Shown piece by piece: positions 1-64,000 of a stretch of DNA of 64,000 nucleotides (position 1 is the first letter of the stretch; every line of letters starts with the position of its first letter). The notes under the pieces are model-generated. The model was not told the origin of the DNA and made no database searches. It saw only the letters and a program-made list of their open reading frames with translations. The stretch spans positions 62,001 to 126,000 of the forward strand of contig NZ_JAAGKO020000020.1 of assembly GCF_027947535.2 (NCBI RefSeq), given 5' to 3'. The position numbers were made by a program, and so were the translations under genes. The DNA is from Streptantibioticus silvisoli (GTDB taxonomy: Bacteria > Actinomycetota > Actinomycetes > Streptomycetales > Streptomycetaceae).

Positions 1-696
1 GGGAAGCCCCTCGCGCTCCTCGACGGACACCCCTTGTTGTGGCACGTGCACCAGCGTTGTCTCGAAGCCGACAGGATCACGGAGGCCGTCGTGGCCACCG
101 ACGACGACCGCATCCGCGCAGCCTGCGAGGACCTGGGCATCCGCTGCCTGATGACTGGTGAACACGCCACCGGAACGGACCGCGTGGCCGAGTGCGCCCG
201 CCACCTGGATGCCGACGCGATCATCAACGTCCAGGGCGACGAACCGTTTATCGACCCCGACGCCATCGACGCGGTGTCCCTCGCCCTGGCCGAATCACCT
301 GCCGACGCGCTCGTCGTCGTCAACGCCTGCGCGGAGTTGCGATCGCCGGCAGCCGCCATCGACCACAACGTCGTCAAGGCGGTCACCGCCACGTCCGGCA
401 ACGCCCTGCTGTTCTCCCGGCAGCCCATCCCCTATCCCCGCGACGCCCATCCGACGTACCTCCGGCAACTCGGCCTCTACGGCTTCACCCCGGAAGCCCT
501 GCGAACGTTCAGCTCTCTACCGCAAGGCCCGCTGGAGCAAGCCGAAGGCATCGAAATGCTGCGCTTCATCGAGCACGGCCACCAGGTCCGCACGGTGCTC
601 GTCGCCGACGACGGCATGGCCGTGGATACCCCTGAAGACCTTCGGCGAGCGAGCCGGTTGGAAAAGGAGCGGCGTTCGGCCGCACTGCTTCCGTGA
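1..696 (+). CDS. kdsB: CMP-KDO synthetase-like cytidylyltransferase (5' end missing)
   Basis: The reading frame is open from base 1, so the start codon lies outside the window. Only about 15 N-terminal residues seem to be missing, because the first residues (GKPLALLDGHPLLWHV) match the Gly-Lys-Pro-Leu signature near the N terminus of 3-deoxy-manno-octulosonate cytidylyltransferases. Further family motifs are ATDDDRI, TGTDRVAE, INVQGDEPFI and FSRQPIPYPRD. The family transfers CMP from CTP to KDO or a related sugar acid. KDO belongs to Gram-negative lipopolysaccharide, so in an actinomycete the substrate is probably another ulosonic acid used in a cell-wall glycan or a secondary metabolite. The gene converges on the defence operon that follows. 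The family assignment is firm; the substrate is inference. Confidence 0.88.
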   Translation, partial: GKPLALLDGHPLLWHVHQRCLEADRITEAVVATDDDRIRAACEDLGIRCLMTGEHATGTDRVAECARHLDADAIINVQGDEPFIDPDAIDAVSLALAESPADALVVVNACAELRSPAAAIDHNVVKAVTATSGNALLFSRQPIPYPRDAHPTYLRQLGLYGFTPEALRTFSSLPQGPLEQAEGIEMLRFIEHGHQVRTVLVADDGMAVDTPEDLRRASRLEKERRSAALLP

Positions 697-960
697 AGTA
701 CTCTGCCCTACATGTCGGTTGACCTCGGTCGGCTCGTCCACAGTGCGCCCGGCCCGGTGCGGGTGGGGACGCGCAGCACATGCCGCCGGCCCCAACCCAG
801 CACCGCCGCCTGACGGCCGTTTCGCACTGCGCGACGTCAGGACACTCGACAGACAGTGCTCCGTGTGCGGCCGACGGACGCGGCCTCTGCCTCCGCGACG
901 AACAGCCGGAGGACCGCGACAGCCATGGCGTCCTGCTGAGCTCATCGTCGCAGAAGAAGT

Positions 961-3900
961 TCACCCATCGTCGTCTTCCCTCTCGGGCTCCGTGGCCAGC
1001 CCGGCGGCGTCCATCAGATCCGGGTCCAGGTCGTCCCCCGTCATGCTCCACTGCCCCAGCTCTTCAGTGGACTCCACCATCTCCCCTCCTGGACTCACAT
1101 CACTCTCTGCGAGCATCGGCAAGACGTACGCCTGGGCCAGTCCCGCCAGGTGAAGGGGGAGCGGCAGGGACAGCGCCGCGGCATAGTCCGGTGCCTGGCG
1201 CAGCTGGTGTACGGCGAGAGCCAGTGCCTCAGGCTCGTCGGGCTTGCCCAGTGTGGGGGCGGCCGGGTCGTCCTCCACGTGACAGCCAAGAACCGCGATC
1301 TCGACCAAGGTCGGGTTCCAGGCGTTGGTACCTGCCTGTGAGGTGAGGTTGCCCGCGGCGTTGACTCGGGTGGCCAGGCGGTCGAGGGCGGGCGAGACCG
1401 CATGGGTACCGGGGCGTTCCGTGGTGCTGTAGAAGATCCGGTCACGTGAGGGGGCCTCACCCTGCGGCGGGACGGTCTGGGCCCAGAAGCCAGCCGGCTG
1501 TCCGTGCGGCTTACCGGGTTCCGCCAGGCCCCACCACTGCGCGGTCTCCCGTCCGCCACACCCGCGGACGCGCACAAGGCGGAGTTCGTCGTCGAGCCGG
1601 CCCTCGGGGGCGTGGCCCGTCTGGATCAAGTCCCGCTCGGTCCGGCCGTCCTGCAGCCACGGCCAGTGCAGCCTGCTGTTCTGCGCGTGGGTGATCAGCG
1701 CGGTGGGCTGACCGCGCAGGGAGTGCAGTACGCGCTGCAGGAACGCCGAGGTCTCCCTGCGCTGCTGGGCGAGGTTGGTACGCCACTGCTTGCCGGTCAC
1801 TCGCGGTGTCTTGGAGCGCGGGGCACCGTCCTGTAGGTCGGGCTCCGCGCATGCCTCAGGGTCGATCTCGGCCTGCTTCACCAGGCCGAGGAGAAAGCGC
1901 GGATACGGCACCCACTCCCCCGCGGCATCGTCCCAGCCTCGCACGGCCGCCAGTCCCGCCGCGTCCGGCAGCGGGCTGGCCAAGACGGCCACCGGCAGGT
2001 GCTTGGGCAGCCGGGTCGGGCCGTCCTTGCGGCGCTTCACCATCCAGACGGCGGCGTACTGAAGTCCGTCGGGCAGGTCGTCCCCGAGCGTGTGCTGCGG
2101 CAGTACACGGACACCGAGCTGGCGCAGTCCGTCGAGCCAGGAGCTGTGGGTGCGATGCTCGGTGCTGTCCGCGTTGTCGATCTGCCGGTCGGTGGACGGG
2201 GTCACGACGAACTGGGTCAGTACCCCTGCGTCGGCACACCCCAGGCGGACGGCGAACTTGGGGTCGGTCGCCGACGGGCGGAACGTGCTGCGGTGGGCGA
2301 TCTCCACCAAGGCTAGTTCAGGGTGACCGGGGTCCGCGCCATCCGCGCACAGCCATGAGCGCAGGGCACGGCGGCGATCGCCGATGGCGGTCGCGATGGC
2401 CGCGCCCTTGGCGTTGACGGCCGGGTCGGGCACCAGCCGGTCTCCGAGTCCGTTGGCCAGGGGCAGGCACCGCAGTCGTAGGGTGAGTTCCTCCGTCCGC
2501 CACTCGAGGACGACCGGTGCTCCGGGCCTGGCTTCGTCGAAATCCCGGTCCGTGATCGCGGCGGCAGAGGCACCGCCGTCACCGTCCAGGCCCAGGGCGT
2601 GTGCGAATTGGGCCACTGCTTCCTTCCGCACCTCCGGTGACTGCCACAGCAACCGGACCTCCACCAGCGGCGGGCCGCTGTGGCGCGGTTGCTGGCCGGC
2701 GATCCGCAGCTGCGCCGCGAGGTTCGCCCTGCGCGCCTGGGTTTCGCGCAGCAGCTCGGTCTTCTTGGCGTCGTCGGTCCTGGGTTTAGGCCGCCGGTTG
2801 TCCGGTGCGCCGATGCCCTTGCCGCGTCCCCGCGTCAGATCGGGTACCCGCACCACCGTCTCGGGAAGAGCCTGTTCGGCCCACTCGGTCAGTTGGGCAC
2901 GCTGGTTGGGCATGAAGCCGGTACCGATGTCGTGTCTCCCCATCCTCGTGCTGTGGACGACGGCGGCGCGCACGCCGCGGCCTTCACCGATCCAGGAGCC
3001 CGGTTCGGCGAGAAGCTGCTCGGGGTTGGGGAAGTTGCCCGCGAGGCTGAGTCCGCGCAGGATGCCGGCGGTGTCGTTCTCCGACCAGGCGAAGGTGTCG
3101 GCTGCCCGGTCCCGGCGCAGTCGGGCGAGTGCGTAGCGCTCGGTGGCCGGCGCTCCGGGCAGCCACGGGATGGTGGGCCGCAAGTAGACCGTGGTGGACT
3201 CCCGGTAGGACAAGTTGAGGCGTTTGGTGGCGGTCCGCGGGTGCGTCGCCCATCGGCGTACGCCCCAGTGCAGATGGAGACGCGGCCTGGTGTCGAACGG
3301 CGTGGTGTGCAGGGAGATGTTGAGTACGACGGAGAACCACCACTCCTTGCGCTTGACCGTTCGGCACAGGGGCTGCGACATGAGTTCGGCGCCCTGGTCG
3401 CGAGGCCCACGAGGTACAGCTCGGAAGCGCAGCTCGCCGCCTTCGAAGCGGTAGGGATCGAGGCACAGGATGCGACGGGCCAACGCGTCGGTGGCGAGCT
3501 GGAACTGCCGGGATTCGGGGGCGGCGGTACCGCCGGCGGCGACGGGGGCGGTGAGCAGTTCGACGCCGGTGACCGGCTGCCACTCGGGCAGGTTCCGCTT
3601 GAGGTCGGCGCTGCTCGCGAGCAGCAGCGAGCGAAACCCCGGATCCTGCCCCGCGCCCTTGGGACCGAGTGTGCGCAGCCAGGCGTCCAGGAGCTGCCGC
3701 ATGGAGCGGTCCGGGAGGGGATCGGTCGCCGAGGCGGGGACGTACATCCAGAAGTCCTCGGCGATCCGATGGCTCTGCTCAGGCCTCGGCTCGACGGGGA
3801 TACGAGGACGGGGGCGGACGATCACGTCGGGGGCGAGGGTCTGCAGTACGCCGTCGAGCCGGCGAGTGGGCAGAGTCAGCTGCCGTTTCTCCTCGTCGCG

Positions 3901-4029
3901 CCCGTGATTGTGCAGTTCGAGGAGTTCCGCGTGCCAGTGTTCGGGGAAGGCGAGTGCGCGGAAGTCCTCGGTCCAGGGCTCGCCGCCCTTGGCGAGGTGG
4001 TACGCGGATCGGCGGATGTGCTGGTACAT
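961..4029 (-). CDS. pPIWI-RE family protein
   Basis: 1022 residues. The N terminus (YQHIRRSAYHLAKGG, then a helical segment with LLELHNHGRDEEKRQ) resembles the X/DUF3962 region of pPIWI-RE proteins. The C-terminal third resembles their RNase H-like PIWI module: HAQNSRLHWPWLQDG, then RVRGCGGRETAQWW near residue 815, FYSTTERP, WNPTLVEI near residue 904, and a closing helix with HQLRQAPDYAAALSLPLPLH. The family is named for conserved Arg and Glu residues and was predicted computationally to be a nucleic-acid-guided restriction factor. It is the last gene of a four-gene minus-strand operon, 81 nt after the helicase gene, and the company of a DinG-like helicase and a REase is the published context for this family. 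An acidic tail of about 40 residues is probably disordered. The family call is confident; the guide and target are unknown. Confidence 0.85.
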   Translation of the reverse strand: MYQHIRRSAYHLAKGGEPWTEDFRALAFPEHWHAELLELHNHGRDEEKRQLTLPTRRLDGVLQTLAPDVIVRPRPRIPVEPRPEQSHRIAEDFWMYVPASATDPLPDRSMRQLLDAWLRTLGPKGAGQDPGFRSLLLASSADLKRNLPEWQPVTGVELLTAPVAAGGTAAPESRQFQLATDALARRILCLDPYRFEGGELRFRAVPRGPRDQGAELMSQPLCRTVKRKEWWFSVVLNISLHTTPFDTRPRLHLHWGVRRWATHPRTATKRLNLSYRESTTVYLRPTIPWLPGAPATERYALARLRRDRAADTFAWSENDTAGILRGLSLAGNFPNPEQLLAEPGSWIGEGRGVRAAVVHSTRMGRHDIGTGFMPNQRAQLTEWAEQALPETVVRVPDLTRGRGKGIGAPDNRRPKPRTDDAKKTELLRETQARRANLAAQLRIAGQQPRHSGPPLVEVRLLWQSPEVRKEAVAQFAHALGLDGDGGASAAAITDRDFDEARPGAPVVLEWRTEELTLRLRCLPLANGLGDRLVPDPAVNAKGAAIATAIGDRRRALRSWLCADGADPGHPELALVEIAHRSTFRPSATDPKFAVRLGCADAGVLTQFVVTPSTDRQIDNADSTEHRTHSSWLDGLRQLGVRVLPQHTLGDDLPDGLQYAAVWMVKRRKDGPTRLPKHLPVAVLASPLPDAAGLAAVRGWDDAAGEWVPYPRFLLGLVKQAEIDPEACAEPDLQDGAPRSKTPRVTGKQWRTNLAQQRRETSAFLQRVLHSLRGQPTALITHAQNSRLHWPWLQDGRTERDLIQTGHAPEGRLDDELRLVRVRGCGGRETAQWWGLAEPGKPHGQPAGFWAQTVPPQGEAPSRDRIFYSTTERPGTHAVSPALDRLATRVNAAGNLTSQAGTNAWNPTLVEIAVLGCHVEDDPAAPTLGKPDEPEALALAVHQLRQAPDYAAALSLPLPLHLAGLAQAYVLPMLAESDVSPGGEMVESTEELGQWSMTGDDLDPDLMDAAGLATEPEREDDDG

Positions 4030-4110
4030 GTCCGTTCTCCATACGTTCTCGTACGTGGTCGGTCGCGCGCCGTGTCTTCGGCGGCCCTGGAAGCGGCGGG
4101 GCTCGATGTG

Positions 4111-7100
4111 TCAGTCGGCGCGCCGGGGTCCGGGCGAAGCGCCCAGGTCGCACAGCGCTTCGTAAAGCGGCTGGTAGAGCAACGTGACGAGTTCGATGTC
4201 GGCGGGGTTGGGCCCATCGGACGCGTTCTCGATGCCGGTGACGTTGAAGTAAGGGGCGAGAACGTCCCGCAGGCGTACCAGCAGTCCCGGATCGCTGGTA
4301 CGGGACCGCCTGCTCTTGTCGGCGACGGGTGCCTGCGCCGCGGCCAGTCGGGGTGCGAAGGCCGCGTCGACAAACACGACGCGGGCCGGTACACCACCGC
4401 GGACGAGGCGGCCGATGACCTGCCAGATGGTGACAAGCTGGTCCCAGACGAAGGACTCCTTCTCGTCGTCGGAGAGCGAGGAGTAGATGTAGGGGCGGGA
4501 CAACACGTGCCGCCAGACACGACGGGCGACGGTCCGAAAGGTGCCGCCCGCCGCGTCAAGACCACCGGCTTCCGTCACCAGATCGCCGAACGTCACGTCC
4601 CGGCTTTTCAGTTGCCCGCGCACGAACCGGCTCGCCCAGTCGTTGATGGCGAACACCGCCAGGGACAGGTCATCGGGACGAGGGTGGGGACGGACCAGGA
4701 AGAACACCGTCCCGAACGCCGCCACCCTCTCCTCACCGGGACGCTGGGGGGTGGTGAGAATGTTGTGCCCTCGTTCGACGGCGAGCAGAGGCGCGACGAG
4801 CAGTTCGGCGTCCGGGTCCTCGGCGAAGGCGGCGAGGTCTCCACGCCGCACCGCCCCGGTGCTCCGTGTCCGGCTTCCCGCCGGCGCCGTGCCGTCGACC
4901 GCAGCTTCCAGTTCCGCGTCGTCGGCGGCCAGCACGCGTACTCGGCCGCGCCAGCGCGGGATCTCGTCCAGGGCCATGGCGGCCACATTGGCCTCCGCGT
5001 AGCTGCCCACCAGAAGCAGCGCGCGCCTGCGGCGCTGATCGGGGATCTGAGCTAGTTCGCTCTGTAGCGGGGAGGTTGTTCCGTCTCTGCGGGGACGGGC
5101 CAGACGGTCGATCATCAGGCGCAGGACGTCCTCTCGTTTGTCGGGGTCCTGCCCGGAGAGGCGGATCGGCTGCCCGGCCGCGTCGTAGAGGAACTCGGTG
5201 CGGAACACGGTCTCCCGGATCGACCGCAGCGCCTTGCTGTGTGGTTTGAGGACCGCCCGGACGGGAGCGAGGACATGCGCGCGGGTGGACGTGCCGGCCC
5301 AGCTGGTGCCCGACATCAGCAGGACGTGAGGGCCTGCTTCCTCCCGGCCGGGATCGGCGCCGAGCTGGGGTAGGCCCAGGAGCAACTCGCGGCCCACGCC
5401 CGCGCAGCGGAAGAAGCGCAGGGTTCCGGTGCGGCGACCGTCCTTGTCGCGGGCGGCGGCCCGTTCGTCGATCAGGTACTGGAAGCCGAGGACGTTGCCC
5501 ATGGGTGCTTCGGGCAGGAGCGGCGCATAGTCGAGGGGCGGCCGGCGGGTCAGTTCGTGGCTCGCCGCGTCGAGGCGCAGCGCCGCCTCCACTTGGGGCC
5601 ACAGGAACGTCACTCGGTCCAAGCGCTGGTGCAGGGCGGCGAGCACGAGAGTGAATTCCAGCCGACGCGCGTTCAGTTCGCGCCACTCCTCGGTGAGGGG
5701 TACGTCCTCGCGTGCCGTCTCCTTGCCATCTCGGGAAGCGGATGGCGGGCGCTGCTGCGGATCCGGCGCTCCGATGAGCAGAGAGTCGAGGAGCGCGCGG
5801 ACCCGGCTGCGTGTCCGCTTCTCGTCGAGGGTATGCAGAACGTCGTGGGCAAGGGCGGTGAGCTCGTCGGCGGGCGTCAGATAAGGACCCCGCCCGCCGA
5901 GCGGATCGTCCCGGAAGGTGTCGAAGAACCCGGTGATCTCGCTGCGACGGTGCGCCCAAGGTGCCTCCGGCTCAGGGAGCTTGCGCTCTCCCGGCGCATC
6001 CCCGCCGTCCCCCTCGTCCTCGTCCTCATCCTCATACAGCGCGTTCTCGTCCTCGACGTCCACCGCCTCCGTGCCGTCCGGAGGCCACACGGACCGGCGG
6101 GGCGTCAGCGGATACCAGGCGTTCAGCAGCTTCTCCTGAAGGGTCCATGCGCTGAAGTAGTCGATTTGCGCCCAGTTCCGCAGTCCTTCATCGTCGATGA
6201 GCATGGCGTACAGCCTGTCCGCCGCGGAGCCGACGATGTCCAAGGCGGCCGACCAACGCTCCACGTCCTGGTCGGAGAGCTGCAGTCGTCCCTGCCGGGC
6301 GAGTTCGGCGATCTCGTGGGTCTGCAACTGGTCGAGCCAGGATTCGGAGACACCGGTGGTGACGAGGGTGGCCGACGGCGCGAACATCTGGTCCAGCTGC
6401 ATCTGTACGCGGTCGGCCTCATCGACGACCACGATGTCGCTGCGAAGGCACGCCAGTTCCAGGTAGCGCAGGCGTTCGGCGTTGAGCTGGCGCGGAACGG
6501 CCGTCTGGACAAGGCTGGCGGGGTTCGCCACCCAGATCAGCGCGTCCACGAGGTCGCGCGTGGCAGAGTGCCGAGGGCAAGCGCTCCACAGCGGGCAGGC
6601 ATGCGGGGTGCCCCACTCCTCCTCATCGTCGCTGTCGTCCTCGTGGGCATGCCGCCCGGCGGCGCCACGGGCACGTTCGAGTTCGCGTAGGGCATGTTCG
6701 GTCGCCATCTCCTCAGCGGCCCTGTCCCGGCGCACAGGATGCAGGCCGCCGCACGGTGCGTCGTTGTAGCGCAGCGGCTCTGATGTGTCGAGTGCGCGCA
6801 GCGCGTCCAGCGGGCAAGCGGTGCTGAGATGCCGGAAGCTCGCATCGGTGTGGGCAAGGAGCGAGTGCGCTCCTCGCGCGGCGAGCCTGCGGTGCAGCCG
6901 CTGGGTGTGCTGAGGCCGTGTGGTGCCGCCCTGGATCAGGGCAGCACTCAGGCCAAGTCCGCGGAACAGCTCGGTCAGGGTGAGCTGTTCGGCCACGTCA
7001 CCTACGACGAGTGTGGTGCGCAGGCCGTTGTGGTGCGCCCAGACGGCGAGCAGGGTCATCAGGGTCGACTTGCCGGCGCCGACCATTCCGACGAGGTGGG

Positions 7101-7869
7101 TGAGCTGGTCAAGCGGCAGCGCGGACGCCGACGCGAAGGCGGTCCCGTCCGGGGTGCGGGTGTCGAGGTCGAGGTCGTCGAGGCGCTGGGCCCAGTTGCC
7201 CGTCTTTCGGCCGCGACGCCGTTCCTCCTCGTCCATCCACCGTGCCACATCGGCGAGTTCGTCGAGCGGTACGTCCAGGGGGCCCGCGGTGGCCGGGCGT
7301 TCGGTGGTGAGGGGGTGGCCCGGGAGGGGGTCTCGTACGAGGTCGGCCGGGATGGTGACGGAGGTGCGCCGGTGGCGGCGGTCCATGAAGCGGTGCTCGC
7401 CCGCCTCCGCCTGCTCCATCGGTTTGACGGTGAAGGCTGGCAGGTCCGCGAGCGCTTCGTCGTACGCGGCAAAGCGGTCGGCGGCGACCATGAGGGGAAG
7501 CCGGTACGCCGGTTTCCCCTCCGCCGGGACACGGTACGCGCGCAGCCGTTCCGGCAGTTGCAGGTAGGCGTCCAGAGACTGCCGCCACATCCGGCCGCGG
7601 CGCATGGGCCAGAGCAGGTGCCGGGCCGCGGCCAGCGCGACCTGTTCCGCGGCGCCGATGGACAGTTTCGCGGCGCGTGCGAAAGCCAGGCCGTAGCCGC
7701 CCAGGAGCGTCCACGCTCCGTCGGCGGCGTGGCCGGGCGCCACGATCTCCATCAGTCGCAGGCCGAGTTCGACTTGGCACAGCAGGGCGGGCCGGGTCCT
7801 GGCGTGCTCTTCGGGCCAGGGGCCCAACGCGGCTATGACCGGCTGGTACCAGCTGCTGCGGTCACGCAT
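4111..7869 (-). CDS. DinG-like superfamily 2 helicase of the pPIWI-RE system
   Basis: 1252 residues. A roughly 250-residue N-terminal helical region precedes a P-loop (GMVGAGKST, near residue 262). The Walker B motif is a DEAD box (VVVDEADRVQMQ, near 480), and motif VI is QVIGRLVRGG near 1156. A Cys-bearing segment (CPLWSACPRH) sits between the P-loop and the DEAD box, in the position where DinG/XPD helicases hold an iron-sulfur cluster; whether four ligands are present cannot be settled by eye. The start codon overlaps the stop of the upstream REase gene by 8 nt, which suggests coupled translation. Established context: pPIWI-RE genes travel with a DinG-type helicase thought to open DNA or DNA-RNA hybrids for the PIWI and REase partners. 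A low-complexity acidic stretch (DEDEDEGDGG) lies in the middle of the protein. Confidence 0.82.
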   Translation of the reverse strand: MRDRSSWYQPVIAALGPWPEEHARTRPALLCQVELGLRLMEIVAPGHAADGAWTLLGGYGLAFARAAKLSIGAAEQVALAAARHLLWPMRRGRMWRQSLDAYLQLPERLRAYRVPAEGKPAYRLPLMVAADRFAAYDEALADLPAFTVKPMEQAEAGEHRFMDRRHRRTSVTIPADLVRDPLPGHPLTTERPATAGPLDVPLDELADVARWMDEEERRRGRKTGNWAQRLDDLDLDTRTPDGTAFASASALPLDQLTHLVGMVGAGKSTLMTLLAVWAHHNGLRTTLVVGDVAEQLTLTELFRGLGLSAALIQGGTTRPQHTQRLHRRLAARGAHSLLAHTDASFRHLSTACPLDALRALDTSEPLRYNDAPCGGLHPVRRDRAAEEMATEHALRELERARGAAGRHAHEDDSDDEEEWGTPHACPLWSACPRHSATRDLVDALIWVANPASLVQTAVPRQLNAERLRYLELACLRSDIVVVDEADRVQMQLDQMFAPSATLVTTGVSESWLDQLQTHEIAELARQGRLQLSDQDVERWSAALDIVGSAADRLYAMLIDDEGLRNWAQIDYFSAWTLQEKLLNAWYPLTPRRSVWPPDGTEAVDVEDENALYEDEDEDEGDGGDAPGERKLPEPEAPWAHRRSEITGFFDTFRDDPLGGRGPYLTPADELTALAHDVLHTLDEKRTRSRVRALLDSLLIGAPDPQQRPPSASRDGKETAREDVPLTEEWRELNARRLEFTLVLAALHQRLDRVTFLWPQVEAALRLDAASHELTRRPPLDYAPLLPEAPMGNVLGFQYLIDERAAARDKDGRRTGTLRFFRCAGVGRELLLGLPQLGADPGREEAGPHVLLMSGTSWAGTSTRAHVLAPVRAVLKPHSKALRSIRETVFRTEFLYDAAGQPIRLSGQDPDKREDVLRLMIDRLARPRRDGTTSPLQSELAQIPDQRRRRALLLVGSYAEANVAAMALDEIPRWRGRVRVLAADDAELEAAVDGTAPAGSRTRSTGAVRRGDLAAFAEDPDAELLVAPLLAVERGHNILTTPQRPGEERVAAFGTVFFLVRPHPRPDDLSLAVFAINDWASRFVRGQLKSRDVTFGDLVTEAGGLDAAGGTFRTVARRVWRHVLSRPYIYSSLSDDEKESFVWDQLVTIWQVIGRLVRGGVPARVVFVDAAFAPRLAAAQAPVADKSRRSRTSDPGLLVRLRDVLAPYFNVTGIENASDGPNPADIELVTLLYQPLYEALCDLGASPGPRRAD

Positions 7870-9130
7870 CGTCCACTCCGTCCTGCCCGGCGTCCCTGGC
7901 CGGCGTCATGTCGTCCGCGGGGCGATTCGCGGTGGCTCGCCGACCGGGTCCCGACGGTTCCTCCGCTCCGGTGGGAAGCGGGCCGATGAAGGCGTCCGGC
8001 CCGCGGTCACCTGACAACCGCAGCCGTGCGGCCCGCACCAGCTGCCTGTCCGTCAGCAGCCGCAGTCCGCCCGCCTGAGCGCCCCGCTCCCTGACATAGC
8101 TGTCGAGGTAGTCGCGGCGTGCGCGGACCCTGAATTCCGGAACGACCCAACAGGCCTCGTCATAGGGAGGTTCGGCGCGCACCGCGGTCGCGCTGCGGCC
8201 GAGAAAGGCGGGGTGGGCCCAGTCCTTGACGTCCACGGCCCAAACATGGCCGTCGGGGAACGTGACGCGCACGTCGTACGAGTCGAAGTTGGGCCACATC
8301 TCGACGGTGAGCCCCAGCGCCCGCAGCTCACCCTCCAGGTCGGTCTCCGCCTGTCCGGGCCCGGTGACGAACAACCGCAGCGGTTTGCGCAGTTGGCGCA
8401 GCTCTCCGACCTCTGCCGCCACCAGTTCCCGGCCGTGCGGCGCGGGACCCCGGTGCCGGCATTGATCCCGCTCGCACCACCACTCGGTGTCGGACACCGG
8501 GTGCAGCAGGGTCAGGCAGCGGTGGCAGCACAGATACAAGCCGTCCCGCCGGAACCCGGCGGGGACAGGCGCGTAGATCTCCTCGACGAGGAACCGGACC
8601 GGGTCGAGGAAGAGGTCGCAGCTGATCTCGGCCCAGTCGTCCTCGGTTAGCACGGGTTGGGTGACCAGGAGGCGGCGGAAAGCCGTGTACGACTCGGGCG
8701 ACGACATCGCGCGGCAGGCCCGTAGGGCTCCGTGGATGACCAGGCGGTCGTACTGTCGCCCGGTGCTGTCGCCGTATCCGCCTACGGCGAGTTCGTGGCA
8801 GAGCTGTGCGGGTTCCCCCGAGCCCTCGTCGATCAGCCGGTCCGCGGCGTCGAACAGGTCGGGGGGCAGCCGGTCGAGGGGCCAGCTGCTGAGGGGCCGG
8901 GCGCGGGCCCAGCGCATCATCTCGGGTACGCCGACCGGGGGCGTGGCCCCGTTGCGCAGGCACTGGAGGACCAGGGCGTCCAGGGCGCGCTGCGCACTGG
9001 GCGGGTAGGGCAGGGTGAAGGCGTCGAGGTCCCCGACGGCCGCCAGATGCAGGACGGCGGTGGCCACGTCCCGCAGCAGGACGACGTCCGGGTTGAACAG
9101 CCAGTCCGGGACGAGCTGTTGGTCAGTCAT
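7862..9130 (-). CDS. PD-(D/E)XK restriction endonuclease of the pPIWI-RE system
   Basis: 422 residues. The C-terminal half carries a restriction-endonuclease core: YDVRVTFPDGHVWAVDVKDW near residues 285-305 supplies the Asp and the D-x-K pair expected of PD-(D/E)XK nucleases. Just before it is a zinc-ribbon-like patch (LYLCCHRCL, then CERDQC). This matches the third member of the pPIWI-RE three-gene island, a REase-fold protein proposed to be the cutting subunit. The ATG start overlaps the stop of the RecB-like gene by 8 nt, and the gene overlaps the helicase downstream by 8 nt, so the three are very likely made together. The N-terminal 200 residues are helical and have no motif I recognise. 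Confidence 0.8.
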   Translation of the reverse strand: MTDQQLVPDWLFNPDVVLLRDVATAVLHLAAVGDLDAFTLPYPPSAQRALDALVLQCLRNGATPPVGVPEMMRWARARPLSSWPLDRLPPDLFDAADRLIDEGSGEPAQLCHELAVGGYGDSTGRQYDRLVIHGALRACRAMSSPESYTAFRRLLVTQPVLTEDDWAEISCDLFLDPVRFLVEEIYAPVPAGFRRDGLYLCCHRCLTLLHPVSDTEWWCERDQCRHRGPAPHGRELVAAEVGELRQLRKPLRLFVTGPGQAETDLEGELRALGLTVEMWPNFDSYDVRVTFPDGHVWAVDVKDWAHPAFLGRSATAVRAEPPYDEACWVVPEFRVRARRDYLDSYVRERGAQAGGLRLLTDRQLVRAARLRLSGDRGPDAFIGPLPTGAEEPSGPGRRATANRPADDMTPARDAGQDGVDDA

Positions 9131-10919
9131 CGGACGGGGTACCTCCTCGCGACAGCAGCGGGGCGCTCGGTTTCGGGTTGTCGGCGTGCGTGGGCTCGTT
9201 GGGTCCGTGCGGCAGCGGATGGTCGGTGACGTAGGCGGTGCCGGGCCGGCACCAGGTCCGTGCCTGGCAGCCGTGGCAGTGGCGCCCTGTCCTCGGTTCG
9301 TACGTGGTGTCGTCCAGGAGCGGCTGGGCGAGGCCGGCTATGACGCCCCGGGCTTCGTCGACGATCTCGGCACGGCCGGGATCGACGCGTTCGAGCCTGC
9401 TCTCTCCGTGGCCCTCGCGCAGATGCTCCAGTTCGACCCAGGAACGGCGCGGATCGTCGCCCAGCACCCTCGCGTGGAACAGCAGGACCCCGAGGGCCAG
9501 TTGCGGGTACGTGCGCAGCAGCGGCTCCCGCTCCCACAGCGGACGGGCGGAGGTCTTGGTCTCGCGCCAGATCCACCGGCCGCGATGGGTGTACACCAGG
9601 TCGGGTACGGCGAGGACGACGACATCAAGTTCCGGCACGTAGGCCGTCACACGGTGCTGTACGAGTACACGCTCGTCGGCGCCGAGTCCGTTGAGCGGGC
9701 ACAGCAGCCGGTGCTCGGCCAGCATTGCGGAGGCCTCACGCGCGGACGCGTCGTCCAGACCGATCCCGAAGCCTGGCGTGGCCGGGTCGGGGGCCGCGCG
9801 GTCCCGGCAGCCGCGCACCGGCTGTTCGCCGTGTCGTGCGTCCAGCCAGGAGTCGACGGCCCTGCCTCGCCGCGCTCCTTCGTTCTCGGTGGACAGATCG
9901 TTGAGATGCAGGCGCCGCACCAGGTGGTACTGGGCGGGGCATTCGGCGTACAGGCGCAGATCCCATGCGGAGACGGAGCGGCGCTTGCGTGCGACGGACG
10001 GGGGTCGCCCTCCCCACAGGCTCGGGGCGCGTTTCAGGTCCGTACAGCCGGCGATGGCCTTGCAGTCGACGCAGCTCTCGCCGGGATGAGTGCCGGTCGC
10101 GGTCGCGACGGCGACGAACGCCGGTACGGCGTCGCCCTCGAACCGCTTCCTTGCCTCGCCGGGCCCTTCGCCGAACCGTGGTGCCACGCCGAGCAGCGGT
10201 TCCACCGAACCATCGGCGCATCCCACGTCGAAGACGCGCACTAGGGCAGGGGGAAGGGTGGTGTTGGTCGCCTCGGCAGGGGGTTCGTCCCGCGCCCTGC
10301 GTCGGGGCGTGGGCGCCCCGTACGCCATCACCTGTGCCATGGCCCCGATTTCGGCCTCGGGACGACTGCTCTTGGCCCGGCCCAGCGAGGGCAGCCACAG
10401 GTCGCGCACGGTCCCGTCGGCGGAGGCGTACATGCGGCCCCACACGGTGTGCTCGTACTGCCGGGCGCCGCGCGGGCCGGGTGCGTCCGTGCGGCGTGTG
10501 CGCCAAGTCCACGGGTGCTTGACCGCCGCGGTCGGCGGCAGGCCCGACTTCTCTGCGGCGGACTGCTCCCGGGCACGGGCCGCGACGTACCGCTCCAGAG
10601 CGTGGGCGGTCCACGCGAGGTGTACGGGGTGGACCGGCGCGCCCCGGCCACGGAACGGCCCGCGAGTGCCGCGCAGTTCCGTACGCACTCGCTCGACGGA
10701 CCAGCCATGGTGCTCCACGAGGTCGAGCGCCGTGAAGAGGGGGCCGAACCCGAACTCCTCGTACGGCGTGGACAGGAACGGCACGGCCGGTCCGGCCACG
10801 AGCTGGGGCCGCATCGCGATACGGCGGTGCGTGGGGCAGGCCGCGGCGTCGGGCCGGGCCATCCGGGGACTCGCTCTGATCAGCCAGTCGTCTCCGGCGA
10901 CGCCCGGTGGATTCTGCAT
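9123..10919 (-). CDS. RecB/Cas4-like PD-(D/E)XK nuclease with Fe-S cysteines, first gene of pPIWI-RE operon
   Basis: About 598 residues from the ATG at 10919, which follows a GGGGG tract; the frame is open to a GTG at 11021, so an N terminus 34 residues longer is possible. The C-terminal half looks like the AddB/Cas4/RecB nuclease group: SAWDLRLYAECPAQYHLVRR at the domain start, VVVLAVPDLVYTH with the metal-binding Asp, WIWRETKTSARP with the E-x-K pair, and a closing CHGCQARTWC. The Cys of AECP plus the three closing cysteines could bind a 4Fe-4S cluster, as in Cas4 and AddB. An extra pair (CVDCKAIAGC) lies in the middle. The gene heads the operon and overlaps the REase gene by 8 nt. It is an addition to the core three-gene pPIWI-RE set; a role in end processing or guide generation is inference. 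Confidence 0.78.
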   Translation of the reverse strand: MQNPPGVAGDDWLIRASPRMARPDAAACPTHRRIAMRPQLVAGPAVPFLSTPYEEFGFGPLFTALDLVEHHGWSVERVRTELRGTRGPFRGRGAPVHPVHLAWTAHALERYVAARAREQSAAEKSGLPPTAAVKHPWTWRTRRTDAPGPRGARQYEHTVWGRMYASADGTVRDLWLPSLGRAKSSRPEAEIGAMAQVMAYGAPTPRRRARDEPPAEATNTTLPPALVRVFDVGCADGSVEPLLGVAPRFGEGPGEARKRFEGDAVPAFVAVATATGTHPGESCVDCKAIAGCTDLKRAPSLWGGRPPSVARKRRSVSAWDLRLYAECPAQYHLVRRLHLNDLSTENEGARRGRAVDSWLDARHGEQPVRGCRDRAAPDPATPGFGIGLDDASAREASAMLAEHRLLCPLNGLGADERVLVQHRVTAYVPELDVVVLAVPDLVYTHRGRWIWRETKTSARPLWEREPLLRTYPQLALGVLLFHARVLGDDPRRSWVELEHLREGHGESRLERVDPGRAEIVDEARGVIAGLAQPLLDDTTYEPRTGRHCHGCQARTWCRPGTAYVTDHPLPHGPNEPTHADNPKPSAPLLSRGGTPSDD

Positions 10920-11024
10920 GGTGACCCCCGTGGAGGGCGGCATGGGCAGGAGGACGTCCAGGACCGTCGAGCTCCGCACGTCGCCGTACGAAGTCCCAGA
11001 CACGACTTCAGCATGGCACACATC

Positions 11025-11039
11025 TGTAAACTGAGTCCA
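11025..11039 (-). promoter_or_regulatory. Copy 1 of the island motif T[TG]GACTN[AT]GTT[CT]ACA
   Basis: On the minus strand the site reads TGGACTCAGTTTACA. It lies between the divergent kinase gene and the pPIWI-RE operon, 106 nt from the operon's likely ATG at 10919. Near-identical copies occur at 14847-14861 and 28306-28320, also in divergent intergenic regions of the island. The first hexamer resembles a -35 box, but no good -10 lies 17-18 nt downstream, so an operator or activator site is as likely as a promoter. Confidence 0.5.
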
Positions 11040-11115
11040 TGCGCATCTCGCAAGAGGGTTTCTTCACGCTACTCTGTTGCGCCGAAGGGTGCGGGAGGCG
11101 AAGGAGCGGCGCGGC

Positions 11116-12624
11116 GTGGACGCGGATTCGTACGCGGAGATGTACAGACCCGGAACGGGTGATCTGATCGACGAGCGCTACGAGTTGACGGAGTCGCTCG
11201 GCAAGGGCGGGATGGCCCACGTCTGGCGTGCCCGCGAGGCCTCCGCGGGTCGCGAGGTCGCAGTGAAGTTCCTGCGTCACGACTCCGAGGCCCTATACGC
11301 TCTGGACCCGCACGAGAGGGCGGCCGAACTCGCGGTCAGACACGCCCGGTTCCGGCGCGAGGCCACGCTTCTGGGCACGCTCGACCACCCGGGCATCACG
11401 GCGCTGTACGGCAGCGGATCGCACCGGGGTGTGCCGTACATCGCCATGCGCCTGGTGACCGGGGTGAGTCTGCGGACCTTCCTCGACGAGCACACACCGC
11501 TGCCGCCGGCGACGGCGATCGCCGTCGCCGTACAGGTGGCAGGAGCATTGGCCTGCGCGCACACGTTGCCTGTCGTGCACCGGGATCTCAAGCCCCCCAA
11601 CATCATGATCGACGACGAAGGGGCGGCCGTCCTCATTGACTTCGGCATCGCCAAGCCGCTGCGGGCCGACGCCACCCGGTACACGGCGCACGGTTCCACG
11701 CTGGGCACCCGCGGCTACCTGGCACCCGAACAGCTCCTGGAGCGCGAGCCCACAGCGCGCACGGACGTGTACTGCTTCGGCTGCGTCTTCTACGAACTGC
11801 TCACCGGACGCCCGCCGTTCCCGCTCGGCGCGGACGCCGGTCTGACCGAGAGGCATCTGTACGAGGAGCCATTGCCGCCGAGTTTGTACGCCGCGGGCAT
11901 CCCCGAGGCGATCGACGACCTGGTGATCCGCATGCTCGCCAAGCAGCCTGGGCGGCGACCGCCCGTCGACGAGGTCCTGGAGGTCCTCGCCCCGCTCGGC
12001 CCGCAACCTGGCGACCCCGAACCCCGGCCGCGCACCCACCCCGATCCGACGGCCCCGCTCCGCCGGCCCGCGGACCGGACTCCGTGCGCGTTCCGCGCTC
12101 CCTGCGAGCCGCCTGCCACGGCTTCGGCGGCAGGCGAGGAGGAGTGGCTGGACGCCCGCGCGGTGGAACTACTCTGCACGCGGGCCGAGTCGGAGATCGC
12201 CGCCGGCGAATCAGGGGAGGCGACCGGCCGTCTGCGCGAACTGGCGGAGCGTGCGCGCGGGGAATGGGGAGAGCGCCGCCCGCTGGTGCGCCGTGTGTGG
12301 CGGGGAGCGGCGGACGGGCTCCGGCTGGCCGGAGACTTCGGTTCCGCGGCCCGTCTCTACCAGGGCATCGACGATGGTCTCCTGCACGGGGATGGTCCGG
12401 CCGAGCGGGCGGAGCGCGCGGTGGTCCGGCTGCGACTGGCCGAATGCCGACTCGCCTTCGGTGAGCTGGAGACCGCTGTCGCCACGGTAGACGCCGCGGG
12501 ACACACGGCCGCGGGTCTGCCGCGAGAGCTGGCCATACAGGTCGAGTCCGTACGGCACGAGGTCGATGTCCAACTCTCGGCTCGGTTCGCGGACACGAAC
12601 GACCGGGGCGGGCCGGGGACCTGA
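11116..12624 (+). CDS. Cytosolic Ser/Thr protein kinase with TPR-like tail, divergent from the pPIWI-RE operon
   Basis: 502 residues from the GTG at 11116, chosen because AAGGAG lies 9 nt upstream; an in-frame TTG at 11077 has no such site. All Hanks-kinase motifs are present: glycine loop LGKGGMAHVW, VAVK lysine, HRDLKPPNIM catalytic loop, DFGIAK, and APEQLL. Residues from about 340 to the end are amphipathic helices with repeated Ala/Leu/Arg patterns, like tetratricopeptide repeats, and probably bind a partner. There is no transmembrane segment and no PASTA domain, so this is not a standard PknB. It is divergent from the pPIWI-RE operon across a short regulatory region, and the second defence operon at 28 kb has the same arrangement. 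A link to control of the defence genes is inference from position. Confidence 0.85.
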   Translation: MDADSYAEMYRPGTGDLIDERYELTESLGKGGMAHVWRAREASAGREVAVKFLRHDSEALYALDPHERAAELAVRHARFRREATLLGTLDHPGITALYGSGSHRGVPYIAMRLVTGVSLRTFLDEHTPLPPATAIAVAVQVAGALACAHTLPVVHRDLKPPNIMIDDEGAAVLIDFGIAKPLRADATRYTAHGSTLGTRGYLAPEQLLEREPTARTDVYCFGCVFYELLTGRPPFPLGADAGLTERHLYEEPLPPSLYAAGIPEAIDDLVIRMLAKQPGRRPPVDEVLEVLAPLGPQPGDPEPRPRTHPDPTAPLRRPADRTPCAFRAPCEPPATASAAGEEEWLDARAVELLCTRAESEIAAGESGEATGRLRELAERARGEWGERRPLVRRVWRGAADGLRLAGDFGSAARLYQGIDDGLLHGDGPAERAERAVVRLRLAECRLAFGELETAVATVDAAGHTAAGLPRELAIQVESVRHEVDVQLSARFADTNDRGGPGT

Positions 12625-12715
12625 CCGCACGGCAAGGAGACGTGATGCGCGTCACCATGCCACACCGCGCCGCGCCCCAGTGGCCCCCGCCGCCGCGCGC
12701 GGCCACCCGAGCGCA

Positions 12716-14731
12716 CTACATCCCGCCCGCGAGCCGCCCAGCCGCCAGTTCGTCACCGAGGTCGTGGACGAGTTCCGCACCGAGCTCGGCGGTGCGCCGC
12801 GCCATCTGTTCGAAGGCCGCGAGCTCGCGGAACGCCTCGCCGTAGCGCCGCTGTTCACCGAGCGGCACCTGGCGGACCTGGAGGCGCCGGACATCGATAC
12901 GGGAGGAGCTCGTCGCGTGCGTCCCGGCCTGCCGGACGTTGGCCGGAGCGCGCAGCGAACCGGCGAGGAACCAGGCGTCGAGCTGCTCGGACTGCACCCG
13001 CACGGCGTGCAGCTGGGGGCCCAGGGCGGTCGGCGGCCCCTCATGAACCCAGGCGGAGAACGCCCGCGCCACCCCCACCACCACGATGTCCCCGGGTTCG
13101 GCGATCACGGCCTCGCGCGCCGCAGGGTCGTCGGCGGCGAGGCGCGCCCGAGGTTCGCCGCCCGAAAGAAGGTCGGGAACCGTCAGGAACGGAATATCCT
13201 CGGCCGACGGCGCCCCGGTGCGGACCGCCGCCTCCGGTGGTTGCTGGCCACCGCGCAGGGAGAGCGCCCCCGCCCGCGCCAGTTCGGCGACGGTGGTCGC
13301 CGTCAGCTGTGCGGCGGAGGTCAGTTCGAGCGCCGCGAGCAGCCGGGCCAACTTGGTCATCCTGGCGGCGAGATCTTTGAAGTCCCGCCAGGATGCCGCT
13401 AGTCGCGGCGCCGTGTTCGCCGGCGACGGGGTGATGTGGCGTCCCGGAGTGAGATCGACCTCGTCGTCGAGGAGCTCGATGACGGGTACGCGTCGCACGA
13501 AGGGAGAGACCTCGGCCCGATCGGTCTGCCCGACGGCCTCGCGCAGGAAGTCACCGATCGCCGCCCATTGGGGTGCCCACTCGCGGCCCGGGTCCCGGGG
13601 AAAGCGGGACACGCCGTCGGCCACCAGCAGGTGGCCTCCCGCGTGTGGCTCTTCACCTGGTACGGGCGCCCGCAGTACCCACAGGTGCAGGGATACGCTG
13701 TGGGGCGCGGCGCATCCCGGCGGCAGCGCGACGACGGCCTTCAGCTGGCCGGTGCGCAACAGCGATCCGCGGATGCGCCGGCCCGCTTTTCGCGCCGCCA
13801 CGGCGGGAGGCAGCAGCAGCACGGCCGCGCCGCCGGGCCGCAGCCCGGCCAGACAGTGCTGGACCCAGGCGAGTTCGGGTTCGGTACGCGGCGGCAGCCC
13901 GTGGCTCCAACGGGCATCCGTGGCCAACTCCTCATATCCCCAGTCCCGTTCGTTGAACGGCGGATTGCACAGGACGATGTCGGCGGGGACGTCGGCGAAC
14001 GGGTCGTCGCGCAGAGAGTCCCCATCGCGTACGTCGATGCGCGCGGGCTCTTTCGCCTGGGTGTCCTCGGCGAGGCTCAGGCGGGCTTCGGCGAGTGCCG
14101 CGAGTACGGGATCACGGTCACCGCCCAGCAAACTCAGCGCCCCACCACCTGTCCCGCTGGCCACCTCGGTCGCGGCCATCAGGAGGTGGCCGGTACCGCA
14201 GGCGGGGTCCATCACCGTGATGCCGCCGCCGACGGCCGCGACGCGGGTGGCGAGCTCCGCCATGAGCACGGCCAGCGGCTCGGGTGTCGTGGGGATCTGG
14301 CGTACATGGACGTCGAGCCAGCGGCGCAGCAAGAAGGCGAAGATCTCCGGGCCTCCTTCACGCCGCCCGAGGTCCACCGCCCGCTCGATCAGCGCTGCCG
14401 CCTCATCCGTGAACGTGGACTCCCCTTCCGCGCCCCGATGTGCGAGCCTCCTGCCCACCTCCGCGACCGCAGTCCCCGTCTCGTCGCGTCCACCGAGCGA
14501 CTCGAAGCGGGGCCAGAGCCATTCTCGCTCGGCGGACTTCTTGAGCTTCTTGTTGTCGCGCAGCCAGTCCTCGATGTCAGCGAGGGAGAACTGGGGGTTG
14601 ACGTCCGTGCCGGCGATCCGGGCGGGGAACGACGGATGACGCCGCCGCCAGTTGCTGACGGCGGCCCGCCCGACGCCCGCGAGACGAGCGATTTCCGCCA
14701 GAGACACGGGTACGGCACGGGGCGTGGACAT
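12716..14731 (-). CDS. N6-adenine DNA methyltransferase fused to a specificity (HsdS-like) domain, with N-terminal HTH
   Basis: 671 residues from the ATG at 14731, which has GGGAG 6 nt upstream. Residues 8-58 form a helix-turn-helix (AEIARLAGVGRAAVSNWRRR). The catalytic core follows, with motif I VMDPACGTGHLL near residue 172 and motif IV DIVLCNPPFNERDW near 255, the N-P-P-F signature of adenine methylases. From about residue 440 onward the protein resembles a target-recognition half of a type I HsdS subunit (DIPFLTVPDLLSGG, EPGDIVVVG, ending in a helical region with RRYGEAFRELAAFEQMA). It is therefore an M-S fusion without a nuclease domain and with no hsdR next to it. It may mark self DNA for the neighbouring systems or act as an orphan methylase. 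It converges on the kinase gene and is divergent from the RAMA gene. Confidence 0.82.
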   Translation of the reverse strand: MSTPRAVPVSLAEIARLAGVGRAAVSNWRRRHPSFPARIAGTDVNPQFSLADIEDWLRDNKKLKKSAEREWLWPRFESLGGRDETGTAVAEVGRRLAHRGAEGESTFTDEAAALIERAVDLGRREGGPEIFAFLLRRWLDVHVRQIPTTPEPLAVLMAELATRVAAVGGGITVMDPACGTGHLLMAATEVASGTGGGALSLLGGDRDPVLAALAEARLSLAEDTQAKEPARIDVRDGDSLRDDPFADVPADIVLCNPPFNERDWGYEELATDARWSHGLPPRTEPELAWVQHCLAGLRPGGAAVLLLPPAVAARKAGRRIRGSLLRTGQLKAVVALPPGCAAPHSVSLHLWVLRAPVPGEEPHAGGHLLVADGVSRFPRDPGREWAPQWAAIGDFLREAVGQTDRAEVSPFVRRVPVIELLDDEVDLTPGRHITPSPANTAPRLAASWRDFKDLAARMTKLARLLAALELTSAAQLTATTVAELARAGALSLRGGQQPPEAAVRTGAPSAEDIPFLTVPDLLSGGEPRARLAADDPAAREAVIAEPGDIVVVGVARAFSAWVHEGPPTALGPQLHAVRVQSEQLDAWFLAGSLRAPANVRQAGTHATSSSRIDVRRLQVRQVPLGEQRRYGEAFRELAAFEQMARRTAELGAELVHDLGDELAAGRLAGGM

Positions 14732-14846
14732 CTGAACTCCCTGGACTTTTCTCAACCAAAGCGGATCTTTCCCCCATCTATGGGCGCGCGATCAAGCCAC
14801 TTCCCCCTCCCGCACCTCGGCAGACTACTACGACCGGGCGCGAGTA

Positions 14847-14861
14847 TTGACTTTGTTCACA
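14847..14861 (+). promoter_or_regulatory. Copy 2 of the island motif
   Basis: The plus strand reads TTGACTTTGTTCACA. It differs from copy 3 (minus strand, 28320 to 28306) at only two central bases and shares 11 of 15 bases with copy 1. It lies in the 373-nt divergent gap between the methylase-specificity gene and the RAMA gene, 116 nt from the methylase start and 243 nt from the RAMA start. Apart from this site and the promoter described next, I see nothing else in the gap. Confidence 0.5.
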
Positions 14862-15026
14862 GGCCAACCACGGACATCGCCTCTCATCGCCACCCCGTCC
14901 CGGGTCACCCTGGCCACGGAACGCGGCGAAACTCCTGCCCCCGGGTCACACAGACACACCTACCGGCACTCCGATGCCGGGACCGACCAGCAGGCGAACG
15001 GTGGCGCTCCGCTGGCACGAGATGGA

Positions 15027-15055
15027 TTGACAGGAGGGGACACCCGCATTATTTT
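15027..15055 (+). promoter_or_regulatory. Vegetative-type promoter of the RAMA gene
   Basis: TTGACA at 15027-15032 and TATTTT at 15050-15055 are separated by exactly 17 nt, close to the consensus for the principal sigma factor of Streptomyces. Transcription would begin near 15062, about 43 nt upstream of the RAMA start codon. It is one of the clearest -35/-10 pairs I found in the window. Confidence 0.65.
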
Positions 15056-15086
15056 TTTCTTGCACCTGCACAAGAGAGAAAAAATA
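15050..15086 (+). promoter_or_regulatory. A/T-rich imperfect inverted repeat over the RAMA promoter
   Basis: The left arm starts exactly at the -10 box (TATTTTTTTCTTGCA) and the right arm ends in AAGAGAGAAAAAATA. The arms match apart from a 3-nt bulge and one further base around a TGCA-CC-TGCA centre. Such A/T richness is striking in DNA of this GC content. Because it covers the -10 box and the expected start point, it is well placed to be an operator, perhaps for the RHH domain of the RAMA protein itself. Confidence 0.5.
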
Positions 15087-15104
15087 GTCCGAAGAAGGAG
15101 CGCG

Positions 15105-15488
15105 GTGCCCGAGCACACCATCATCGTCGACGCGGAGGTCTTCGCCCGCCTGCAGCGCGAGGCCAAGCCCCTCATTGACACACCTAACAGCGTGCTGCGG
15201 CGCCTGCTGGCCCTGGATGAGGCGACGGTCCAGCCCGGTGCCCTCGCCAAGTTGCTGGCCGCAGGACTGCTGCGGCCAGGGCAGCAGTTGACCTGGCGCC
15301 GCCGCAACCTCGGCCAGGAGCACCGCGCGCACGTCACCGCCGAGGGAAGCCTTCGCCTGGAGGGCGGCCGGATCTGCCCATCGCCGTCCGGCGCGTGCGA
15401 GGCGGTGACCGGAGCCAAGGCCAACGGCTGGGACGCCTGGCACACGGACGACGGCACGTCCTTGAGTGCTCTTCGCGGCAGGGTCTGA
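15105..15488 (+). CDS. RHH-RAMA protein, predicted reader of modified DNA
   Basis: 127 residues from a GTG preceded by GAAGAAGGAG. Residues 4-37 (TIIVDAEVFARLQREA, then SVLRRLLAL) resemble a ribbon-helix-helix, and in particular the N-terminal oligomerisation domain of SeqA. Residues 47-124 match the RAMA (restriction-associated modified-DNA reader) fold: LLAAGLLRPGQQLTWRR, an HVTAEGSLRLEGG strand pair, CPSPSGACEAVTG and NGWDAWHTDDGTSLSALR. RAMA domains are predicted to recognise methylated or otherwise modified bases. With one methylase gene divergent upstream and another converging downstream, it may sense or protect modified sites, or repress its own promoter according to modification state. 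Family knowledge supports reading of modified DNA; the target base is unknown. Confidence 0.75.
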   Translation: MPEHTIIVDAEVFARLQREAKPLIDTPNSVLRRLLALDEATVQPGALAKLLAAGLLRPGQQLTWRRRNLGQEHRAHVTAEGSLRLEGGRICPSPSGACEAVTGAKANGWDAWHTDDGTSLSALRGRV

Positions 15489-15670
15489 AGCACTTCGACG
15501 GGGGATCGACCCGTGGACTTCACTCAGCGCATGTCCGCGCAGCTCACCCTGCGCCGGCAGCGCACCGACATGCCGGCAATTCGCGTTCGCGAGTACGACG
15601 TGGGCCGGATTCGTCACCGACTCCCGGCGCAGCCGGTCCAACTGGCCGGCTGCGCCTGCGGCTTCCTGGT

Positions 15671-18600
15671 TCAGCTCTCGTGGCGGGGGCCCTGGCCCGG
15701 CGGCGGGTCCAGTACCGTCTGGTACGCGCGGCCGGCCTCGCGGGCTTTCGCCATGCGGTCGTAGATGTCGAGGATGAGGTCCTTGGTGCGATAGGTGCCG
15801 CACAAGGTCTCCTCCCGCTTCTTTACCGTCGGAAACGTCTCCATCACGTAGTCCACGTCGGCACGGCTGATCCCGTACATATGGAACAACGCTGCATCCA
15901 ACTCCGCGCGCAGCAGGGCGCGGCGGTCGTCGCTCCAGCGGAACGGCATTCCGGAGTAGCCAAGATCATTTGCAAAGTCCGTCAGGTCCCTGCTGGTCCA
16001 CGCCAATTCGGCAACTCGATCGATGAACCACTTGGCCCCACCGGGCACTTCGGCGAAGTCCGACAGCTCAGGAACGGGCAACTGGTAAAGATAGCCGTAT
16101 GTCAGGTGTGTGCCTGCGATCTTCTGGCGGATCACATAGTCGAAGACGTACGACGACATGCACGCCTGCAGGAGAGCTGCCGCCTTTGCGTTCGCCGGGA
16201 ACATGAGCGGGCTCGTGTGACCGACTCCGTACGGAGGTAGAACGGTGGCAATCGTTGTCCGCGTATCAGTGGACCGGGCGATGTCCCGCCACCCCACCAA
16301 CCACCCGTTCCACCACTCCCGCTCAGCGAGCCGAGAGGCCACCCCCGGCCACATGATCCGGTTGCCCTTCTTGTCCCGATTCCCGGAATACACATCGAAC
16401 TCCGGCACCCAGTACCGGGGCATCGGCGCGAACTCCGGATCATCCTGCTGCTCCGCCGTAACCCTCGGCAGCGTCCCCACATTCGCCTGCGCCTGCGTCT
16501 GTCCCTCAAACGTACCCAGCCGGTGGTCGAAGTGGTGGAGCATCTTCGCCTCGTACAGCGGCAGATAGCGCCGCCCGTCGGACGGGTGCGTGAAGATGTT
16601 GCCCTTGAGCTTCCAACCCTCGCCCTCCAGTTCCTTCCTTCCTCGGAACAAGTGGGAGTCTGAAGCCATGTTGAACAAGCCCTGTCGGAACGTGAGACCC
16701 CATGGATTCGAGCCGCCCCTTCCCTCCGCGTCAGGCTCCTTGAGGAGCACGGGGATACGCCGGTAGATCCCGAGGGTGATCTCCGCGTCGCGGCGGGTGC
16801 GGAACACCGGCAGCGTGCCGGTGTTGGGGTTGACCAGGAGGATCTCCTCGGGCGGCATCGCGAAGCGCCGCTCGTCGAGGTCCTCCATGTACCGGGTGCC
16901 GAACGCGAAGGACGCCGAATCCACCCGCTCACCCCGGCCAGCGACGGTCAGCAGCGAGAACCGGACTGAGTGGTGCACGTCCCGGCTGAGGATGAACGCC
17001 TCGTTCTCGAAGTCCAGGAACGAGGCGAGCCGTGAGGTGCGCACCAGGTCGGAGAAGAACGGCGCGGTCGTCGCGTCGGTGGCGATTCCGGTCGGCAGGA
17101 CGAGGCCGAAGCGTCCGGTGGAGGCGATCCCATGAGATGCCGCCTCAGCGAACAGCGGGTATGTGTTCAGCTTCCCTCGCGCAGCCAAGGGATTCCGGCC
17201 AGACCACCGAGCCAGATGCGAGTATCCGTCGGAAAGCCGCCTATCGGCGACGTACTGCCGGTGCAGCAGGCGGTCCGCCTCCTCTGCGCTGTCGACAAGC
17301 TGGTCAATCAGTCTCTGCCGCGCAGCCTGGTTCGACGCCTTCGCAATCTCAGGCGCGCTGGTGGCGAAGTACTCCTCTGTCTTGAACTCAAGGGTCTCCC
17401 ACGGCGGGTTACCCAGCACACAGCTGAATCCGCCCTTCCACCCGGTACGTTCATCCACCCCCGGCGCCTCAGGATCGGCCGGCACCCGGAACACCTCCGG
17501 GAACTCCAGGTGCCAGTGGAAGAAGTGGTACTCCTCGCGCAGCCGCGCCACCTTCTCCACCGTGCCCGCCGACAGGCTCGCTCCCCCGTCGGCGGAGTGC
17601 AGCGCGAGCAGGGAGTCCGTAGTGAGCGCGGGCGGTAGGGCTTCGTCCGCTCTCCTGGTCCCGTCGGTCCGCTCGGTCTTCTCCCAGACGAACGCCGCGC
17701 ACCACGCGTCGGCCAGTCGCAGGGCTCGCAGGTAGTCGTTGGAGGTGGTGAGCTCGTGGTACGCGCGGGCTTGGTTCTGGACGTCCTCCAGTTCCTCCGA
17801 CGGTGAAGTCGTGATGCCCAAAGTCGCTCTGGTGATCGCCGCGTTGGAGATCTCCAGCGCGTGCTGCTCCGAGAACAGAGCGTCCTGGCTGGCGCCGCGC
17901 CGCAGCGCCGCCAGCCACCGCTCCCGCTCGCTCGCGTTGCGGGCCTTCAGGTTTCTGACGGCCTTGGACTCGTCGCCCTCAAGGACCTTGAACGCCTCGT
18001 CGGGCAGACCGCCCGCGAGGAGCTTCGGTGTCGTGCCGAGCAGCCCGTTGCCGTGCTTGATGTGCGCGTCGAGGAACGTGAGCGGGCGGCCCGGCTTCAT
18101 GGCCTCGATCCACAGGGAGACCTTGGCGAGTTCCACGGCCATCGGGTTGAGGTCGACGCCGTACACGCAGCGGGAGATGACCTCGCGCAGGGCGCTGCGT
18201 ACGTCCTCGGCGCCCGGCTCCGGATCGTCGGTCTCGATCTCCGCGAGCCGGCGGGCGATGCGGCGGGCCGCCGCGACCAGGAAATGGCCGCTGCCGCAGG
18301 CCGGGTCGCACACGGTCAGGGCCAGCAGCGCCGCCTTCCGCTCCTCCCTCGTCGTGCCCGAGCGTACAGCCCGCTCGATGACGGGGTCGAGAGCCGAGTC
18401 CAGGAGGCAGTCGATGAGCGGCGAGGGCGTGTAGTACGAGCCGGAGGTCTTGCGATCGTTGCCGTCCAGCTTCTTCAGGACGTACGAGCCGTCGTCGTCC
18501 TGGCGGGGTTCGAGCTCGAGGAGCGACTCGTAGACCGAGCCGAGTTCGTCCGCGCCCAGATGCCGGTAATCGACCTTGCGGGGCCGGCTGAGCTTGGCGT

Positions 18601-19821
18601 CGAAGATGACGGCGAGGGCGCGCACCGCCTCGTACAGGGACTCATTGGTGAGGGCGAGACCGTCCAGCATCCCGTCCGCAGAGGTGGGTTCGAAGAGGCC
18701 GCCGAGTGCGGGCAGACCCAGTTCGGGACGCCCGCCGGGCTCACCGAGGCCCTTGATGACGAGGGTGAGGGCCTCCCACTGGTCGCTGTGCGGGCTGCCC
18801 GCACGGCGGGCGAGGCGGCGAAGGCGGTCCGTGGAGAAGTACTTCTCGTAACGGTCGCGGGCGATGTCGCCGGCGCCCGGGTGGAGGAGGAGTCCGCGGT
18901 CCTCGGTGACGAAGAGGAAGAGCAGCCGGTAGACGAGCCGCAGCAGGGCGGGGTGGAGGTCGCGAACGCTGAGGGCGCGAGTGTGCAGGGCGTCGCGCAG
19001 CTCCACGTTGTCGGGGTGAGTGATCAGCCCGGAGCCGATCACCGTGAGAGCCGTCTCGACGCCCTTGCGGAGCTCCTTGAGGGCGCGGGTGCCGGAGTCG
19101 ATGGCCTCGGTGCGCCACTTCTCCAGCGGGCAGGACGCGGCGGGGTCACCCTCGAAGCGGGTGCGGTGCAGCAGGCGCCACAGGAGGACGAAGTCGTCGG
19201 AGCGCTTGCCCTCGAAGATCGCTTGGAGATCGAACTCGATGAACGCGGAGCCGATCAGCGATGCGGACTCGCGCAGCAGCCGCAGCTGGCGGCCGTTGGA
19301 CAGAACACCCCACAGGGCCTTGTCGCCGGAGCGGTTGAGGTACTCCTGGACCATGGACTGCGGTGCCTGCGTCGCCACGTGGGGGGTGCGGGTGTCCAGT
19401 GGGACGTTCCAGCCGGTGAGGTGCACGGGCACGTGCGCCCACATGTGGCTGACTGGGAAGTCCTTCGTGTGGTCGTGGGCGGGCAGGCCAGGCGCCGGCA
19501 CAACGGGCAACGCGCCGAAGCCGAGCTGCTCGAACAGGGGCAGCAGCCAGCGTTCGGTGGTGAGCCCCACTGCGTGCACACCCGTGTCGTCGTCCGCTCC
19601 GTCGCGGGCGAGCGCGTCCTGGTAGGCAGCCCAGACGCCGCGCAGATAACCCCAGGAGCGCTCGGCGGCGTCCCGTACGAACTCGCCCTTGGCGAACAGC
19701 CGGTAGTCGGCGGGCTTCGCGCAGGACTGCTCCTTGCCCTCCTTGATGCGTACGAGGAGGTCGTACGGCAGCAGTCCGCCGGCGGTGGCGACGGTGTCGG
19801 TGACCAGAGTCCTCGCGGTGC

Positions 19822-19825
<4 letters not shown>
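15671..19825 (-). CDS. Eco57I/PglX-type adenine-specific DNA methyltransferase (DrmMI-like)
   Basis: 1384 residues from the ATG at 19825, which overlaps the stop of the SNF2 helicase gene by 4 nt (ATGA). The methylase core has GSYYTPSPLIDCLLDSALD, motif I LTVCDPACGSGHFL near residue 505, and motif IV FSCVLGNPPWETLEF near residue 800. The long N-terminal region and the C-terminal region (HMYGISRADVDYVMETFP) are typical of the large single-chain methylases of BREX (PglX) and class 1 DISARM (DrmMI). Coupling to a DrmD-like helicase favours a DISARM-type role: marking host DNA so that the partner helicases and nuclease attack only unmarked invading DNA. No classical restriction domain is visible in this chain. 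It ends 182 nt from the end of the convergent RAMA gene. Confidence 0.82.
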
Positions 19826-22806
<2,981 letters not shown>

Positions 22807-22925
22807 ACGAGCCTTCCGGGTGGGTGCGGGCGGGCAGACGTGACATACGTATGGAGTGTGGAGGGCAGCCGACGGGTCGTTGGACCCGTTGGCCGACGCT
22901 TCTTGGAGGGGTGTCCGACCACAGG

Positions 22926-25900
22926 TCAGCGACGAGGTTCGCCGAACACCTGAGGGTACTCACCGACCTTCTTGGACCAGTCGTCGTCGTAGCGGACGCG
23001 GACCACTTCCCAGCCGAAGTCCTTCAGCCGTTCCTCCGCCTCCTCGTCGCGCAGCACGATGTCGTCGTGGTCGTGGTGCGGGCCGTCGATGAAGACCGCG
23101 ATCGGGCCGAATCCGGTGTCGTACACGAAGTCCGGCTTGGACAGGGCCTCGCGCACCGTGATCTGCTGGTGATCCGGGAGCCGGTGCCCGTGCGACCTCA
23201 GGTATTCGACGAAGCGCTCCTCCAGGCTGGAGTCGGCTCCCTGCCGCAGCGCGTCGGCGTGTTCGTCGCGTGAACGGCCCGGGGTGCTGGCGCCAACGGT
23301 GCCGTCCGCGAAGGCTCCGAGGAGTTCGCGTACCAGCTGCCGGTTGATGACGCGGTGGTGGCGCTGGTTGCCGAAGGAGAGCAGACAGTCGTAGCAGCCC
23401 CTCTCGCACGGGTCGCCGTTGCTCTTCTCGTCTCCCCGGTCCCGGCCCAGCTGGTCGAAGTGGGCGATTTCCAAGGCCTTGCGCGCGGCGCGGGCCAGAG
23501 CTCCGGGCTCGGCCTGCAGACGCCGGAGCACGCCCGCGCCGCCCTCCGCGCTCTCGATGAACAGCAACCGCTCACGCGGCCCGTCGTACGGCGGCAGCTC
23601 TTCGGTGTCGAGTTCGGCGTCCTCCAGCTGGAACTCCGCCTCGATGCCCCGCTCCAGGGCGTACTGGAGGGTGACGGCGGTGTCCCGGTCGACCGGCTCG
23701 GCCAGCTGGAGGACGAGGATGTTCCGGGTGTCCTGCACGTACGGGATCACCGGCATCTTGCGGTTCGCCTTCTCGGCGTCCGCGAGCCCTTCCTGCTCCT
23801 GGGGGGTCTCCCGACCGCCCTTCTTGGCCGCGCCGCCCGCGAGCCACTCGCCCGTCACCGGGTCCATCCAGAAGCCGATCTCGCCCTTGGCGACGGAGCG
23901 GCGGTAGCCGAGGTTGGTGAGCCGGACGGTGGCGCTGTCGCCGTACGCCAGCTCGGCGAGGGCGCGGCCGGAGGAGGTCTGCGCCATGGCGCGCAGTGAT
24001 CCGTCGCGGCCGTCCTCGTGTTTCTTGAAGCGGTAGGAGATCTCCACCTTGTAGCCGGTGCGCTGGCGCTCCTCCTCGTCGGAGGAGATCCGGTCGCGGC
24101 GGTGGGTGAAGACGGTGTGCAGGTGCAGCAGACCGGTCCGCGCGTCACCGAGGCCGCTGCCGCAGCCCATGCAAACGTCCTCGTGCTGCTCCTCCGGGGA
24201 CAGATAGCCGCAGGCCCCGCAGACCTTCGCGCTCTCGGTGGTCAGCTCACCCGCGGTGTCCGGCGGCAGCTGCACCCGGTCCACCTTGTAGCGGCTGCCC
24301 TCGTGGTAGATGAGCGCGCCGGGCCCGAACTCGCGGATCGCGATGAACCTGGAGCGCTGCAGGTAGTCGCCGTCGTAGCCGCCGCGGCTGGTGCGGCCGG
24401 TGCCCGGGATGTAGGCGGCGAGCGGCAGCCTGGGGAAGGAGTAGCCCGGCAGGAAGCCCTCGGAGGCGAAGTAGCGGTACGGGAAGAAATCCGACATCAC
24501 GGTCCGCTCGCCGCCCTGCTCGTTGCGCAGCAGCGCGAGCTGGCTCTCAGCCTGGGCGCGGCGGCGCTTGGCCTGGTCCTTGGAGCGGCCCGTGGCGGTG
24601 CGGTTGAGAATGTTGCGGTGCTGGATCTCGCGCTCTTCGAGGGCCTGCCTGAAGAGGTTCTTCCAGCGCCCGCACGCCTTGCGGAAGCTGCCCGGCGCGC
24701 CCTCGACGGTCTGCTCCAGCCACCGCTCGTGCCACCAGGACGTGGCACGCAGCAGGTCGCCACAACCGTCCAGGACGGTACGGGCCCGCGCCAAAGCGCG
24801 GCGCCGGGCGGCCGGCTCGTCGATGGCCCCGGCCACCGATGACGCAAGTTCCAGCGACGGGTTGTCGCCGTCGGACTCGATCAGCCTGGCCATGCTGGCG
24901 CCGAGATCGAGCCGGGTCTCGGCGAGCCAGATCGCGTGCACATGGGAGGCGAGCAGATCCTCGTTCGCCAGGTCGAGCCGGGGCGGGGCGACAACACCGG
25001 ACACCATCTGCGCGCGCCGGGTGAAGTAGTACTGGTCGTGGCTGTTACCGGTCGCGCAGTACGTGGTGACGAGCGCGGGCTGTCCACTGCGGCCGGCACG
25101 GCCCGAACGCTGTGCGTAGTTGGCGGGTGTCGGCGGCACGTTGCGCAGGTTGACCGCGTTGAGGCTCTTGATGTCGACGCCGAGTTCCATCGTCGGCGAG
25201 CAGTACAGGAGTGGGAGCCGGGTGCCCTCGCCGAACAGATCCTCGCGCTCCTGGCGGACGTCGGGGTGGACCTGGGCCGTGTGCTCGGCGGCGTGCAGAC
25301 CGGCGAAGGTGGCGGCGATGTCCTGGTAGAGCCGCTTGAAGAAGGCGTTGACGCGGGGCCCGCGCTCGTCGCGGTAGGTGCGGCGCAGGCGGTCCACGGC
25401 GCCGTGGTCGTCGTCGCGGGCGTGCCAGCGGATGACCGTGTGGTTGATTCGGTAGCCGGGCTCCTCACCCCGCCCCTGGGAGACCTCGGTCAGGACTCCG
25501 CCGTCCGCCAGGACCCAGAGCAGGCCGCGGATGATGTCCTGGGCCTCGTCGAGGGAGAGTCCCTGCCCCCAGTCGGGAAAGGTGGTGTCCTTTCGGACAT
25601 GGCGGCCGAACGCGGTGCGTCCCGTGAGGTTCAGCTCGCTGCGGTCGCGCCCGGTGCGGCCGGGGCGTCCGGCCCGTGCCACGGCGAACTTGGCCGGAGG
25701 GGGCGCCGCCTCCGTGTCGGCGATCCCCCACGCGTCGTTGAGCCGGGCCGACTCCTTGCGCAGTTCGGCGAACTTGGCCTCGGTGAAGTAGGGCGTGTCC
25801 ACGGCGCGCTGGCGGCGCAGCTCATCCATGAGGACCGTGGACAGCCGGTGGCGCACCTCTGGGGTGGCCGTACGCAGCGGGCCCGCAGTGTCCTGCCACC

Positions 25901-28199
25901 GGTCCTCCTCGCCGGCGATCGCCTCCAGACCCGCGTACTCAAGGCCGAGCAGCCCGGTCTGCTCCAGGTTGGGCATGGTGACGCGCCAGCCGCGTTCCAG
26001 GTCCAGGAAGAGGCGGTACTCGGCGACCGCGGCCAGTGACTCGAGCGTGCTCTCGGCGAGTTCCTCGATCTCAGTGGGCTTGGCCGCATACTCGTGCGGG
26101 GAGAGCCCCATCGCCACCACTACCTCTTCGCCGAGCCGCTTCCAGCGCAACCCCTTGTCGCCGGCCGCGGCCATCGCCCGGTAGAGGGCGCCGCGCAGCT
26201 GCGTGACCATGACGAAGTCGTTGAAGTGGCCCGACTGCAGGCTCGCGTCCTGTCGGTTGTCGACGAAGGTGAGCAACTTCCGGGCGTCCTGCTTGAGTTC
26301 TCCCTCGGGAATGCTCTTGAGGTGACGCACGATCGAGGCGCTGATGACGGAGGTGGCGGTCGAGCGGCCCTCCTGGTCGAGGGTCATCAGCTTGGCGAAG
26401 TCGCGCTCCTTGACCTGCTCATACCCGACACCGCACTCCAGGCAGAAGAGGAACGGTGCAGGCAGGTACGCCGCGTAGATGCCACCGTTCGCTCTTCCCC
26501 CACCGGCGCCGTCCGGGCGCACCCACACCGGCTGCGGCGCCCGCTTCCTGCGGCTCGCGGTGAGCACCGGGGTGCCCTTGCGCTCGTCGAAGGTGAGCCA
26601 GCTGTCGGGGAAACGCCGCTGCTCGATGGCGTCGCCGACCTGCTCCGGCCACGGGTTGGCGGCCGAGATGTACAGATATCCCTGCTCGTCGTCCTCGTCC
26701 TCGCGCGTACGGAAGGCGACGCTGCCGTCGCCCTCCTGGTCGCGGGCCACCATCACATACTCCTGTCCGCATTCGCGGCAGAAGGACAGCGGCAGCAACA
26801 GCTTCTCGGGGGCGTTCGGGACGCGCTGTTGGTATGTGCGGGTGATGTGGCGGTCGGCCTCTCCCTCCAGGGAGACGTAGACAGATCCGCCCTTGGACAG
26901 GAACTGGTGCAGCCTGAAGGCGAACAGCGGGCGGTTGCCCTCCTCGCTGCGGGCGGCCGCCCCCGCCTGGAGGGTGGCACGGATGGCCTCCGCGCAGGCC
27001 TCGTACCAGCGCTCCTCCGGCTCGCCCTCCTCAATGCCGAACGCCTCGGAGCGCAGGCGCAGAGCGGCGGCCTCCACGGTGACCGGTTTGGCGCGGACCA
27101 GGAGCGTGCTGCCGTCCTCGTCCTTGGTCTCGACCAGGCCGAAGGTGGTCTCGATCCAGTGAGCCAGCGGATCGGCGGCCAGCCGCCCGTACTCAGCCGG
27201 AGGGTTGTTCTCCCGTACCCGCGCGGCGAGCTCGGACGGCGTGGGCACTGCGTTCCGGGTCGCCCGCACCAAGGTCTCGCCGACCACCCGCTCCGGGGAG
27301 ATCTCCGTGTCGAAGAGGGTCGAGGCGACGCGGGCGACCTCACGGCGGCGCGCGGCGGGCGTGCCCCCGGTGGCCATCGTCGCGGACGTACCCACGCATT
27401 GCAGGCCGGGCGACTGGCAGGCCTCGCGTACGCGCCGCACCAGCATGGCGACATCGGCGCCCTGCCGCCCCCGGTAGGTGTGCAGCTCGTCGAGGACGAG
27501 AAAGCGCAGCCCCTTGGCCGCCCCGATGAGCTTCTCTCGCTCCTTGGGCCGGGTGAGCATCAGCTCCAGCATCACGTAGTTGGTCAGCAGGATGTCGGGC
27601 TTGGACTCGCGGATGGCCTCCTTCTCGTCCTCCTTCTCCTGACCGGTGTAACGGGCATAGGTGACCGGCTCGTTCCCCTCGCCGTATCCGGCGGTGAGGA
27701 ACTTCGCCAGCTCCCGCTCCTGGCTGTTGGCGAGGGCGTTCATGGGGTAGACGATGATCGCCTTGATGCCGGGCGCGGCGCCGGCCTCCTTCTCGCGCAG
27801 CACCCGGTCGACGATCGGCACGATGTAGCCGAGGCTCTTGCCGGAGCCGGTGCCGGTGGTCAGGACGTACGAGTCCCTGGAGTCGGCCGCCTTGATCGCC
27901 TCCAGCTGGTGCTGGTGGAAGTGGATCGGGCGGACGGTGCCGCCCCGCTCGTCCTTGCCCGTACGGAAGATGTCCGCACACGCCGGGTGAAGCAGTCCTT
28001 CCGGCCGCGCGAGATCCTCAACCGAACCGCCGGGCGCGAAGCTCGGGTTGAGGGAAAGGTAGGGGTTGGGCCACTGGTCTCCGTCGGCGAGCGACTTCGA
28101 CACCTTGGCGTCGATGCGCCGGTCGTCGATCACCACCGACCCGGACGTGTACTCCTTGTAGTCCCGGATGAGCCGCTGGTGCACCTTGAAGACGTCCAC
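22926..28199 (-). CDS. Giant DEXH helicase with DUF1998/MZB zinc domain and C-terminal nuclease-like domain
   Basis: 1757 residues from the GTG at 28199, which has GGGGA just upstream (the frame stays open to 28304). The N-terminal helicase has LTTGTGSGKSLGYIVP (Walker A, near 117) and VLDELHTYRG (DELH Walker B, near 235), followed by a second RecA domain (YCSPTMELGVDI, YAQRSGRAGRSG). Zinc-type Cys pairs follow (CRECGQEY, CLECGVGY, CGACGYLSPEE with CMGCG), then the MZB/DUF1998 signature CERGCYDCLLSFGNQRHH near 1600. The last 95 residues (KPDFVYDTGFGPIAVFIDGP, then RLKDFGWEVVRVR) resemble the Vsr/DUF559 endonuclease fold. DISARM normally splits helicase (DrmA) and DUF1998 (DrmB) into two genes; Druantia DruE is also a giant DUF1998 helicase. 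This protein could be a DrmA-DrmB-nuclease fusion or a DruE relative, and its neighbours favour the first. Confidence 0.8.
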   Translation of the reverse strand: MDVFKVHQRLIRDYKEYTSGSVVIDDRRIDAKVSKSLADGDQWPNPYLSLNPSFAPGGSVEDLARPEGLLHPACADIFRTGKDERGGTVRPIHFHQHQLEAIKAADSRDSYVLTTGTGSGKSLGYIVPIVDRVLREKEAGAAPGIKAIIVYPMNALANSQERELAKFLTAGYGEGNEPVTYARYTGQEKEDEKEAIRESKPDILLTNYVMLELMLTRPKEREKLIGAAKGLRFLVLDELHTYRGRQGADVAMLVRRVREACQSPGLQCVGTSATMATGGTPAARRREVARVASTLFDTEISPERVVGETLVRATRNAVPTPSELAARVRENNPPAEYGRLAADPLAHWIETTFGLVETKDEDGSTLLVRAKPVTVEAAALRLRSEAFGIEEGEPEERWYEACAEAIRATLQAGAAARSEEGNRPLFAFRLHQFLSKGGSVYVSLEGEADRHITRTYQQRVPNAPEKLLLPLSFCRECGQEYVMVARDQEGDGSVAFRTREDEDDEQGYLYISAANPWPEQVGDAIEQRRFPDSWLTFDERKGTPVLTASRRKRAPQPVWVRPDGAGGGRANGGIYAAYLPAPFLFCLECGVGYEQVKERDFAKLMTLDQEGRSTATSVISASIVRHLKSIPEGELKQDARKLLTFVDNRQDASLQSGHFNDFVMVTQLRGALYRAMAAAGDKGLRWKRLGEEVVVAMGLSPHEYAAKPTEIEELAESTLESLAAVAEYRLFLDLERGWRVTMPNLEQTGLLGLEYAGLEAIAGEEDRWQDTAGPLRTATPEVRHRLSTVLMDELRRQRAVDTPYFTEAKFAELRKESARLNDAWGIADTEAAPPPAKFAVARAGRPGRTGRDRSELNLTGRTAFGRHVRKDTTFPDWGQGLSLDEAQDIIRGLLWVLADGGVLTEVSQGRGEEPGYRINHTVIRWHARDDDHGAVDRLRRTYRDERGPRVNAFFKRLYQDIAATFAGLHAAEHTAQVHPDVRQEREDLFGEGTRLPLLYCSPTMELGVDIKSLNAVNLRNVPPTPANYAQRSGRAGRSGQPALVTTYCATGNSHDQYYFTRRAQMVSGVVAPPRLDLANEDLLASHVHAIWLAETRLDLGASMARLIESDGDNPSLELASSVAGAIDEPAARRRALARARTVLDGCGDLLRATSWWHERWLEQTVEGAPGSFRKACGRWKNLFRQALEEREIQHRNILNRTATGRSKDQAKRRRAQAESQLALLRNEQGGERTVMSDFFPYRYFASEGFLPGYSFPRLPLAAYIPGTGRTSRGGYDGDYLQRSRFIAIREFGPGALIYHEGSRYKVDRVQLPPDTAGELTTESAKVCGACGYLSPEEQHEDVCMGCGSGLGDARTGLLHLHTVFTHRRDRISSDEEERQRTGYKVEISYRFKKHEDGRDGSLRAMAQTSSGRALAELAYGDSATVRLTNLGYRRSVAKGEIGFWMDPVTGEWLAGGAAKKGGRETPQEQEGLADAEKANRKMPVIPYVQDTRNILVLQLAEPVDRDTAVTLQYALERGIEAEFQLEDAELDTEELPPYDGPRERLLFIESAEGGAGVLRRLQAEPGALARAARKALEIAHFDQLGRDRGDEKSNGDPCERGCYDCLLSFGNQRHHRVINRQLVRELLGAFADGTVGASTPGRSRDEHADALRQGADSSLEERFVEYLRSHGHRLPDHQQITVREALSKPDFVYDTGFGPIAVFIDGPHHDHDDIVLRDEEAEERLKDFGWEVVRVRYDDDWSKKVGEYPQVFGEPRR

Positions 28200-28305
28200 G
28201 TGTTCCCCACTTGTTCCCGACGCGGTCCGGAGCAACGGTAGCCACTCGCCAGCCGCGGTGCGCCACACTCCCCTTGATCGTACGTCGTACATCACAACAT
28301 GCAAT

Positions 28306-28320
28306 TGTGAACTCAGTCAA
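28306..28320 (-). promoter_or_regulatory. Copy 3 of the island motif
   Basis: The minus strand reads TTGACTGAGTTCACA. It lies in the divergent gap between the DISARM-like operon and the second kinase gene, 107 nt from the helicase start codon. That is almost the same distance as copy 1 has from the pPIWI-RE operon start (106 nt). Confidence 0.5.
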
Positions 28321-28443
28321 TCGACAGTCGGCTCATGCGGGCGGTTTCGCCAAGCAACGTGCTCATGCCACACTCTGTCCGAGGTGCCCGCCCGGCGGAC
28401 GCGTCGGGCCACGAAGACGGACGCGGACGGAGTCGCCCCGCAC

Positions 28444-29415
28444 ATGGACATCGGACCTGTGATCGCCAAGCGCTACCGGATCAAGCGGGAGATCGGATCC
28501 GGCGGCATGGGTGTCGTCTGGCTCGCCCACGACGAACACCTCGGCCGCGACGTCGCGCTCAAGACCATGAACATGGCCGCGGGCCTGACACAGGACCAGC
28601 GCACCCGGGATGCCGAACGCTTCCGGCGCGAGGCCCGCGCCGCAGCACGCCTCGACCACACCGGCATCGCCACCGTCTACGACCTCGGCGAGGAACGGGG
28701 CACACGGTTCCTGGTCATGCAGTACGTGACCGGCGTCGACCTTGAAGACCGGATCGCCGAACTGGAACGGCTGAGCATTGAGGAGACAGCTTCGGTCGGG
28801 GTGCAGATCGCCTCCGTCCTCGGCTCCGTGCACGCCCGCGACGTCGTCCACCGCGACCTCAAGGGCCGTAACGTCATCATCCGCACCGACGGCGTGGTCA
28901 AGGTCCTCGACTTCGGCGTCGCCGCCTTCCTCGAACCCGGCACCCGCAGGCTCACCACCACGGGCGAGCGGCCGGGCAGCCTGGAGTGCATGGCGCCCGA
29001 ACAGATCCTGGGCAAACCGGTCGACCACCGTACCGACCTGTACGCGCTCGGCTGCCTGCTCCACAAGATGCTCACCGGCGAACCCGTCTTCGAGCACCGC
29101 TCGGACCTCATGCTTCCCGGCCTGATCCTCGACCACCCGCCGATCCCCCTGCGCGACCTGCGCCCCGATGCCCCCAAGGATCTGGAAGCCCTCGTACTCG
29201 GGCTCCTCGCCAAGGCACCGGAAGATCGCCCGTCCCACGCCGGCGAGGTCTGGCTACGGCTCGCTTCTTGGCTCCCCGAACGCGGCGACCCAGCGGCCGC
29301 GCTCACTCCTTGGGCCGAGGTCGATCCACTGCGCCCCTTCCGACACCCCATGGGGCCGGAAGCCCGCCCAGTGCGCTCCTGGGCAAGGACTCCGCAGCCA
29401 GGCCGGCCGGGCTGA
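28444..29415 (+). CDS. Small cytosolic Ser/Thr protein kinase, divergent from the DISARM-like operon
   Basis: 323 residues from the ATG at 28444, which has GGAG about 12 nt upstream. The chain is nearly all kinase domain: glycine loop IGSGGMGVVW, VALK lysine, HRDLKGRNVI catalytic loop, DFGVAA, and a degenerate activation region ending MAPEQIL. No membrane anchor or sensor domain follows; the last 50 residues are short and rich in Pro and Arg. The catalytic residues look intact. It is divergent from the DISARM-like operon just as the kinase at 11.1 kb is divergent from the pPIWI-RE operon, and the two gaps share a 15-bp motif. An imperfect inverted repeat (TTCTCACGCTAAGTGTGAGGA, with arms CTCAC and GTGAG) about 40 nt after its stop could help termination. 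Confidence 0.83.
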   Translation: MDIGPVIAKRYRIKREIGSGGMGVVWLAHDEHLGRDVALKTMNMAAGLTQDQRTRDAERFRREARAAARLDHTGIATVYDLGEERGTRFLVMQYVTGVDLEDRIAELERLSIEETASVGVQIASVLGSVHARDVVHRDLKGRNVIIRTDGVVKVLDFGVAAFLEPGTRRLTTTGERPGSLECMAPEQILGKPVDHRTDLYALGCLLHKMLTGEPVFEHRSDLMLPGLILDHPPIPLRDLRPDAPKDLEALVLGLLAKAPEDRPSHAGEVWLRLASWLPERGDPAAALTPWAEVDPLRPFRHPMGPEARPVRSWARTPQPGRPG

Positions 29416-29633
29416 CGTATGCGTCTGCCCACACCTGCTGAGCGATGGACTTCTCACGCTAAGTGTGAGGATTCCGAGCTTCCCTGAGTGGTTGCCGAGC
29501 CACCGCCCATACGACTGCCGGAAGGGGAATCCAGACCTACCACCTTCTGCATGCAGCCCTGCCCAGGAGATCTCCAGCATTTCGGTGACGGCCTGGAGGT
29601 AGATCGCTCCATTGCCGACTGCCGCACTCCAAC

Positions 29634-29885
29634 CTAGGCTACGACTAGTGTCGTCCGCTGGTTGAGGGCATGGGCGTAGTGGGCGTGTCGGTCCTCGGAC
29701 ACGACCATTAGGCACATGGGTGCTGGCTGAGTCTCGGCCAGCACCTTTTGCGTTTCGTGGTCGTAGGTGAGCGTGAGTCCGAGCTGCCGGTAGACCTCGG
29801 CGACGTCGGCCGCGTCTGCGGAGCGCAACACCTTGAGTAGGCCGCCAAGGGCTTCGACAACTTCGCGGATCTCGTCGCGGCTCAT
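29634..29885 (-). pseudogene. C-terminal remnant of a large serine recombinase
   Basis: A reading frame of 83 residues starts MSRDEIREVVEALGGLLKVL and continues DAADVAEVYRQLGLTLTYD. This matches the C-terminal end of large serine recombinases of actinobacterial integrative elements, which close with an adenine-rich helix and a Tyr-Arg-Gln-Leu-Gly-Leu stretch. The catalytic domain and zinc ribbon are absent, and upstream DNA on this strand has no recombinase coding. It is probably the relic of an integrase that once mobilised part of this island. Confidence 0.55.
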
Positions 29886-29886
29886 C

Positions 29887-30117
29887 CGCCGTCCCTCACC
29901 GACCGGTCCGCCGAGGCGCCGTTCACCAGCTCCCGCATCCACCGCACCCCCGACGGCCCCGACAGCCGAACCGGCTGGCGACACGTCCAGCGCTTCCGGC
30001 GGCGGGATCTCCGGCTGGATCGCCGACGCGATCAACTCGTTCTTCAAGGGCGTTGTCTCCGACGCCCTCAACCCCCTGCTCGACCTGCTCGGCCGGACCC
30101 TGTTCACCACACCCACT
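29887..30117 (+). pseudogene. N-terminal fragment of a conjugative-element membrane protein
   Basis: The frame encodes a Pro/Ala-rich stretch followed by ISGWIADAINSFFKGVVSDA and LNPLLDLLGRTLFTTP. This resembles the start of multi-pass membrane proteins found in actinobacterial integrative conjugative elements, but the following transmembrane helices are missing. The same frame runs directly into the TetR gene, so the fragment has been joined to unrelated DNA. Together with the recombinase relic it marks a recombination scar. Confidence 0.42.
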
Positions 30118-30777
30118 ATGCGACTACGTCGCATCACTGGGCGTCCCCGCCCTCCCGTCCGGTCGCCGCGCTTATGGCCGGGGGCGAGCAGATGGGCGCC
30201 GGACGCACGTGACCGCCTGGAGACCGCCGTGCTGGAGCTGTTCGCGGAGAACGGGTACGAGGAGACGACCGTCGCGCAGATCGCGGACCGCGCCGGCCTG
30301 ACCCGCGCCACGTTCTTCCGGCACTTCGCCGACAAGCGGGAAGTCCTGTTCGGCGGTGAGGACGTGCTGGCCGGGCTCTTCGCCGACGGCATCCGCGCCG
30401 CCGCGCCGGGCACGGCGCCGGACGGGTGCCTCCGGGCGGCGTTCGCGGCCGCCGGGAACGTGATGACGCCGCAGCAGCGGGCCAAGGCCGCCCGGCGCGT
30501 GCGGGTGGCCGCGGCGAACAGCGAGGTCCAGGAGCGGGGGCTGCTCAAGCACGCCCGGATCGCCGCGGCGATCGACGCCGCCCTGCGGGAGCGCGGCGCG
30601 GGCGAACTGACCGCCCGGCTGGGGGCGCAGCTGGCGATGCTCGCGTTCTCCGTCGCCGTCGAGCGCTGGATGGGGTCGGACGGCGCCGAGCCCTTCCCGG
30701 TGCACGCCGCGGCGGCGCTGGACGAGGCGCAGGCGCGCGCGGCCGGGCTCGGCTCCCCGTCGCACCGTCCGGCCTGA
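30118..30777 (+). CDS. TetR/AcrR-family transcriptional regulator
   Basis: 219 residues from the ATG at 30118. The DNA-binding domain is clear: DRLETAVLELFAENGYEETTVAQIADRAGLTRATFFRHFADKRE is spread over about residues 34-77, with GLTRATFFRHF as the recognition helix. The ligand-binding half is Ala/Arg-rich and gives no hint of the ligand. The start is doubtful, because there is no good ribosome binding site and the N-terminal 30 residues lie in DNA fused to a mobile-element fragment; the ancestral start near the SRWAPDARD segment seems to have been lost. It runs tail to tail with the GNAT gene. It may still be active if translated from 30118 or from further upstream. Confidence 0.72.
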   Translation: MRLRRITGRPRPPVRSPRLWPGASRWAPDARDRLETAVLELFAENGYEETTVAQIADRAGLTRATFFRHFADKREVLFGGEDVLAGLFADGIRAAAPGTAPDGCLRAAFAAAGNVMTPQQRAKAARRVRVAAANSEVQERGLLKHARIAAAIDAALRERGAGELTARLGAQLAMLAFSVAVERWMGSDGAEPFPVHAAAALDEAQARAAGLGSPSHRPA

Positions 30778-30831
30778 CGCGGGCGCGGGCCTCCCCGGGG
30801 CCGGCCGCGCGCCGCCGCGGCGAGGCGCCGG

Positions 30832-31701
30832 CTACGGCGTCGGGGCGCCGAACGCGTACACCGCGAAGTCGGCGACGGGGACGTAACCGATGCGCAGGTA
30901 GAGGCCGTTGCTGGTGGGGTTGGCCAGGTCGGCGAAGAGCAGGACCTCCCGGGCGCCCGCGGCCAGCGCGGCCCGGCTCACCTCGGCCGTCGCGGCGCCC
31001 GCGTACCCGCGCCCGCGCAGGGGGGCCGGGGTGTAGACGGGAGCCACCCGGATCTGGCCGGCGACGAGGGGGGTCGTGCCCGCCATGGAGACGGGGGTGC
31101 CGTCCGGCGCCTCCCAGTAGGTGACGCGCCCGGAGGCGATCCGCGAGGCGGCCCAGGAGCGGGCGTCCGCGGGGGCGGGCTCGCCGGTGGCGGCGGCGAA
31201 CTCGCCGGCCCAGGCCATGAGGTGCTCCTCGTCCCGCTCCCCCGCGACCCGGGCCCGGCCCGCCGGCGCCGGCGCCGGCGGGGTGAGCGTGCCGAGGCGG
31301 TACAGGCGCAACTGCTCCCGCAGCGCCGGGGCCGCGCCGGAGTGCCGCTGCCACGCCGCGGCGAAGGCGTCGGCGGTCTCGCGGTCCGCGTTGACGCCGG
31401 GGACGGCGCGGCCGAGGCCGACGAGCCGGGCGGCGAGCGCGTCGGCGTCGCCGGGGGTGAGCGGGGTGACGACGAGGGGGAAGGGCAGGGTGCGGAAGAG
31501 AGCCGCGCGGACCTCGCCAGCCCGCTCCAGCCAGCCGAAGACGGGGGCTTCGGGCCCGTAGACGCCCGGGCCTTCCGCCCGCAGGGCCTCGGTCACCGTC
31601 AGGGGGACGGTGTGCAGGGCGGGGCGCGAGCGCAGGAAGTCCCCGGCGCGGGCGAGGAAGGTGTCGACGTCGTCCGTGAGGTGCCAGTCGTTCGGGCGCA
31701 T
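30832..31701 (-). CDS. GNAT-family N-acetyltransferase
   Basis: 289 residues from the ATG at 31701. The C-terminal half is a GNAT domain: PVSMAGTTPLVAGQIRVAPV (beta-4 strand region), then PLRGRGYAGAATAEVSRAAL, the acetyl-CoA pyrophosphate-binding motif A, then EVLLFADLANPTSNGLYLRIGYVP. The N-terminal half is a weaker, possibly duplicated fold that contains FGWLERAGEVRAALF. Proteins of this size and layout in actinomycetes acetylate unknown small molecules or protein N termini; the substrate cannot be predicted. It converges on the TetR gene and stands 256 nt beyond the end of the NLR-like operon. Confidence 0.8.
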   Translation of the reverse strand: MRPNDWHLTDDVDTFLARAGDFLRSRPALHTVPLTVTEALRAEGPGVYGPEAPVFGWLERAGEVRAALFRTLPFPLVVTPLTPGDADALAARLVGLGRAVPGVNADRETADAFAAAWQRHSGAAPALREQLRLYRLGTLTPPAPAPAGRARVAGERDEEHLMAWAGEFAAATGEPAPADARSWAASRIASGRVTYWEAPDGTPVSMAGTTPLVAGQIRVAPVYTPAPLRGRGYAGAATAEVSRAALAAGAREVLLFADLANPTSNGLYLRIGYVPVADFAVYAFGAPTP

Positions 31702-31957
31702 GCTTCAGGATTCCTCATGCGGCGGGCGCCCACCCCCGGTTTTCCGCGGGCCCGCGCTCCGCGGCCGGTACGACCGGTTCGACGACCTGGGGGTGTCGCG
31801 GCCGCCTCCCGGGTGGGCGGGCCCGGGCCTGCGGTGAACGGCGGCCGCGTCGCCGTCCACCGCAGCCCGCGGCCACGGCCCGGTCCACTCGGAGGACCGG
31901 GCCTGCGCGGGCCGCCGGACACTCCCGTCGCGCAGCCCGCTCCAGCAGAGCGCGGGG

Positions 31958-34900
31958 CTAGAACTCCTGTGACATGAACATCCGGGCGACGTCGGGAACC
32001 AGGGCGTCGAGCTCTCCGGCCTCGAAGCGGCAGCCGCCCACCGCGTACCAGAATGCGCCCTGGAGGTCATGGACTTTGTAGCGGCCCTGCGGTGACACAG
32101 CGGCCCAGCCTTTCCCCTGGCCGATCAGGGTCACCTTCAGGATGGGTGCGGACGGGTCCGTCGTGTCCCAGATCCGGACGACTCCGTCGTAGCCGCCGCT
32201 GGCCAGCAGGCCGCCGTCGGGGCTGAACGTGATCGCGGAGACCTTGCCCAGGTGCGCGTCGAGGGCGGTCAGCTTGCGACCCGCCACGGAGTCCCACACG
32301 TGGATCCGGGCGTCGTCACCGGCGCAGGCGACGACGTCGAGCGTCGGATGGTGTGCGACGGCCCAGAGCCGGCCGCCGTGGCCGGTGAGCGTCCGGAGCA
32401 GGCGCCAGCCGTCCCGGGACCAGATCCGGAGGGTACCGTCCCAGCCCCCGCTGGCCAGCAGCGTCCCGTCGTGGTTGAACCCGACGCCGTACACCCGGTC
32501 GGTGTGTCCTTCGAGCGTCTGCGTGCAGACTCCCTCGCCCACCGACCAGATACGCACCTTCCCGTCGTCGCAGCCGGTGGCCAGCAGATCGTTCTGGGGA
32601 GCGAACGCAATCGACCTGACCCGGCCCTTGTGCGGTTGGAGGTTGTGGTTCTGGGCGCCGGTGCGGTGGTTCCAAAGGCTGACGGAGTCGTCGTCGTTGG
32701 CGGTCGCGACGACCTCACCGTTCGGGCTGAACGCCTCGGCCCAGACGCTGACCGTCTTGAGTTTGAGTTCGCGCTCGATCTGCCCGGTCTCGGCGTTGAA
32801 CCGCTGGGCGCCGCCGTCGTTGGTGCCCGTCACCACCGTGTCGGCGACCGGGCTGAAGACCGCGGACACCAGTTGGTTCGCCCGGCCGGACAGGCAGTGG
32901 AGCTGTTTCCCGGTCCTGGAGTTCCAGATCCGGACGAGACCGTCCTTGCCGGCCACGGCCACCATGCCGCCCGTCCCGTTGAAGCTGAGCGTGCTGATCT
33001 GCCGGCCGTGGCCGCGGATCTCGGCGGTGCACTGGCCGGTGCCCACGTTCCACAGGCGGACGCTCTCGTCGTTGCTCGCCGTGGCGATCTCCTGGTCGTC
33101 GTTGCGGAAGACCGGCGGCCAGACCGATGACACGTGCCCGGCGAGGCCCACCAGGGGGCGGATCGACGCCGCACCGTCGGCCGCGTCCAGCGACCAGACC
33201 TGGCAGCCCCCGTCGCTGTCGCTGCTCACCATCAGCTTGCCCTTGTGGCTGAACCGCACCTGGTAGACCACCTTCTTCTGGTGGTGGGGAAGCGACTTCA
33301 GGAGGCGTCCGCTGCGGACGTCCCACAGGTTGATCAGGCCGGAGGTGTCACCCGAGGCGAGCAGCCATCCGTTCGAGTGCAGGTCGATCGTGTAGACCGC
33401 CTGCTCATGTCCGGTGAGGGTCGACACGGGCGTGCCGTCCGAGACCCGCCACACCTGGATGACCCCGGCATCGTCGCTGGCCGCGAGCAGTCCGCCTCTG
33501 GCGGAGATCGCGACGCGGTAGACGTTCCGGTCGGCCGGGTGCTTCCACAGCAGTCGCCCGGTCGAGACGTCGAACACGCGCACCATGGCGTCCGAACCGC
33601 CGACGGCGAGCAACTGGTCGTCGGAGCTGAACGCCGCCGTCCACACCGTCCCCGGCAGATCCTCGATCTTCCACGTCAACTCGCCGGTGGCGGCGTCGAG
33701 GAGGAAAACGGCGCCGGTCCGGTCGCCGACCACCACCGCGTTGCTCCGGTGATCGACCGTCAGCGGCCACGCCCAGTCGGTCAGCCCCCCGTACTGCCAG
33801 ATCTCCGCGCCGGTCAAGGCGTTCCAGCAACGGACCGTCCGGTCGGCCGAAACCGACACGAAGCGCGCGTCCGACAGCGCGGCGACGCCGTAGACGCGGT
33901 CCCGGTGTCCGACCAGCGTACGGATGATCCGGACGCCGACCACGTCGTGGACCAGCACGCCTCCGTCGTCGCAGCCGATCGCGAGCAGGTCCCCCTCTTC
34001 GCTGTAGGCGAGGTTCTGCGGCAGCCGGCCGAACTTGATGTCGAACCCGTACGGGACGCTCACCACGGACGGCATCAGCTGGACGTCGATCGGGTCGCGG
34101 GGAATGACCGATGCCTGACGCAACTCCGGTGCCGTCCGCAGAGGTTCGTCGCCGACTGCGGCCACGACGGCGGCCCTGTACCAGTCGCCGTGCTCGATCA
34201 TCACGTCGGTGAGGTCGGCTCCGACCAGCCGCGTGCGCCGCATCGACGCACGGCGCAGGTTCGCGCCGTTGAGCAGGGAACGGTCGAGTCGGCTGCCGTC
34301 GAGCGACGCGCCACTCAGGTCCGCGCCGGTGAGATTCGAGTCCTGCAGTAAGGCGTCGACGATCCGCGCGCCGGCGAGTTTGATGGCCGGAAGTTCGCGG
34401 TTCGACCAGTCGACACCGCTCAGGTCCGTGCGTTCCAGCACCCGGGTGGACGGTGCGTTCAGCCGGCCGAGCATCCGTTTGGCGTTGTCCTGCGCCAAAG
34501 TGTCGTTGCCGACGTTCCCCTCCGCCCACGCCGTGCACTTGTCGCTCTGCGCGAGATCGCACAGGAAGTCTATGGTCAGCTGGGTGAGTAGCCGTTGCGC
34601 GAGCAGCGCCGGGTTGTCCTCACCGCCGTCGAGTCGCCGCGCGATCTCCTGTGCGATCAGCCACTCCATCACCGATGTGTGGATGAAGCCGAACAGGTCG
34701 GCCTCGGTGCGGACGAGCAGGGTCCCGGATCCGATCGCCTGGGTGGCCTCGTCGGTGCTCATCGCGGCCTCGGCGATGCTGTCCAGGGTGGCGGCGATCT
34801 CCGCGATGTCGGGCGGGCTCAGCAGTTCCTCGCCCGACTCCCACAGACGGATCGCCAACTGGGTCACGGCGAACCACATCTGGTCGATGGTGAGGCCGCG

Positions 34901-37546
34901 GGTGCGGGTGGTGTTGTTGTTGGCCTGTCGCTGTTCTTCATGGGCCAGCCATGCGGTGAGGATCTCCTTGTAGAGTCCGGCGGCCGAAAGTACCCGGCCT
35001 TCGTCCGCCACCTCGCGCAGCCGCCCCAGGTCCAGCTGGGCGATGAAGCTGAGCATCCGGGGGTTCTGGGCGAGGGTCGTGAGGTTGTCGACGCCTCGCA
35101 GGAGCCGCAGCCGTTCGTCGGCCTTCTGGGCGTCGTGGCCGAAGTGGTTGAACAGGTAGGTCCGGATGTCCGCGTCGGTGAACCGCTGGATGCTGAAGAC
35201 CCGCTGTTGCGGCAGCCGGCCGACCCGTTCGCCCAGGGCGGTGAACACCTGCTCCTGGGACTGGAAGTGCTGGCTCCGGCTGGTGAGCACGATCTTCGCC
35301 TTGCCGACGGCGGCGTTCAGCACCATGTCGAGTCGGTCGGCCGCCCGCTCGTAGGTGGTACGGGTCAGCAACTCGTCGAAGCCGTCGAACAGCAGCAGGA
35401 TGCGCCCTTCGCGCAGCATGTAGTCGAAGGCGGCGAGGTCGACCTTGCGCTCCCCCCGCTCCGCCAGGTGACTGGCGATGAGCTCCTCGATCGAGTGGTC
35501 CTTTTCGAGTTTGCGCATCTCGATCAGCATCGGGATCACGTCGGGCAGTTCGTCGGGCGCCCGCCGGGCCAGCTCGCGCATCGAGAACGTCTTGCCGCTG
35601 CCGAAGTCGGCCAGCAGCAGGACGAACTGCCCCTCGTCGCTCCTGAGGGTCTCCAGGACTTCGGCGACGAGGTCGTCGCCGGCCGGCTGGTCGGCCCGGC
35701 CCACCACCGAGAACCGCTGGGGCACGTAGAGCCCGGGCGGGTACACCCTGTTGTCGAGGAGGCCGGCGGTCTGCTTCGCGACGTAGTCCCGCAGGTCGAG
35801 CAGCCCCTGGAACTCGATGAGGCTGCGTACCTCGACCATCCCGGACCGCGCACGGGCGAACACGTCGTCCGGGGGGCGGTCACCGGTGTAGATCAGCTCG
35901 ACCTGCCCCTCCTGCTCCGCTGCGATCCGCAGCGCGTGGTCGACGTCGTCGAGCGCAGGCGTACCGGCGTGCGGTACCAGACACGTCCGGACGACCACCC
36001 GGTCGACCGCGTAGGTGATGTTGAGGTAGGGCGGGCTCTGGTCGATCAACCGGATGCGGGGGTTCGTGTAGCGGACCTCGCACGCCTCCCGCAGACGCTG
36101 GAGGAGGCTTGTCGTGGGATCGGTCGTGATCCGGGGATCGTCGGCCAGCCGCGCCTCCCGGTCCTCGCCGAAGGCCGCGTCCGCGTCCTGCCAGCCGCAC
36201 CGGACCCGGAACGGGGGCTGCGACGGTCCCCAGCGGGTGTACCCGTCCGGGGTCACCGTGACGATCTCCGCCCGGCCGGCGTCCGGCAGGGACAAGGCCG
36301 GGACCTGGGGGGACTCCACGTCGATGCGGCCGCCGTGGAGCAGCAGGTTCAGGTGCCCGGTGAGGTCCGTCCGGAAGTCCTCGGCGTTGTCGAGCTGATC
36401 GACGACCGGCGCGTGGGCCATCACGCCGATCCGCAGCCAGCCGAGCCGCTCCTGGTCGCGCAGCCACGGGCTGAACGCGTTGGTCTGCTCGTCGCCGATG
36501 CAGCCGCGCCGGCCGTTCTCGCGGGTGGTCATGGCGTACGTGGTGTTGAAGCCGGCCACCGCGATCCGCAGATCGGGGACGGTGAACTTCGTCCACGGCG
36601 CGCCGGCTCCGAAGTAGGTGCCGTTCATGCCCTCGTAGAAGGCGTTGAACAGCGCCTCGAAGCGTTTCCACTTGCGGTGGTAGGGAGGGATCGTCGGTAC
36701 GCCTTCGTCCTCGCACTCGATGAAGTACGTTTCCAACTGCTTCATACTCACGTCGCCGGGACCGGGCACGATGACGACCCGGTCGGGCCGCAGGTCCAGT
36801 CCGGTCCGGAGTTCGTGGATGAACTCGGCGGCCCGTTTGAAGTCGTGCTTGGCGGCGTCCGCGGTCAGCCCGCCCGGAATGACCAGCAGGACGGGCGGGG
36901 GGGCTCCGGCGTCCTCCATCCTGCGGACCTGGCCGACGATCCGGGTCGGGGTGACGGCGACGTCCCGTCCGAAGGACGGACCGGCCACGTGCAGGATGCT
37001 CACCGGGCCCTCGACGCGAGGTGCCCGGTCGAGCGGAAACATCGGCATGGTCATCGGGATCCTTCGGGGTTGGCGTCCTGACGCCGACGCGGGCGTGCGG
37101 GGGAAGGCGGGCGGCGCCTCGGGTCTGATCCGGCCGGCGAGGGCCGCGCGCACGCGCTTCAGCAGGAGTTCCTCGGCGTCCCGCCGATCGAGGACGCCGA
37201 CGAGGTCCAGGTAGGTGATCTGGGCGAGGAGGCCGTCCAGCTCGCAGTCCTCCACCAGGATCGGCAGGAGCCGCCGCTGCGGGTCGTCCGGCGACGAACG
37301 GAATGCGGACTGCCACTCCATCCGGCCGTAGCGGGACTGCAGGTAACGCGGCGACAGCACGGCGATGATCACGGACGACTCGGTGATGCCGCTGTCGATG
37401 CGTTCGATGAAGTTGTCGCTGGGCACGAAGTCCCATGCCTGGAGCATCGTCCGGAAGCCGGCGTTCTCCAGGGTGGCGGCGATCCACACCGCCCACTTCT
37501 CATCGGTGGGGGTGTAGCTGATGAAGAAATCCGGGGGGCCACTCAC
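31958..37546 (-). CDS. NLR-like immune protein: TIR, degenerate metallophosphoesterase, NACHT, pentapeptide repeats, WD40
   Basis: 1862 residues. The GTG at 37546 is chosen because it overlaps the stop of the 67-residue gene (GTGA). Domains: TIR at about 5-150 (PDFFISYTPTDEKWAVW; likely catalytic Glu in GRMEWQSAF); a metallophosphoesterase-like domain at 180-480 whose metal ligands are mostly replaced; a NACHT NTPase with ADFGSGKT (near 649) and LLLFDGFDEL (near 720); pentapeptide repeats at about 1035-1115 (NLTGADLSGASLDGSRLD); and about 15 WD40 repeats at 1175-1800, enough for two propellers. The tail (FWYAVGGCRFEAGELD) is common after bacterial WD40-NACHT chains. Family knowledge: STAND/NACHT proteins sense a ligand through their repeats, oligomerise, and fire an N-terminal effector; TIR effectors consume NAD+ or make cyclic ADP-ribose signals. 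Last gene of a six-gene operon. Confidence 0.85.
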   Translation of the reverse strand: MSGPPDFFISYTPTDEKWAVWIAATLENAGFRTMLQAWDFVPSDNFIERIDSGITESSVIIAVLSPRYLQSRYGRMEWQSAFRSSPDDPQRRLLPILVEDCELDGLLAQITYLDLVGVLDRRDAEELLLKRVRAALAGRIRPEAPPAFPRTPASASGRQPRRIPMTMPMFPLDRAPRVEGPVSILHVAGPSFGRDVAVTPTRIVGQVRRMEDAGAPPPVLLVIPGGLTADAAKHDFKRAAEFIHELRTGLDLRPDRVVIVPGPGDVSMKQLETYFIECEDEGVPTIPPYHRKWKRFEALFNAFYEGMNGTYFGAGAPWTKFTVPDLRIAVAGFNTTYAMTTRENGRRGCIGDEQTNAFSPWLRDQERLGWLRIGVMAHAPVVDQLDNAEDFRTDLTGHLNLLLHGGRIDVESPQVPALSLPDAGRAEIVTVTPDGYTRWGPSQPPFRVRCGWQDADAAFGEDREARLADDPRITTDPTTSLLQRLREACEVRYTNPRIRLIDQSPPYLNITYAVDRVVVRTCLVPHAGTPALDDVDHALRIAAEQEGQVELIYTGDRPPDDVFARARSGMVEVRSLIEFQGLLDLRDYVAKQTAGLLDNRVYPPGLYVPQRFSVVGRADQPAGDDLVAEVLETLRSDEGQFVLLLADFGSGKTFSMRELARRAPDELPDVIPMLIEMRKLEKDHSIEELIASHLAERGERKVDLAAFDYMLREGRILLLFDGFDELLTRTTYERAADRLDMVLNAAVGKAKIVLTSRSQHFQSQEQVFTALGERVGRLPQQRVFSIQRFTDADIRTYLFNHFGHDAQKADERLRLLRGVDNLTTLAQNPRMLSFIAQLDLGRLREVADEGRVLSAAGLYKEILTAWLAHEEQRQANNNTTRTRGLTIDQMWFAVTQLAIRLWESGEELLSPPDIAEIAATLDSIAEAAMSTDEATQAIGSGTLLVRTEADLFGFIHTSVMEWLIAQEIARRLDGGEDNPALLAQRLLTQLTIDFLCDLAQSDKCTAWAEGNVGNDTLAQDNAKRMLGRLNAPSTRVLERTDLSGVDWSNRELPAIKLAGARIVDALLQDSNLTGADLSGASLDGSRLDRSLLNGANLRRASMRRTRLVGADLTDVMIEHGDWYRAAVVAAVGDEPLRTAPELRQASVIPRDPIDVQLMPSVVSVPYGFDIKFGRLPQNLAYSEEGDLLAIGCDDGGVLVHDVVGVRIIRTLVGHRDRVYGVAALSDARFVSVSADRTVRCWNALTGAEIWQYGGLTDWAWPLTVDHRSNAVVVGDRTGAVFLLDAATGELTWKIEDLPGTVWTAAFSSDDQLLAVGGSDAMVRVFDVSTGRLLWKHPADRNVYRVAISARGGLLAASDDAGVIQVWRVSDGTPVSTLTGHEQAVYTIDLHSNGWLLASGDTSGLINLWDVRSGRLLKSLPHHQKKVVYQVRFSHKGKLMVSSDSDGGCQVWSLDAADGAASIRPLVGLAGHVSSVWPPVFRNDDQEIATASNDESVRLWNVGTGQCTAEIRGHGRQISTLSFNGTGGMVAVAGKDGLVRIWNSRTGKQLHCLSGRANQLVSAVFSPVADTVVTGTNDGGAQRFNAETGQIERELKLKTVSVWAEAFSPNGEVVATANDDDSVSLWNHRTGAQNHNLQPHKGRVRSIAFAPQNDLLATGCDDGKVRIWSVGEGVCTQTLEGHTDRVYGVGFNHDGTLLASGGWDGTLRIWSRDGWRLLRTLTGHGGRLWAVAHHPTLDVVACAGDDARIHVWDSVAGRKLTALDAHLGKVSAITFSPDGGLLASGGYDGVVRIWDTTDPSAPILKVTLIGQGKGWAAVSPQGRYKVHDLQGAFWYAVGGCRFEAGELDALVPDVARMFMSQEF

Positions 37547-37746
37547 GCCCTTACGCCCCGGCTCCGGGCGGTACGGCCGGAAGAGCCGCTGCCACCGCCA
37601 CGGGTTCCGTCTCTCCGTTCGAGGCCCTCCGGGCACAGCATCAGATGGTTGTACACATCCGCCTCCCACTGTCGGCCGGTCGTCCCGGGGACCGCGATCC
37701 GCCACCGTCCGACCAGATCTGTCACCGGCACGGGTCCGGTCGTCAT
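37543..37746 (-). CDS. 67-residue protein, translationally coupled on both sides
   Basis: The ATG at 37746 overlaps the stop of the cupin-like gene (ATGA), and its own TGA overlaps the GTG of the NLR-like gene (GTGA). This double 4-nt overlap is the main evidence that the gene is real. The protein begins MTTGPVPVTDLVGRWRIAVP, has a compact middle (WEADVYNHLMLCPEG) and ends in a basic Gly/Arg tail. I do not recognise a family. It could be a small partner or inhibitor of the NLR-like protein, or a short coupling peptide. Confidence 0.6.
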   Translation of the reverse strand: MTTGPVPVTDLVGRWRIAVPGTTGRQWEADVYNHLMLCPEGLERRDGTRGGGSGSSGRTARSRGVRA

Positions 37747-38405
37747 CGCACCACCCCGCCACCGTCGACCAGCCGGTCGCGGACCATCCGCGCGACTGCG
37801 CGGGTGTCGTCGGCGGTACACCGCTGCCTGGTCACAACGTGCGCGCACAGGTCGACCGGGCCCAGCACGCGGTCCGGCAGGTCCTGGGTCTGCGCGAGCA
37901 CGAGCGTCGCGGCCTCGGGGTCGGCCCCGAGGAACGTCTCGTGCAGGACCCCGGTCGGCAGACGGTAGACCTCGCCGCTGCTGATCAGATCCCGCGACAC
38001 CTCCGTGCACGAGACCCGCCGACCGGTCGGCAGGATCTCGTCGCCGTCCGATCTGCTGACGACTTCCAGCAGTTGGTACGTCCCGGCCGTCCCGGCCGGT
38101 GCGACGTCGAAGACCGCGTTGCCGAGCACGCCGTAGAGGACGAAACTCTCCAGGTCCCACGAGTGGGCGTGGATACCGGAAGTGGTCGGACGGCGAGCCG
38201 GGAACCGGCTGGTCCACACATGGATGCAGACCCCCCAGCCGGGCTCGCGCACGAGCGGCAGGCAGAGGAAACCGAGCGGATGCAGGACGGCCGCCAGTTC
38301 GCACCTCCGCGCCACGATGTCGTCCAGGACGCTCACGCATCTGCGAACGAACCCCTGGTGCGACGACGCGGACCACGCGTCGCGGGCGAAGAGGGAGCCC
38401 TGCAT
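37743..38405 (-). CDS. Cupin-like protein
   Basis: 220 residues. The centre (GIHAHSWDLESFVLYGVLGN) has the His-x-His and Glu of a cupin metal site followed by the usual Gly-rich turn. A second strand block (EVYRLPTGVLHETF) supplies the later His. The layout recalls cysteine-dioxygenase-type cupins, though the sequence is too far away to assign a reaction. Its ATG overlaps the stop of the upstream membrane-protein gene (TGATG), and its stop overlaps the next gene by 4 nt, so it is made together with the NLR-like protein. It may bind or modify a small-molecule signal; this is inference from the operon. Confidence 0.65.
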   Translation of the reverse strand: MQGSLFARDAWSASSHQGFVRRCVSVLDDIVARRCELAAVLHPLGFLCLPLVREPGWGVCIHVWTSRFPARRPTTSGIHAHSWDLESFVLYGVLGNAVFDVAPAGTAGTYQLLEVVSRSDGDEILPTGRRVSCTEVSRDLISSGEVYRLPTGVLHETFLGADPEAATLVLAQTQDLPDRVLGPVDLCAHVVTRQRCTADDTRAVARMVRDRLVDGGGVVR

Positions 38406-39460
38406 CAGGGGTTCGCGTTCTCGTGGTGCAGCGCGCGCCTGACGATGTCGGCGATGTCGGCGTCGCCGTAGGCTGCCGGCAGCGGCAGGCGCAGCGTGGT
38501 GAACAAGCGGCGCACCTCGTTGTGGGTGGGGCCGCCGTTGCCGGTGTCGATGGGGACGTCGCGTACGAGCTCCAGATCGACGGGCCGTGCCTCGTCGAAG
38601 CTGATGTCGAGTTCGGTGCGCGCGTATGCGTACAGCTCACGGCCGCTGGGCGCCTTGAGCGCCGGCCGGAGAGGGGGTTCCTGGGTGATGAACAGCGCGT
38701 CGTCGGACAGGTCGTACTGCATGGCCCGGACGGTCCGTGACAGGCCGATCTCCACCCGCAGTCGCGGATAGCGCTTCCGGTACCAGCAACATGCGAGAAC
38801 GGTGGCGAAGCACTCGCGCTCGACCTGCCGGCGGTTCCATAACTCCCCGCTGTTCGCCTGCGACTGGCGGTGGCGCAGGTACCGGCCGCAGGCCACTTCG
38901 TCGGCGGGATCGAGGATTTCCAGGCGTAAGGAAAGGCTGCGGGAGCCGGACCGGGCCTGCTCCACGACCTGCGGCAGAGTGACCGTCCGGAAGTAGGTGC
39001 CGATGCCGCCGCGGAACAGCCAGTTGGGCGCGCCGTCACGCGCGGCGGCCAGCCCGCGCTCGATCTCCTCGCCGTGCAGTACCTGAATCTCCGGGCCCGC
39101 CTCAAGGAAGCCTCTGACGAACTGCAGATCCTCGCTGACGCGCGCCATCGACCGACTGGTCCGCTCGGCGGCCTCGGCGGTCGCCTCGTCGCGGGCGTCG
39201 ATCCGGTCCCGGTCCCGGATCGCCACGATCGCCAGCAGGGCCAGGACACCGAGAATCGCGCTCTCCAGCATGTCCGGCGCAATGGTGGATGCCAGGCCCA
39301 AGATGCTGATGATCACGGCCGCCGCGAGAGTGACTGCCGTATCGATATTGCGTCGTAACCAGGTCCACGACAGCGTTGCCGCACGAGAAATCCGCCCTGG
39401 CGGAGCACCGGTCGTGACCCGCACATTCCCCGGGGTCATGTGAAAAATCATAGCCCTCAC
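38405..39460 (-). CDS. Two-TM membrane protein with cytosolic PLD/DUF5919-like domain
   Basis: 351 residues from a GTG at 39460; ATG codons at 39451 and 39439 are alternatives. Two hydrophobic helices at about 41-60 and 65-82 form a hairpin in the membrane. A charged, probably coiled-coil linker (residues 84-115) leads to a cytosolic domain with WLFRGGIGTYFRTVTLP near 146-162, a signature I associate with DUF5919/PLD-like sensor or effector domains. Two-TM plus cytosolic-domain architectures are common among membrane effectors of bacterial immunity. The stop codon overlaps the next start (TGATG), and the gene lies 21 nt after the 2H phosphoesterase gene. Confidence 0.7.
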   Translation of the reverse strand: MRAMIFHMTPGNVRVTTGAPPGRISRAATLSWTWLRRNIDTAVTLAAAVIISILGLASTIAPDMLESAILGVLALLAIVAIRDRDRIDARDEATAEAAERTSRSMARVSEDLQFVRGFLEAGPEIQVLHGEEIERGLAAARDGAPNWLFRGGIGTYFRTVTLPQVVEQARSGSRSLSLRLEILDPADEVACGRYLRHRQSQANSGELWNRRQVERECFATVLACCWYRKRYPRLRVEIGLSRTVRAMQYDLSDDALFITQEPPLRPALKAPSGRELYAYARTELDISFDEARPVDLELVRDVPIDTGNGGPTHNEVRRLFTTLRLPLPAAYGDADIADIVRRALHHENANP

Positions 39461-39481
39461 GGTCCGACCCGGCGCCAGATC

Positions 39482-40171
39482 TCATCCGATCAGTTGCTTT
39501 CGCGACAAAATTTTCGTACAGGTGCCGTACGGACGCATCGCGGCGACGGCCACCTCCGACACGACATGATCAAGACCGTCGGCGGACACGTCGGACAGGT
39601 CGACCGACTCCCGCCGCATCGCCGGCCATGCCAGAGTCACATGCGGCCGGAACCGGTCGGCGGCCTCCTCGTACACTTCGTCGTACCCGAATCGGGACAG
39701 TTGGCGTACCTGGTCGGGATCCGCGCTCGTCCGGATCAGCGCGGCCACCGAATGTCCGGCCGGATCGGCCGGACGCAGACGGCCACGGCGCAGCGGCTCG
39801 ATCCGGTCGATGACAGCCCGCTGCAACTCGCGCCATTCGGCCGACACCTTGAAGAAGAGTTCAGGCGCGCCCTGGGGGTTGTGGGCGACGTACTCACCGA
39901 TCGCGGCAAAAGGAGCCCGGGCACGGGCGATGTCGGCGAGCGCGGCCACCGCATCGGGAATATCGGCCGTGCCGACCTCCAACATCAACAAGGAAACGTG
40001 CGGTTCGCACACGTCGTGCCGGCCGGCACCCGGAAAGGGCGAACCCAGCGCGAAAGCCGGCTCGATTCCGGCCGCGACCATTCGGCCGCGCAGATTCTCC
40101 CCCAGCCTCAGCGCCTGCTCGCGGACGGGGCCGGGCAGCAGAGTGACGACATCGATGGTCGAGGTACTCAT
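39482..40171 (-). CDS. 2H phosphoesterase superfamily protein (2'-5' RNA ligase-like)
   Basis: 229 residues from an ATG at 40171. It has the two His-x-Ser/Thr motifs that define the superfamily, H58-V-S60 (EPHVSLLMLE) and H177-V-T179 (FRPHVTLAWP), at the usual spacing for a bilobed 2H fold. Members hydrolyse 2',3'-cyclic phosphates, 2'-5' oligonucleotides or cyclic nucleotide signals, or ligate RNA ends. Spacing of 21 nt to both neighbours suggests it belongs to the operon that ends with the TIR-NACHT-WD40 gene. There a phosphodiesterase could degrade an immune signal or damaged RNA ends; that role is inference. Confidence 0.78.
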   Translation of the reverse strand: MSTSTIDVVTLLPGPVREQALRLGENLRGRMVAAGIEPAFALGSPFPGAGRHDVCEPHVSLLMLEVGTADIPDAVAALADIARARAPFAAIGEYVAHNPQGAPELFFKVSAEWRELQRAVIDRIEPLRRGRLRPADPAGHSVAALIRTSADPDQVRQLSRFGYDEVYEEAADRFRPHVTLAWPAMRRESVDLSDVSADGLDHVVSEVAVAAMRPYGTCTKILSRKQLIG

Positions 40172-40192
40172 GGTTCATCCTAGGATTCGGCG

Positions 40193-41392
40193 TCAGCCGT
40201 GCACCAAGAGGGCGCCGACGCTCGCGGACAGCGCGGCCAGCGCGGTGAGGGCGCTGGTCGCCAGGAACCGGCCCCACCCGAACGAGACGCCGGCGATGCG
40301 GCACCGCTCGGCCCACAGCATCGTCGCGAGGGACGCCCACGGGACGACCAGCGGACCCACGTTGGTGCCGATCAGCAACCCGATCAGCTGTTCGTGGTTG
40401 CCGACCGGAATGACCGCCTCACCGGCGACGTAACTCGGCAGGTTGTTCAGGGCGTTGGAGGACGCCGCGCCGACCGCGGCCGCGCGCACCACACCGGACG
40501 CACCGCCGTCGCCGCCGATGAGCCGTGCCATGAGATGCGACAGCCCGTGCCGGTCGGCGGTGTCCACGACCAGGAAGAGACCGGTCACGAAGACGAGCAG
40601 CCGCCACGGCAGGAGGCTCCACGTCAGCTGCCGACGGTCGCGGACGGCCACGGCAACGGCGAGCACGGCTGCGGTCGTCACCGACGCGACGGCGATACTG
40701 ATCCCGATGACGATGCAGCCGACGAACCCGAGCACACAGACCGCCGCGGTCCAGAACAGCCGCCGGTCGTGCGGTTCGTGTCGCGGCGGAACCTCGTACG
40801 TCGCGGGGTTGCGCCGCCAGTAGAAGACCCACAGACAGGCGCCGACGGCGATGAGCACCGCCAGTTGCGGCAGCGCCATCCGGGCGGCGAAGGCAGTGGG
40901 CTGCAAACCGATCCGGTTGGCGGCCAGCAGATTGGTCAGGTTGGACACCGGCAGCAGCAGGCTGGCCGTATTGGCCAGCCACACCGCGGTCATGGCCAGA
41001 GGAAGCACGGGCACGCTCGCGCGCCGGGCGGTCGCGATCAGGACAGGCGTGAGCAGTACTGCGGTGGTGTCCAGATTGAGGAACATCGTCGTGAGCGCCG
41101 CGAAGCAGACCGCCAACAGGAACAGCGCGACGTTGCGGCCCCGGCCGAGGGCGGTGACCAGGATGGCGACCACGTCGAACAGTTCGGCCTTGGCGGCGAG
41201 TTCGGCCAGAACGATGACGGAGCCGAGGAAGATGAGCAACGGAAGGATGCGGGACACGGTCGCCCGCGCGTCCGAGGCCGGAAGCAGACCACTGGCCACG
41301 GCCGACACACCGCAGATCAGCAGGCCGACGGCAATCCAATCCATCGGATCAAAACGCCGACCCGGCTGCGCTGGGGCGGTTTCATCCAACAT
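40193..41392 (-). CDS. ArsB/SLC13-like membrane permease
   Basis: 399 residues, almost entirely hydrophobic, with roughly 10-11 membrane segments. It has the ArsB/NhaD/SLC13 pattern: LLIFLGSVIVLAELAAKA early, an FLNLDTTAVLLTPVLIATA re-entrant region, NTASLLLPVSNLTNLL, and in the second half ASSNALNNLPSYV, which repeats the Asn-rich motif of the inverted duplication. Relatives export arsenite or move dicarboxylates, sulfate or sodium ions. No arsR or arsC is nearby. It heads the six-gene run and is separated from the 2H gene by 21 nt, so it may be co-transcribed with the immune genes; it could equally be an unrelated host gene whose promoter serves them. Confidence 0.75.
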   Translation of the reverse strand: MLDETAPAQPGRRFDPMDWIAVGLLICGVSAVASGLLPASDARATVSRILPLLIFLGSVIVLAELAAKAELFDVVAILVTALGRGRNVALFLLAVCFAALTTMFLNLDTTAVLLTPVLIATARRASVPVLPLAMTAVWLANTASLLLPVSNLTNLLAANRIGLQPTAFAARMALPQLAVLIAVGACLWVFYWRRNPATYEVPPRHEPHDRRLFWTAAVCVLGFVGCIVIGISIAVASVTTAAVLAVAVAVRDRRQLTWSLLPWRLLVFVTGLFLVVDTADRHGLSHLMARLIGGDGGASGVVRAAAVGAASSNALNNLPSYVAGEAVIPVGNHEQLIGLLIGTNVGPLVVPWASLATMLWAERCRIAGVSFGWGRFLATSALTALAALSASVGALLVHG

Positions 41393-42531
41393 TCCGACCT
41401 CCGGAGCGATTCGTCACGACTGGTCGCGCTTCGTTACTGCGGCAATCGGAGCATAGTCGCCAATGGGGCGTATTAAACCACCCGCAGGGTGGTACAAGGC
41501 GGCCGCCCCTGATCCCGCCTATCTTGCACATAATCCTTTTTCGTGTCACCTGCACGGCGAGAAAGCTGGCAGGAAACCGATGCGAACTGCTCGCGCGCTC
41601 CCCTGCAACGGCGAAAAGCAGTTGCACCGCCGATCCGGACCGGACGACGAAAGCACCACGGCGGCGCGTCCACCGCCGGGAGGCGCCGCCGCACCGGCGT
41701 GCGCCGGGCGTACTCGGGCCCCGGCGGCGCCACGGCACGCCCGCCCGTATCGCCGCGGGCTTCGGGATGTCCGTCGGCGGCGCCCGCCCCCGGCGCCACC
41801 GTACAGTCGCCACCGGCCCGGACTGAAGGATCGGCGGCTGTCGCCCGCGCCACCGGGCCGCGCCCGCGATCCGACGGCCGCCCGCACCCACCGGGGCCTT
41901 GGGATGCGCAACCGCCAGGGCATCCCGTTCCTCGCTGGCACGGCCCGTACCGGTGCCGACGACCGGGTCACCACCAGATGCACACGCCCGCCGGGGGAAT
42001 TGGAAAACCGGGCCCTGTCCGTGGTCCGGGCACCCTCGAATGCGGCAAGCCACCATTGAATTCCCGGCAGACCTCCCACAGATCCCGCATCAAATCCCCC
42101 CGCATGGCGTCATCGCCAATGCCGTCCTCACCCTGGAGAGGCAATGCTGAAAACGCTCAATGCACCGACAAGCTTCTACCGTCAAATCAGCTGATTGCTA
42201 TTCGACGTCATCCTTTCGATCTCGTCACAGACCGGAGCCGAATACCGGCTCGGACGGCAGCAGTTGCTACGCGATGTCGTGGTACAGCCGCCCACAGGCT
42301 GCTCTGAAGAAAGGACCGCGCCGCCTCCGTGGCGCGCACGACCCGGCCCCGTCGCCCGAGGCGGGACGCCGCCCCTCCCCACCGCACCCCCGCGGCAGCG
42401 CCCCCGCGCCCTGCGCCCCAGGGTGGCGTCGTTCAGCCGCTCTGACCGACTTGCTGGCGACTCATCTGGGTGGAGTGGCTGTGGCGTCCGCGGATCGGGC
42501 CGGAACGAAGGCAGGCACGGCTTCCGGGTGA
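41393..42531. other. Gap without a supported gene
   Basis: Open frames exist on both strands but none has a ribosome binding site with consistent codon bias or a family motif. The first 200 nt should hold the promoter of the permease/2H/NLR-like operon. The right part grades into the truncated RHS gene and may be a recombination junction. Confidence 0.5.
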
Positions 42532-45439
42532 TCATGGGGTCGGCCGCTCCGGCGTGGTTCCATACCTACCCGGTCGAGGAGGTGGACGTCACCGACAACT
42601 CCACCACCCAGTCCGCCGCCCAGGTCACCACGTACACCTACCAGGGGCCGGCCTGGCACTACGACGACGACTTCACCAACCTCCAGAAGGACCGCACCTG
42701 GAGCCAGTTCCGCGGCTATGCCAAGGTCATCACCCGCACCGGTGCCGCCCCGGACCCGATCACCGAGTCCGAGACCGACTACCTGCAGGGCATGGACGGC
42801 GACGCCGAGGCCGGCAGCAGCACCACCAGGTCCGTCAGCGTCCAGGACGCGACGGGCGACACCCTCACCGATGACAACGCCCTGTCCGGCTACGCCTACC
42901 AGACGATCACCTACGACCACGACGGCGGCACACCGCAGGCCGAGACCGTCAACCACCCCTGGCTGTCGGCCACCACGGCCACCCAGGCCGCGCCCACGCC
43001 GGCGGAGGTCCCACCCCTGCCCGCGCTGACCGCGCGGATGACCGACACCGACCGTACCGATAACCGCCAGCTCACCTCACGACCACCTCGGCGTACGACG
43101 ACGACAGCGACCTCACCAGCACCACCGACCAGAACGGCCAGGTCGTCAGCCACACCTACGACGACCTCGGCCGCAAGCTGACCGAGTACAAGGGGAGCGT
43201 CACCGGCGGCGCCGAGATCGCCTCCTGGGGGTACGACCAGGTATCCGGTGCCAAGGGCTACCCCACGAAGGCCTCCACCTTCGACCCGGCGACCGGTGCC
43301 GAGACCTACCGCAGCACGATCAGCGGTTACAGCACGGACTACCAGCCCACCAACACGACGGTCCTCATACCGTCCGGCACCTACGCCAACGCCTCCGACA
43401 TCACCTACAGCACCGCCAACACCTACACGCCGGTGCTGGACCAGCTGCTGACGTCCAGCATCACCACCACAGGCACCGGCGCCCTCATGCCGGACGAGAC
43501 CCTCACCTACGGCTACGACACGCAAGGGCTGCCCTCCACACTCGGCGGCACCGACACCTACGCCGCCCTGATCGAGTACACCCCGCTCGGACAGACCGAG
43601 CGCGCCACCATGGGCGACGTACCCCACCAGGTGGTCGCCACCGACAGCTGGGAGCCGGCCACCGGACGGCTGCTCAACTACAGCCTCGACAAGGAGGACG
43701 GCACCACCGCGGTCGACTCCGTCGACTACACCTACGACCAGTCCGGCCGGCTGACCTCGACCGACGACACACAGGACACGGGCGGAACCTCGGCCACCGA
43801 CCTCCAGTGCTACCGCTACGACTACCTCAGCCGCCTCACCGACGCCTGGACGGACAAGGGCGGCACCACCACGCAGCCGGCGCCCTCCGTCAGCGGCCTC
43901 GGCACCTGCACGAACTCCGCCCCCGACCCGTCGAACATCAACGGCGCCGGCCCGCAACCGTACTGGCAGTCCTACGGCTACGACCTGACCGGCAACCGCC
44001 TGTCGAAGACCGACAACAGCCTCATGCCAGGCGTCACGCCCAACGTGGAGACCGACGAGGTCTACGACACCACCGGCCACACCCACGCCGTCCACACCGT
44101 CACCACCGGCGACACCACCCAGACCTACACCTACGACGGCGACGGCAATCCGAAGTCCGTCACCGCCGACCAGAACGGAACCGACCAGCCCGCCCAGGAC
44201 CAGATGCTGACCTGGACGGCAACCGGACAGCTGAGCACTCTGGCCGTCGGCTCCCGGACCACGGGCTACGGCTACGACCCGGACGGCAACCTGGTCGCCC
44301 GCACCGGTGACGGCACCACCACGCTGCTCCTCGGCGGCGACCAGATCACCCTGGATTCCACCGGGACGGCGACCTCGGCCGTCCGCACCTACAGCCTGCC
44401 GGGCGCGCCCACCGTGCTGCGATCGGCCTACGCAGGCCAGAGCGGCACCACGCTCGACTACCAGTCCGCCGACCCGCACGGCACCGCCACCACCGACATC
44501 TCCGCCGATGACCTCACCGTCACCCACCGCGAGTACACCCCCTTCGGCGAGACCCGCGGCGGCACCCCTGCCGTCTGGCCCGGCGACGAGGGCTTCATCG
44601 GCGGCACGGTGGACGACACGACGGGCCTGACGAACCTCGGCGCCCGCGAGTACGACCCGGCCCTCGGCAGGCTCCTCAACCCGGACCCCCTGATGGACCC
44701 GGCGGACCCCCAGCAGTGGAACGGATACGCGTACAGCGACGACGACCCGATCAACGCGTCGGACCCGACCGGCAAAATGGTCTACGACGGCGGAGCGACC
44801 GGGTCGGTCGCCGCAGTGGAGACGACCGACGCCCAAGCGGCGCGCAACGCCAGGACGTGGCATCACGAGGTGGCACACTACAAGTCCCTCGGCTACACCT
44901 ACAGCTACGCCACCGGGTCGTTCTACAACGACGGTTCGGAGTGCTATGGAATGCGCGCCTGTGTGCAGAGGCCGGTCGTCAAGGCAATAGTCCGCAAACG
45001 CGTCGACGAGAGTTCCACGAACTACGAGCAGTCCTTCGGCGGGGAAGCGAACTCGTTTGCCGCCCGACAAGCGAAGGACGGCAGCTCCTACGTCGATCAG
45101 CATCTCAATACCGGAATCTCCTATTGCATGGTGCTGTGCGAGGGCACCACGTATGCGCAGCACGCGATATGGCAGTCCGTCGGCGGGATCGGCTTTGGCG
45201 GGTTCGGGAGGTTCGCGGGCTGGACATCGGTCTCTCCGCAGCGGCAGGCCGCGACCTCTTACAATGCTTGTGCCGCCCTGGGGCTGGGCCTCTGTGTGAC
45301 GGGAGGGGAAGTCGGGCACTCCGGAGAGATGCGCCCCAAATTCTGGTTCGGAATTTCCCTCGCACCGGGACTTGGGGCATCTGTCGGGATAAACTACAGC
45401 CACCAGATCATCCCCTACTCCAAGAGCTGGGGCTACTGA
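42532..45439 (+). pseudogene. RHS-repeat toxin gene, 5'-truncated and frameshifted, with distinct C-terminal toxin tip
   Basis: The first part, in one frame, has TYTYQGPAWHYDDDF and SQFRGYAKVIT, which in intact actinomycete RHS proteins lies far inside a chain of about 2000 residues, so the secretion and shell N terminus is missing. Between 43064 and 43085 the coding shifts frame (TAA at 43061 in the downstream frame). It then continues to 45439 with YD repeats (HTYDDLGRKLTEYKG, YGYDPDGNLVARTGDG) and the core end LGRLLNPDPLMDPADPQQWN. The last 220 residues after DPTGKM are the variable tip; they contain WHHEVAHYKSLGY (an HExxH-like stretch), several Cys, and a Gly-rich end, and match no toxin I know. 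Without its N terminus it may be a silent cassette that recombines with an intact rhs elsewhere. Confidence 0.75.
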
Positions 45440-45473
45440 TGGCCGCTGGCGAATGATGCTCCGATACCGTCAT

Positions 45474-45520
45474 GGTCCGTGGATCCCGCAGCGACGCTGT
45501 CGCTGCGGGATCCACGGACC
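45474..45520 (+). terminator. 22-bp perfect hairpin after the RHS gene
   Basis: Arms at 45474-45495 and 45499-45520 are perfect reverse complements with a 3-nt loop (GCT). There is no T-run, as is usual in actinomycetes. It separates the toxin tip from the small membrane-protein gene and would stop or attenuate read-through from either direction. Confidence 0.75.
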
Positions 45521-45582
45521 GGAACGCTCCGCCTGCATGCCGGTAGGATCATTAATTGACTTGTCACTGCCGAGGGGGCCAG

Positions 45583-45837
45583 ATGAGCACTTTTGATGTT
45601 GCAGCTCAGATTATTTCCGCCTTTTTGCTGATTTCCGTCGGCTGCATCGCCCGTGTCACCGCGGACCGGTACAACGCTTTCCTGGAGCGCATGACCGGCG
45701 GAATAACGCGGGGCCGAGCGAGCCGGATCGCGGGATCGCAGCGCCAGAAGAATCTGATCGCCGTGGTCGTACCGGTCGTCTTCATCACGCTCGGAGTCGT
45801 CGTTCTCGTCGAGTTGATCGTTTCGCTCGCACGGTGA
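45583..45837 (+). CDS. Small two-TM protein, candidate immunity protein for the RHS tip
   Basis: 84 residues from an ATG with GAGGGGG 5 nt upstream. Two hydrophobic helices, IISAFLLISVGCIARV near the N terminus and LIAVVVPVVFITLGVVVLVE near the C terminus, flank a basic cytosolic or external loop (RMTGGITRGRASRIAG). I recognise no family. Small proteins directly after an RHS toxin tip are usually its immunity protein, and a membrane one would fit a tip that acts at the membrane or in the envelope. A hairpin between the two genes would allow it to be expressed separately. Confidence 0.6.
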   Translation: MSTFDVAAQIISAFLLISVGCIARVTADRYNAFLERMTGGITRGRASRIAGSQRQKNLIAVVVPVVFITLGVVVLVELIVSLAR

Positions 45838-45966
45838 CCGTGCCTGCGGAGGACGTCAGAACGTGGTCCGCGAACACGCTGGTCGGCCTCGGGCCGATCC
45901 GTACCGCCCGCCCGAGCGGCGCCCCGTTCCTTCGCATACAGGGACAATGGTCCTGCGCCGGGAACG

Positions 45967-46496
45967 TTGTTGGACACTACTCGCGGTGCAGTGGACGACG
46001 CTCTGGGGTCGATCACGGACGGCGCGATGGGAACCAAGAACGGCGCGGTCGCGTTCCTCGGCTCCTTCCCAGGAAGAGCTCAGGTTTTCTCGGTCGACAG
46101 ACTCCGCCTTGCTACCACCTGTCCAACATCTGCGACTGCATGGAAGGCCAGAACGGCGACGGCGTCGTCACCTTTCGCGCCGACCATTCGCTCCTCTCCG
46201 ACCGTCCGCGGATCAAAAGTGCCCTCATCAGCGGCTGCCCCACGGGCCGTACCGTCGAAACAATGGGCTTCTTCGCGAAATCCGAGGTGTCCGACGCGGC
46301 GCGCACGGGGTCAACGGTCGGGCTGGCCTTCTCACGCTTGGCCGGACCCGACTGCGTCACCGTCAACGTCGATGCTCGTCGTGACGCAGGCCGGGTCATC
46401 CTGTGCGTCATCGACGACCCCGACCCCCATGTCTGTGGGAGTGCGCTTCCGCCGTACGGGGGCTGTGGCAGGGTAGAACCGGAGTTGCGCAGGTGA
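45967..46496 (+). pseudogene. Probable decayed gene of unknown family
   Basis: A frame starting LDTTRGAVDDALGSITDGAM seems to pass, near 46110, into another frame with YHLSNICDCMEGQNGDGVV and RTVETMGFFAKSEVSDAART that ends at 46496. Codon use in the second part is good for this genome, while the first 130 nt look weaker. I cannot assign a function; one frameshift would join the parts. Confidence 0.3.
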
Positions 46497-47614
46497 GCCG
46501 GGTCCCGGGATCCGACAGGGCGACACCCGGCCCGGCGGTGAGGGAGGCGGGCTCCCGAGTTTCTCCACGGTCTCCGGTCCGTCCGGCGAGCGGAGTTCTC
46601 CGCGCCCGTCGCCTCAGGCTCCTCGTACGCGCTCGGCTGTGAGTACGTCGCCCGGTACGCCGGCGGGAGTGTGCTGGGCGAGGTCGGAGGTGATCAGTTG
46701 TCACGAGCGTTGGCTGTCCGCCAACAGTGACGCGTGGGCGGAGGACCGGAAGCCATGACCGCTCGGTCGATGCCGCGAGCGGCGTGCGGGTTCGACGTCC
46801 GCTCACTCGCGATCGCGCTGTGGTCCTCCCTGCGCGAACTGGGCCGCGCGCACGTTGTCGGCCGCACTTCATCACGGCTGGCTGGCGAAGTCCACCTCAT
46901 GCACCTTCGGGGTGCCACCTCCGGCTGGGGCAACGGACATCACGCACAACGAGCTGGCGGATTGTTCGGACAGGGATCTCTACCTGCGATGCCTCCTCGG
47001 CAAGCGCGCGGTGCACGACTTCACCGGGCGAGTCGCAGCACGAAGACCGCAACTCAAGTCTGACGGCGACCCGTTCACCGAAAACGACGAGTCCGCGGGC
47101 AAGTTGGGAGCATCCCCAGGACGCGCGGGCTCGTCGGCGTCAGCGTATCTGCGACGCCTTTGACGTCGGCCGCGATCGACCTCTGCTTCATGTCGGACGG
47201 ATCGCACGACGTCGTCCACGTCACGCCCGGACCCGCGCAACGCGACCAATAGCGGCCGGAGTTCCTGGCAACCGAGCGGTTCCGGGCGGCTAGGACCCGG
47301 GGGTCTTCTGCGGCGGAATACTCCGGCACATGAGGGCGGCATCGGCGAGTGGTCACGAGCACCTGGGCACGGACCAGGAGCGCGGCGGACGCACGTCGCT
47401 ATGCCATCGCCGGCACCGTCCGCCGCCCCAACGCGTAGGCGTAGTGTTCAAGTTCCGCGGCCCGCTGTATGGGCAGGGCCGGCTCTGGCGCCTGGCGTCT
47501 GGCATCTGGCATCTGGCGGACCACTGCCGCTGCGCGCCCAGCGGCGGAAGGGAACCCGTCCTGCCTCCCCCGGCGCCCGACCGGCACGACATCGGTGAAA
47601 GATCCCCCCGCTCA
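46497..47614. other. Decayed, gene-poor stretch
   Basis: Short plus-strand fragments (THNELADCSDRDLYLRCLLG near 46945; IDLCFMSDGSHDVVHV near 47175) look coding but lie in different frames with stops between them, as in a broken gene. A short tandem run of CTGGCATC-like units sits near 47490-47515. No intact gene, RNA or insertion-sequence end is visible. Confidence 0.4.
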
Positions 47615-49630
47615 TCACCGCCCGCGGCGCAAGGCGTTGATGAAGTCAGCGCCGTTCGGGGTGCCGAGGCCGGTCATGGTGTCGTAGCCCTTGGCGGTCA
47701 CCTGCTGGGTGTCGGGGTGCTTCTGGGCATCGAAGACATCAACGCCCACGCTGGTGAAGGTGTCGTCGGGTGCGACGTACGCGGCTCGGTTCTGCTGCGG
47801 GGCGGACGTGCTGATCGGCAGGGCGTCGTGGAACGCCCGAGTGCGGGCCAGGCGGTAGAGCAGCGGGTTGATGAAGCCGTAGGGCGACGTGCGGCCCTGC
47901 TGGGCATCGGCGACCAGGCCCGCGACCAGCGGGGTGGACAGGCTGGTGCCGGCGCTCGACACGGTGCGGTAGCGTCCGGACTTCCCGGGGCCGTCGGTGG
48001 CGGTGTAGCCGGTCAGCATGCCGGTGTCGGGGTCGGCGGCGGCGGCGATGTCGGGCACGGTCCGGCCGAGCACCGTCTTCTGCGCCACCCGGACCCGCGC
48101 CATCGACGCCGGGACGACGCCCTTCTGGTACGACGGTTGCCGGTAGACGTCGCTGACGCCCCCGCCGCCCCCGCTGACGCCGAGGTCGGTCCACTTGCCG
48201 CTGCTCAGCGAGCCGAAGTCGTCGGACCAGCCGGTCTCGAACACCCGGTTGCCCGCGGCCCCGACACCGAGGGTCGTACCGCCGACCGCCACCGCGTACG
48301 GGTCGGAGTCGGTGACGGTCAGGCCGGGGGTGTCGCCGGAGGCGAAGTACATGCCGACGCCCTCGGCCGCGGCCCGCACGTCGATGGCGTGCACGGTCTG
48401 CGGCGAGACCTCGCCCAGCGGGATCTGCCACGAGTTCGACACGATGGAGGCCAGGGGGTGGTGGCCGTCCCCGGCCAGGACGGCCGAAGCCGCGTCCAGC
48501 AGCGCCTGGTCCTCGTCGCAGCCGGTGCCCACCACCATCACCTGGTCCGCGCCCGGCGCCATCGCGTAGACGGCCTCGGAGTCCATCTCCGCCTCGACGT
48601 CGACGCGAGGCGACTGCGCCGCACGGTCCGCCGCCGAAGGCGCTTGGCAGGCGTTCCCGGCCTGGACCTGCCGGAACTGGGACTGCTTCGGCAACGGCAA
48701 GTGGTTGCTCCGGGCGTACGCCGTCAGCGTCCGGAACATCGCGGTCGGCGGCTCGTCCTCGGTCAGCGCCACCGTCTGGCCCCCGCCGGTGTCCCGCGAC
48801 GTCGCCCCGTAGCCGGCGCGCAGCTGCGCGGCGGAGTACCCGCACACCGGCAGCGAGGCCCGGGCAAGCCCCTGGTAGGCGGGGTGCAGGGCATGCGCGT
48901 GCTGCGCCCAGTACCGGGAGCAGGTCGCCGCCTTCGCCGCCGCGTGGCTCGGCGGGGCCGACGCGGCCGTGCTCCGCGACGCGGCGGGCGCATCGCTCAG
49001 GCCCGTCACGCCCAGCACGTCGGAGGCCAGTGAGGCGGGCACCGACACCTCGCGGTCGTTCGACGTGAACACCGACGACCGGCCCTCGGCCCCGCTCGCG
49101 GCATCGACGGCCCGATACCGGCCGATCCGCACCTGGAAGGCCGACTCGACCGCTGGGACAGGCCCGGTCGCCGACACGCGGTCGCGGTCACCGTCGACCT
49201 GAACTCCCGTCAGCCCTACGCCCGTGAGCCACGCGGCCACCGCCCCGGCCTGCGCGGCGGAGGGGCCGAACCTGGCCGTGTAGGCGTCCGGGCTCAGGTA
49301 GTGGTGGAACCGGGGACTGCCCGGCGTGGCCACCGCGTCCGCGAACGCGGCGGCGCGCGCCGCGTCCGGCTTGAGCCACACCTGGACCGTCAGTCGCTGC
49401 GACGCGGACGCGGCCCCCACCCGCACGGCGCTGCCCACCGTCGCGGGGACCGATCCGGGCACCGCGACGACCGACGCCGCCCGCGCGGAACCCGGCGCTC
49501 CCGCGACCCCGCCGGCAGCCACCGCCACCGCCGCACAGACCGTCATCGCGAGCCCCGCGTGGAAAAACCCTCCCATGACCCGCCCGTCCGCCTGCCTGCG
49601 CAACGGCCCCTGCGACCGCGCTCCCACCAC
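47615..49630 (-). CDS. Secreted S53 (sedolisin/kumamolisin) serine-carboxyl peptidase
   Basis: 671 residues from the GTG at 49630; the ATG at 49576 (18 residues shorter) is as likely and would begin directly at the signal peptide MGGFFHAGLAMTVCAAVAVA. A pro-region (PRFHHYLSPDAYTARFGPS, SAFQVRIGRYRA) precedes the mature enzyme. Catalytic motifs are the Glu-x3-Asp pair in DVEAEMDSEAV, an oxyanion Asp in the central region, and the nucleophile in SSAGTSLSTPLVAG. The C-terminal calcium site is suggested by DTMTGLGTPNGADF. S53 enzymes are acid-active secreted endopeptidases that remove their own pro-domain. It stands alone and seems unrelated to the toxin loci around it. Confidence 0.88.
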   Translation of the reverse strand: MVGARSQGPLRRQADGRVMGGFFHAGLAMTVCAAVAVAAGGVAGAPGSARAASVVAVPGSVPATVGSAVRVGAASASQRLTVQVWLKPDAARAAAFADAVATPGSPRFHHYLSPDAYTARFGPSAAQAGAVAAWLTGVGLTGVQVDGDRDRVSATGPVPAVESAFQVRIGRYRAVDAASGAEGRSSVFTSNDREVSVPASLASDVLGVTGLSDAPAASRSTAASAPPSHAAAKAATCSRYWAQHAHALHPAYQGLARASLPVCGYSAAQLRAGYGATSRDTGGGQTVALTEDEPPTAMFRTLTAYARSNHLPLPKQSQFRQVQAGNACQAPSAADRAAQSPRVDVEAEMDSEAVYAMAPGADQVMVVGTGCDEDQALLDAASAVLAGDGHHPLASIVSNSWQIPLGEVSPQTVHAIDVRAAAEGVGMYFASGDTPGLTVTDSDPYAVAVGGTTLGVGAAGNRVFETGWSDDFGSLSSGKWTDLGVSGGGGGVSDVYRQPSYQKGVVPASMARVRVAQKTVLGRTVPDIAAAADPDTGMLTGYTATDGPGKSGRYRTVSSAGTSLSTPLVAGLVADAQQGRTSPYGFINPLLYRLARTRAFHDALPISTSAPQQNRAAYVAPDDTFTSVGVDVFDAQKHPDTQQVTAKGYDTMTGLGTPNGADFINALRRGR

Positions 49631-49797
49631 GTATCACGCCGTCCGCGCACCCTCCGGTTGCGCCCGGACGCACACCCCACCCGTTCGGCGGAGCGCGTGG
49701 GCCGTGGTCAAGTTCCGAAGGGCTGGTTGAACCAGGCATCGAAGACATCACGGGTCTGCTACTTGACCATTCCGCGATCGCCTTCGACGCCATCGGA

Positions 49798-50130
49798 TCA
49801 AGCAGGAAATCCGTAGAACCTGGCAGTCTCCAAAACAGCCTCACAGAACGCCGCAGGTGGCAAGTAATGATGCTCCAGAACGTAGTGCAAGATCAGCGAA
49901 GGGGAAGCGAAGGCCTGTCCATCTTTTTGTTCGACGTGAATTTCCGCCATACCGAGAATATCACGATCATCCGGTTCCTCATTTCCGCGAAATGCGGGAG
50001 AGAAACGGTGAGGCCCCTGACCGCTGTACGTGGAGCCATCACCTCGTAGGGATTCACAACGAGGCCCTGTTCGCGTGCGAGTCCGGCCCCGTCGAAAGAT
50101 TGGGCGTCGTCCGCTCAGTAGAAGACGCAC
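49798..50130 (-). pseudogene. Short fragment resembling the end of a conserved actinomycete protein
   Basis: Only the last 55 residues look like real protein (GMAEIHVEQKDGQAFASPSL, then HYVLEHHYLPPAAFCEAVLE). This pattern of an Ile/His strand followed by a Tyr-rich helix occurs in small conserved proteins of Streptomyces that often accompany RHS toxins. Upstream codons are random in character. Probably a truncated remnant. The rest of the gap 49631-50240 shows nothing I can name. Confidence 0.3.
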
Positions 50131-50240
50131 CAGGTACCGGAAGGGACGTCGATTGCAGGGGTGTCACCGATACCCCACGTAGCGGGCCCGGCGATGACAC
50201 GTTGCCGTCGGCACGTCCGCCGGGCCGGCCCTACAAGTGG

Positions 50241-50660
50241 TCAAGATCCGCCGGACGGTGGCTGATGCGTTGACGGGGCGCGGTCCGGTGCGGTCAACCG
50301 CCGGAGGATCTCGTCGTCGGCGTTGGAGCCCGGAGCCTGGAGCGGCAAGGCGTCACCGCTGTCCAAACCCTTGAAGGTCTCCATTTGGTGGAGGTCCTCG
50401 GCGCTGAAGCCGCCCCTGCTCAACCTGACGGCTTCGGCGATGACGTCGATCTCGTCGCGGATCCGCGCCATGTCGTCGTTGAGCCGGCGTTGCAGTGCCT
50501 TGTAGGCGGCGGCGGCCGGCCCGTGCCAGCCGTCCCCGATCGACTCCACCATGGAGTTCAGCCGTCCGACCTGCTTGTCGAGGTGGTCACGCATGCCGTG
50601 CAGCGCGGCGGCGAGGTCCGCGAGGTCGCCCTCGGACACGACCAGGTTCTGGTCGGCCAC
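50241..50660 (-). CDS. WXG100-like (ESAT-6 family) protein
   Basis: 139 residues from a GTG preceded by GGGGGAGG. The first 95 residues form two helices with the Trp-x-Gly turn (GDGWHGPAAAAYKALQRRL), the hallmark of WXG100 proteins exported by type VII (ESX) secretion. A 40-residue Pro/Asp-rich tail follows. It is divergent from a second WXG100 gene and a toxin gene, so it probably acts as a secretion partner or chaperone. No ESX machinery gene is in the window. Confidence 0.75.
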   Translation of the reverse strand: MADQNLVVSEGDLADLAAALHGMRDHLDKQVGRLNSMVESIGDGWHGPAAAAYKALQRRLNDDMARIRDEIDVIAEAVRLSRGGFSAEDLHQMETFKGLDSGDALPLQAPGSNADDEILRRLTAPDRAPSTHQPPSGGS

Positions 50661-50781
50661 CCCTCCCCCCTTTCCCGGACACCCTGATCCGGAACCAGGC
50701 CCTCAGCCGGGGCACGCTGGCGCCCGCTCGACTCTTGGCCCGAACTAGGATAGAGGGATGGGGAGTTCGACGGGGGGACGA

Positions 50782-51084
50782 ATGACCGGTGACGACTCGA
50801 TAGGCGCGGACTTCGCGACGTTGGAGACAGTGTCCGGTGAGATCAGCGACATGCTCAAGGAACTGACCACTCATCTGGACACGCTGCACTACGAGGCGGA
50901 ACGCGTGGTCAACACCTGGCACGGCGAGGCGCGAGATGCCTGCAAGACGGCGCTCGACCGGTGGAACGCGTCGGTCGGTGAACTGAAGTCGGCTCAGGGA
51001 CACCTGCGCGACGTCGTGGTCACCGGGCACGCCAACTACCGAGCCGCCAGCTCTGCCCTGGTTCGCGGTTGGGGCGGTGAGTAG
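50782..51084 (+). CDS. WXG100-like (ESAT-6 family) protein, partner of the toxin
   Basis: 100 residues from the ATG at 50782, which follows GGGGGGACGA. An in-frame ATG at 50758 sits 7 nt after a TAGGAT box and could give a leaderless message. The two-helix hairpin with a central WHG turn (VVNTWHGEARDACKTALDRW) is typical of the family. The toxin gene starts 5 nt after its stop, which is the classic arrangement of a WXG100 partner and its larger type VII substrate. Confidence 0.78.
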   Translation: MTGDDSIGADFATLETVSGEISDMLKELTTHLDTLHYEAERVVNTWHGEARDACKTALDRWNASVGELKSAQGHLRDVVVTGHANYRAASSALVRGWGGE

Positions 51085-51089
51085 GACCG

Positions 51090-52733
51090 GTGTCGGGGTT
51101 CGACGTCACCCCCTCCCAGCTGTACACCGTCTCGGACGGCGTCGCCGATCAGCAGCAGACCTTGGACTCCGGGGCGAAGGATCTGATCGGCAAGCTCCGG
51201 GCCTACCCCAACTGCGGCGGCTACGGCAGCGCCGCCGAGGCCTTTTCCCAGCGCTACACCGAGATGGGCGACCTCTACTTCCGGGTGTGGGAGCGCAGCG
51301 TCGTCGGTGTCGGGGGCGCGGCGGTGGGTTTCACCACGACCGCCAACCACTTCCGCGCGGCGGACGCCGCGACCGACCCGACCCCGGGGGCGTCGGCCAC
51401 CCCCAGGCCACTGCCGCACGTCATCCGTACTCCACCGCACTACGGGTCGGTTCCCGGGCTCGGCTGGCGCGACGACGAGGACGCGGAGTCGTTCTTCTCG
51501 TCGCTCCTGGACGGCGTCGAGGGCGCGGTGCTGTTCGTACTCCGGCCGTTGCTGAAAGACATCTACCGCTGGGGCAAGGCCGCGGACGTGGTGCCGGAGC
51601 CCAATCCCCAGGACCTCGTACACCTCTCGCGGCTGTGGTTCGACTCCAGTACGGCCATCTCCGGCGTCGACGGCGCCCTTACCTCGCTGGTCTCCGGCAT
51701 CACCGACCAGCACAACGGCGAGTGGTACCAGGCGATGCGCCAGTACTGCAGTTCCCTGTGGGGTACGACCGCATGGGGGCACAGCCGGGGTGCGTACCGC
51801 TGGTCGCACGACGAGGCCTACGGCGCCAGCAGTCACCCCGTCATGGCGGTCCTCTTCGACACCGCGCAGGACCTCGCCGAGGCGCTGAGTGCCTTCGCCG
51901 CCGCGGCGGAGTCCCTGCACCAGGACCTGTGGCGGATCTACCGCAAGGCACTGATCGGCGCGATCCACGACATCGAGACCCATCCGGACTTCTCCGGGCT
52001 GAAAGCGCTGGCCAAGAGCGTGTTCGGGATGGGTGAGGAGGTCGGCGTCGACCTCACGAAGCGACTGGACACCGAGGCTCTGGACGCGGCGGTCGAGGAG
52101 TACAACAACCGGGTTCACCGGCAGACGGCGAAACTGGCCGGTCTGGAAGGACCACTGAACGAGGCCCGTATCAGTGCGCCGACCTTCAACGCCGAGGAAG
52201 CCCGTTCCGAAGGGTTCGGAGCGCGAGCACTCAACGACTTCAGCCCGTCCGTGCTGTACACGGTCCCGGGCGCCGACAACCACACCTATCCTGTGGACCT
52301 CGCGGGCCAGGAGGGCATGCACCGCAGCCACGTGATCGACAAGCACGTGGGCGAAGACACCCGACAACTCGCCCAGCGACTGCGCGACCAGCAGTCGATA
52401 CCCTCCGCGTCCGCCTTCGACAACCTGGACGACGCGCAGAAGTACACCCAGGAGACGATGGACGACAGGGACAACGAGGAGAAGATCAAGGCATGGCTTC
52501 GACGGCAGTCCCGTGTCCACAATGACAGGTCGACGCTGAAGCTCCCGGCTGATTTTCCCGGCACGGTCACCGGACACACGATCACCCGTGCCGGGTACGA
52601 CAAGGATGGGATGAACGCCCGGGCGCAGCCGACGAACGGGGCCGAGGTCGTGCTCCGGTATCGCACGGGCGGCCACCCTGCCTACATCGTTCTCACCGCC
52701 ATGCCGACGAACTGGCGAGGGACGACACCATGA
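51090..52733 (+). CDS. Type VII-type toxin with CdiA-like RNase A-fold C-terminal domain
   Basis: 547 residues from a GTG. The N-terminal 100 residues are a WXG/LXG-like helical export domain (FDVTPSQLYTVSDGVADQQQ), and the middle is a helical stalk. The last 140 residues carry an RNase A-like toxin domain of the CdiA group: GMHRSHVIDKHVGEDTRQLA, QRLRDQQSIPSASAFDNLDD, KIKAWLRRQ, VTGHTITRAGYD, GAEVVLRYR and a closing IVLTAMPTNW. Such domains are metal-independent ribonucleases; the His in SHVIDKHVG, Arg in ITRAG and a Thr near the end are likely catalytic. The gene follows a WXG100 gene by 5 nt and overlaps the next gene by 4 nt, so it is probably secreted by type VII and neutralised by the downstream protein. 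Confidence 0.8.
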   Translation: MSGFDVTPSQLYTVSDGVADQQQTLDSGAKDLIGKLRAYPNCGGYGSAAEAFSQRYTEMGDLYFRVWERSVVGVGGAAVGFTTTANHFRAADAATDPTPGASATPRPLPHVIRTPPHYGSVPGLGWRDDEDAESFFSSLLDGVEGAVLFVLRPLLKDIYRWGKAADVVPEPNPQDLVHLSRLWFDSSTAISGVDGALTSLVSGITDQHNGEWYQAMRQYCSSLWGTTAWGHSRGAYRWSHDEAYGASSHPVMAVLFDTAQDLAEALSAFAAAAESLHQDLWRIYRKALIGAIHDIETHPDFSGLKALAKSVFGMGEEVGVDLTKRLDTEALDAAVEEYNNRVHRQTAKLAGLEGPLNEARISAPTFNAEEARSEGFGARALNDFSPSVLYTVPGADNHTYPVDLAGQEGMHRSHVIDKHVGEDTRQLAQRLRDQQSIPSASAFDNLDDAQKYTQETMDDRDNEEKIKAWLRRQSRVHNDRSTLKLPADFPGTVTGHTITRAGYDKDGMNARAQPTNGAEVVLRYRTGGHPAYIVLTAMPTNWRGTTP

Positions 52734-53947
52734 GCACGGCGAACACGGCACGGGCGGGCGGGGGATACCGTGAGGCGGCCACACGCCTGGTGCGCGTGGT
52801 CAGTTCGGCCGTGCCCTTCGGCTCGATCTGGTACCCGGCGGACACCGGCCGGTTCCTCCGCGGACTCGCTCCACGGCGGGATGTCCCGGTGTTCACCGCT
52901 GCTGTCGAAGGGCTCGCACCGGCGGACCTCGCCCGGCTCGCGCCGGGTATGGACCGAGCCGAGTTCCTGGCCTTCCTCGGTGACGCGGTGGAGGAGGACG
53001 GCGGTGGCACCCCCTTCCCCAGCGCCCGCCACTTGCCCATGACGCCCGCCGAGGCACGGCTCCGCTATCCCGTGCTGGCCGAGACCCGCCCCGGGGACGC
53101 CCTCCCGGCGCACGTACGCGCCGACCTGCACGCCGAGATCCGGCATGCCGCGGTGCTCTTCGCCACCGACGACATGCTGCGCGCCAATCTGGGCCACACG
53201 GTCGGCGGAATCCGGCACGACATGCTCGACACCTGGGCTGCGACACCGACCGGTTGCCACGCGGCCCCGGTTGTCCGGGCGGCCGAGCCGCACGAGGAAG
53301 CGCCCGTCGACGGTGTGCCGACCGCTCTGCTCACCCTCTGCGCGGAGGAGGCAACGCGGCCGGCGCCGGAACCGCTCACCGCGGTCGAGCGGTTCTTGCG
53401 ACTGGACCTGTGGGGCGCGCCGTTGGGAGCGATGCGGCGTGTCGGTGACGTCAGCCGTGACCTGAGGTCCGACCATCCGTCGCCGGAAGGGGCATACCGG
53501 CGTCTGGCCGAAGGCCTGATCGGCAGCCTGCCGGACCGGACCGATGCCCCCGCGCGCCACTCGATCCTCACCTCGCTCGCGGACGAGGTGGACGGGCTCG
53601 ACGGCCACCCCGTGACAGCTGCCTCGGAGTTGCCGATGTCCGCGTGGGAGGCCCGGACGCGTTACCCGAGGATCGAGGAGCTGAGCCACGCGGTCGACCA
53701 CGGTGACCGCCCGACCGCGATGGCCAACCTCACCGAGGAGATCGATGAGGGATGCTACGCGGGCTGCCGGCTCGGTCTGGCGGCGTTGGTGGCCGAGATC
53801 GCGCACATGCGGACGTACTTCGGCAGCAATGACGCTCTTCGCGAAAACCTCTCCGGGGCGTTTTCCTGGGTCCGGGACCTCGGTGTCCTCGACGAGGCGG
53901 CGTCAGTGGCCGAGGCGCACCTGACCCGCCGGCACCCGGCGGAGTGA
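52730..53947 (+). CDS. Probable immunity protein with an internal duplication
   Basis: 405 residues. The ATG overlaps the toxin stop (ATGA), which strongly links the two. The chain has two related halves: ARHLPMTPAEARLRYPVLAE near residue 100 and ASELPMSAWEARTRYPRIEE near residue 300, each followed by a similar helical stretch (LHAEIRHAAVLFATDDMLRA and IAHMRTYFGSNDALRENLSG). I know no family name. Position directly behind an RNase A-like toxin indicates immunity, but at 405 residues it is large for that role, and the duplicated fold might let one chain bind two toxin surfaces. It has no signal peptide and no TM segment, so it acts in the cytosol. Confidence 0.6.
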   Translation: MSTANTARAGGGYREAATRLVRVVSSAVPFGSIWYPADTGRFLRGLAPRRDVPVFTAAVEGLAPADLARLAPGMDRAEFLAFLGDAVEEDGGGTPFPSARHLPMTPAEARLRYPVLAETRPGDALPAHVRADLHAEIRHAAVLFATDDMLRANLGHTVGGIRHDMLDTWAATPTGCHAAPVVRAAEPHEEAPVDGVPTALLTLCAEEATRPAPEPLTAVERFLRLDLWGAPLGAMRRVGDVSRDLRSDHPSPEGAYRRLAEGLIGSLPDRTDAPARHSILTSLADEVDGLDGHPVTAASELPMSAWEARTRYPRIEELSHAVDHGDRPTAMANLTEEIDEGCYAGCRLGLAALVAEIAHMRTYFGSNDALRENLSGAFSWVRDLGVLDEAASVAEAHLTRRHPAE

Positions 53948-54002
53948 CCCGTACTCCCCCTCCCCAGCACCCGATCCGCCCCGTCCCGCCAGAGAGAGCG
54001 TC

Positions 54003-54302
54003 ATGCGAACCAGGGCAGCGACCTATCCCAATTCGGCCACAGCGCGCTGGTGCACGCAACAGGTGGTGAGGCGCAACGAGCAGCGCATCCACCGGTGGCT
54101 CGCGGTCGGTGGACGCCGGCGGCTCACGCTGGAGGCCGCCTGGCCCTCACGGGAGCAACCTGTCGGCATGGTCCTTCTCCAGGCAATGGAGCTCGTGGGC
54201 GCCGGTCCGGTGGACGTGCGCGCCGCCAGGGTCGTTCTCGTCCGTGATGCGAAAGCCACCCGGGGCTTCGCGGTGCTTGCCACTTTCCCGATCAACCTGT
54301 GA
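54003..54302 (+). CDS. Orphan RNase A-like (CdiA-type) toxin module
   Basis: 99 residues from an ATG preceded by AGAGAGAG. It carries the second half of the same toxin domain as the gene at 51.1 kb: ATYPNSATARWCTQQVVRRN (Tyr/Asn and helix), QRIHRWLAVGGRRRLTLEA, and ARVVLVRDAKATRGFAVLAT. The first His-bearing part of the domain is missing, so alone it may be inactive. Free-standing tip fragments beside an immunity gene are typical orphan cassettes that recombine onto full-length toxins. The gene is 12 nt upstream of a CdiI-like gene. Confidence 0.65.
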   Translation: MRTRAATYPNSATARWCTQQVVRRNEQRIHRWLAVGGRRRLTLEAAWPSREQPVGMVLLQAMELVGAGPVDVRAARVVLVRDAKATRGFAVLATFPINL

Positions 54303-54314
54303 GAGCGAACTCCC

Positions 54315-54971
54315 ATGGAACCCCTCCGCCACGACCGCGATCACGGTGAACTGGACCAGGTCCTCCAGGCATACCTAGGCCAGGAACCCGACGACACACC
54401 CGAAACGCGCAGTGCCGCACTTGACGCCTACCTGCGCCACACCTGGCATGTCAGGCCCTGGGCGTTGGCCACAGCGGAACAGCAGCTACGCGGCTACGCG
54501 GCGTCTGTCCGCGACGGGAGCGCCGGTGGGCAGGAGCAGGCGTACGCGATGCCGGACACGGGCATCGCGAACGGCAGGCTCGCGGAGTGGCTCGAACACG
54601 TCGCCGACCACATCCGGGCGAGCGTCGAACACGGCGACGTCCCGCACAGCGAGAGCCCAGTGACCCACTGGGAATGGCACGCCCGGTTCCCGGAACTCGC
54701 GCAGCTGCTCGGCGGCTGGTTCTCCCAGGACATGCCGGACGAGTTCGCCGGGCACGACGAGGCCCTGGCCGACTACGCCGGCGGGAGCGACAGGTTCGTG
54801 GTGGCCCGGCTGCTCGGCGAGCTGACCGAACTGTTGGCACTGGCACTCGACGAGTCGGATTACGCAGTGGCCGTGGCCGAACTGGGAATGGAGGTCGACC
54901 CACCGGTGCCCTTCACCCCCGGCGGATGGCTCGCCTCACTCCCCGACCGCTTGCGGGCCGCCGCCAGTTGA
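54315..54971 (+). CDS. CdiI-type contact-dependent inhibition immunity protein
   Basis: 218 residues. The central block FPELAQLLGGWFSQDMPDEF, then HDEALADYAG, is the signature of the CdiI_2-type immunity family, which binds CdiA ribonuclease tips. The first 95 residues (AALDAYLRHTWHVRPWALAT) may be a linked accessory helical region. The gene starts 12 nt after an orphan RNase A-like toxin module, making a toxin-immunity cassette behind the primary WXG100/toxin/immunity operon. This is the array layout in which older tips are kept together with their immunity genes. Confidence 0.7.
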   Translation: MEPLRHDRDHGELDQVLQAYLGQEPDDTPETRSAALDAYLRHTWHVRPWALATAEQQLRGYAASVRDGSAGGQEQAYAMPDTGIANGRLAEWLEHVADHIRASVEHGDVPHSESPVTHWEWHARFPELAQLLGGWFSQDMPDEFAGHDEALADYAGGSDRFVVARLLGELTELLALALDESDYAVAVAELGMEVDPPVPFTPGGWLASLPDRLRAAAS

Positions 54972-55803
54972 CCGTCTCGCCCGGCCTCGTACCACTGGTC
55001 CTCGGTGTCTCCGGCCACCCCTCCGCACGGCCCGCGCCGGCGCCCGCCATCTGACGCACTCTGGCTGCGGTCACCGTCCCGCACCGGCTTTCGGCTCCCG
55101 GCCTTGCCGAACAACCGCAGGCTCAGTCCAGCGACCAGGGCTGTCCGGGACAGCTCCGACGCCGCAATCGCACCTGCACGCGATCAGCCTTGGCGGCGCC
55201 GCTTTTGATCCTGGCCCAGCCGATCTCCCCACGGTGGAATCGCCTCGCAGGTCGGCACCGCGCATGGACGCGAGAACACATCCGGGTGCCGGACTTGCAA
55301 GCCGGCGAGGGGCCGTATCTCTCCCCGGCGGATCGGCCGGTGCGCAGCTGAACCAAAAGCATGCCTGGGCGTGGCCGAATTTTGCGGCCCACCCGGAGCG
55401 GCTCCACACGCAGAATGCCACCGGTTTCACCACCCTCCCGAGCGGCGCTTCACCGCCGAATGCAAAACCCGCCACACTCGGCTGACGTCGACCTGAAATT
55501 CTCGGACCATATCCGACCTACCGCGAAAGTCTGACGATAGCCGAGAATGGTGAACACTGGCGCGAACCCCGTGAACTCACGTACAACTGGCGCCCGTTAC
55601 CCGCTCCCAATCCGAACCTATGGCGTGGGATTACGCGTGATGCTGATCCGTCAAGTTCAGCATCACCATGACAGTCGCGCCGCCCCGGATCCCTTCACGC
55701 GACGCACCGGAAGTCAATACCTCGCAAATCCCTGGATCACTTGGCCAGGGCTTTTCGTGGTAGTATTCCTGTCAGAGGGACAGCACAACCTGAAAGGGAA
55801 ATC
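54972..55803. other. Gap without a supported gene
   Basis: About 830 nt with short open frames of poor codon character and no recognisable RNA gene. The last 200 nt are noticeably less GC-rich than the rest of the window and should hold the promoter of the 202-residue gene (TAGTAT at 55761-55766 resembles a -10 box; TTGGCC at 55741 is too close to be a perfect -35). Confidence 0.45.
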
Positions 55804-56412
55804 GTGAACACGGAGAAGATCGCAGCTCGCCGCCTTTCGCTGGAAGAGGTGACGCAGCTCGGGGTGAAGGACAGGATCTTCGTATCCGCCGACACGGCAG
55901 AACTCAAGCTCAGCAACTGCTATGTCCCCGCCTTTTTGACCAAGCCCGGCGAGGATTTCGAAGGCGGCTCGGTCACGGCGAAGACCATCTTCCAGGAAGA
56001 GGTCTCCTGCCTCCCCGACGACGAGAACGAATGCGGGGTTTACCTCGCTGACGAAAACGGTTCCGAGACCATCGAGGTTCTCCAGTCCGCCGGAGTGGTG
56101 CTGGACCTGGCACTCTTCGTTCCCGGTGGCGACAAGGGGGCTCTCACGGCCCTCTACGCGGCGGCCCGGCAGGCGTTCGGCGCGGACGTCGTGCAGATCT
56201 GGCGTCAGGGCCTCCAGGAGGTTCCGGACGTGAAGGTCGACATTTTCGAGGAGCAGGTTTCTCGCGGACGCAAGGGGACCGACAGCCCCAAGCGTGATCG
56301 TCGCGCGCTGGACACCTACCCCACCCGCGTGGAATTCATCGACTTCTCTGCGGGCTGGAAGCCGACCATGGAACTCCACAAGCCTCTCGTGGACGACACT
56401 CCGACCATCTGA
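55804..56412 (+). CDS. Protein of unknown function, 202 residues
   Basis: Starts at a GTG with GAAAGGGAAA about 4 nt upstream. The sequence (MNTEKIAARRLSLEEVTQLG, NCYVPAFLTKPGEDFEGGSV, QEEVSCLPDDENECGVYLAD) is acidic and soluble, without TM segments or known motifs. GC content and GC3 are lower than in the surrounding genes, with more AAG/GAA and C/G-poor wobble positions, which suggests recent transfer, perhaps from a phage or plasmid. A strong terminator follows 54 nt after its stop, so it is a one-gene unit. The size and acidity would suit a phage structural or anti-defence protein, but this is a guess. Confidence 0.65.
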   Translation: MNTEKIAARRLSLEEVTQLGVKDRIFVSADTAELKLSNCYVPAFLTKPGEDFEGGSVTAKTIFQEEVSCLPDDENECGVYLADENGSETIEVLQSAGVVLDLALFVPGGDKGALTALYAAARQAFGADVVQIWRQGLQEVPDVKVDIFEEQVSRGRKGTDSPKRDRRALDTYPTRVEFIDFSAGWKPTMELHKPLVDDTPTI

Positions 56413-56465
56413 TGTAGCGTCACGTTCATGGGTCTCGGCCAGTGAGAAGGCCGGAAACATGTCCA

Positions 56466-56502
56466 CCAAGCCCCAGCCGACTACCGAGCGGCTGGGGCTT
56501 GG
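56466..56502 (+). terminator. Strong hairpin terminator
   Basis: Arms at 56466-56479 (CCAAGCCCCAGCCG) and 56489-56502 are perfect complements with a 9-nt loop, followed by TGTTTCTC. It lies just behind the 202-residue gene and is one of the clearest terminators in the window. Confidence 0.8.
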
Positions 56503-56541
56503 TGTTTCTCCGTTCCTATTGGTCCGCCGAAACCGCCCATT

Positions 56542-56577
56542 CGTTCACGTCGTTCACGTCGTTCACGTCGTTCACGT
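56542..56577. repeat. Four tandem copies of a 9-bp unit
   Basis: The unit CGTTCACGT is repeated without spacers. It is not within a supported gene. The lack of spacers rules out CRISPR; it looks like slippage expansion. Confidence 0.7.
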
Positions 56578-57114
56578 CTCGGGCAGATCATGGTCTGGAC
56601 GATTAGACAGCCTGCGGGTTCCCCCGTCTGCGTCAGCAGCGGATCAACCCCCGGTGGCGTTGGGTTTCATGGCGCTCGGAGTCGTAGGCGAAGGACAGCA
56701 GTTGACCGACGGTCGGGAACGCGCCCGCGCTCAGCCCACGGCAACTGGTCGGTCCTGGCAATCCGCCCGTACTCGGTGAACGCGGGGCGAGCGCGTCTCG
56801 CGGCCCAGCGTCTCCGCCGGCGTGAACAGCGGCGGCCATCAGTGGGGCAGCTCGCGCGACGTTCACCTGCGCCGGCACCCCGGACGTGGCTCCCGCCACC
56901 AGGCCGTTGGCATCCACCTGGTGAATGGTCCGGGTCGCCAACCATACTCAGCGCGTCCGCCCGGTGCATCGTTACGTATACGTACGGACGGCGTCCTCCG
57001 CAGACCAGTCCGGACCGGTCACCACGCCGCCGACCCACGCCGCCGCCCCCGCCGTCGCCCCGCACCGCCTTCCACCCCACCGGAGCGCCCCGTTGCCGCC
57101 GCCCGCTCCCCCGC
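56578..57114. other. Gap without a supported gene
   Basis: Minus-strand fragments in different frames (AFTEYGRIARTDQLPW near 56770; LVAGATSGVPAQVNVARA near 56880) look like pieces of a broken gene. The first faintly resembles the end region of Tn3-family transposases, but the match is too short to claim. No intact gene. Confidence 0.35.
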
Positions 57115-57906
57115 CTACCCCCTCCCCTCCACCGCGAAAGCCCTCCGGGCCCAGAAGTGGCCGGTGAGGGTGAGGGCGGTGCACCAGGCGAGGGCTATGA
57201 GGCCGTTGTCGCCGATGGGCGTGCCGGTGAGGAGGCCGCGCAGGGTTTCGATGACGGGGGTGAAGGGCTGATACTCGGCGAACCAGCGCAGTCCGGCGGG
57301 CATGGAGTCGGGCGGGACGATCGCGCTGCCGATGAAGGGCAGGAACGTCAGCGGCATGGGGATGTTGCTGGCGGTCTCCGGTGTCCTGGCCACCAGGCCG
57401 ATCGCGGCGGAGATCCACGCCAGGGCGAGGGCGACCGCGGTGAGCAGGCCGGCGGCGGCGAGCCATTCGACCACGGTGGCGTCCGGCCGGAACCCCAGGA
57501 GGAGCGCGACGCCGATGACGACCGCCACGCAGGCCAGGGTCTGCAGCACGCTGCCGACGACGTGCCCGGTCAGGAACGACGCACGGGAGACCGCCATCGT
57601 CCGGAAGCGGTTGACGATGCCCTCGGTCTTGTCGACGCAGACACTGACAGCGGTGGCCACCGCGCCGGACGTGGCGGCCATGAGGACGATGCCGGGCGCG
57701 ACGTAGTCGATGTACGTACCGGAGCCGGCGGCGCCACCCGCGATGCCGGCGCCGAGCGCGCGGCCGTAGACGCAGGTGAACAGCAGCAGCATCATCACGG
57801 GCATCACGACGACCGAGACCGTCATGGACGGGTAGCGCAGCGCGTGCTTGAGGTTGCGCCGCAACATCGTCGCGGAGTCCCGGGCGGCGTAGGAGACGGT
57901 CGTCAT
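57115..57906 (-). CDS. ABC-2 type transporter permease (DrrB-like)
   Basis: 263 residues from an ATG that overlaps the stop of the ATPase gene (ATGA). Six membrane segments are visible, the first being MTVSVVVMPVMMLLLFTCVY. The conserved ABC-2 motif near the end reads FLPFIGSAIVPPDSMPAGLR followed by FAEYQPFTPVIETLRGLL, as in the daunorubicin-resistance permease DrrB. With its ATPase it should export a hydrophobic compound or lipid. Last gene of the RHH/DUF4097/ABC operon. Confidence 0.9.
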   Translation of the reverse strand: MTTVSYAARDSATMLRRNLKHALRYPSMTVSVVVMPVMMLLLFTCVYGRALGAGIAGGAAGSGTYIDYVAPGIVLMAATSGAVATAVSVCVDKTEGIVNRFRTMAVSRASFLTGHVVGSVLQTLACVAVVIGVALLLGFRPDATVVEWLAAAGLLTAVALALAWISAAIGLVARTPETASNIPMPLTFLPFIGSAIVPPDSMPAGLRWFAEYQPFTPVIETLRGLLTGTPIGDNGLIALAWCTALTLTGHFWARRAFAVEGRG

Positions 57907-58934
57907 CGGGCCTGGCCCTTCGGTGAGGTGAGCGGTGAGGTGGGCGGTGAGGTGAGCTGGGGGCGGCCGGTGAGGGCGAGGAAGACGTCGTCGAGGTCGG
58001 GGGTGTGCACGGTGAGCGCCTCGGCGCCGAGCGAGGCCGCGTCGAGGGTGTCGAGGACCGCGCGCAGGGTGGTGATGCCACCGTCGCTGGGAACGTTCAG
58101 GGTGAGGTTGTCCGGGTGACCGGTGGCGACGCTCCCGAACAGGCTTGCGGCGCGGGCGAGTTGGGCCGCGTCGGCGAAACGCAGGCGGACGTGGCCGCCG
58201 GGGATGCGGCGCTTGAGCTCCTCGGCGGTGCCTTCGGCGACGATCCGGCCGTGGTCGAGCAGCGCGATGCGGTCGGCGAGCTGATCGGCCTCCTCCAGGT
58301 ACTGCGTGGTGAGCAGGATCGTTACGCCGTCGTCGACGACCAGGCCGCGGATGATCTCCCACATGATGCGGCGGCTGCGCGGATCGAGGCCGGTGGTGGG
58401 CTCGTCGAGGAAGATGACGCGCGGCCGGCCCATGAGCGTCATGGCGAGGTCGAGCTTGCGGCGCATGCCGCCGGAGTACGTGGCGACCGGCTTCGCGGTG
58501 GACTCCGCCAGCTCGAAGCGGCTCAGCAGCGCGGTGGCACGACGGCGGCCCTCGCGGCGGTCGAGGTGGTGGAGGTCCGCCATGAGGAGCAGGTTCTCCT
58601 CGGCGGTCAGCAGGTTGTCCACGGCGGAGAACTGGCCGGTGACCCCGATGACGGACCGTACGGCGCCGGCCTCCCGGACCAGGTCGTGCCCGGCGATCCG
58701 GGCCTCGCCGGCCGTCGGGGCGATGAGGGTGGACAGGATCTGGACGGTGGTGGTCTTGCCGGCACCGTTCGGGCCCAGCAGGGCGAAGACAGTGCCTTCC
58801 GGCACGGTCAGGTCGATGCCGTCGAGCACGGTCGTATCGCCGTAGGACTTCGACATCCCGGCGGCGGCGATCGCCGGCCGCACAACTGTCGCGGATGACG
58901 CGGATGACGCGGATGACGCGGGTACAGCGTTCAT
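57903..58934 (-). CDS. ABC transporter ATP-binding protein (DrrA-like)
   Basis: 343 residues from the ATG at 58934. It has Walker A GPNGAGKTTTVQIL, Q-loop VTGQFSAVD, signature YSGGMRRKLDLAMTLM, Walker B VIFLDEPTTGLD and the H-loop region LLTTQYLEEADQLADRIAL, all intact. The C-terminal domain (LDTLDAASLGAEALTVHTPD, then LDDVFLALTG) is that of DrrA-type ATPases. An unusual N-terminal Ser/Ala stretch comes from a 9-bp tandem repeat in the DNA. It drives the permease encoded by the overlapping downstream gene and probably exports an antibiotic, lipid or peptide. Confidence 0.92.
   Translation of the reverse strand: MNAVPASSASSASSATVVRPAIAAAGMSKSYGDTTVLDGIDLTVPEGTVFALLGPNGAGKTTTVQILSTLIAPTAGEARIAGHDLVREAGAVRSVIGVTGQFSAVDNLLTAEENLLLMADLHHLDRREGRRRATALLSRFELAESTAKPVATYSGGMRRKLDLAMTLMGRPRVIFLDEPTTGLDPRSRRIMWEIIRGLVVDDGVTILLTTQYLEEADQLADRIALLDHGRIVAEGTAEELKRRIPGGHVRLRFADAAQLARAASLFGSVATGHPDNLTLNVPSDGGITTLRAVLDTLDAASLGAEALTVHTPDLDDVFLALTGRPQLTSPPTSPLTSPKGQAR
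58891..58920. repeat. Tandem 9-bp repeat inside the ABC ATPase gene
   Basis: GCGGATGAC is repeated at 58891, 58900 and 58909, with a partial copy after it. It encodes the Ser-Ser-Ala repeats near the protein's N terminus. Being in frame, expansion or loss would only change linker length. Confidence 0.75.
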
Positions 58935-59036
58935 GCCGTTGCTGCCTTCTCTCGGCTGGTGAACGGTCGGGCGTTCTCCCCGGACACGCCGCCGGACGGC
59001 GGGGGCGGGGCACGGCGGTGCCTCGTCGCGAACGGC

Positions 59037-59147
59037 CGGGCGTCGCCGCTGACGCGGAGGGTCAGGCGTGCTCCCCGAACGACACGGTCCGTCGGGCGTC
59101 GCCGCTGACGCGGACGGTCGGGCGCGCTCCCCGAGCGCCACGGACGG
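59037..59147. repeat. Two copies of a 56-bp direct repeat between DUF4097 and ABC genes
   Basis: The segment starting CGTCGCCGCTGACGCGGA at 59041 recurs at 59097 with a few differences (period 56 nt), and a partial third copy lies at the right end. It fills the 213-nt gap between the two genes of the operon. It may be a duplicated regulatory or mRNA-stability segment. Confidence 0.65.
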
Positions 59148-60014
59148 TCAGACGTGCTTCTCCAAGGTCGTGGACGGCTGGGTGCGGGTGATGACGATGT
59201 CGCCGACGCCGGTGCGGGCCCGTACCTCGACGGACTCGCCGGAGTCGCCGGGGCCGTCGGACGGGCTGATCGCGTTGCGTACGCTGCCGAAGCGGGTGTT
59301 GACGTCGAGCCAGGCCGCGACCGGTTCGCGGACCCCGACCTCGATGTCGCCGACGGCGGTCTGCAGGACGACGCGGCCGCGCGAGACCTCGCCGACGCGG
59401 ATGCCGCCGTTGGCCGACTTGGCGTCGATGCCGGAACGGGCGGTGCCGACGGTGATGCGGCCGTTGGCGGCGTTCACCCGCAACTCACCGCCGACGGTGG
59501 TGATCGTGGTCTCGCCGTTGCCGTTCTTCATCGTCGCCGCACCGGTGATCTCGCCGGCGTCGATCCGGCCGGCGCCGGTGATCTCGGCGTCGCCCGTCAC
59601 GTGGTCGACGCGGATGTCCCCGTGGTCGGTCCTGAGGTGCGCGCCGGCGGCCTCCTCGACCCGGATGTCGCCGAGCGAGGTCTTGATCCGGCACTCCCCG
59701 AGGCGGCCCTCGCAGGTGATGCCGGCCATCGGCGACGTGGCCCTGACCTCGGACCCGGCCGGCAGCTCGACGCTGATGTCGAGGGAGCCGCTCTTCCCGA
59801 ACAGCCCGCGCTTTCGGGGGCCCTTGACCAGCAGCACGCCGTCCGCGCAGGTCACGGCGGTCTGCTGGGCGGCGCGCACGTCGGCGTCGTCGGCGCCGTC
59901 GGCCGGGAGGACCTCGACGACGGCGGTCGACCGCTCGCCGGCGCCGATCCGGGCGGTCCCGACGTCGAATTCGAGGGTGAGGGTGAGGGGTCCGGTGAGG
60001 TCGAAAGAAGGCAT
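59148..60014 (-). CDS. DUF4097-family beta-strand repeat protein
   Basis: 288 residues from an ATG. The chain is a series of short beta repeats of the form G-D-I-x-V or G-x-I-x-V (TSLGDIRVEEAAG, TDHGDIRVDHVTG, SANGGIRVGEVSRG, TAVGDIEVGVREP), giving a right-handed beta-helix-like fold typical of DUF4097/adhesin-like proteins. There is no signal peptide or TM segment, so it is cytosolic. The family often sits between an RHH-type regulator and a DrrAB-like ABC transporter in Streptomyces, as here; its exact role is unknown. Confidence 0.85.
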   Translation of the reverse strand: MPSFDLTGPLTLTLEFDVGTARIGAGERSTAVVEVLPADGADDADVRAAQQTAVTCADGVLLVKGPRKRGLFGKSGSLDISVELPAGSEVRATSPMAGITCEGRLGECRIKTSLGDIRVEEAAGAHLRTDHGDIRVDHVTGDAEITGAGRIDAGEITGAATMKNGNGETTITTVGGELRVNAANGRITVGTARSGIDAKSANGGIRVGEVSRGRVVLQTAVGDIEVGVREPVAAWLDVNTRFGSVRNAISPSDGPGDSGESVEVRARTGVGDIVITRTQPSTTLEKHV

Positions 60015-60088
60015 GGCTGTCCCGTCGTCGTGGGTCGAAGGTGGATTCCCGCTGGTCGGGCGGGGACGGAGTGACGCGTTCGCGGTCC

Positions 60089-60637
60089 CTAGCGGACCCA
60101 GCCGGTGTGGCTCTGGCCGCCGCCGCGGTGGCGGGTGCGGCCGGCCGGGCGGCCGGGTTCACCGGGTTCCAGGGCGAGGGCGGCGGCCCGTACCAGCCAG
60201 GCGTTGACCGACAGGCTCTCGCGGCCGGCGGCGTCCTCGATCCGGGTTTTGAGGTGTGCGGGCAACCGGAAGTTGATCCGCGCGGTGCCGCCGTCCTCGC
60301 CCTCCGCGGGGGCGACCGGTTCGGCGGCCCGGCCACCCGGTGCCGACTCCGGTGCCGGCTCCGGCGCCCGCGCGGGCTCGTAGGGCTCCAGTACGGGCGG
60401 CGGCGTGACGACGAACTCGGGGTCGAGCCCGCGCAGCCGCACGTCGACGGAGCCCGGCGCCAGGTCACGGGCCACCTCGCCCATCGCGGCGGACAGCGCG
60501 TTCAGCAGGGTGAGGCGGGCGGCCGACTCCAGGGGCGCGGTGAGCCGTTCGGCCAGCGCGCGGGCTTCGTCCCCGCCGGCCTCCGCGGCGACCGCGAGCT
60601 CGTGCCGGAGGTTGTCGACGTACGGCGTGAGGTCCAT
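60089..60637 (-). CDS. RHH-domain (HicB-like) transcriptional regulator
   Basis: 182 residues from the ATG at 60637. The N-terminal 90 residues are helical (LTPYVDNLRHELAVAAEAGG), a Pro/Glu-rich linker follows, and residues from about 130 form a ribbon-helix-helix (ARINFRLPAHLKTRIEDAAG, SLSVNAWLVRAAAL). Such proteins are annotated as HicB-like antitoxins, but there is no HicA toxin here and the partner genes are DUF4097 and ABC transporter genes. It is the first gene of the operon. Two identical-type palindromes (GCCATNATGGC) lie 4-46 nt upstream of its start, so it is probably an autoregulator. Confidence 0.8.
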   Translation of the reverse strand: MDLTPYVDNLRHELAVAAEAGGDEARALAERLTAPLESAARLTLLNALSAAMGEVARDLAPGSVDVRLRGLDPEFVVTPPPVLEPYEPARAPEPAPESAPGGRAAEPVAPAEGEDGGTARINFRLPAHLKTRIEDAAGRESLSVNAWLVRAAALALEPGEPGRPAGRTRHRGGGQSHTGWVR

Positions 60638-60640
60638 GAC

Positions 60641-60683
60641 GCCATCATGGCACATACACGGCGCCATGTGGAGCCATAATGGC
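60641..60683 (-). promoter_or_regulatory. Paired palindromic operator GCCATNATGGC
   Basis: Two 11-bp palindromes, GCCATCATGGC at 60641-60651 and GCCATAATGGC at 60673-60683, are centred 32 bp apart (three helical turns), just upstream of the RHH gene start. Spacing of whole turns puts both on the same DNA face, which suits cooperative binding by an RHH protein. Confidence 0.65.
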
Positions 60684-60760
60684 GCCACCGTTGCGGCGGA
60701 GCCGTTTCCGCAGGCCCGGCCGCTCGATCAGCGCCGACCCGTTCGCCCCTCCCTACGCAC

Positions 60761-60820
60761 CACCCCGGCCCCGGTCCGCCCACCCCAGCCCCAGTCCGCC
60801 CACCCCGGCCCCGGCCGCGC
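60761..60820. repeat. Three tandem copies of a 20-bp GC-rich unit
   Basis: The unit CACCCCGGCCCCGGTCCGCC begins at 60761, 60781 and 60801 with small changes. It lies between the operator pair and the terminator, outside any supported gene. Confidence 0.65.
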
Positions 60821-60914
60821 GCCATGCACCACGCGTCCCGCCCCCAGCCGCACCGGCACCCCCGTTGTCCCTCCGCAAGCCACCCCCCGCGAACACACCC
60901 CGCCCCGAACGCCC

Positions 60915-60943
60915 GTGGGCCCCGCCATCACGGCGGGGCCCAC
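60915..60943 (-). terminator. 12-bp perfect hairpin behind the beta-helix gene
   Basis: Arms at 60915-60926 (GTGGGCCCCGCC) and 60932-60943 enclose a 5-nt loop. A second, 10-bp hairpin (60946-60955 with 60969-60978) lies next to it, closer to the gene. Together they should end transcription of the minus-strand secreted-protein gene that stops at 60999. Confidence 0.75.
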
Positions 60944-60998
60944 GGCCGTCAGCGGGTCGGATCACCGGCCGCTGACGGGAAATCGGTTCGCTGACCGC

Positions 60999-63368
<2,370 letters not shown>

Positions 63369-63943
63369 GAAATGGAGGTCCTTTCACCCAAGTTCACGAA
63401 GTGAACGCCGCGTTGGCGCGGAATGCGGGGATGGACCGCCCGCTTTCCCATGCAATCCGTTGGTGATTTGCCGTTCTAGCCTACGAATCCTCTTGCAGAG
63501 AACGCTCTCACGCTACGGATCATGGGGTTCGTCCATCCGTATGGCAGTTTCAGGTGGTCCTGGCCAACCGTCAAGAAGTCGGACGGGATTGCCTGTTCCT
63601 GGTGCGCCTGTTGCTCGTCTGCCGCACGCGGGAGCGCTGCGGCCGCTCGCGTGAGCGACCCGGGGGAAACGGGCGCACTTCGCCGTCCGTTCGAGCGACG
63701 CGCCGTCGGCGGGCGGCACCACCCCCGCCCAACGATTGACATGGTCATGTCTGCTCGGGATGCTGTGGGAATGTGCTTCCACTGGCGTTGAGCTCTGTGC
63801 GGAAGCGGTGGAAACGGTGGAATCCAGACGGTCAGAGCGCCCAGACGCCCCCCTCCGACGCGATGCTGACCGGACGTCGTCCCTCGGCTGGCGTTCCCCC
63901 GCCCGCCCGGCGTCGAAGCGGAGGCCGATCATGGAACGGGACT
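63369..63943. other. Divergent intergenic region
   Basis: It holds the regulatory DNA for the minus-strand secreted glucan-binding protein and for the plus-strand exported protein starting at 63944. Apart from the operator-like site at 63497-63510 I see no gene or RNA in it. Confidence 0.5.
63497..63510. promoter_or_regulatory. LacI-family-like operator
   Basis: AGAGAACGCTCTCA is a pseudo-palindrome around a central CG, the shape of operators bound by LacI-family sugar repressors such as CebR (TGGGAGCGCTCCCA). Its position 129 nt upstream of a secreted glucan-binding protein gene fits sugar control. Confidence 0.4.
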
Positions 63944-64000
63944 ATGAAGCTTCTGCGAAGTCTCCACGGCACCCTGGCCCTCACCCTGTGCGGTGTCCTG
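63944..64000 (+). CDS. Start of an exported protein (3' end outside the window)
   Basis: ATG at 63944 with GGGA just upstream. The 19 visible codons give MKLLRSLHGTLALTLCGVL, a typical signal-peptide start with basic residues followed by a hydrophobic core. Nothing can be said of its function. Confidence 0.5.
   Translation, partial: MKLLRSLHGTLALTLCGVL

What the first reader, a model, noticed from the sequence alone, without database searches (positions are those of the whole stretch)
10920..28443. One 15-bp motif recurs in all three divergent intergenic regions of the defence island
Seen directly: TGGACTCAGTTTACA (minus, 11039-11025), TTGACTTTGTTCACA (plus, 14847-14861) and TTGACTGAGTTCACA (minus, 28320-28306). 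Two copies lie 106-107 nt upstream of the likely start codons of the pPIWI-RE and DISARM-like operons. This suggests that two different defence operons, an orphan methylase and a modified-DNA reader answer to one regulator. I know of no described shared operator for such systems.
Basis: seen in the sequence. Interest (0 to 1): 0.82.

Follow-up and report, generated by a model that had tools for sequence, protein, structure and literature searches.

The report
Methyltransferase-bound operator shared by defence operons
A short DNA switch is repeated in front of several unrelated anti-virus gene sets in Streptomyces and relatives, and the evidence points to a DNA-methyltransferase-like protein encoded among them as the regulator that binds it and controls them together.

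Summary
TTGACTNNGTTCACA occurs exactly only twice in the 8.7-Mb genome (about 0.025 expected), both times in this island. The third copy is too weak to stand alone, but it is conserved upstream of pPIWI-RE operons in relatives. Across Streptomycetaceae (also Nocardia, Umezawaea) the site lies in the divergent promoters of pPIWI-RE, ARMADA-type, DISARM (DrmA), UvrD/GajB-like and GmrSD/helicase operons, and in nearly every promoter of one N6-methyltransferase family with an N-terminal winged HTH. The window's "orphan methylase" (12716-14731) belongs to that family and is the best candidate for the binding protein, for two reasons. pPIWI-RE operons beside this gene have the site (46 of 49); operons without it do not (0 of 11). 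HTH residue 23, first of the recognition helix, tracks operator base 9: Arg goes with G (121/121 in the main HTH class), Pro with non-G (11/11, three separate places in the tree). Some lineages have degenerate catalytic motifs yet keep HTH and operator, so regulation may be the conserved function. I infer repression. Binding, direction and signal are untested.

The parts
11025..11039 (-). Site 1, TGGACTCAGTTTACA, between pPIWI-RE operon (-) and STK1 (+)
   Evidence: orthologous position conserved in relatives
14847..14861 (+). Site 2, TTGACTTTGTTCACA, exact; in the promoter of the HTH-N6-methyltransferase, in the opposite orientation to that gene
28306..28320 (-). Site 3, TTGACTGAGTTCACA, exact; between YprA-like gene (-) and STK2 (+)
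12716..14731 (-). Candidate regulator: winged-HTH + N6 DNA methyltransferase + specificity-domain-like C-terminus (P0002); HTH about residues 10-60, R23 first residue of recognition helix; motif I DPACGTG, motif IV NPPF
14825..14831 (-). GTAGTAG, -10-like box of the methyltransferase promoter (CTACTAC on +), conserved in island relatives at about 5 or 14-15 nt from the site
   Evidence: inference from conservation
961..4029 (-). pPIWI-RE protein
   Evidence: PF13111, PF13032, PF18157
4111..7869 (-). pPIWI-RE island protein Z (DinG-like helicase position)
   Evidence: PF18155
7862..9130 (-). pPIWI-RE island protein Y / REase
   Evidence: PF18156, PF18154
9123..10919 (-). PDDEXK_1 nuclease, first gene of the pPIWI-RE operon
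   Evidence: PF12705; conserved position in relatives
11140..12624 (+). Ser/Thr kinase STK1, divergent from the pPIWI-RE operon
   Evidence: PF00069
15105..15488 (+). RAMA-domain protein, 243 nt downstream of site 2; regulon membership uncertain
15671..20125 (-). PglX/DrmMI-like methyltransferase (ARMADA-type operon)
19822..22806 (-). BrxHII/DrmD/DpdE-like SNF2 helicase
22926..28199 (-). YprA/DruE-like helicase, first gene of the ARMADA-type operon
28444..29415 (+). Ser/Thr kinase STK2, divergent from the YprA-like gene
   Evidence: PF00069

Best explanation
The 15-mer is the operator of an autoregulated HTH-methyltransferase that also controls neighbouring defence operons. The winged HTH at the N-terminus of the window's N6-methyltransferase (12716-14731) binds TTGACTNNGTTCACA, probably as a dimer on the imperfect inverted repeat TGA-N6-TCA. 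It most likely represses: in its own promoter the site sits immediately upstream of a -10-like box, and at pPIWI-RE promoters it coincides with the -35 region. One protein would thus hold down itself, the pPIWI-RE operon, the ARMADA-type operon and probably the divergent kinases, and release them together when an unknown signal arrives. Shown by sequence: the sites, their conservation and orientation, the co-occurrence with the methyltransferase, and the HTH-operator covariation. Inferred: physical binding, dimerisation, repression and release.
For: Site conservation: in 100 non-redundant methyltransferase promoters the site carries 1.64 bits per column against 0.17 in the flanks. Of 57 named methyltransferase loci, 56 have the site at <=1 mismatch upstream, always in the same orientation; the same holds for most of 70 further loci. 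Regulon: exact sites lie in the divergent promoters of pPIWI-RE, YprA/ARMADA, DrmA/UvrD and GmrSD/helicase operons, with constant orientation at pPIWI-RE (53/53 detected), YprA (7/7) and DrmA (8/8). Regulator: pPIWI-RE operons with an adjacent HTH-methyltransferase have the site in 46 of 49 loci, without it in 0 of 11 (Fisher p = 1e-9, loci not independent). G186 keeps pPIWI-RE plus kinase but has no homologue of this methyltransferase at E <= 1e-20 in the whole genome and no operator even at 3 mismatches. Covariation with operator position 9 left free in the search: G22-R23 proteins, G9 in 121/121 detected sites; P23 proteins, non-G in 11/11, in three separate places on the tree. R23 is the first residue of the predicted recognition helix. 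The HTH is the most conserved stretch of the protein. The distance between site and -10-like box differs by about 9 bp between subgroups, which does not suit a -35 element.
Against: No binding or expression data exist. Three methyltransferase-linked pPIWI-RE loci (L264, L265, L277) have no clear site. A related T22-R23 subfamily has a variant site (TTGACnnnGTACACA) with G9 lost in L330, L335 and L337 despite Arg. The P23 proteins fall in few clades, so the effective sample is small. One exact TTGACTCGGTTCACA copy (G091, L154) has no methyltransferase nearby, and TTGACTGGGTTCACA copies in eight genomes lie in or at a conserved unrelated gene and are background. Repression rather than activation rests only on site position. 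The copy at 11025 is a weak match.
Confidence: 0.8

Rival explanations
1. The site is the operator of a different, unlinked transcription factor for which the methyltransferase and the defence operons are all merely targets.
For: No direct binding data for the methyltransferase; the regulon spans several operons in several genomes.
Against: The HTH residue 23 / operator base 9 covariation has no reason to exist. In most Streptomyces genomes the only exact copy is at the methyltransferase's own promoter. Operons without the methyltransferase lack the site.
Confidence: 0.1
2. The same protein binds the site but acts as an activator, MerR-like, from between -35 and -10.
For: The HTH is weakly similar to HTH_17/MerR_1 and the site sits close to the -10-like box, in the spacer region.
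Against: The distance between site and -10-like box varies (about 5 or 14-15 nt at the methyltransferase, TTGACT-to-CATGCT spacing 16-23 nt at pPIWI-RE), whereas MerR-type activation needs a fixed geometry (general knowledge).
Confidence: 0.18
3. The motif is simply a -35 element (TTGACT) with chance similarity downstream, that is, a shared promoter type.
For: TTGACT resembles the sigma-70/HrdB -35 hexamer, and a CATGCT -10-like hexamer follows in pPIWI-RE promoters.
Against: GTTCACA is as conserved as TTGACT. The orientation at the methyltransferase is opposite to transcription. Spacing to -10-like boxes is not fixed. The two exact copies are the only ones in 8.7 Mb, which does not suit a housekeeping promoter.
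Confidence: 0.03
4. Post-hoc chance similarity between three AT-rich spots in a GC-rich genome.
For: Within the window alone a 3-mismatch search is not significant, and the third site is 2 mismatches off.
Against: Conservation in orthologous promoters at 32-90% protein identity and clustering in other genomes.
Confidence: 0.01

Closest known systems
M.SsoII / Ecl18kI type HTH-methyltransferases (PMC6100179, PMC3978073, PMC3695355); M.EcoRII and M.MspI recalled from memory
   Same: A DNA methyltransferase with an N-terminal DNA-binding region binds a regulatory site and regulates transcription of its own system; in M.SsoII the regulatory site inhibits methylation.
   Different: Those are m5C type II enzymes regulating the genes of one R-M system. 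Here it is an N6/type I-like protein with a specificity-like domain, no cognate endonuclease identified, targets in several unrelated defence operons, and degenerate catalytic motifs in some members.
RptR repressor of an E. coli defence island (PMC12255303)
   Same: One repressor linked to a defence island, operator conserved across genomes.
   Different: RptR is a small dedicated regulator of one promoter that recognises the 6-bp palindrome TAGCTA; here the regulator would be a large methyltransferase-like protein controlling several operons.
BrxR-type WYL regulators of defence systems (PMC9122589); CapW recalled from memory
   Same: Transcriptional control of phage-defence operons by a linked DNA-binding protein.
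   Different: No WYL domain found in this protein; different HTH context; usually one cognate system each (memory).
ARMADA type I (PMC12458937)
   Same: Gene order YprA-like, BrxHII-like, PglX-like in the operon under site 3.
   Different: A search of that paper finds no kinase, pPIWI or Streptomyces mention; the shared operator and divergent kinase are additional.
pPIWI-RE three-gene operon (PMC3702460)
   Same: pPIWI-RE, REase and Z/DinG-like proteins together; the authors suggested HTH domains fused to the REase as possible autoregulators.
   Different: Here a PDDEXK_1 nuclease is the first gene, a kinase is divergent, and control is proposed to come from a separate HTH-methyltransferase.

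Membership tests
HTH-methyltransferase autoregulators (M.SsoII/M.EcoRII type) | N-terminal HTH fused to a DNA methyltransferase | tested here: met
   AF2 model: HTH helices 12-19 and 23-32, wing, methyltransferase fold and C-terminal domain; Pfam N6_Mtase, weak HTH_17; Foldseek best hits type I M and related methyltransferases
HTH-methyltransferase autoregulators (M.SsoII/M.EcoRII type) | Operator in its own promoter | tested here: met
   (sequence conservation only)
HTH-methyltransferase autoregulators (M.SsoII/M.EcoRII type) | HTH binds that operator and regulates transcription | tested here: inconclusive
   Covariation of residue 23 with base 9 supports binding; no biochemistry possible
HTH-methyltransferase autoregulators (M.SsoII/M.EcoRII type) | m5C type II enzyme regulating a cognate restriction gene | tested here: not met
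   N6_Mtase family; sites at unrelated defence operons
WYL/BrxR-type defence regulators | WYL domain | tested here: not met
   no WYL match in the methyltransferase
RptR | TAGCTA palindrome in direct repeats | tested here: not met
   Operator is TTGACTNNGTTCACA, single copy per promoter; definition
ARMADA type I | Operon of YprA-like, BrxHII-like and PglX-like genes in this order | tested here: met
   (DruE-, DrmD/DpdE-, DrmMI-type profiles) compared with PMC12458937
ARMADA type I | YprA homologue falls in the ARMADA clade | not tested
   no tree of YprA proteins was built
pPIWI-RE | pPIWI-RE module with Y/REase and Z proteins | tested here: met

The most novel reading that the evidence does not exclude
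A methyltransferase fold has been turned into an infection sensor: the HTH holds a multi-system defence regulon off while the methyltransferase and specificity domains sample DNA and SAM; binding to foreign unmethylated DNA, or loss of SAM, pulls the protein off the operator and releases pPIWI-RE, ARMADA, DISARM and type IV systems together. Loss of motif IV with motif I retained in some lineages would mark members that only sense.
Probability: 0.25. Interest if true: 0.93.

Novelty: new variant of a known kind. Interest (0 to 1): 0.82.

Why it matters
How bacteria coordinate the several defence systems they carry is largely open. This gives a concrete operator, a candidate regulator with a specificity residue, and natural controls (operons that lost both regulator and operator, and Arg/Pro variants with matching operators), so shared control of pPIWI-RE, ARMADA and DISARM can be tested directly in Streptomyces. 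It also offers a bioinformatic handle: scanning for the operator can reveal new genes co-regulated with known defence systems.

Tried and rejected
-35 element or shared promoter type: rejected (spacing not fixed, GTTCACA conserved, orientation opposite to methyltransferase transcription). PhoP-box-like GTTCAC repeats: considered from memory, rejected because the site is a single asymmetric 15-mer found almost only at methyltransferase and defence promoters. Recognition site of the methyltransferase as substrate: rejected, too rare (two exact copies in this genome). Equal 106/107-nt spacing as meaningful: rejected. TTGACTGGGTTCACA hits in eight genomes: coding or gene-overlapping background. 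Phage homologues of the methyltransferase: none found in IMG/VR; 54 exact viral matches of one 15-mer were not followed, as this number is unremarkable for 2.9 million contigs. Plasmid search for the RAMA gene: nothing. Literature searches found no description of this operator or of this family as a regulator, within the open-access papers held.

Full report
Observation. The three 15-mers are present exactly as described: 11025-11039 (-) between the pPIWI-RE operon and a Ser/Thr kinase, 14847-14861 (+) upstream of an N6-methyltransferase gene, and 28306-28320 (-) between a YprA/DruE-like helicase gene and a second Ser/Thr kinase. Within the window a 3-mismatch search is not above chance. In the whole genome (8.70 Mb, 130 contigs) TTGACTNNGTTCACA has two exact matches, both in the island, none at 1 mismatch, and 25 at 2 mismatches against 10 for the reversed control at <=2; about 0.025 exact matches are expected by base composition. 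Site 1 is a 2-mismatch copy and becomes credible only through its orthologues.

Relatives. In 200 genomes of the family the exact pattern is found in 70 genomes, the reversed control in two. The hits fall into four groups. (i) TTGACTCGGTTCACA, usually one per genome, lies upstream of a conserved chromosomal homologue of the window's methyltransferase, with one exception seen, G091 (L154). (ii) TTGACTGGGTTCACA in eight genomes lies in or overlapping a conserved unrelated gene and is background. (iii) Other dinucleotides upstream of island-type methyltransferases. (iv) Clusters of two or three sites within about 35 kb, in the divergent promoters of defence operons: pPIWI-RE operon / kinase; YprA-like (ARMADA) / kinase; DISARM DrmA / UvrD-GajB-like helicase; a 293-aa gene followed by a GmrSD type IV enzyme / a helicase with an MTES_1575 nuclease domain. 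In the loci collected, the site is found upstream of 53 of 68 pPIWI-RE operons, 7 of 7 YprA-like genes and 8 of 8 DrmA genes, with constant orientation in each class.

Which protein reads the site. The window's 'orphan methylase' (P0002, 12716-14731) has an N-terminal winged HTH, an N6-methyltransferase domain with DPACGTG and NPPF motifs and a C-terminal domain resembling a type I specificity half (AlphaFold2 mean pLDDT 82.5; Foldseek best matches are type I M and related methyltransferases; Pfam N6_Mtase; HTH_17 weakly). In named genomes, 56 of 57 loci of this family have an operator upstream at <=1 mismatch, always antiparallel to the gene (L199 is the exception). Across 100 non-redundant methyltransferase promoters the 15 columns average 1.64 bits against 0.17 for the flanks. 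The HTH is the most conserved stretch of the protein.

Contrast test. Among pPIWI-RE operons with enough upstream sequence, 46 of 49 with an adjacent HTH-methyltransferase have the operator and 0 of 11 without it do (Fisher p = 1e-9; the loci are related, so this is descriptive). Most methyltransferase-free operons form a more distant group, but L263 (genome G186) is close to methyltransferase-bearing operons (REase 55% identity to the window, kinase retained), has no homologue of this methyltransferase anywhere in its genome at E <= 1e-20, and has no operator even at 3 mismatches.

Covariation test. Searching methyltransferase promoters with operator position 9 left free, all 121 G22-R23 proteins with a detectable site have G9, while all 11 P23 proteins have C, A or T there (first seen, extended; the site at L277 is weak). 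The P23 proteins appear in three separate places of the tree: the L241/L280/L281/L285/L277 clade, the L300/L323-326 clade nested inside the chromosomal TTGACTCGG clade, and L267 (quick tree, SH-aLRT support only). Residue 23 is the first residue of the recognition helix in the model. A paralogous T22-R23 subfamily has a changed site TTGACnnnGTACACA, with some loss of G9 (L330, L335, L337), so the rule is not absolute outside the main class. A linked HTH residue and operator base changing together is best explained by direct contact.

Mode of action (inferred). At methyltransferase promoters a -10-like box (GTAGTAG on the gene's strand) lies about 5 nt or 14-15 nt from the site, a difference of about one helical turn. 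At pPIWI-RE promoters a CATGCT -10-like hexamer follows with 16-23 nt between it and TTGACT. The operator therefore covers the -35/spacer region with loose spacing, which suits occlusion by a repressor better than a fixed-geometry activator. The site contains TGA-N6-TCA, compatible with a dimer. I put repression at roughly 75-80% given that the methyltransferase binds.

What the protein body does. Motif IV (canonically N/D/S-PP-Y/F/W) is intact in the window protein and in 70 R23 proteins compared. It is HPPF/HPPY in the chromosomal group (46 of those compared) and altered in other lineages (NPPS, NPPA, YPPS, TPPS, DLPA, NLPF, SPPH, GPPH), while motif I is mostly kept. Operator and HTH persist in most of these, with L264/L265 as exceptions lacking a site. 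This suggests that DNA or SAM sensing plus regulation may be the conserved function, but loss of catalysis is not demonstrated.

Known context. Methyltransferases with an N-terminal regulatory region are known in type II R-M systems (M.SsoII, Ecl18kI; PMC6100179, PMC3978073, PMC3695355). A dedicated repressor of a defence island is known (RptR, PMC12255303), as are WYL regulators of BREX (PMC9122589). The operon under site 3 matches ARMADA type I by gene order (PMC12458937); pPIWI-RE operons were described in PMC3702460. I found no paper in the open-access library describing this operator, this family as a regulator, or joint control of these systems; subscription papers were not searchable.

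Limits. All evidence is comparative. Locus counts are not independent. The tool's genome sample is one genome per species. RAMA and kinase membership in the regulon is by position only.

Noticed in passing
window 12716-14731; L022-L030, L064, L068, L110, L111, L237, L264, L265, L280, L281: Catalytic motif IV of the HTH-methyltransferase family is altered in several lineages (HPPF across the chromosomal Streptomyces group, also NPPS, YPPS, DLPA, NLPF, SPPH) while motif I is mostly kept.
   Followed up: partly
window 9123-10919: A PDDEXK_1 nuclease gene is the first gene of the pPIWI-RE operon in many relatives, although the published arrangement is a three-gene operon.
   Followed up: partly
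window 11140-12624 and 28444-29415; L153, L155: Ser/Thr kinases are divergent from the defence operons, and a kinase also follows the chromosomal methyltransferase by one gene, suggesting a functional link between kinase and HTH-methyltransferase.
   Followed up: no
window 31958-37762: Very large protein with a TIR domain and WD40 repeats just beyond the island.
   Followed up: no
L328-L340: A paralogous, shorter methyltransferase family (about 560 aa) with T22-R23 HTH has its own variant site TTGACnnnGTACACA at a nearly fixed position upstream.
   Followed up: partly
window 56544-56576: Overlapping TTCACGTCG repeats of 9 bp.
   Followed up: no
L068, L252 methyltransferase promoters: Instead of the usual site there is a near-palindrome TTGACAGAGTCAA upstream of the gene, possibly a shortened version of the operator.
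   Followed up: no
L053:896-6165: The YprA/DruE-like gene of genome G078 matches in two overlapping pieces, which may be a frameshift.
   Followed up: no
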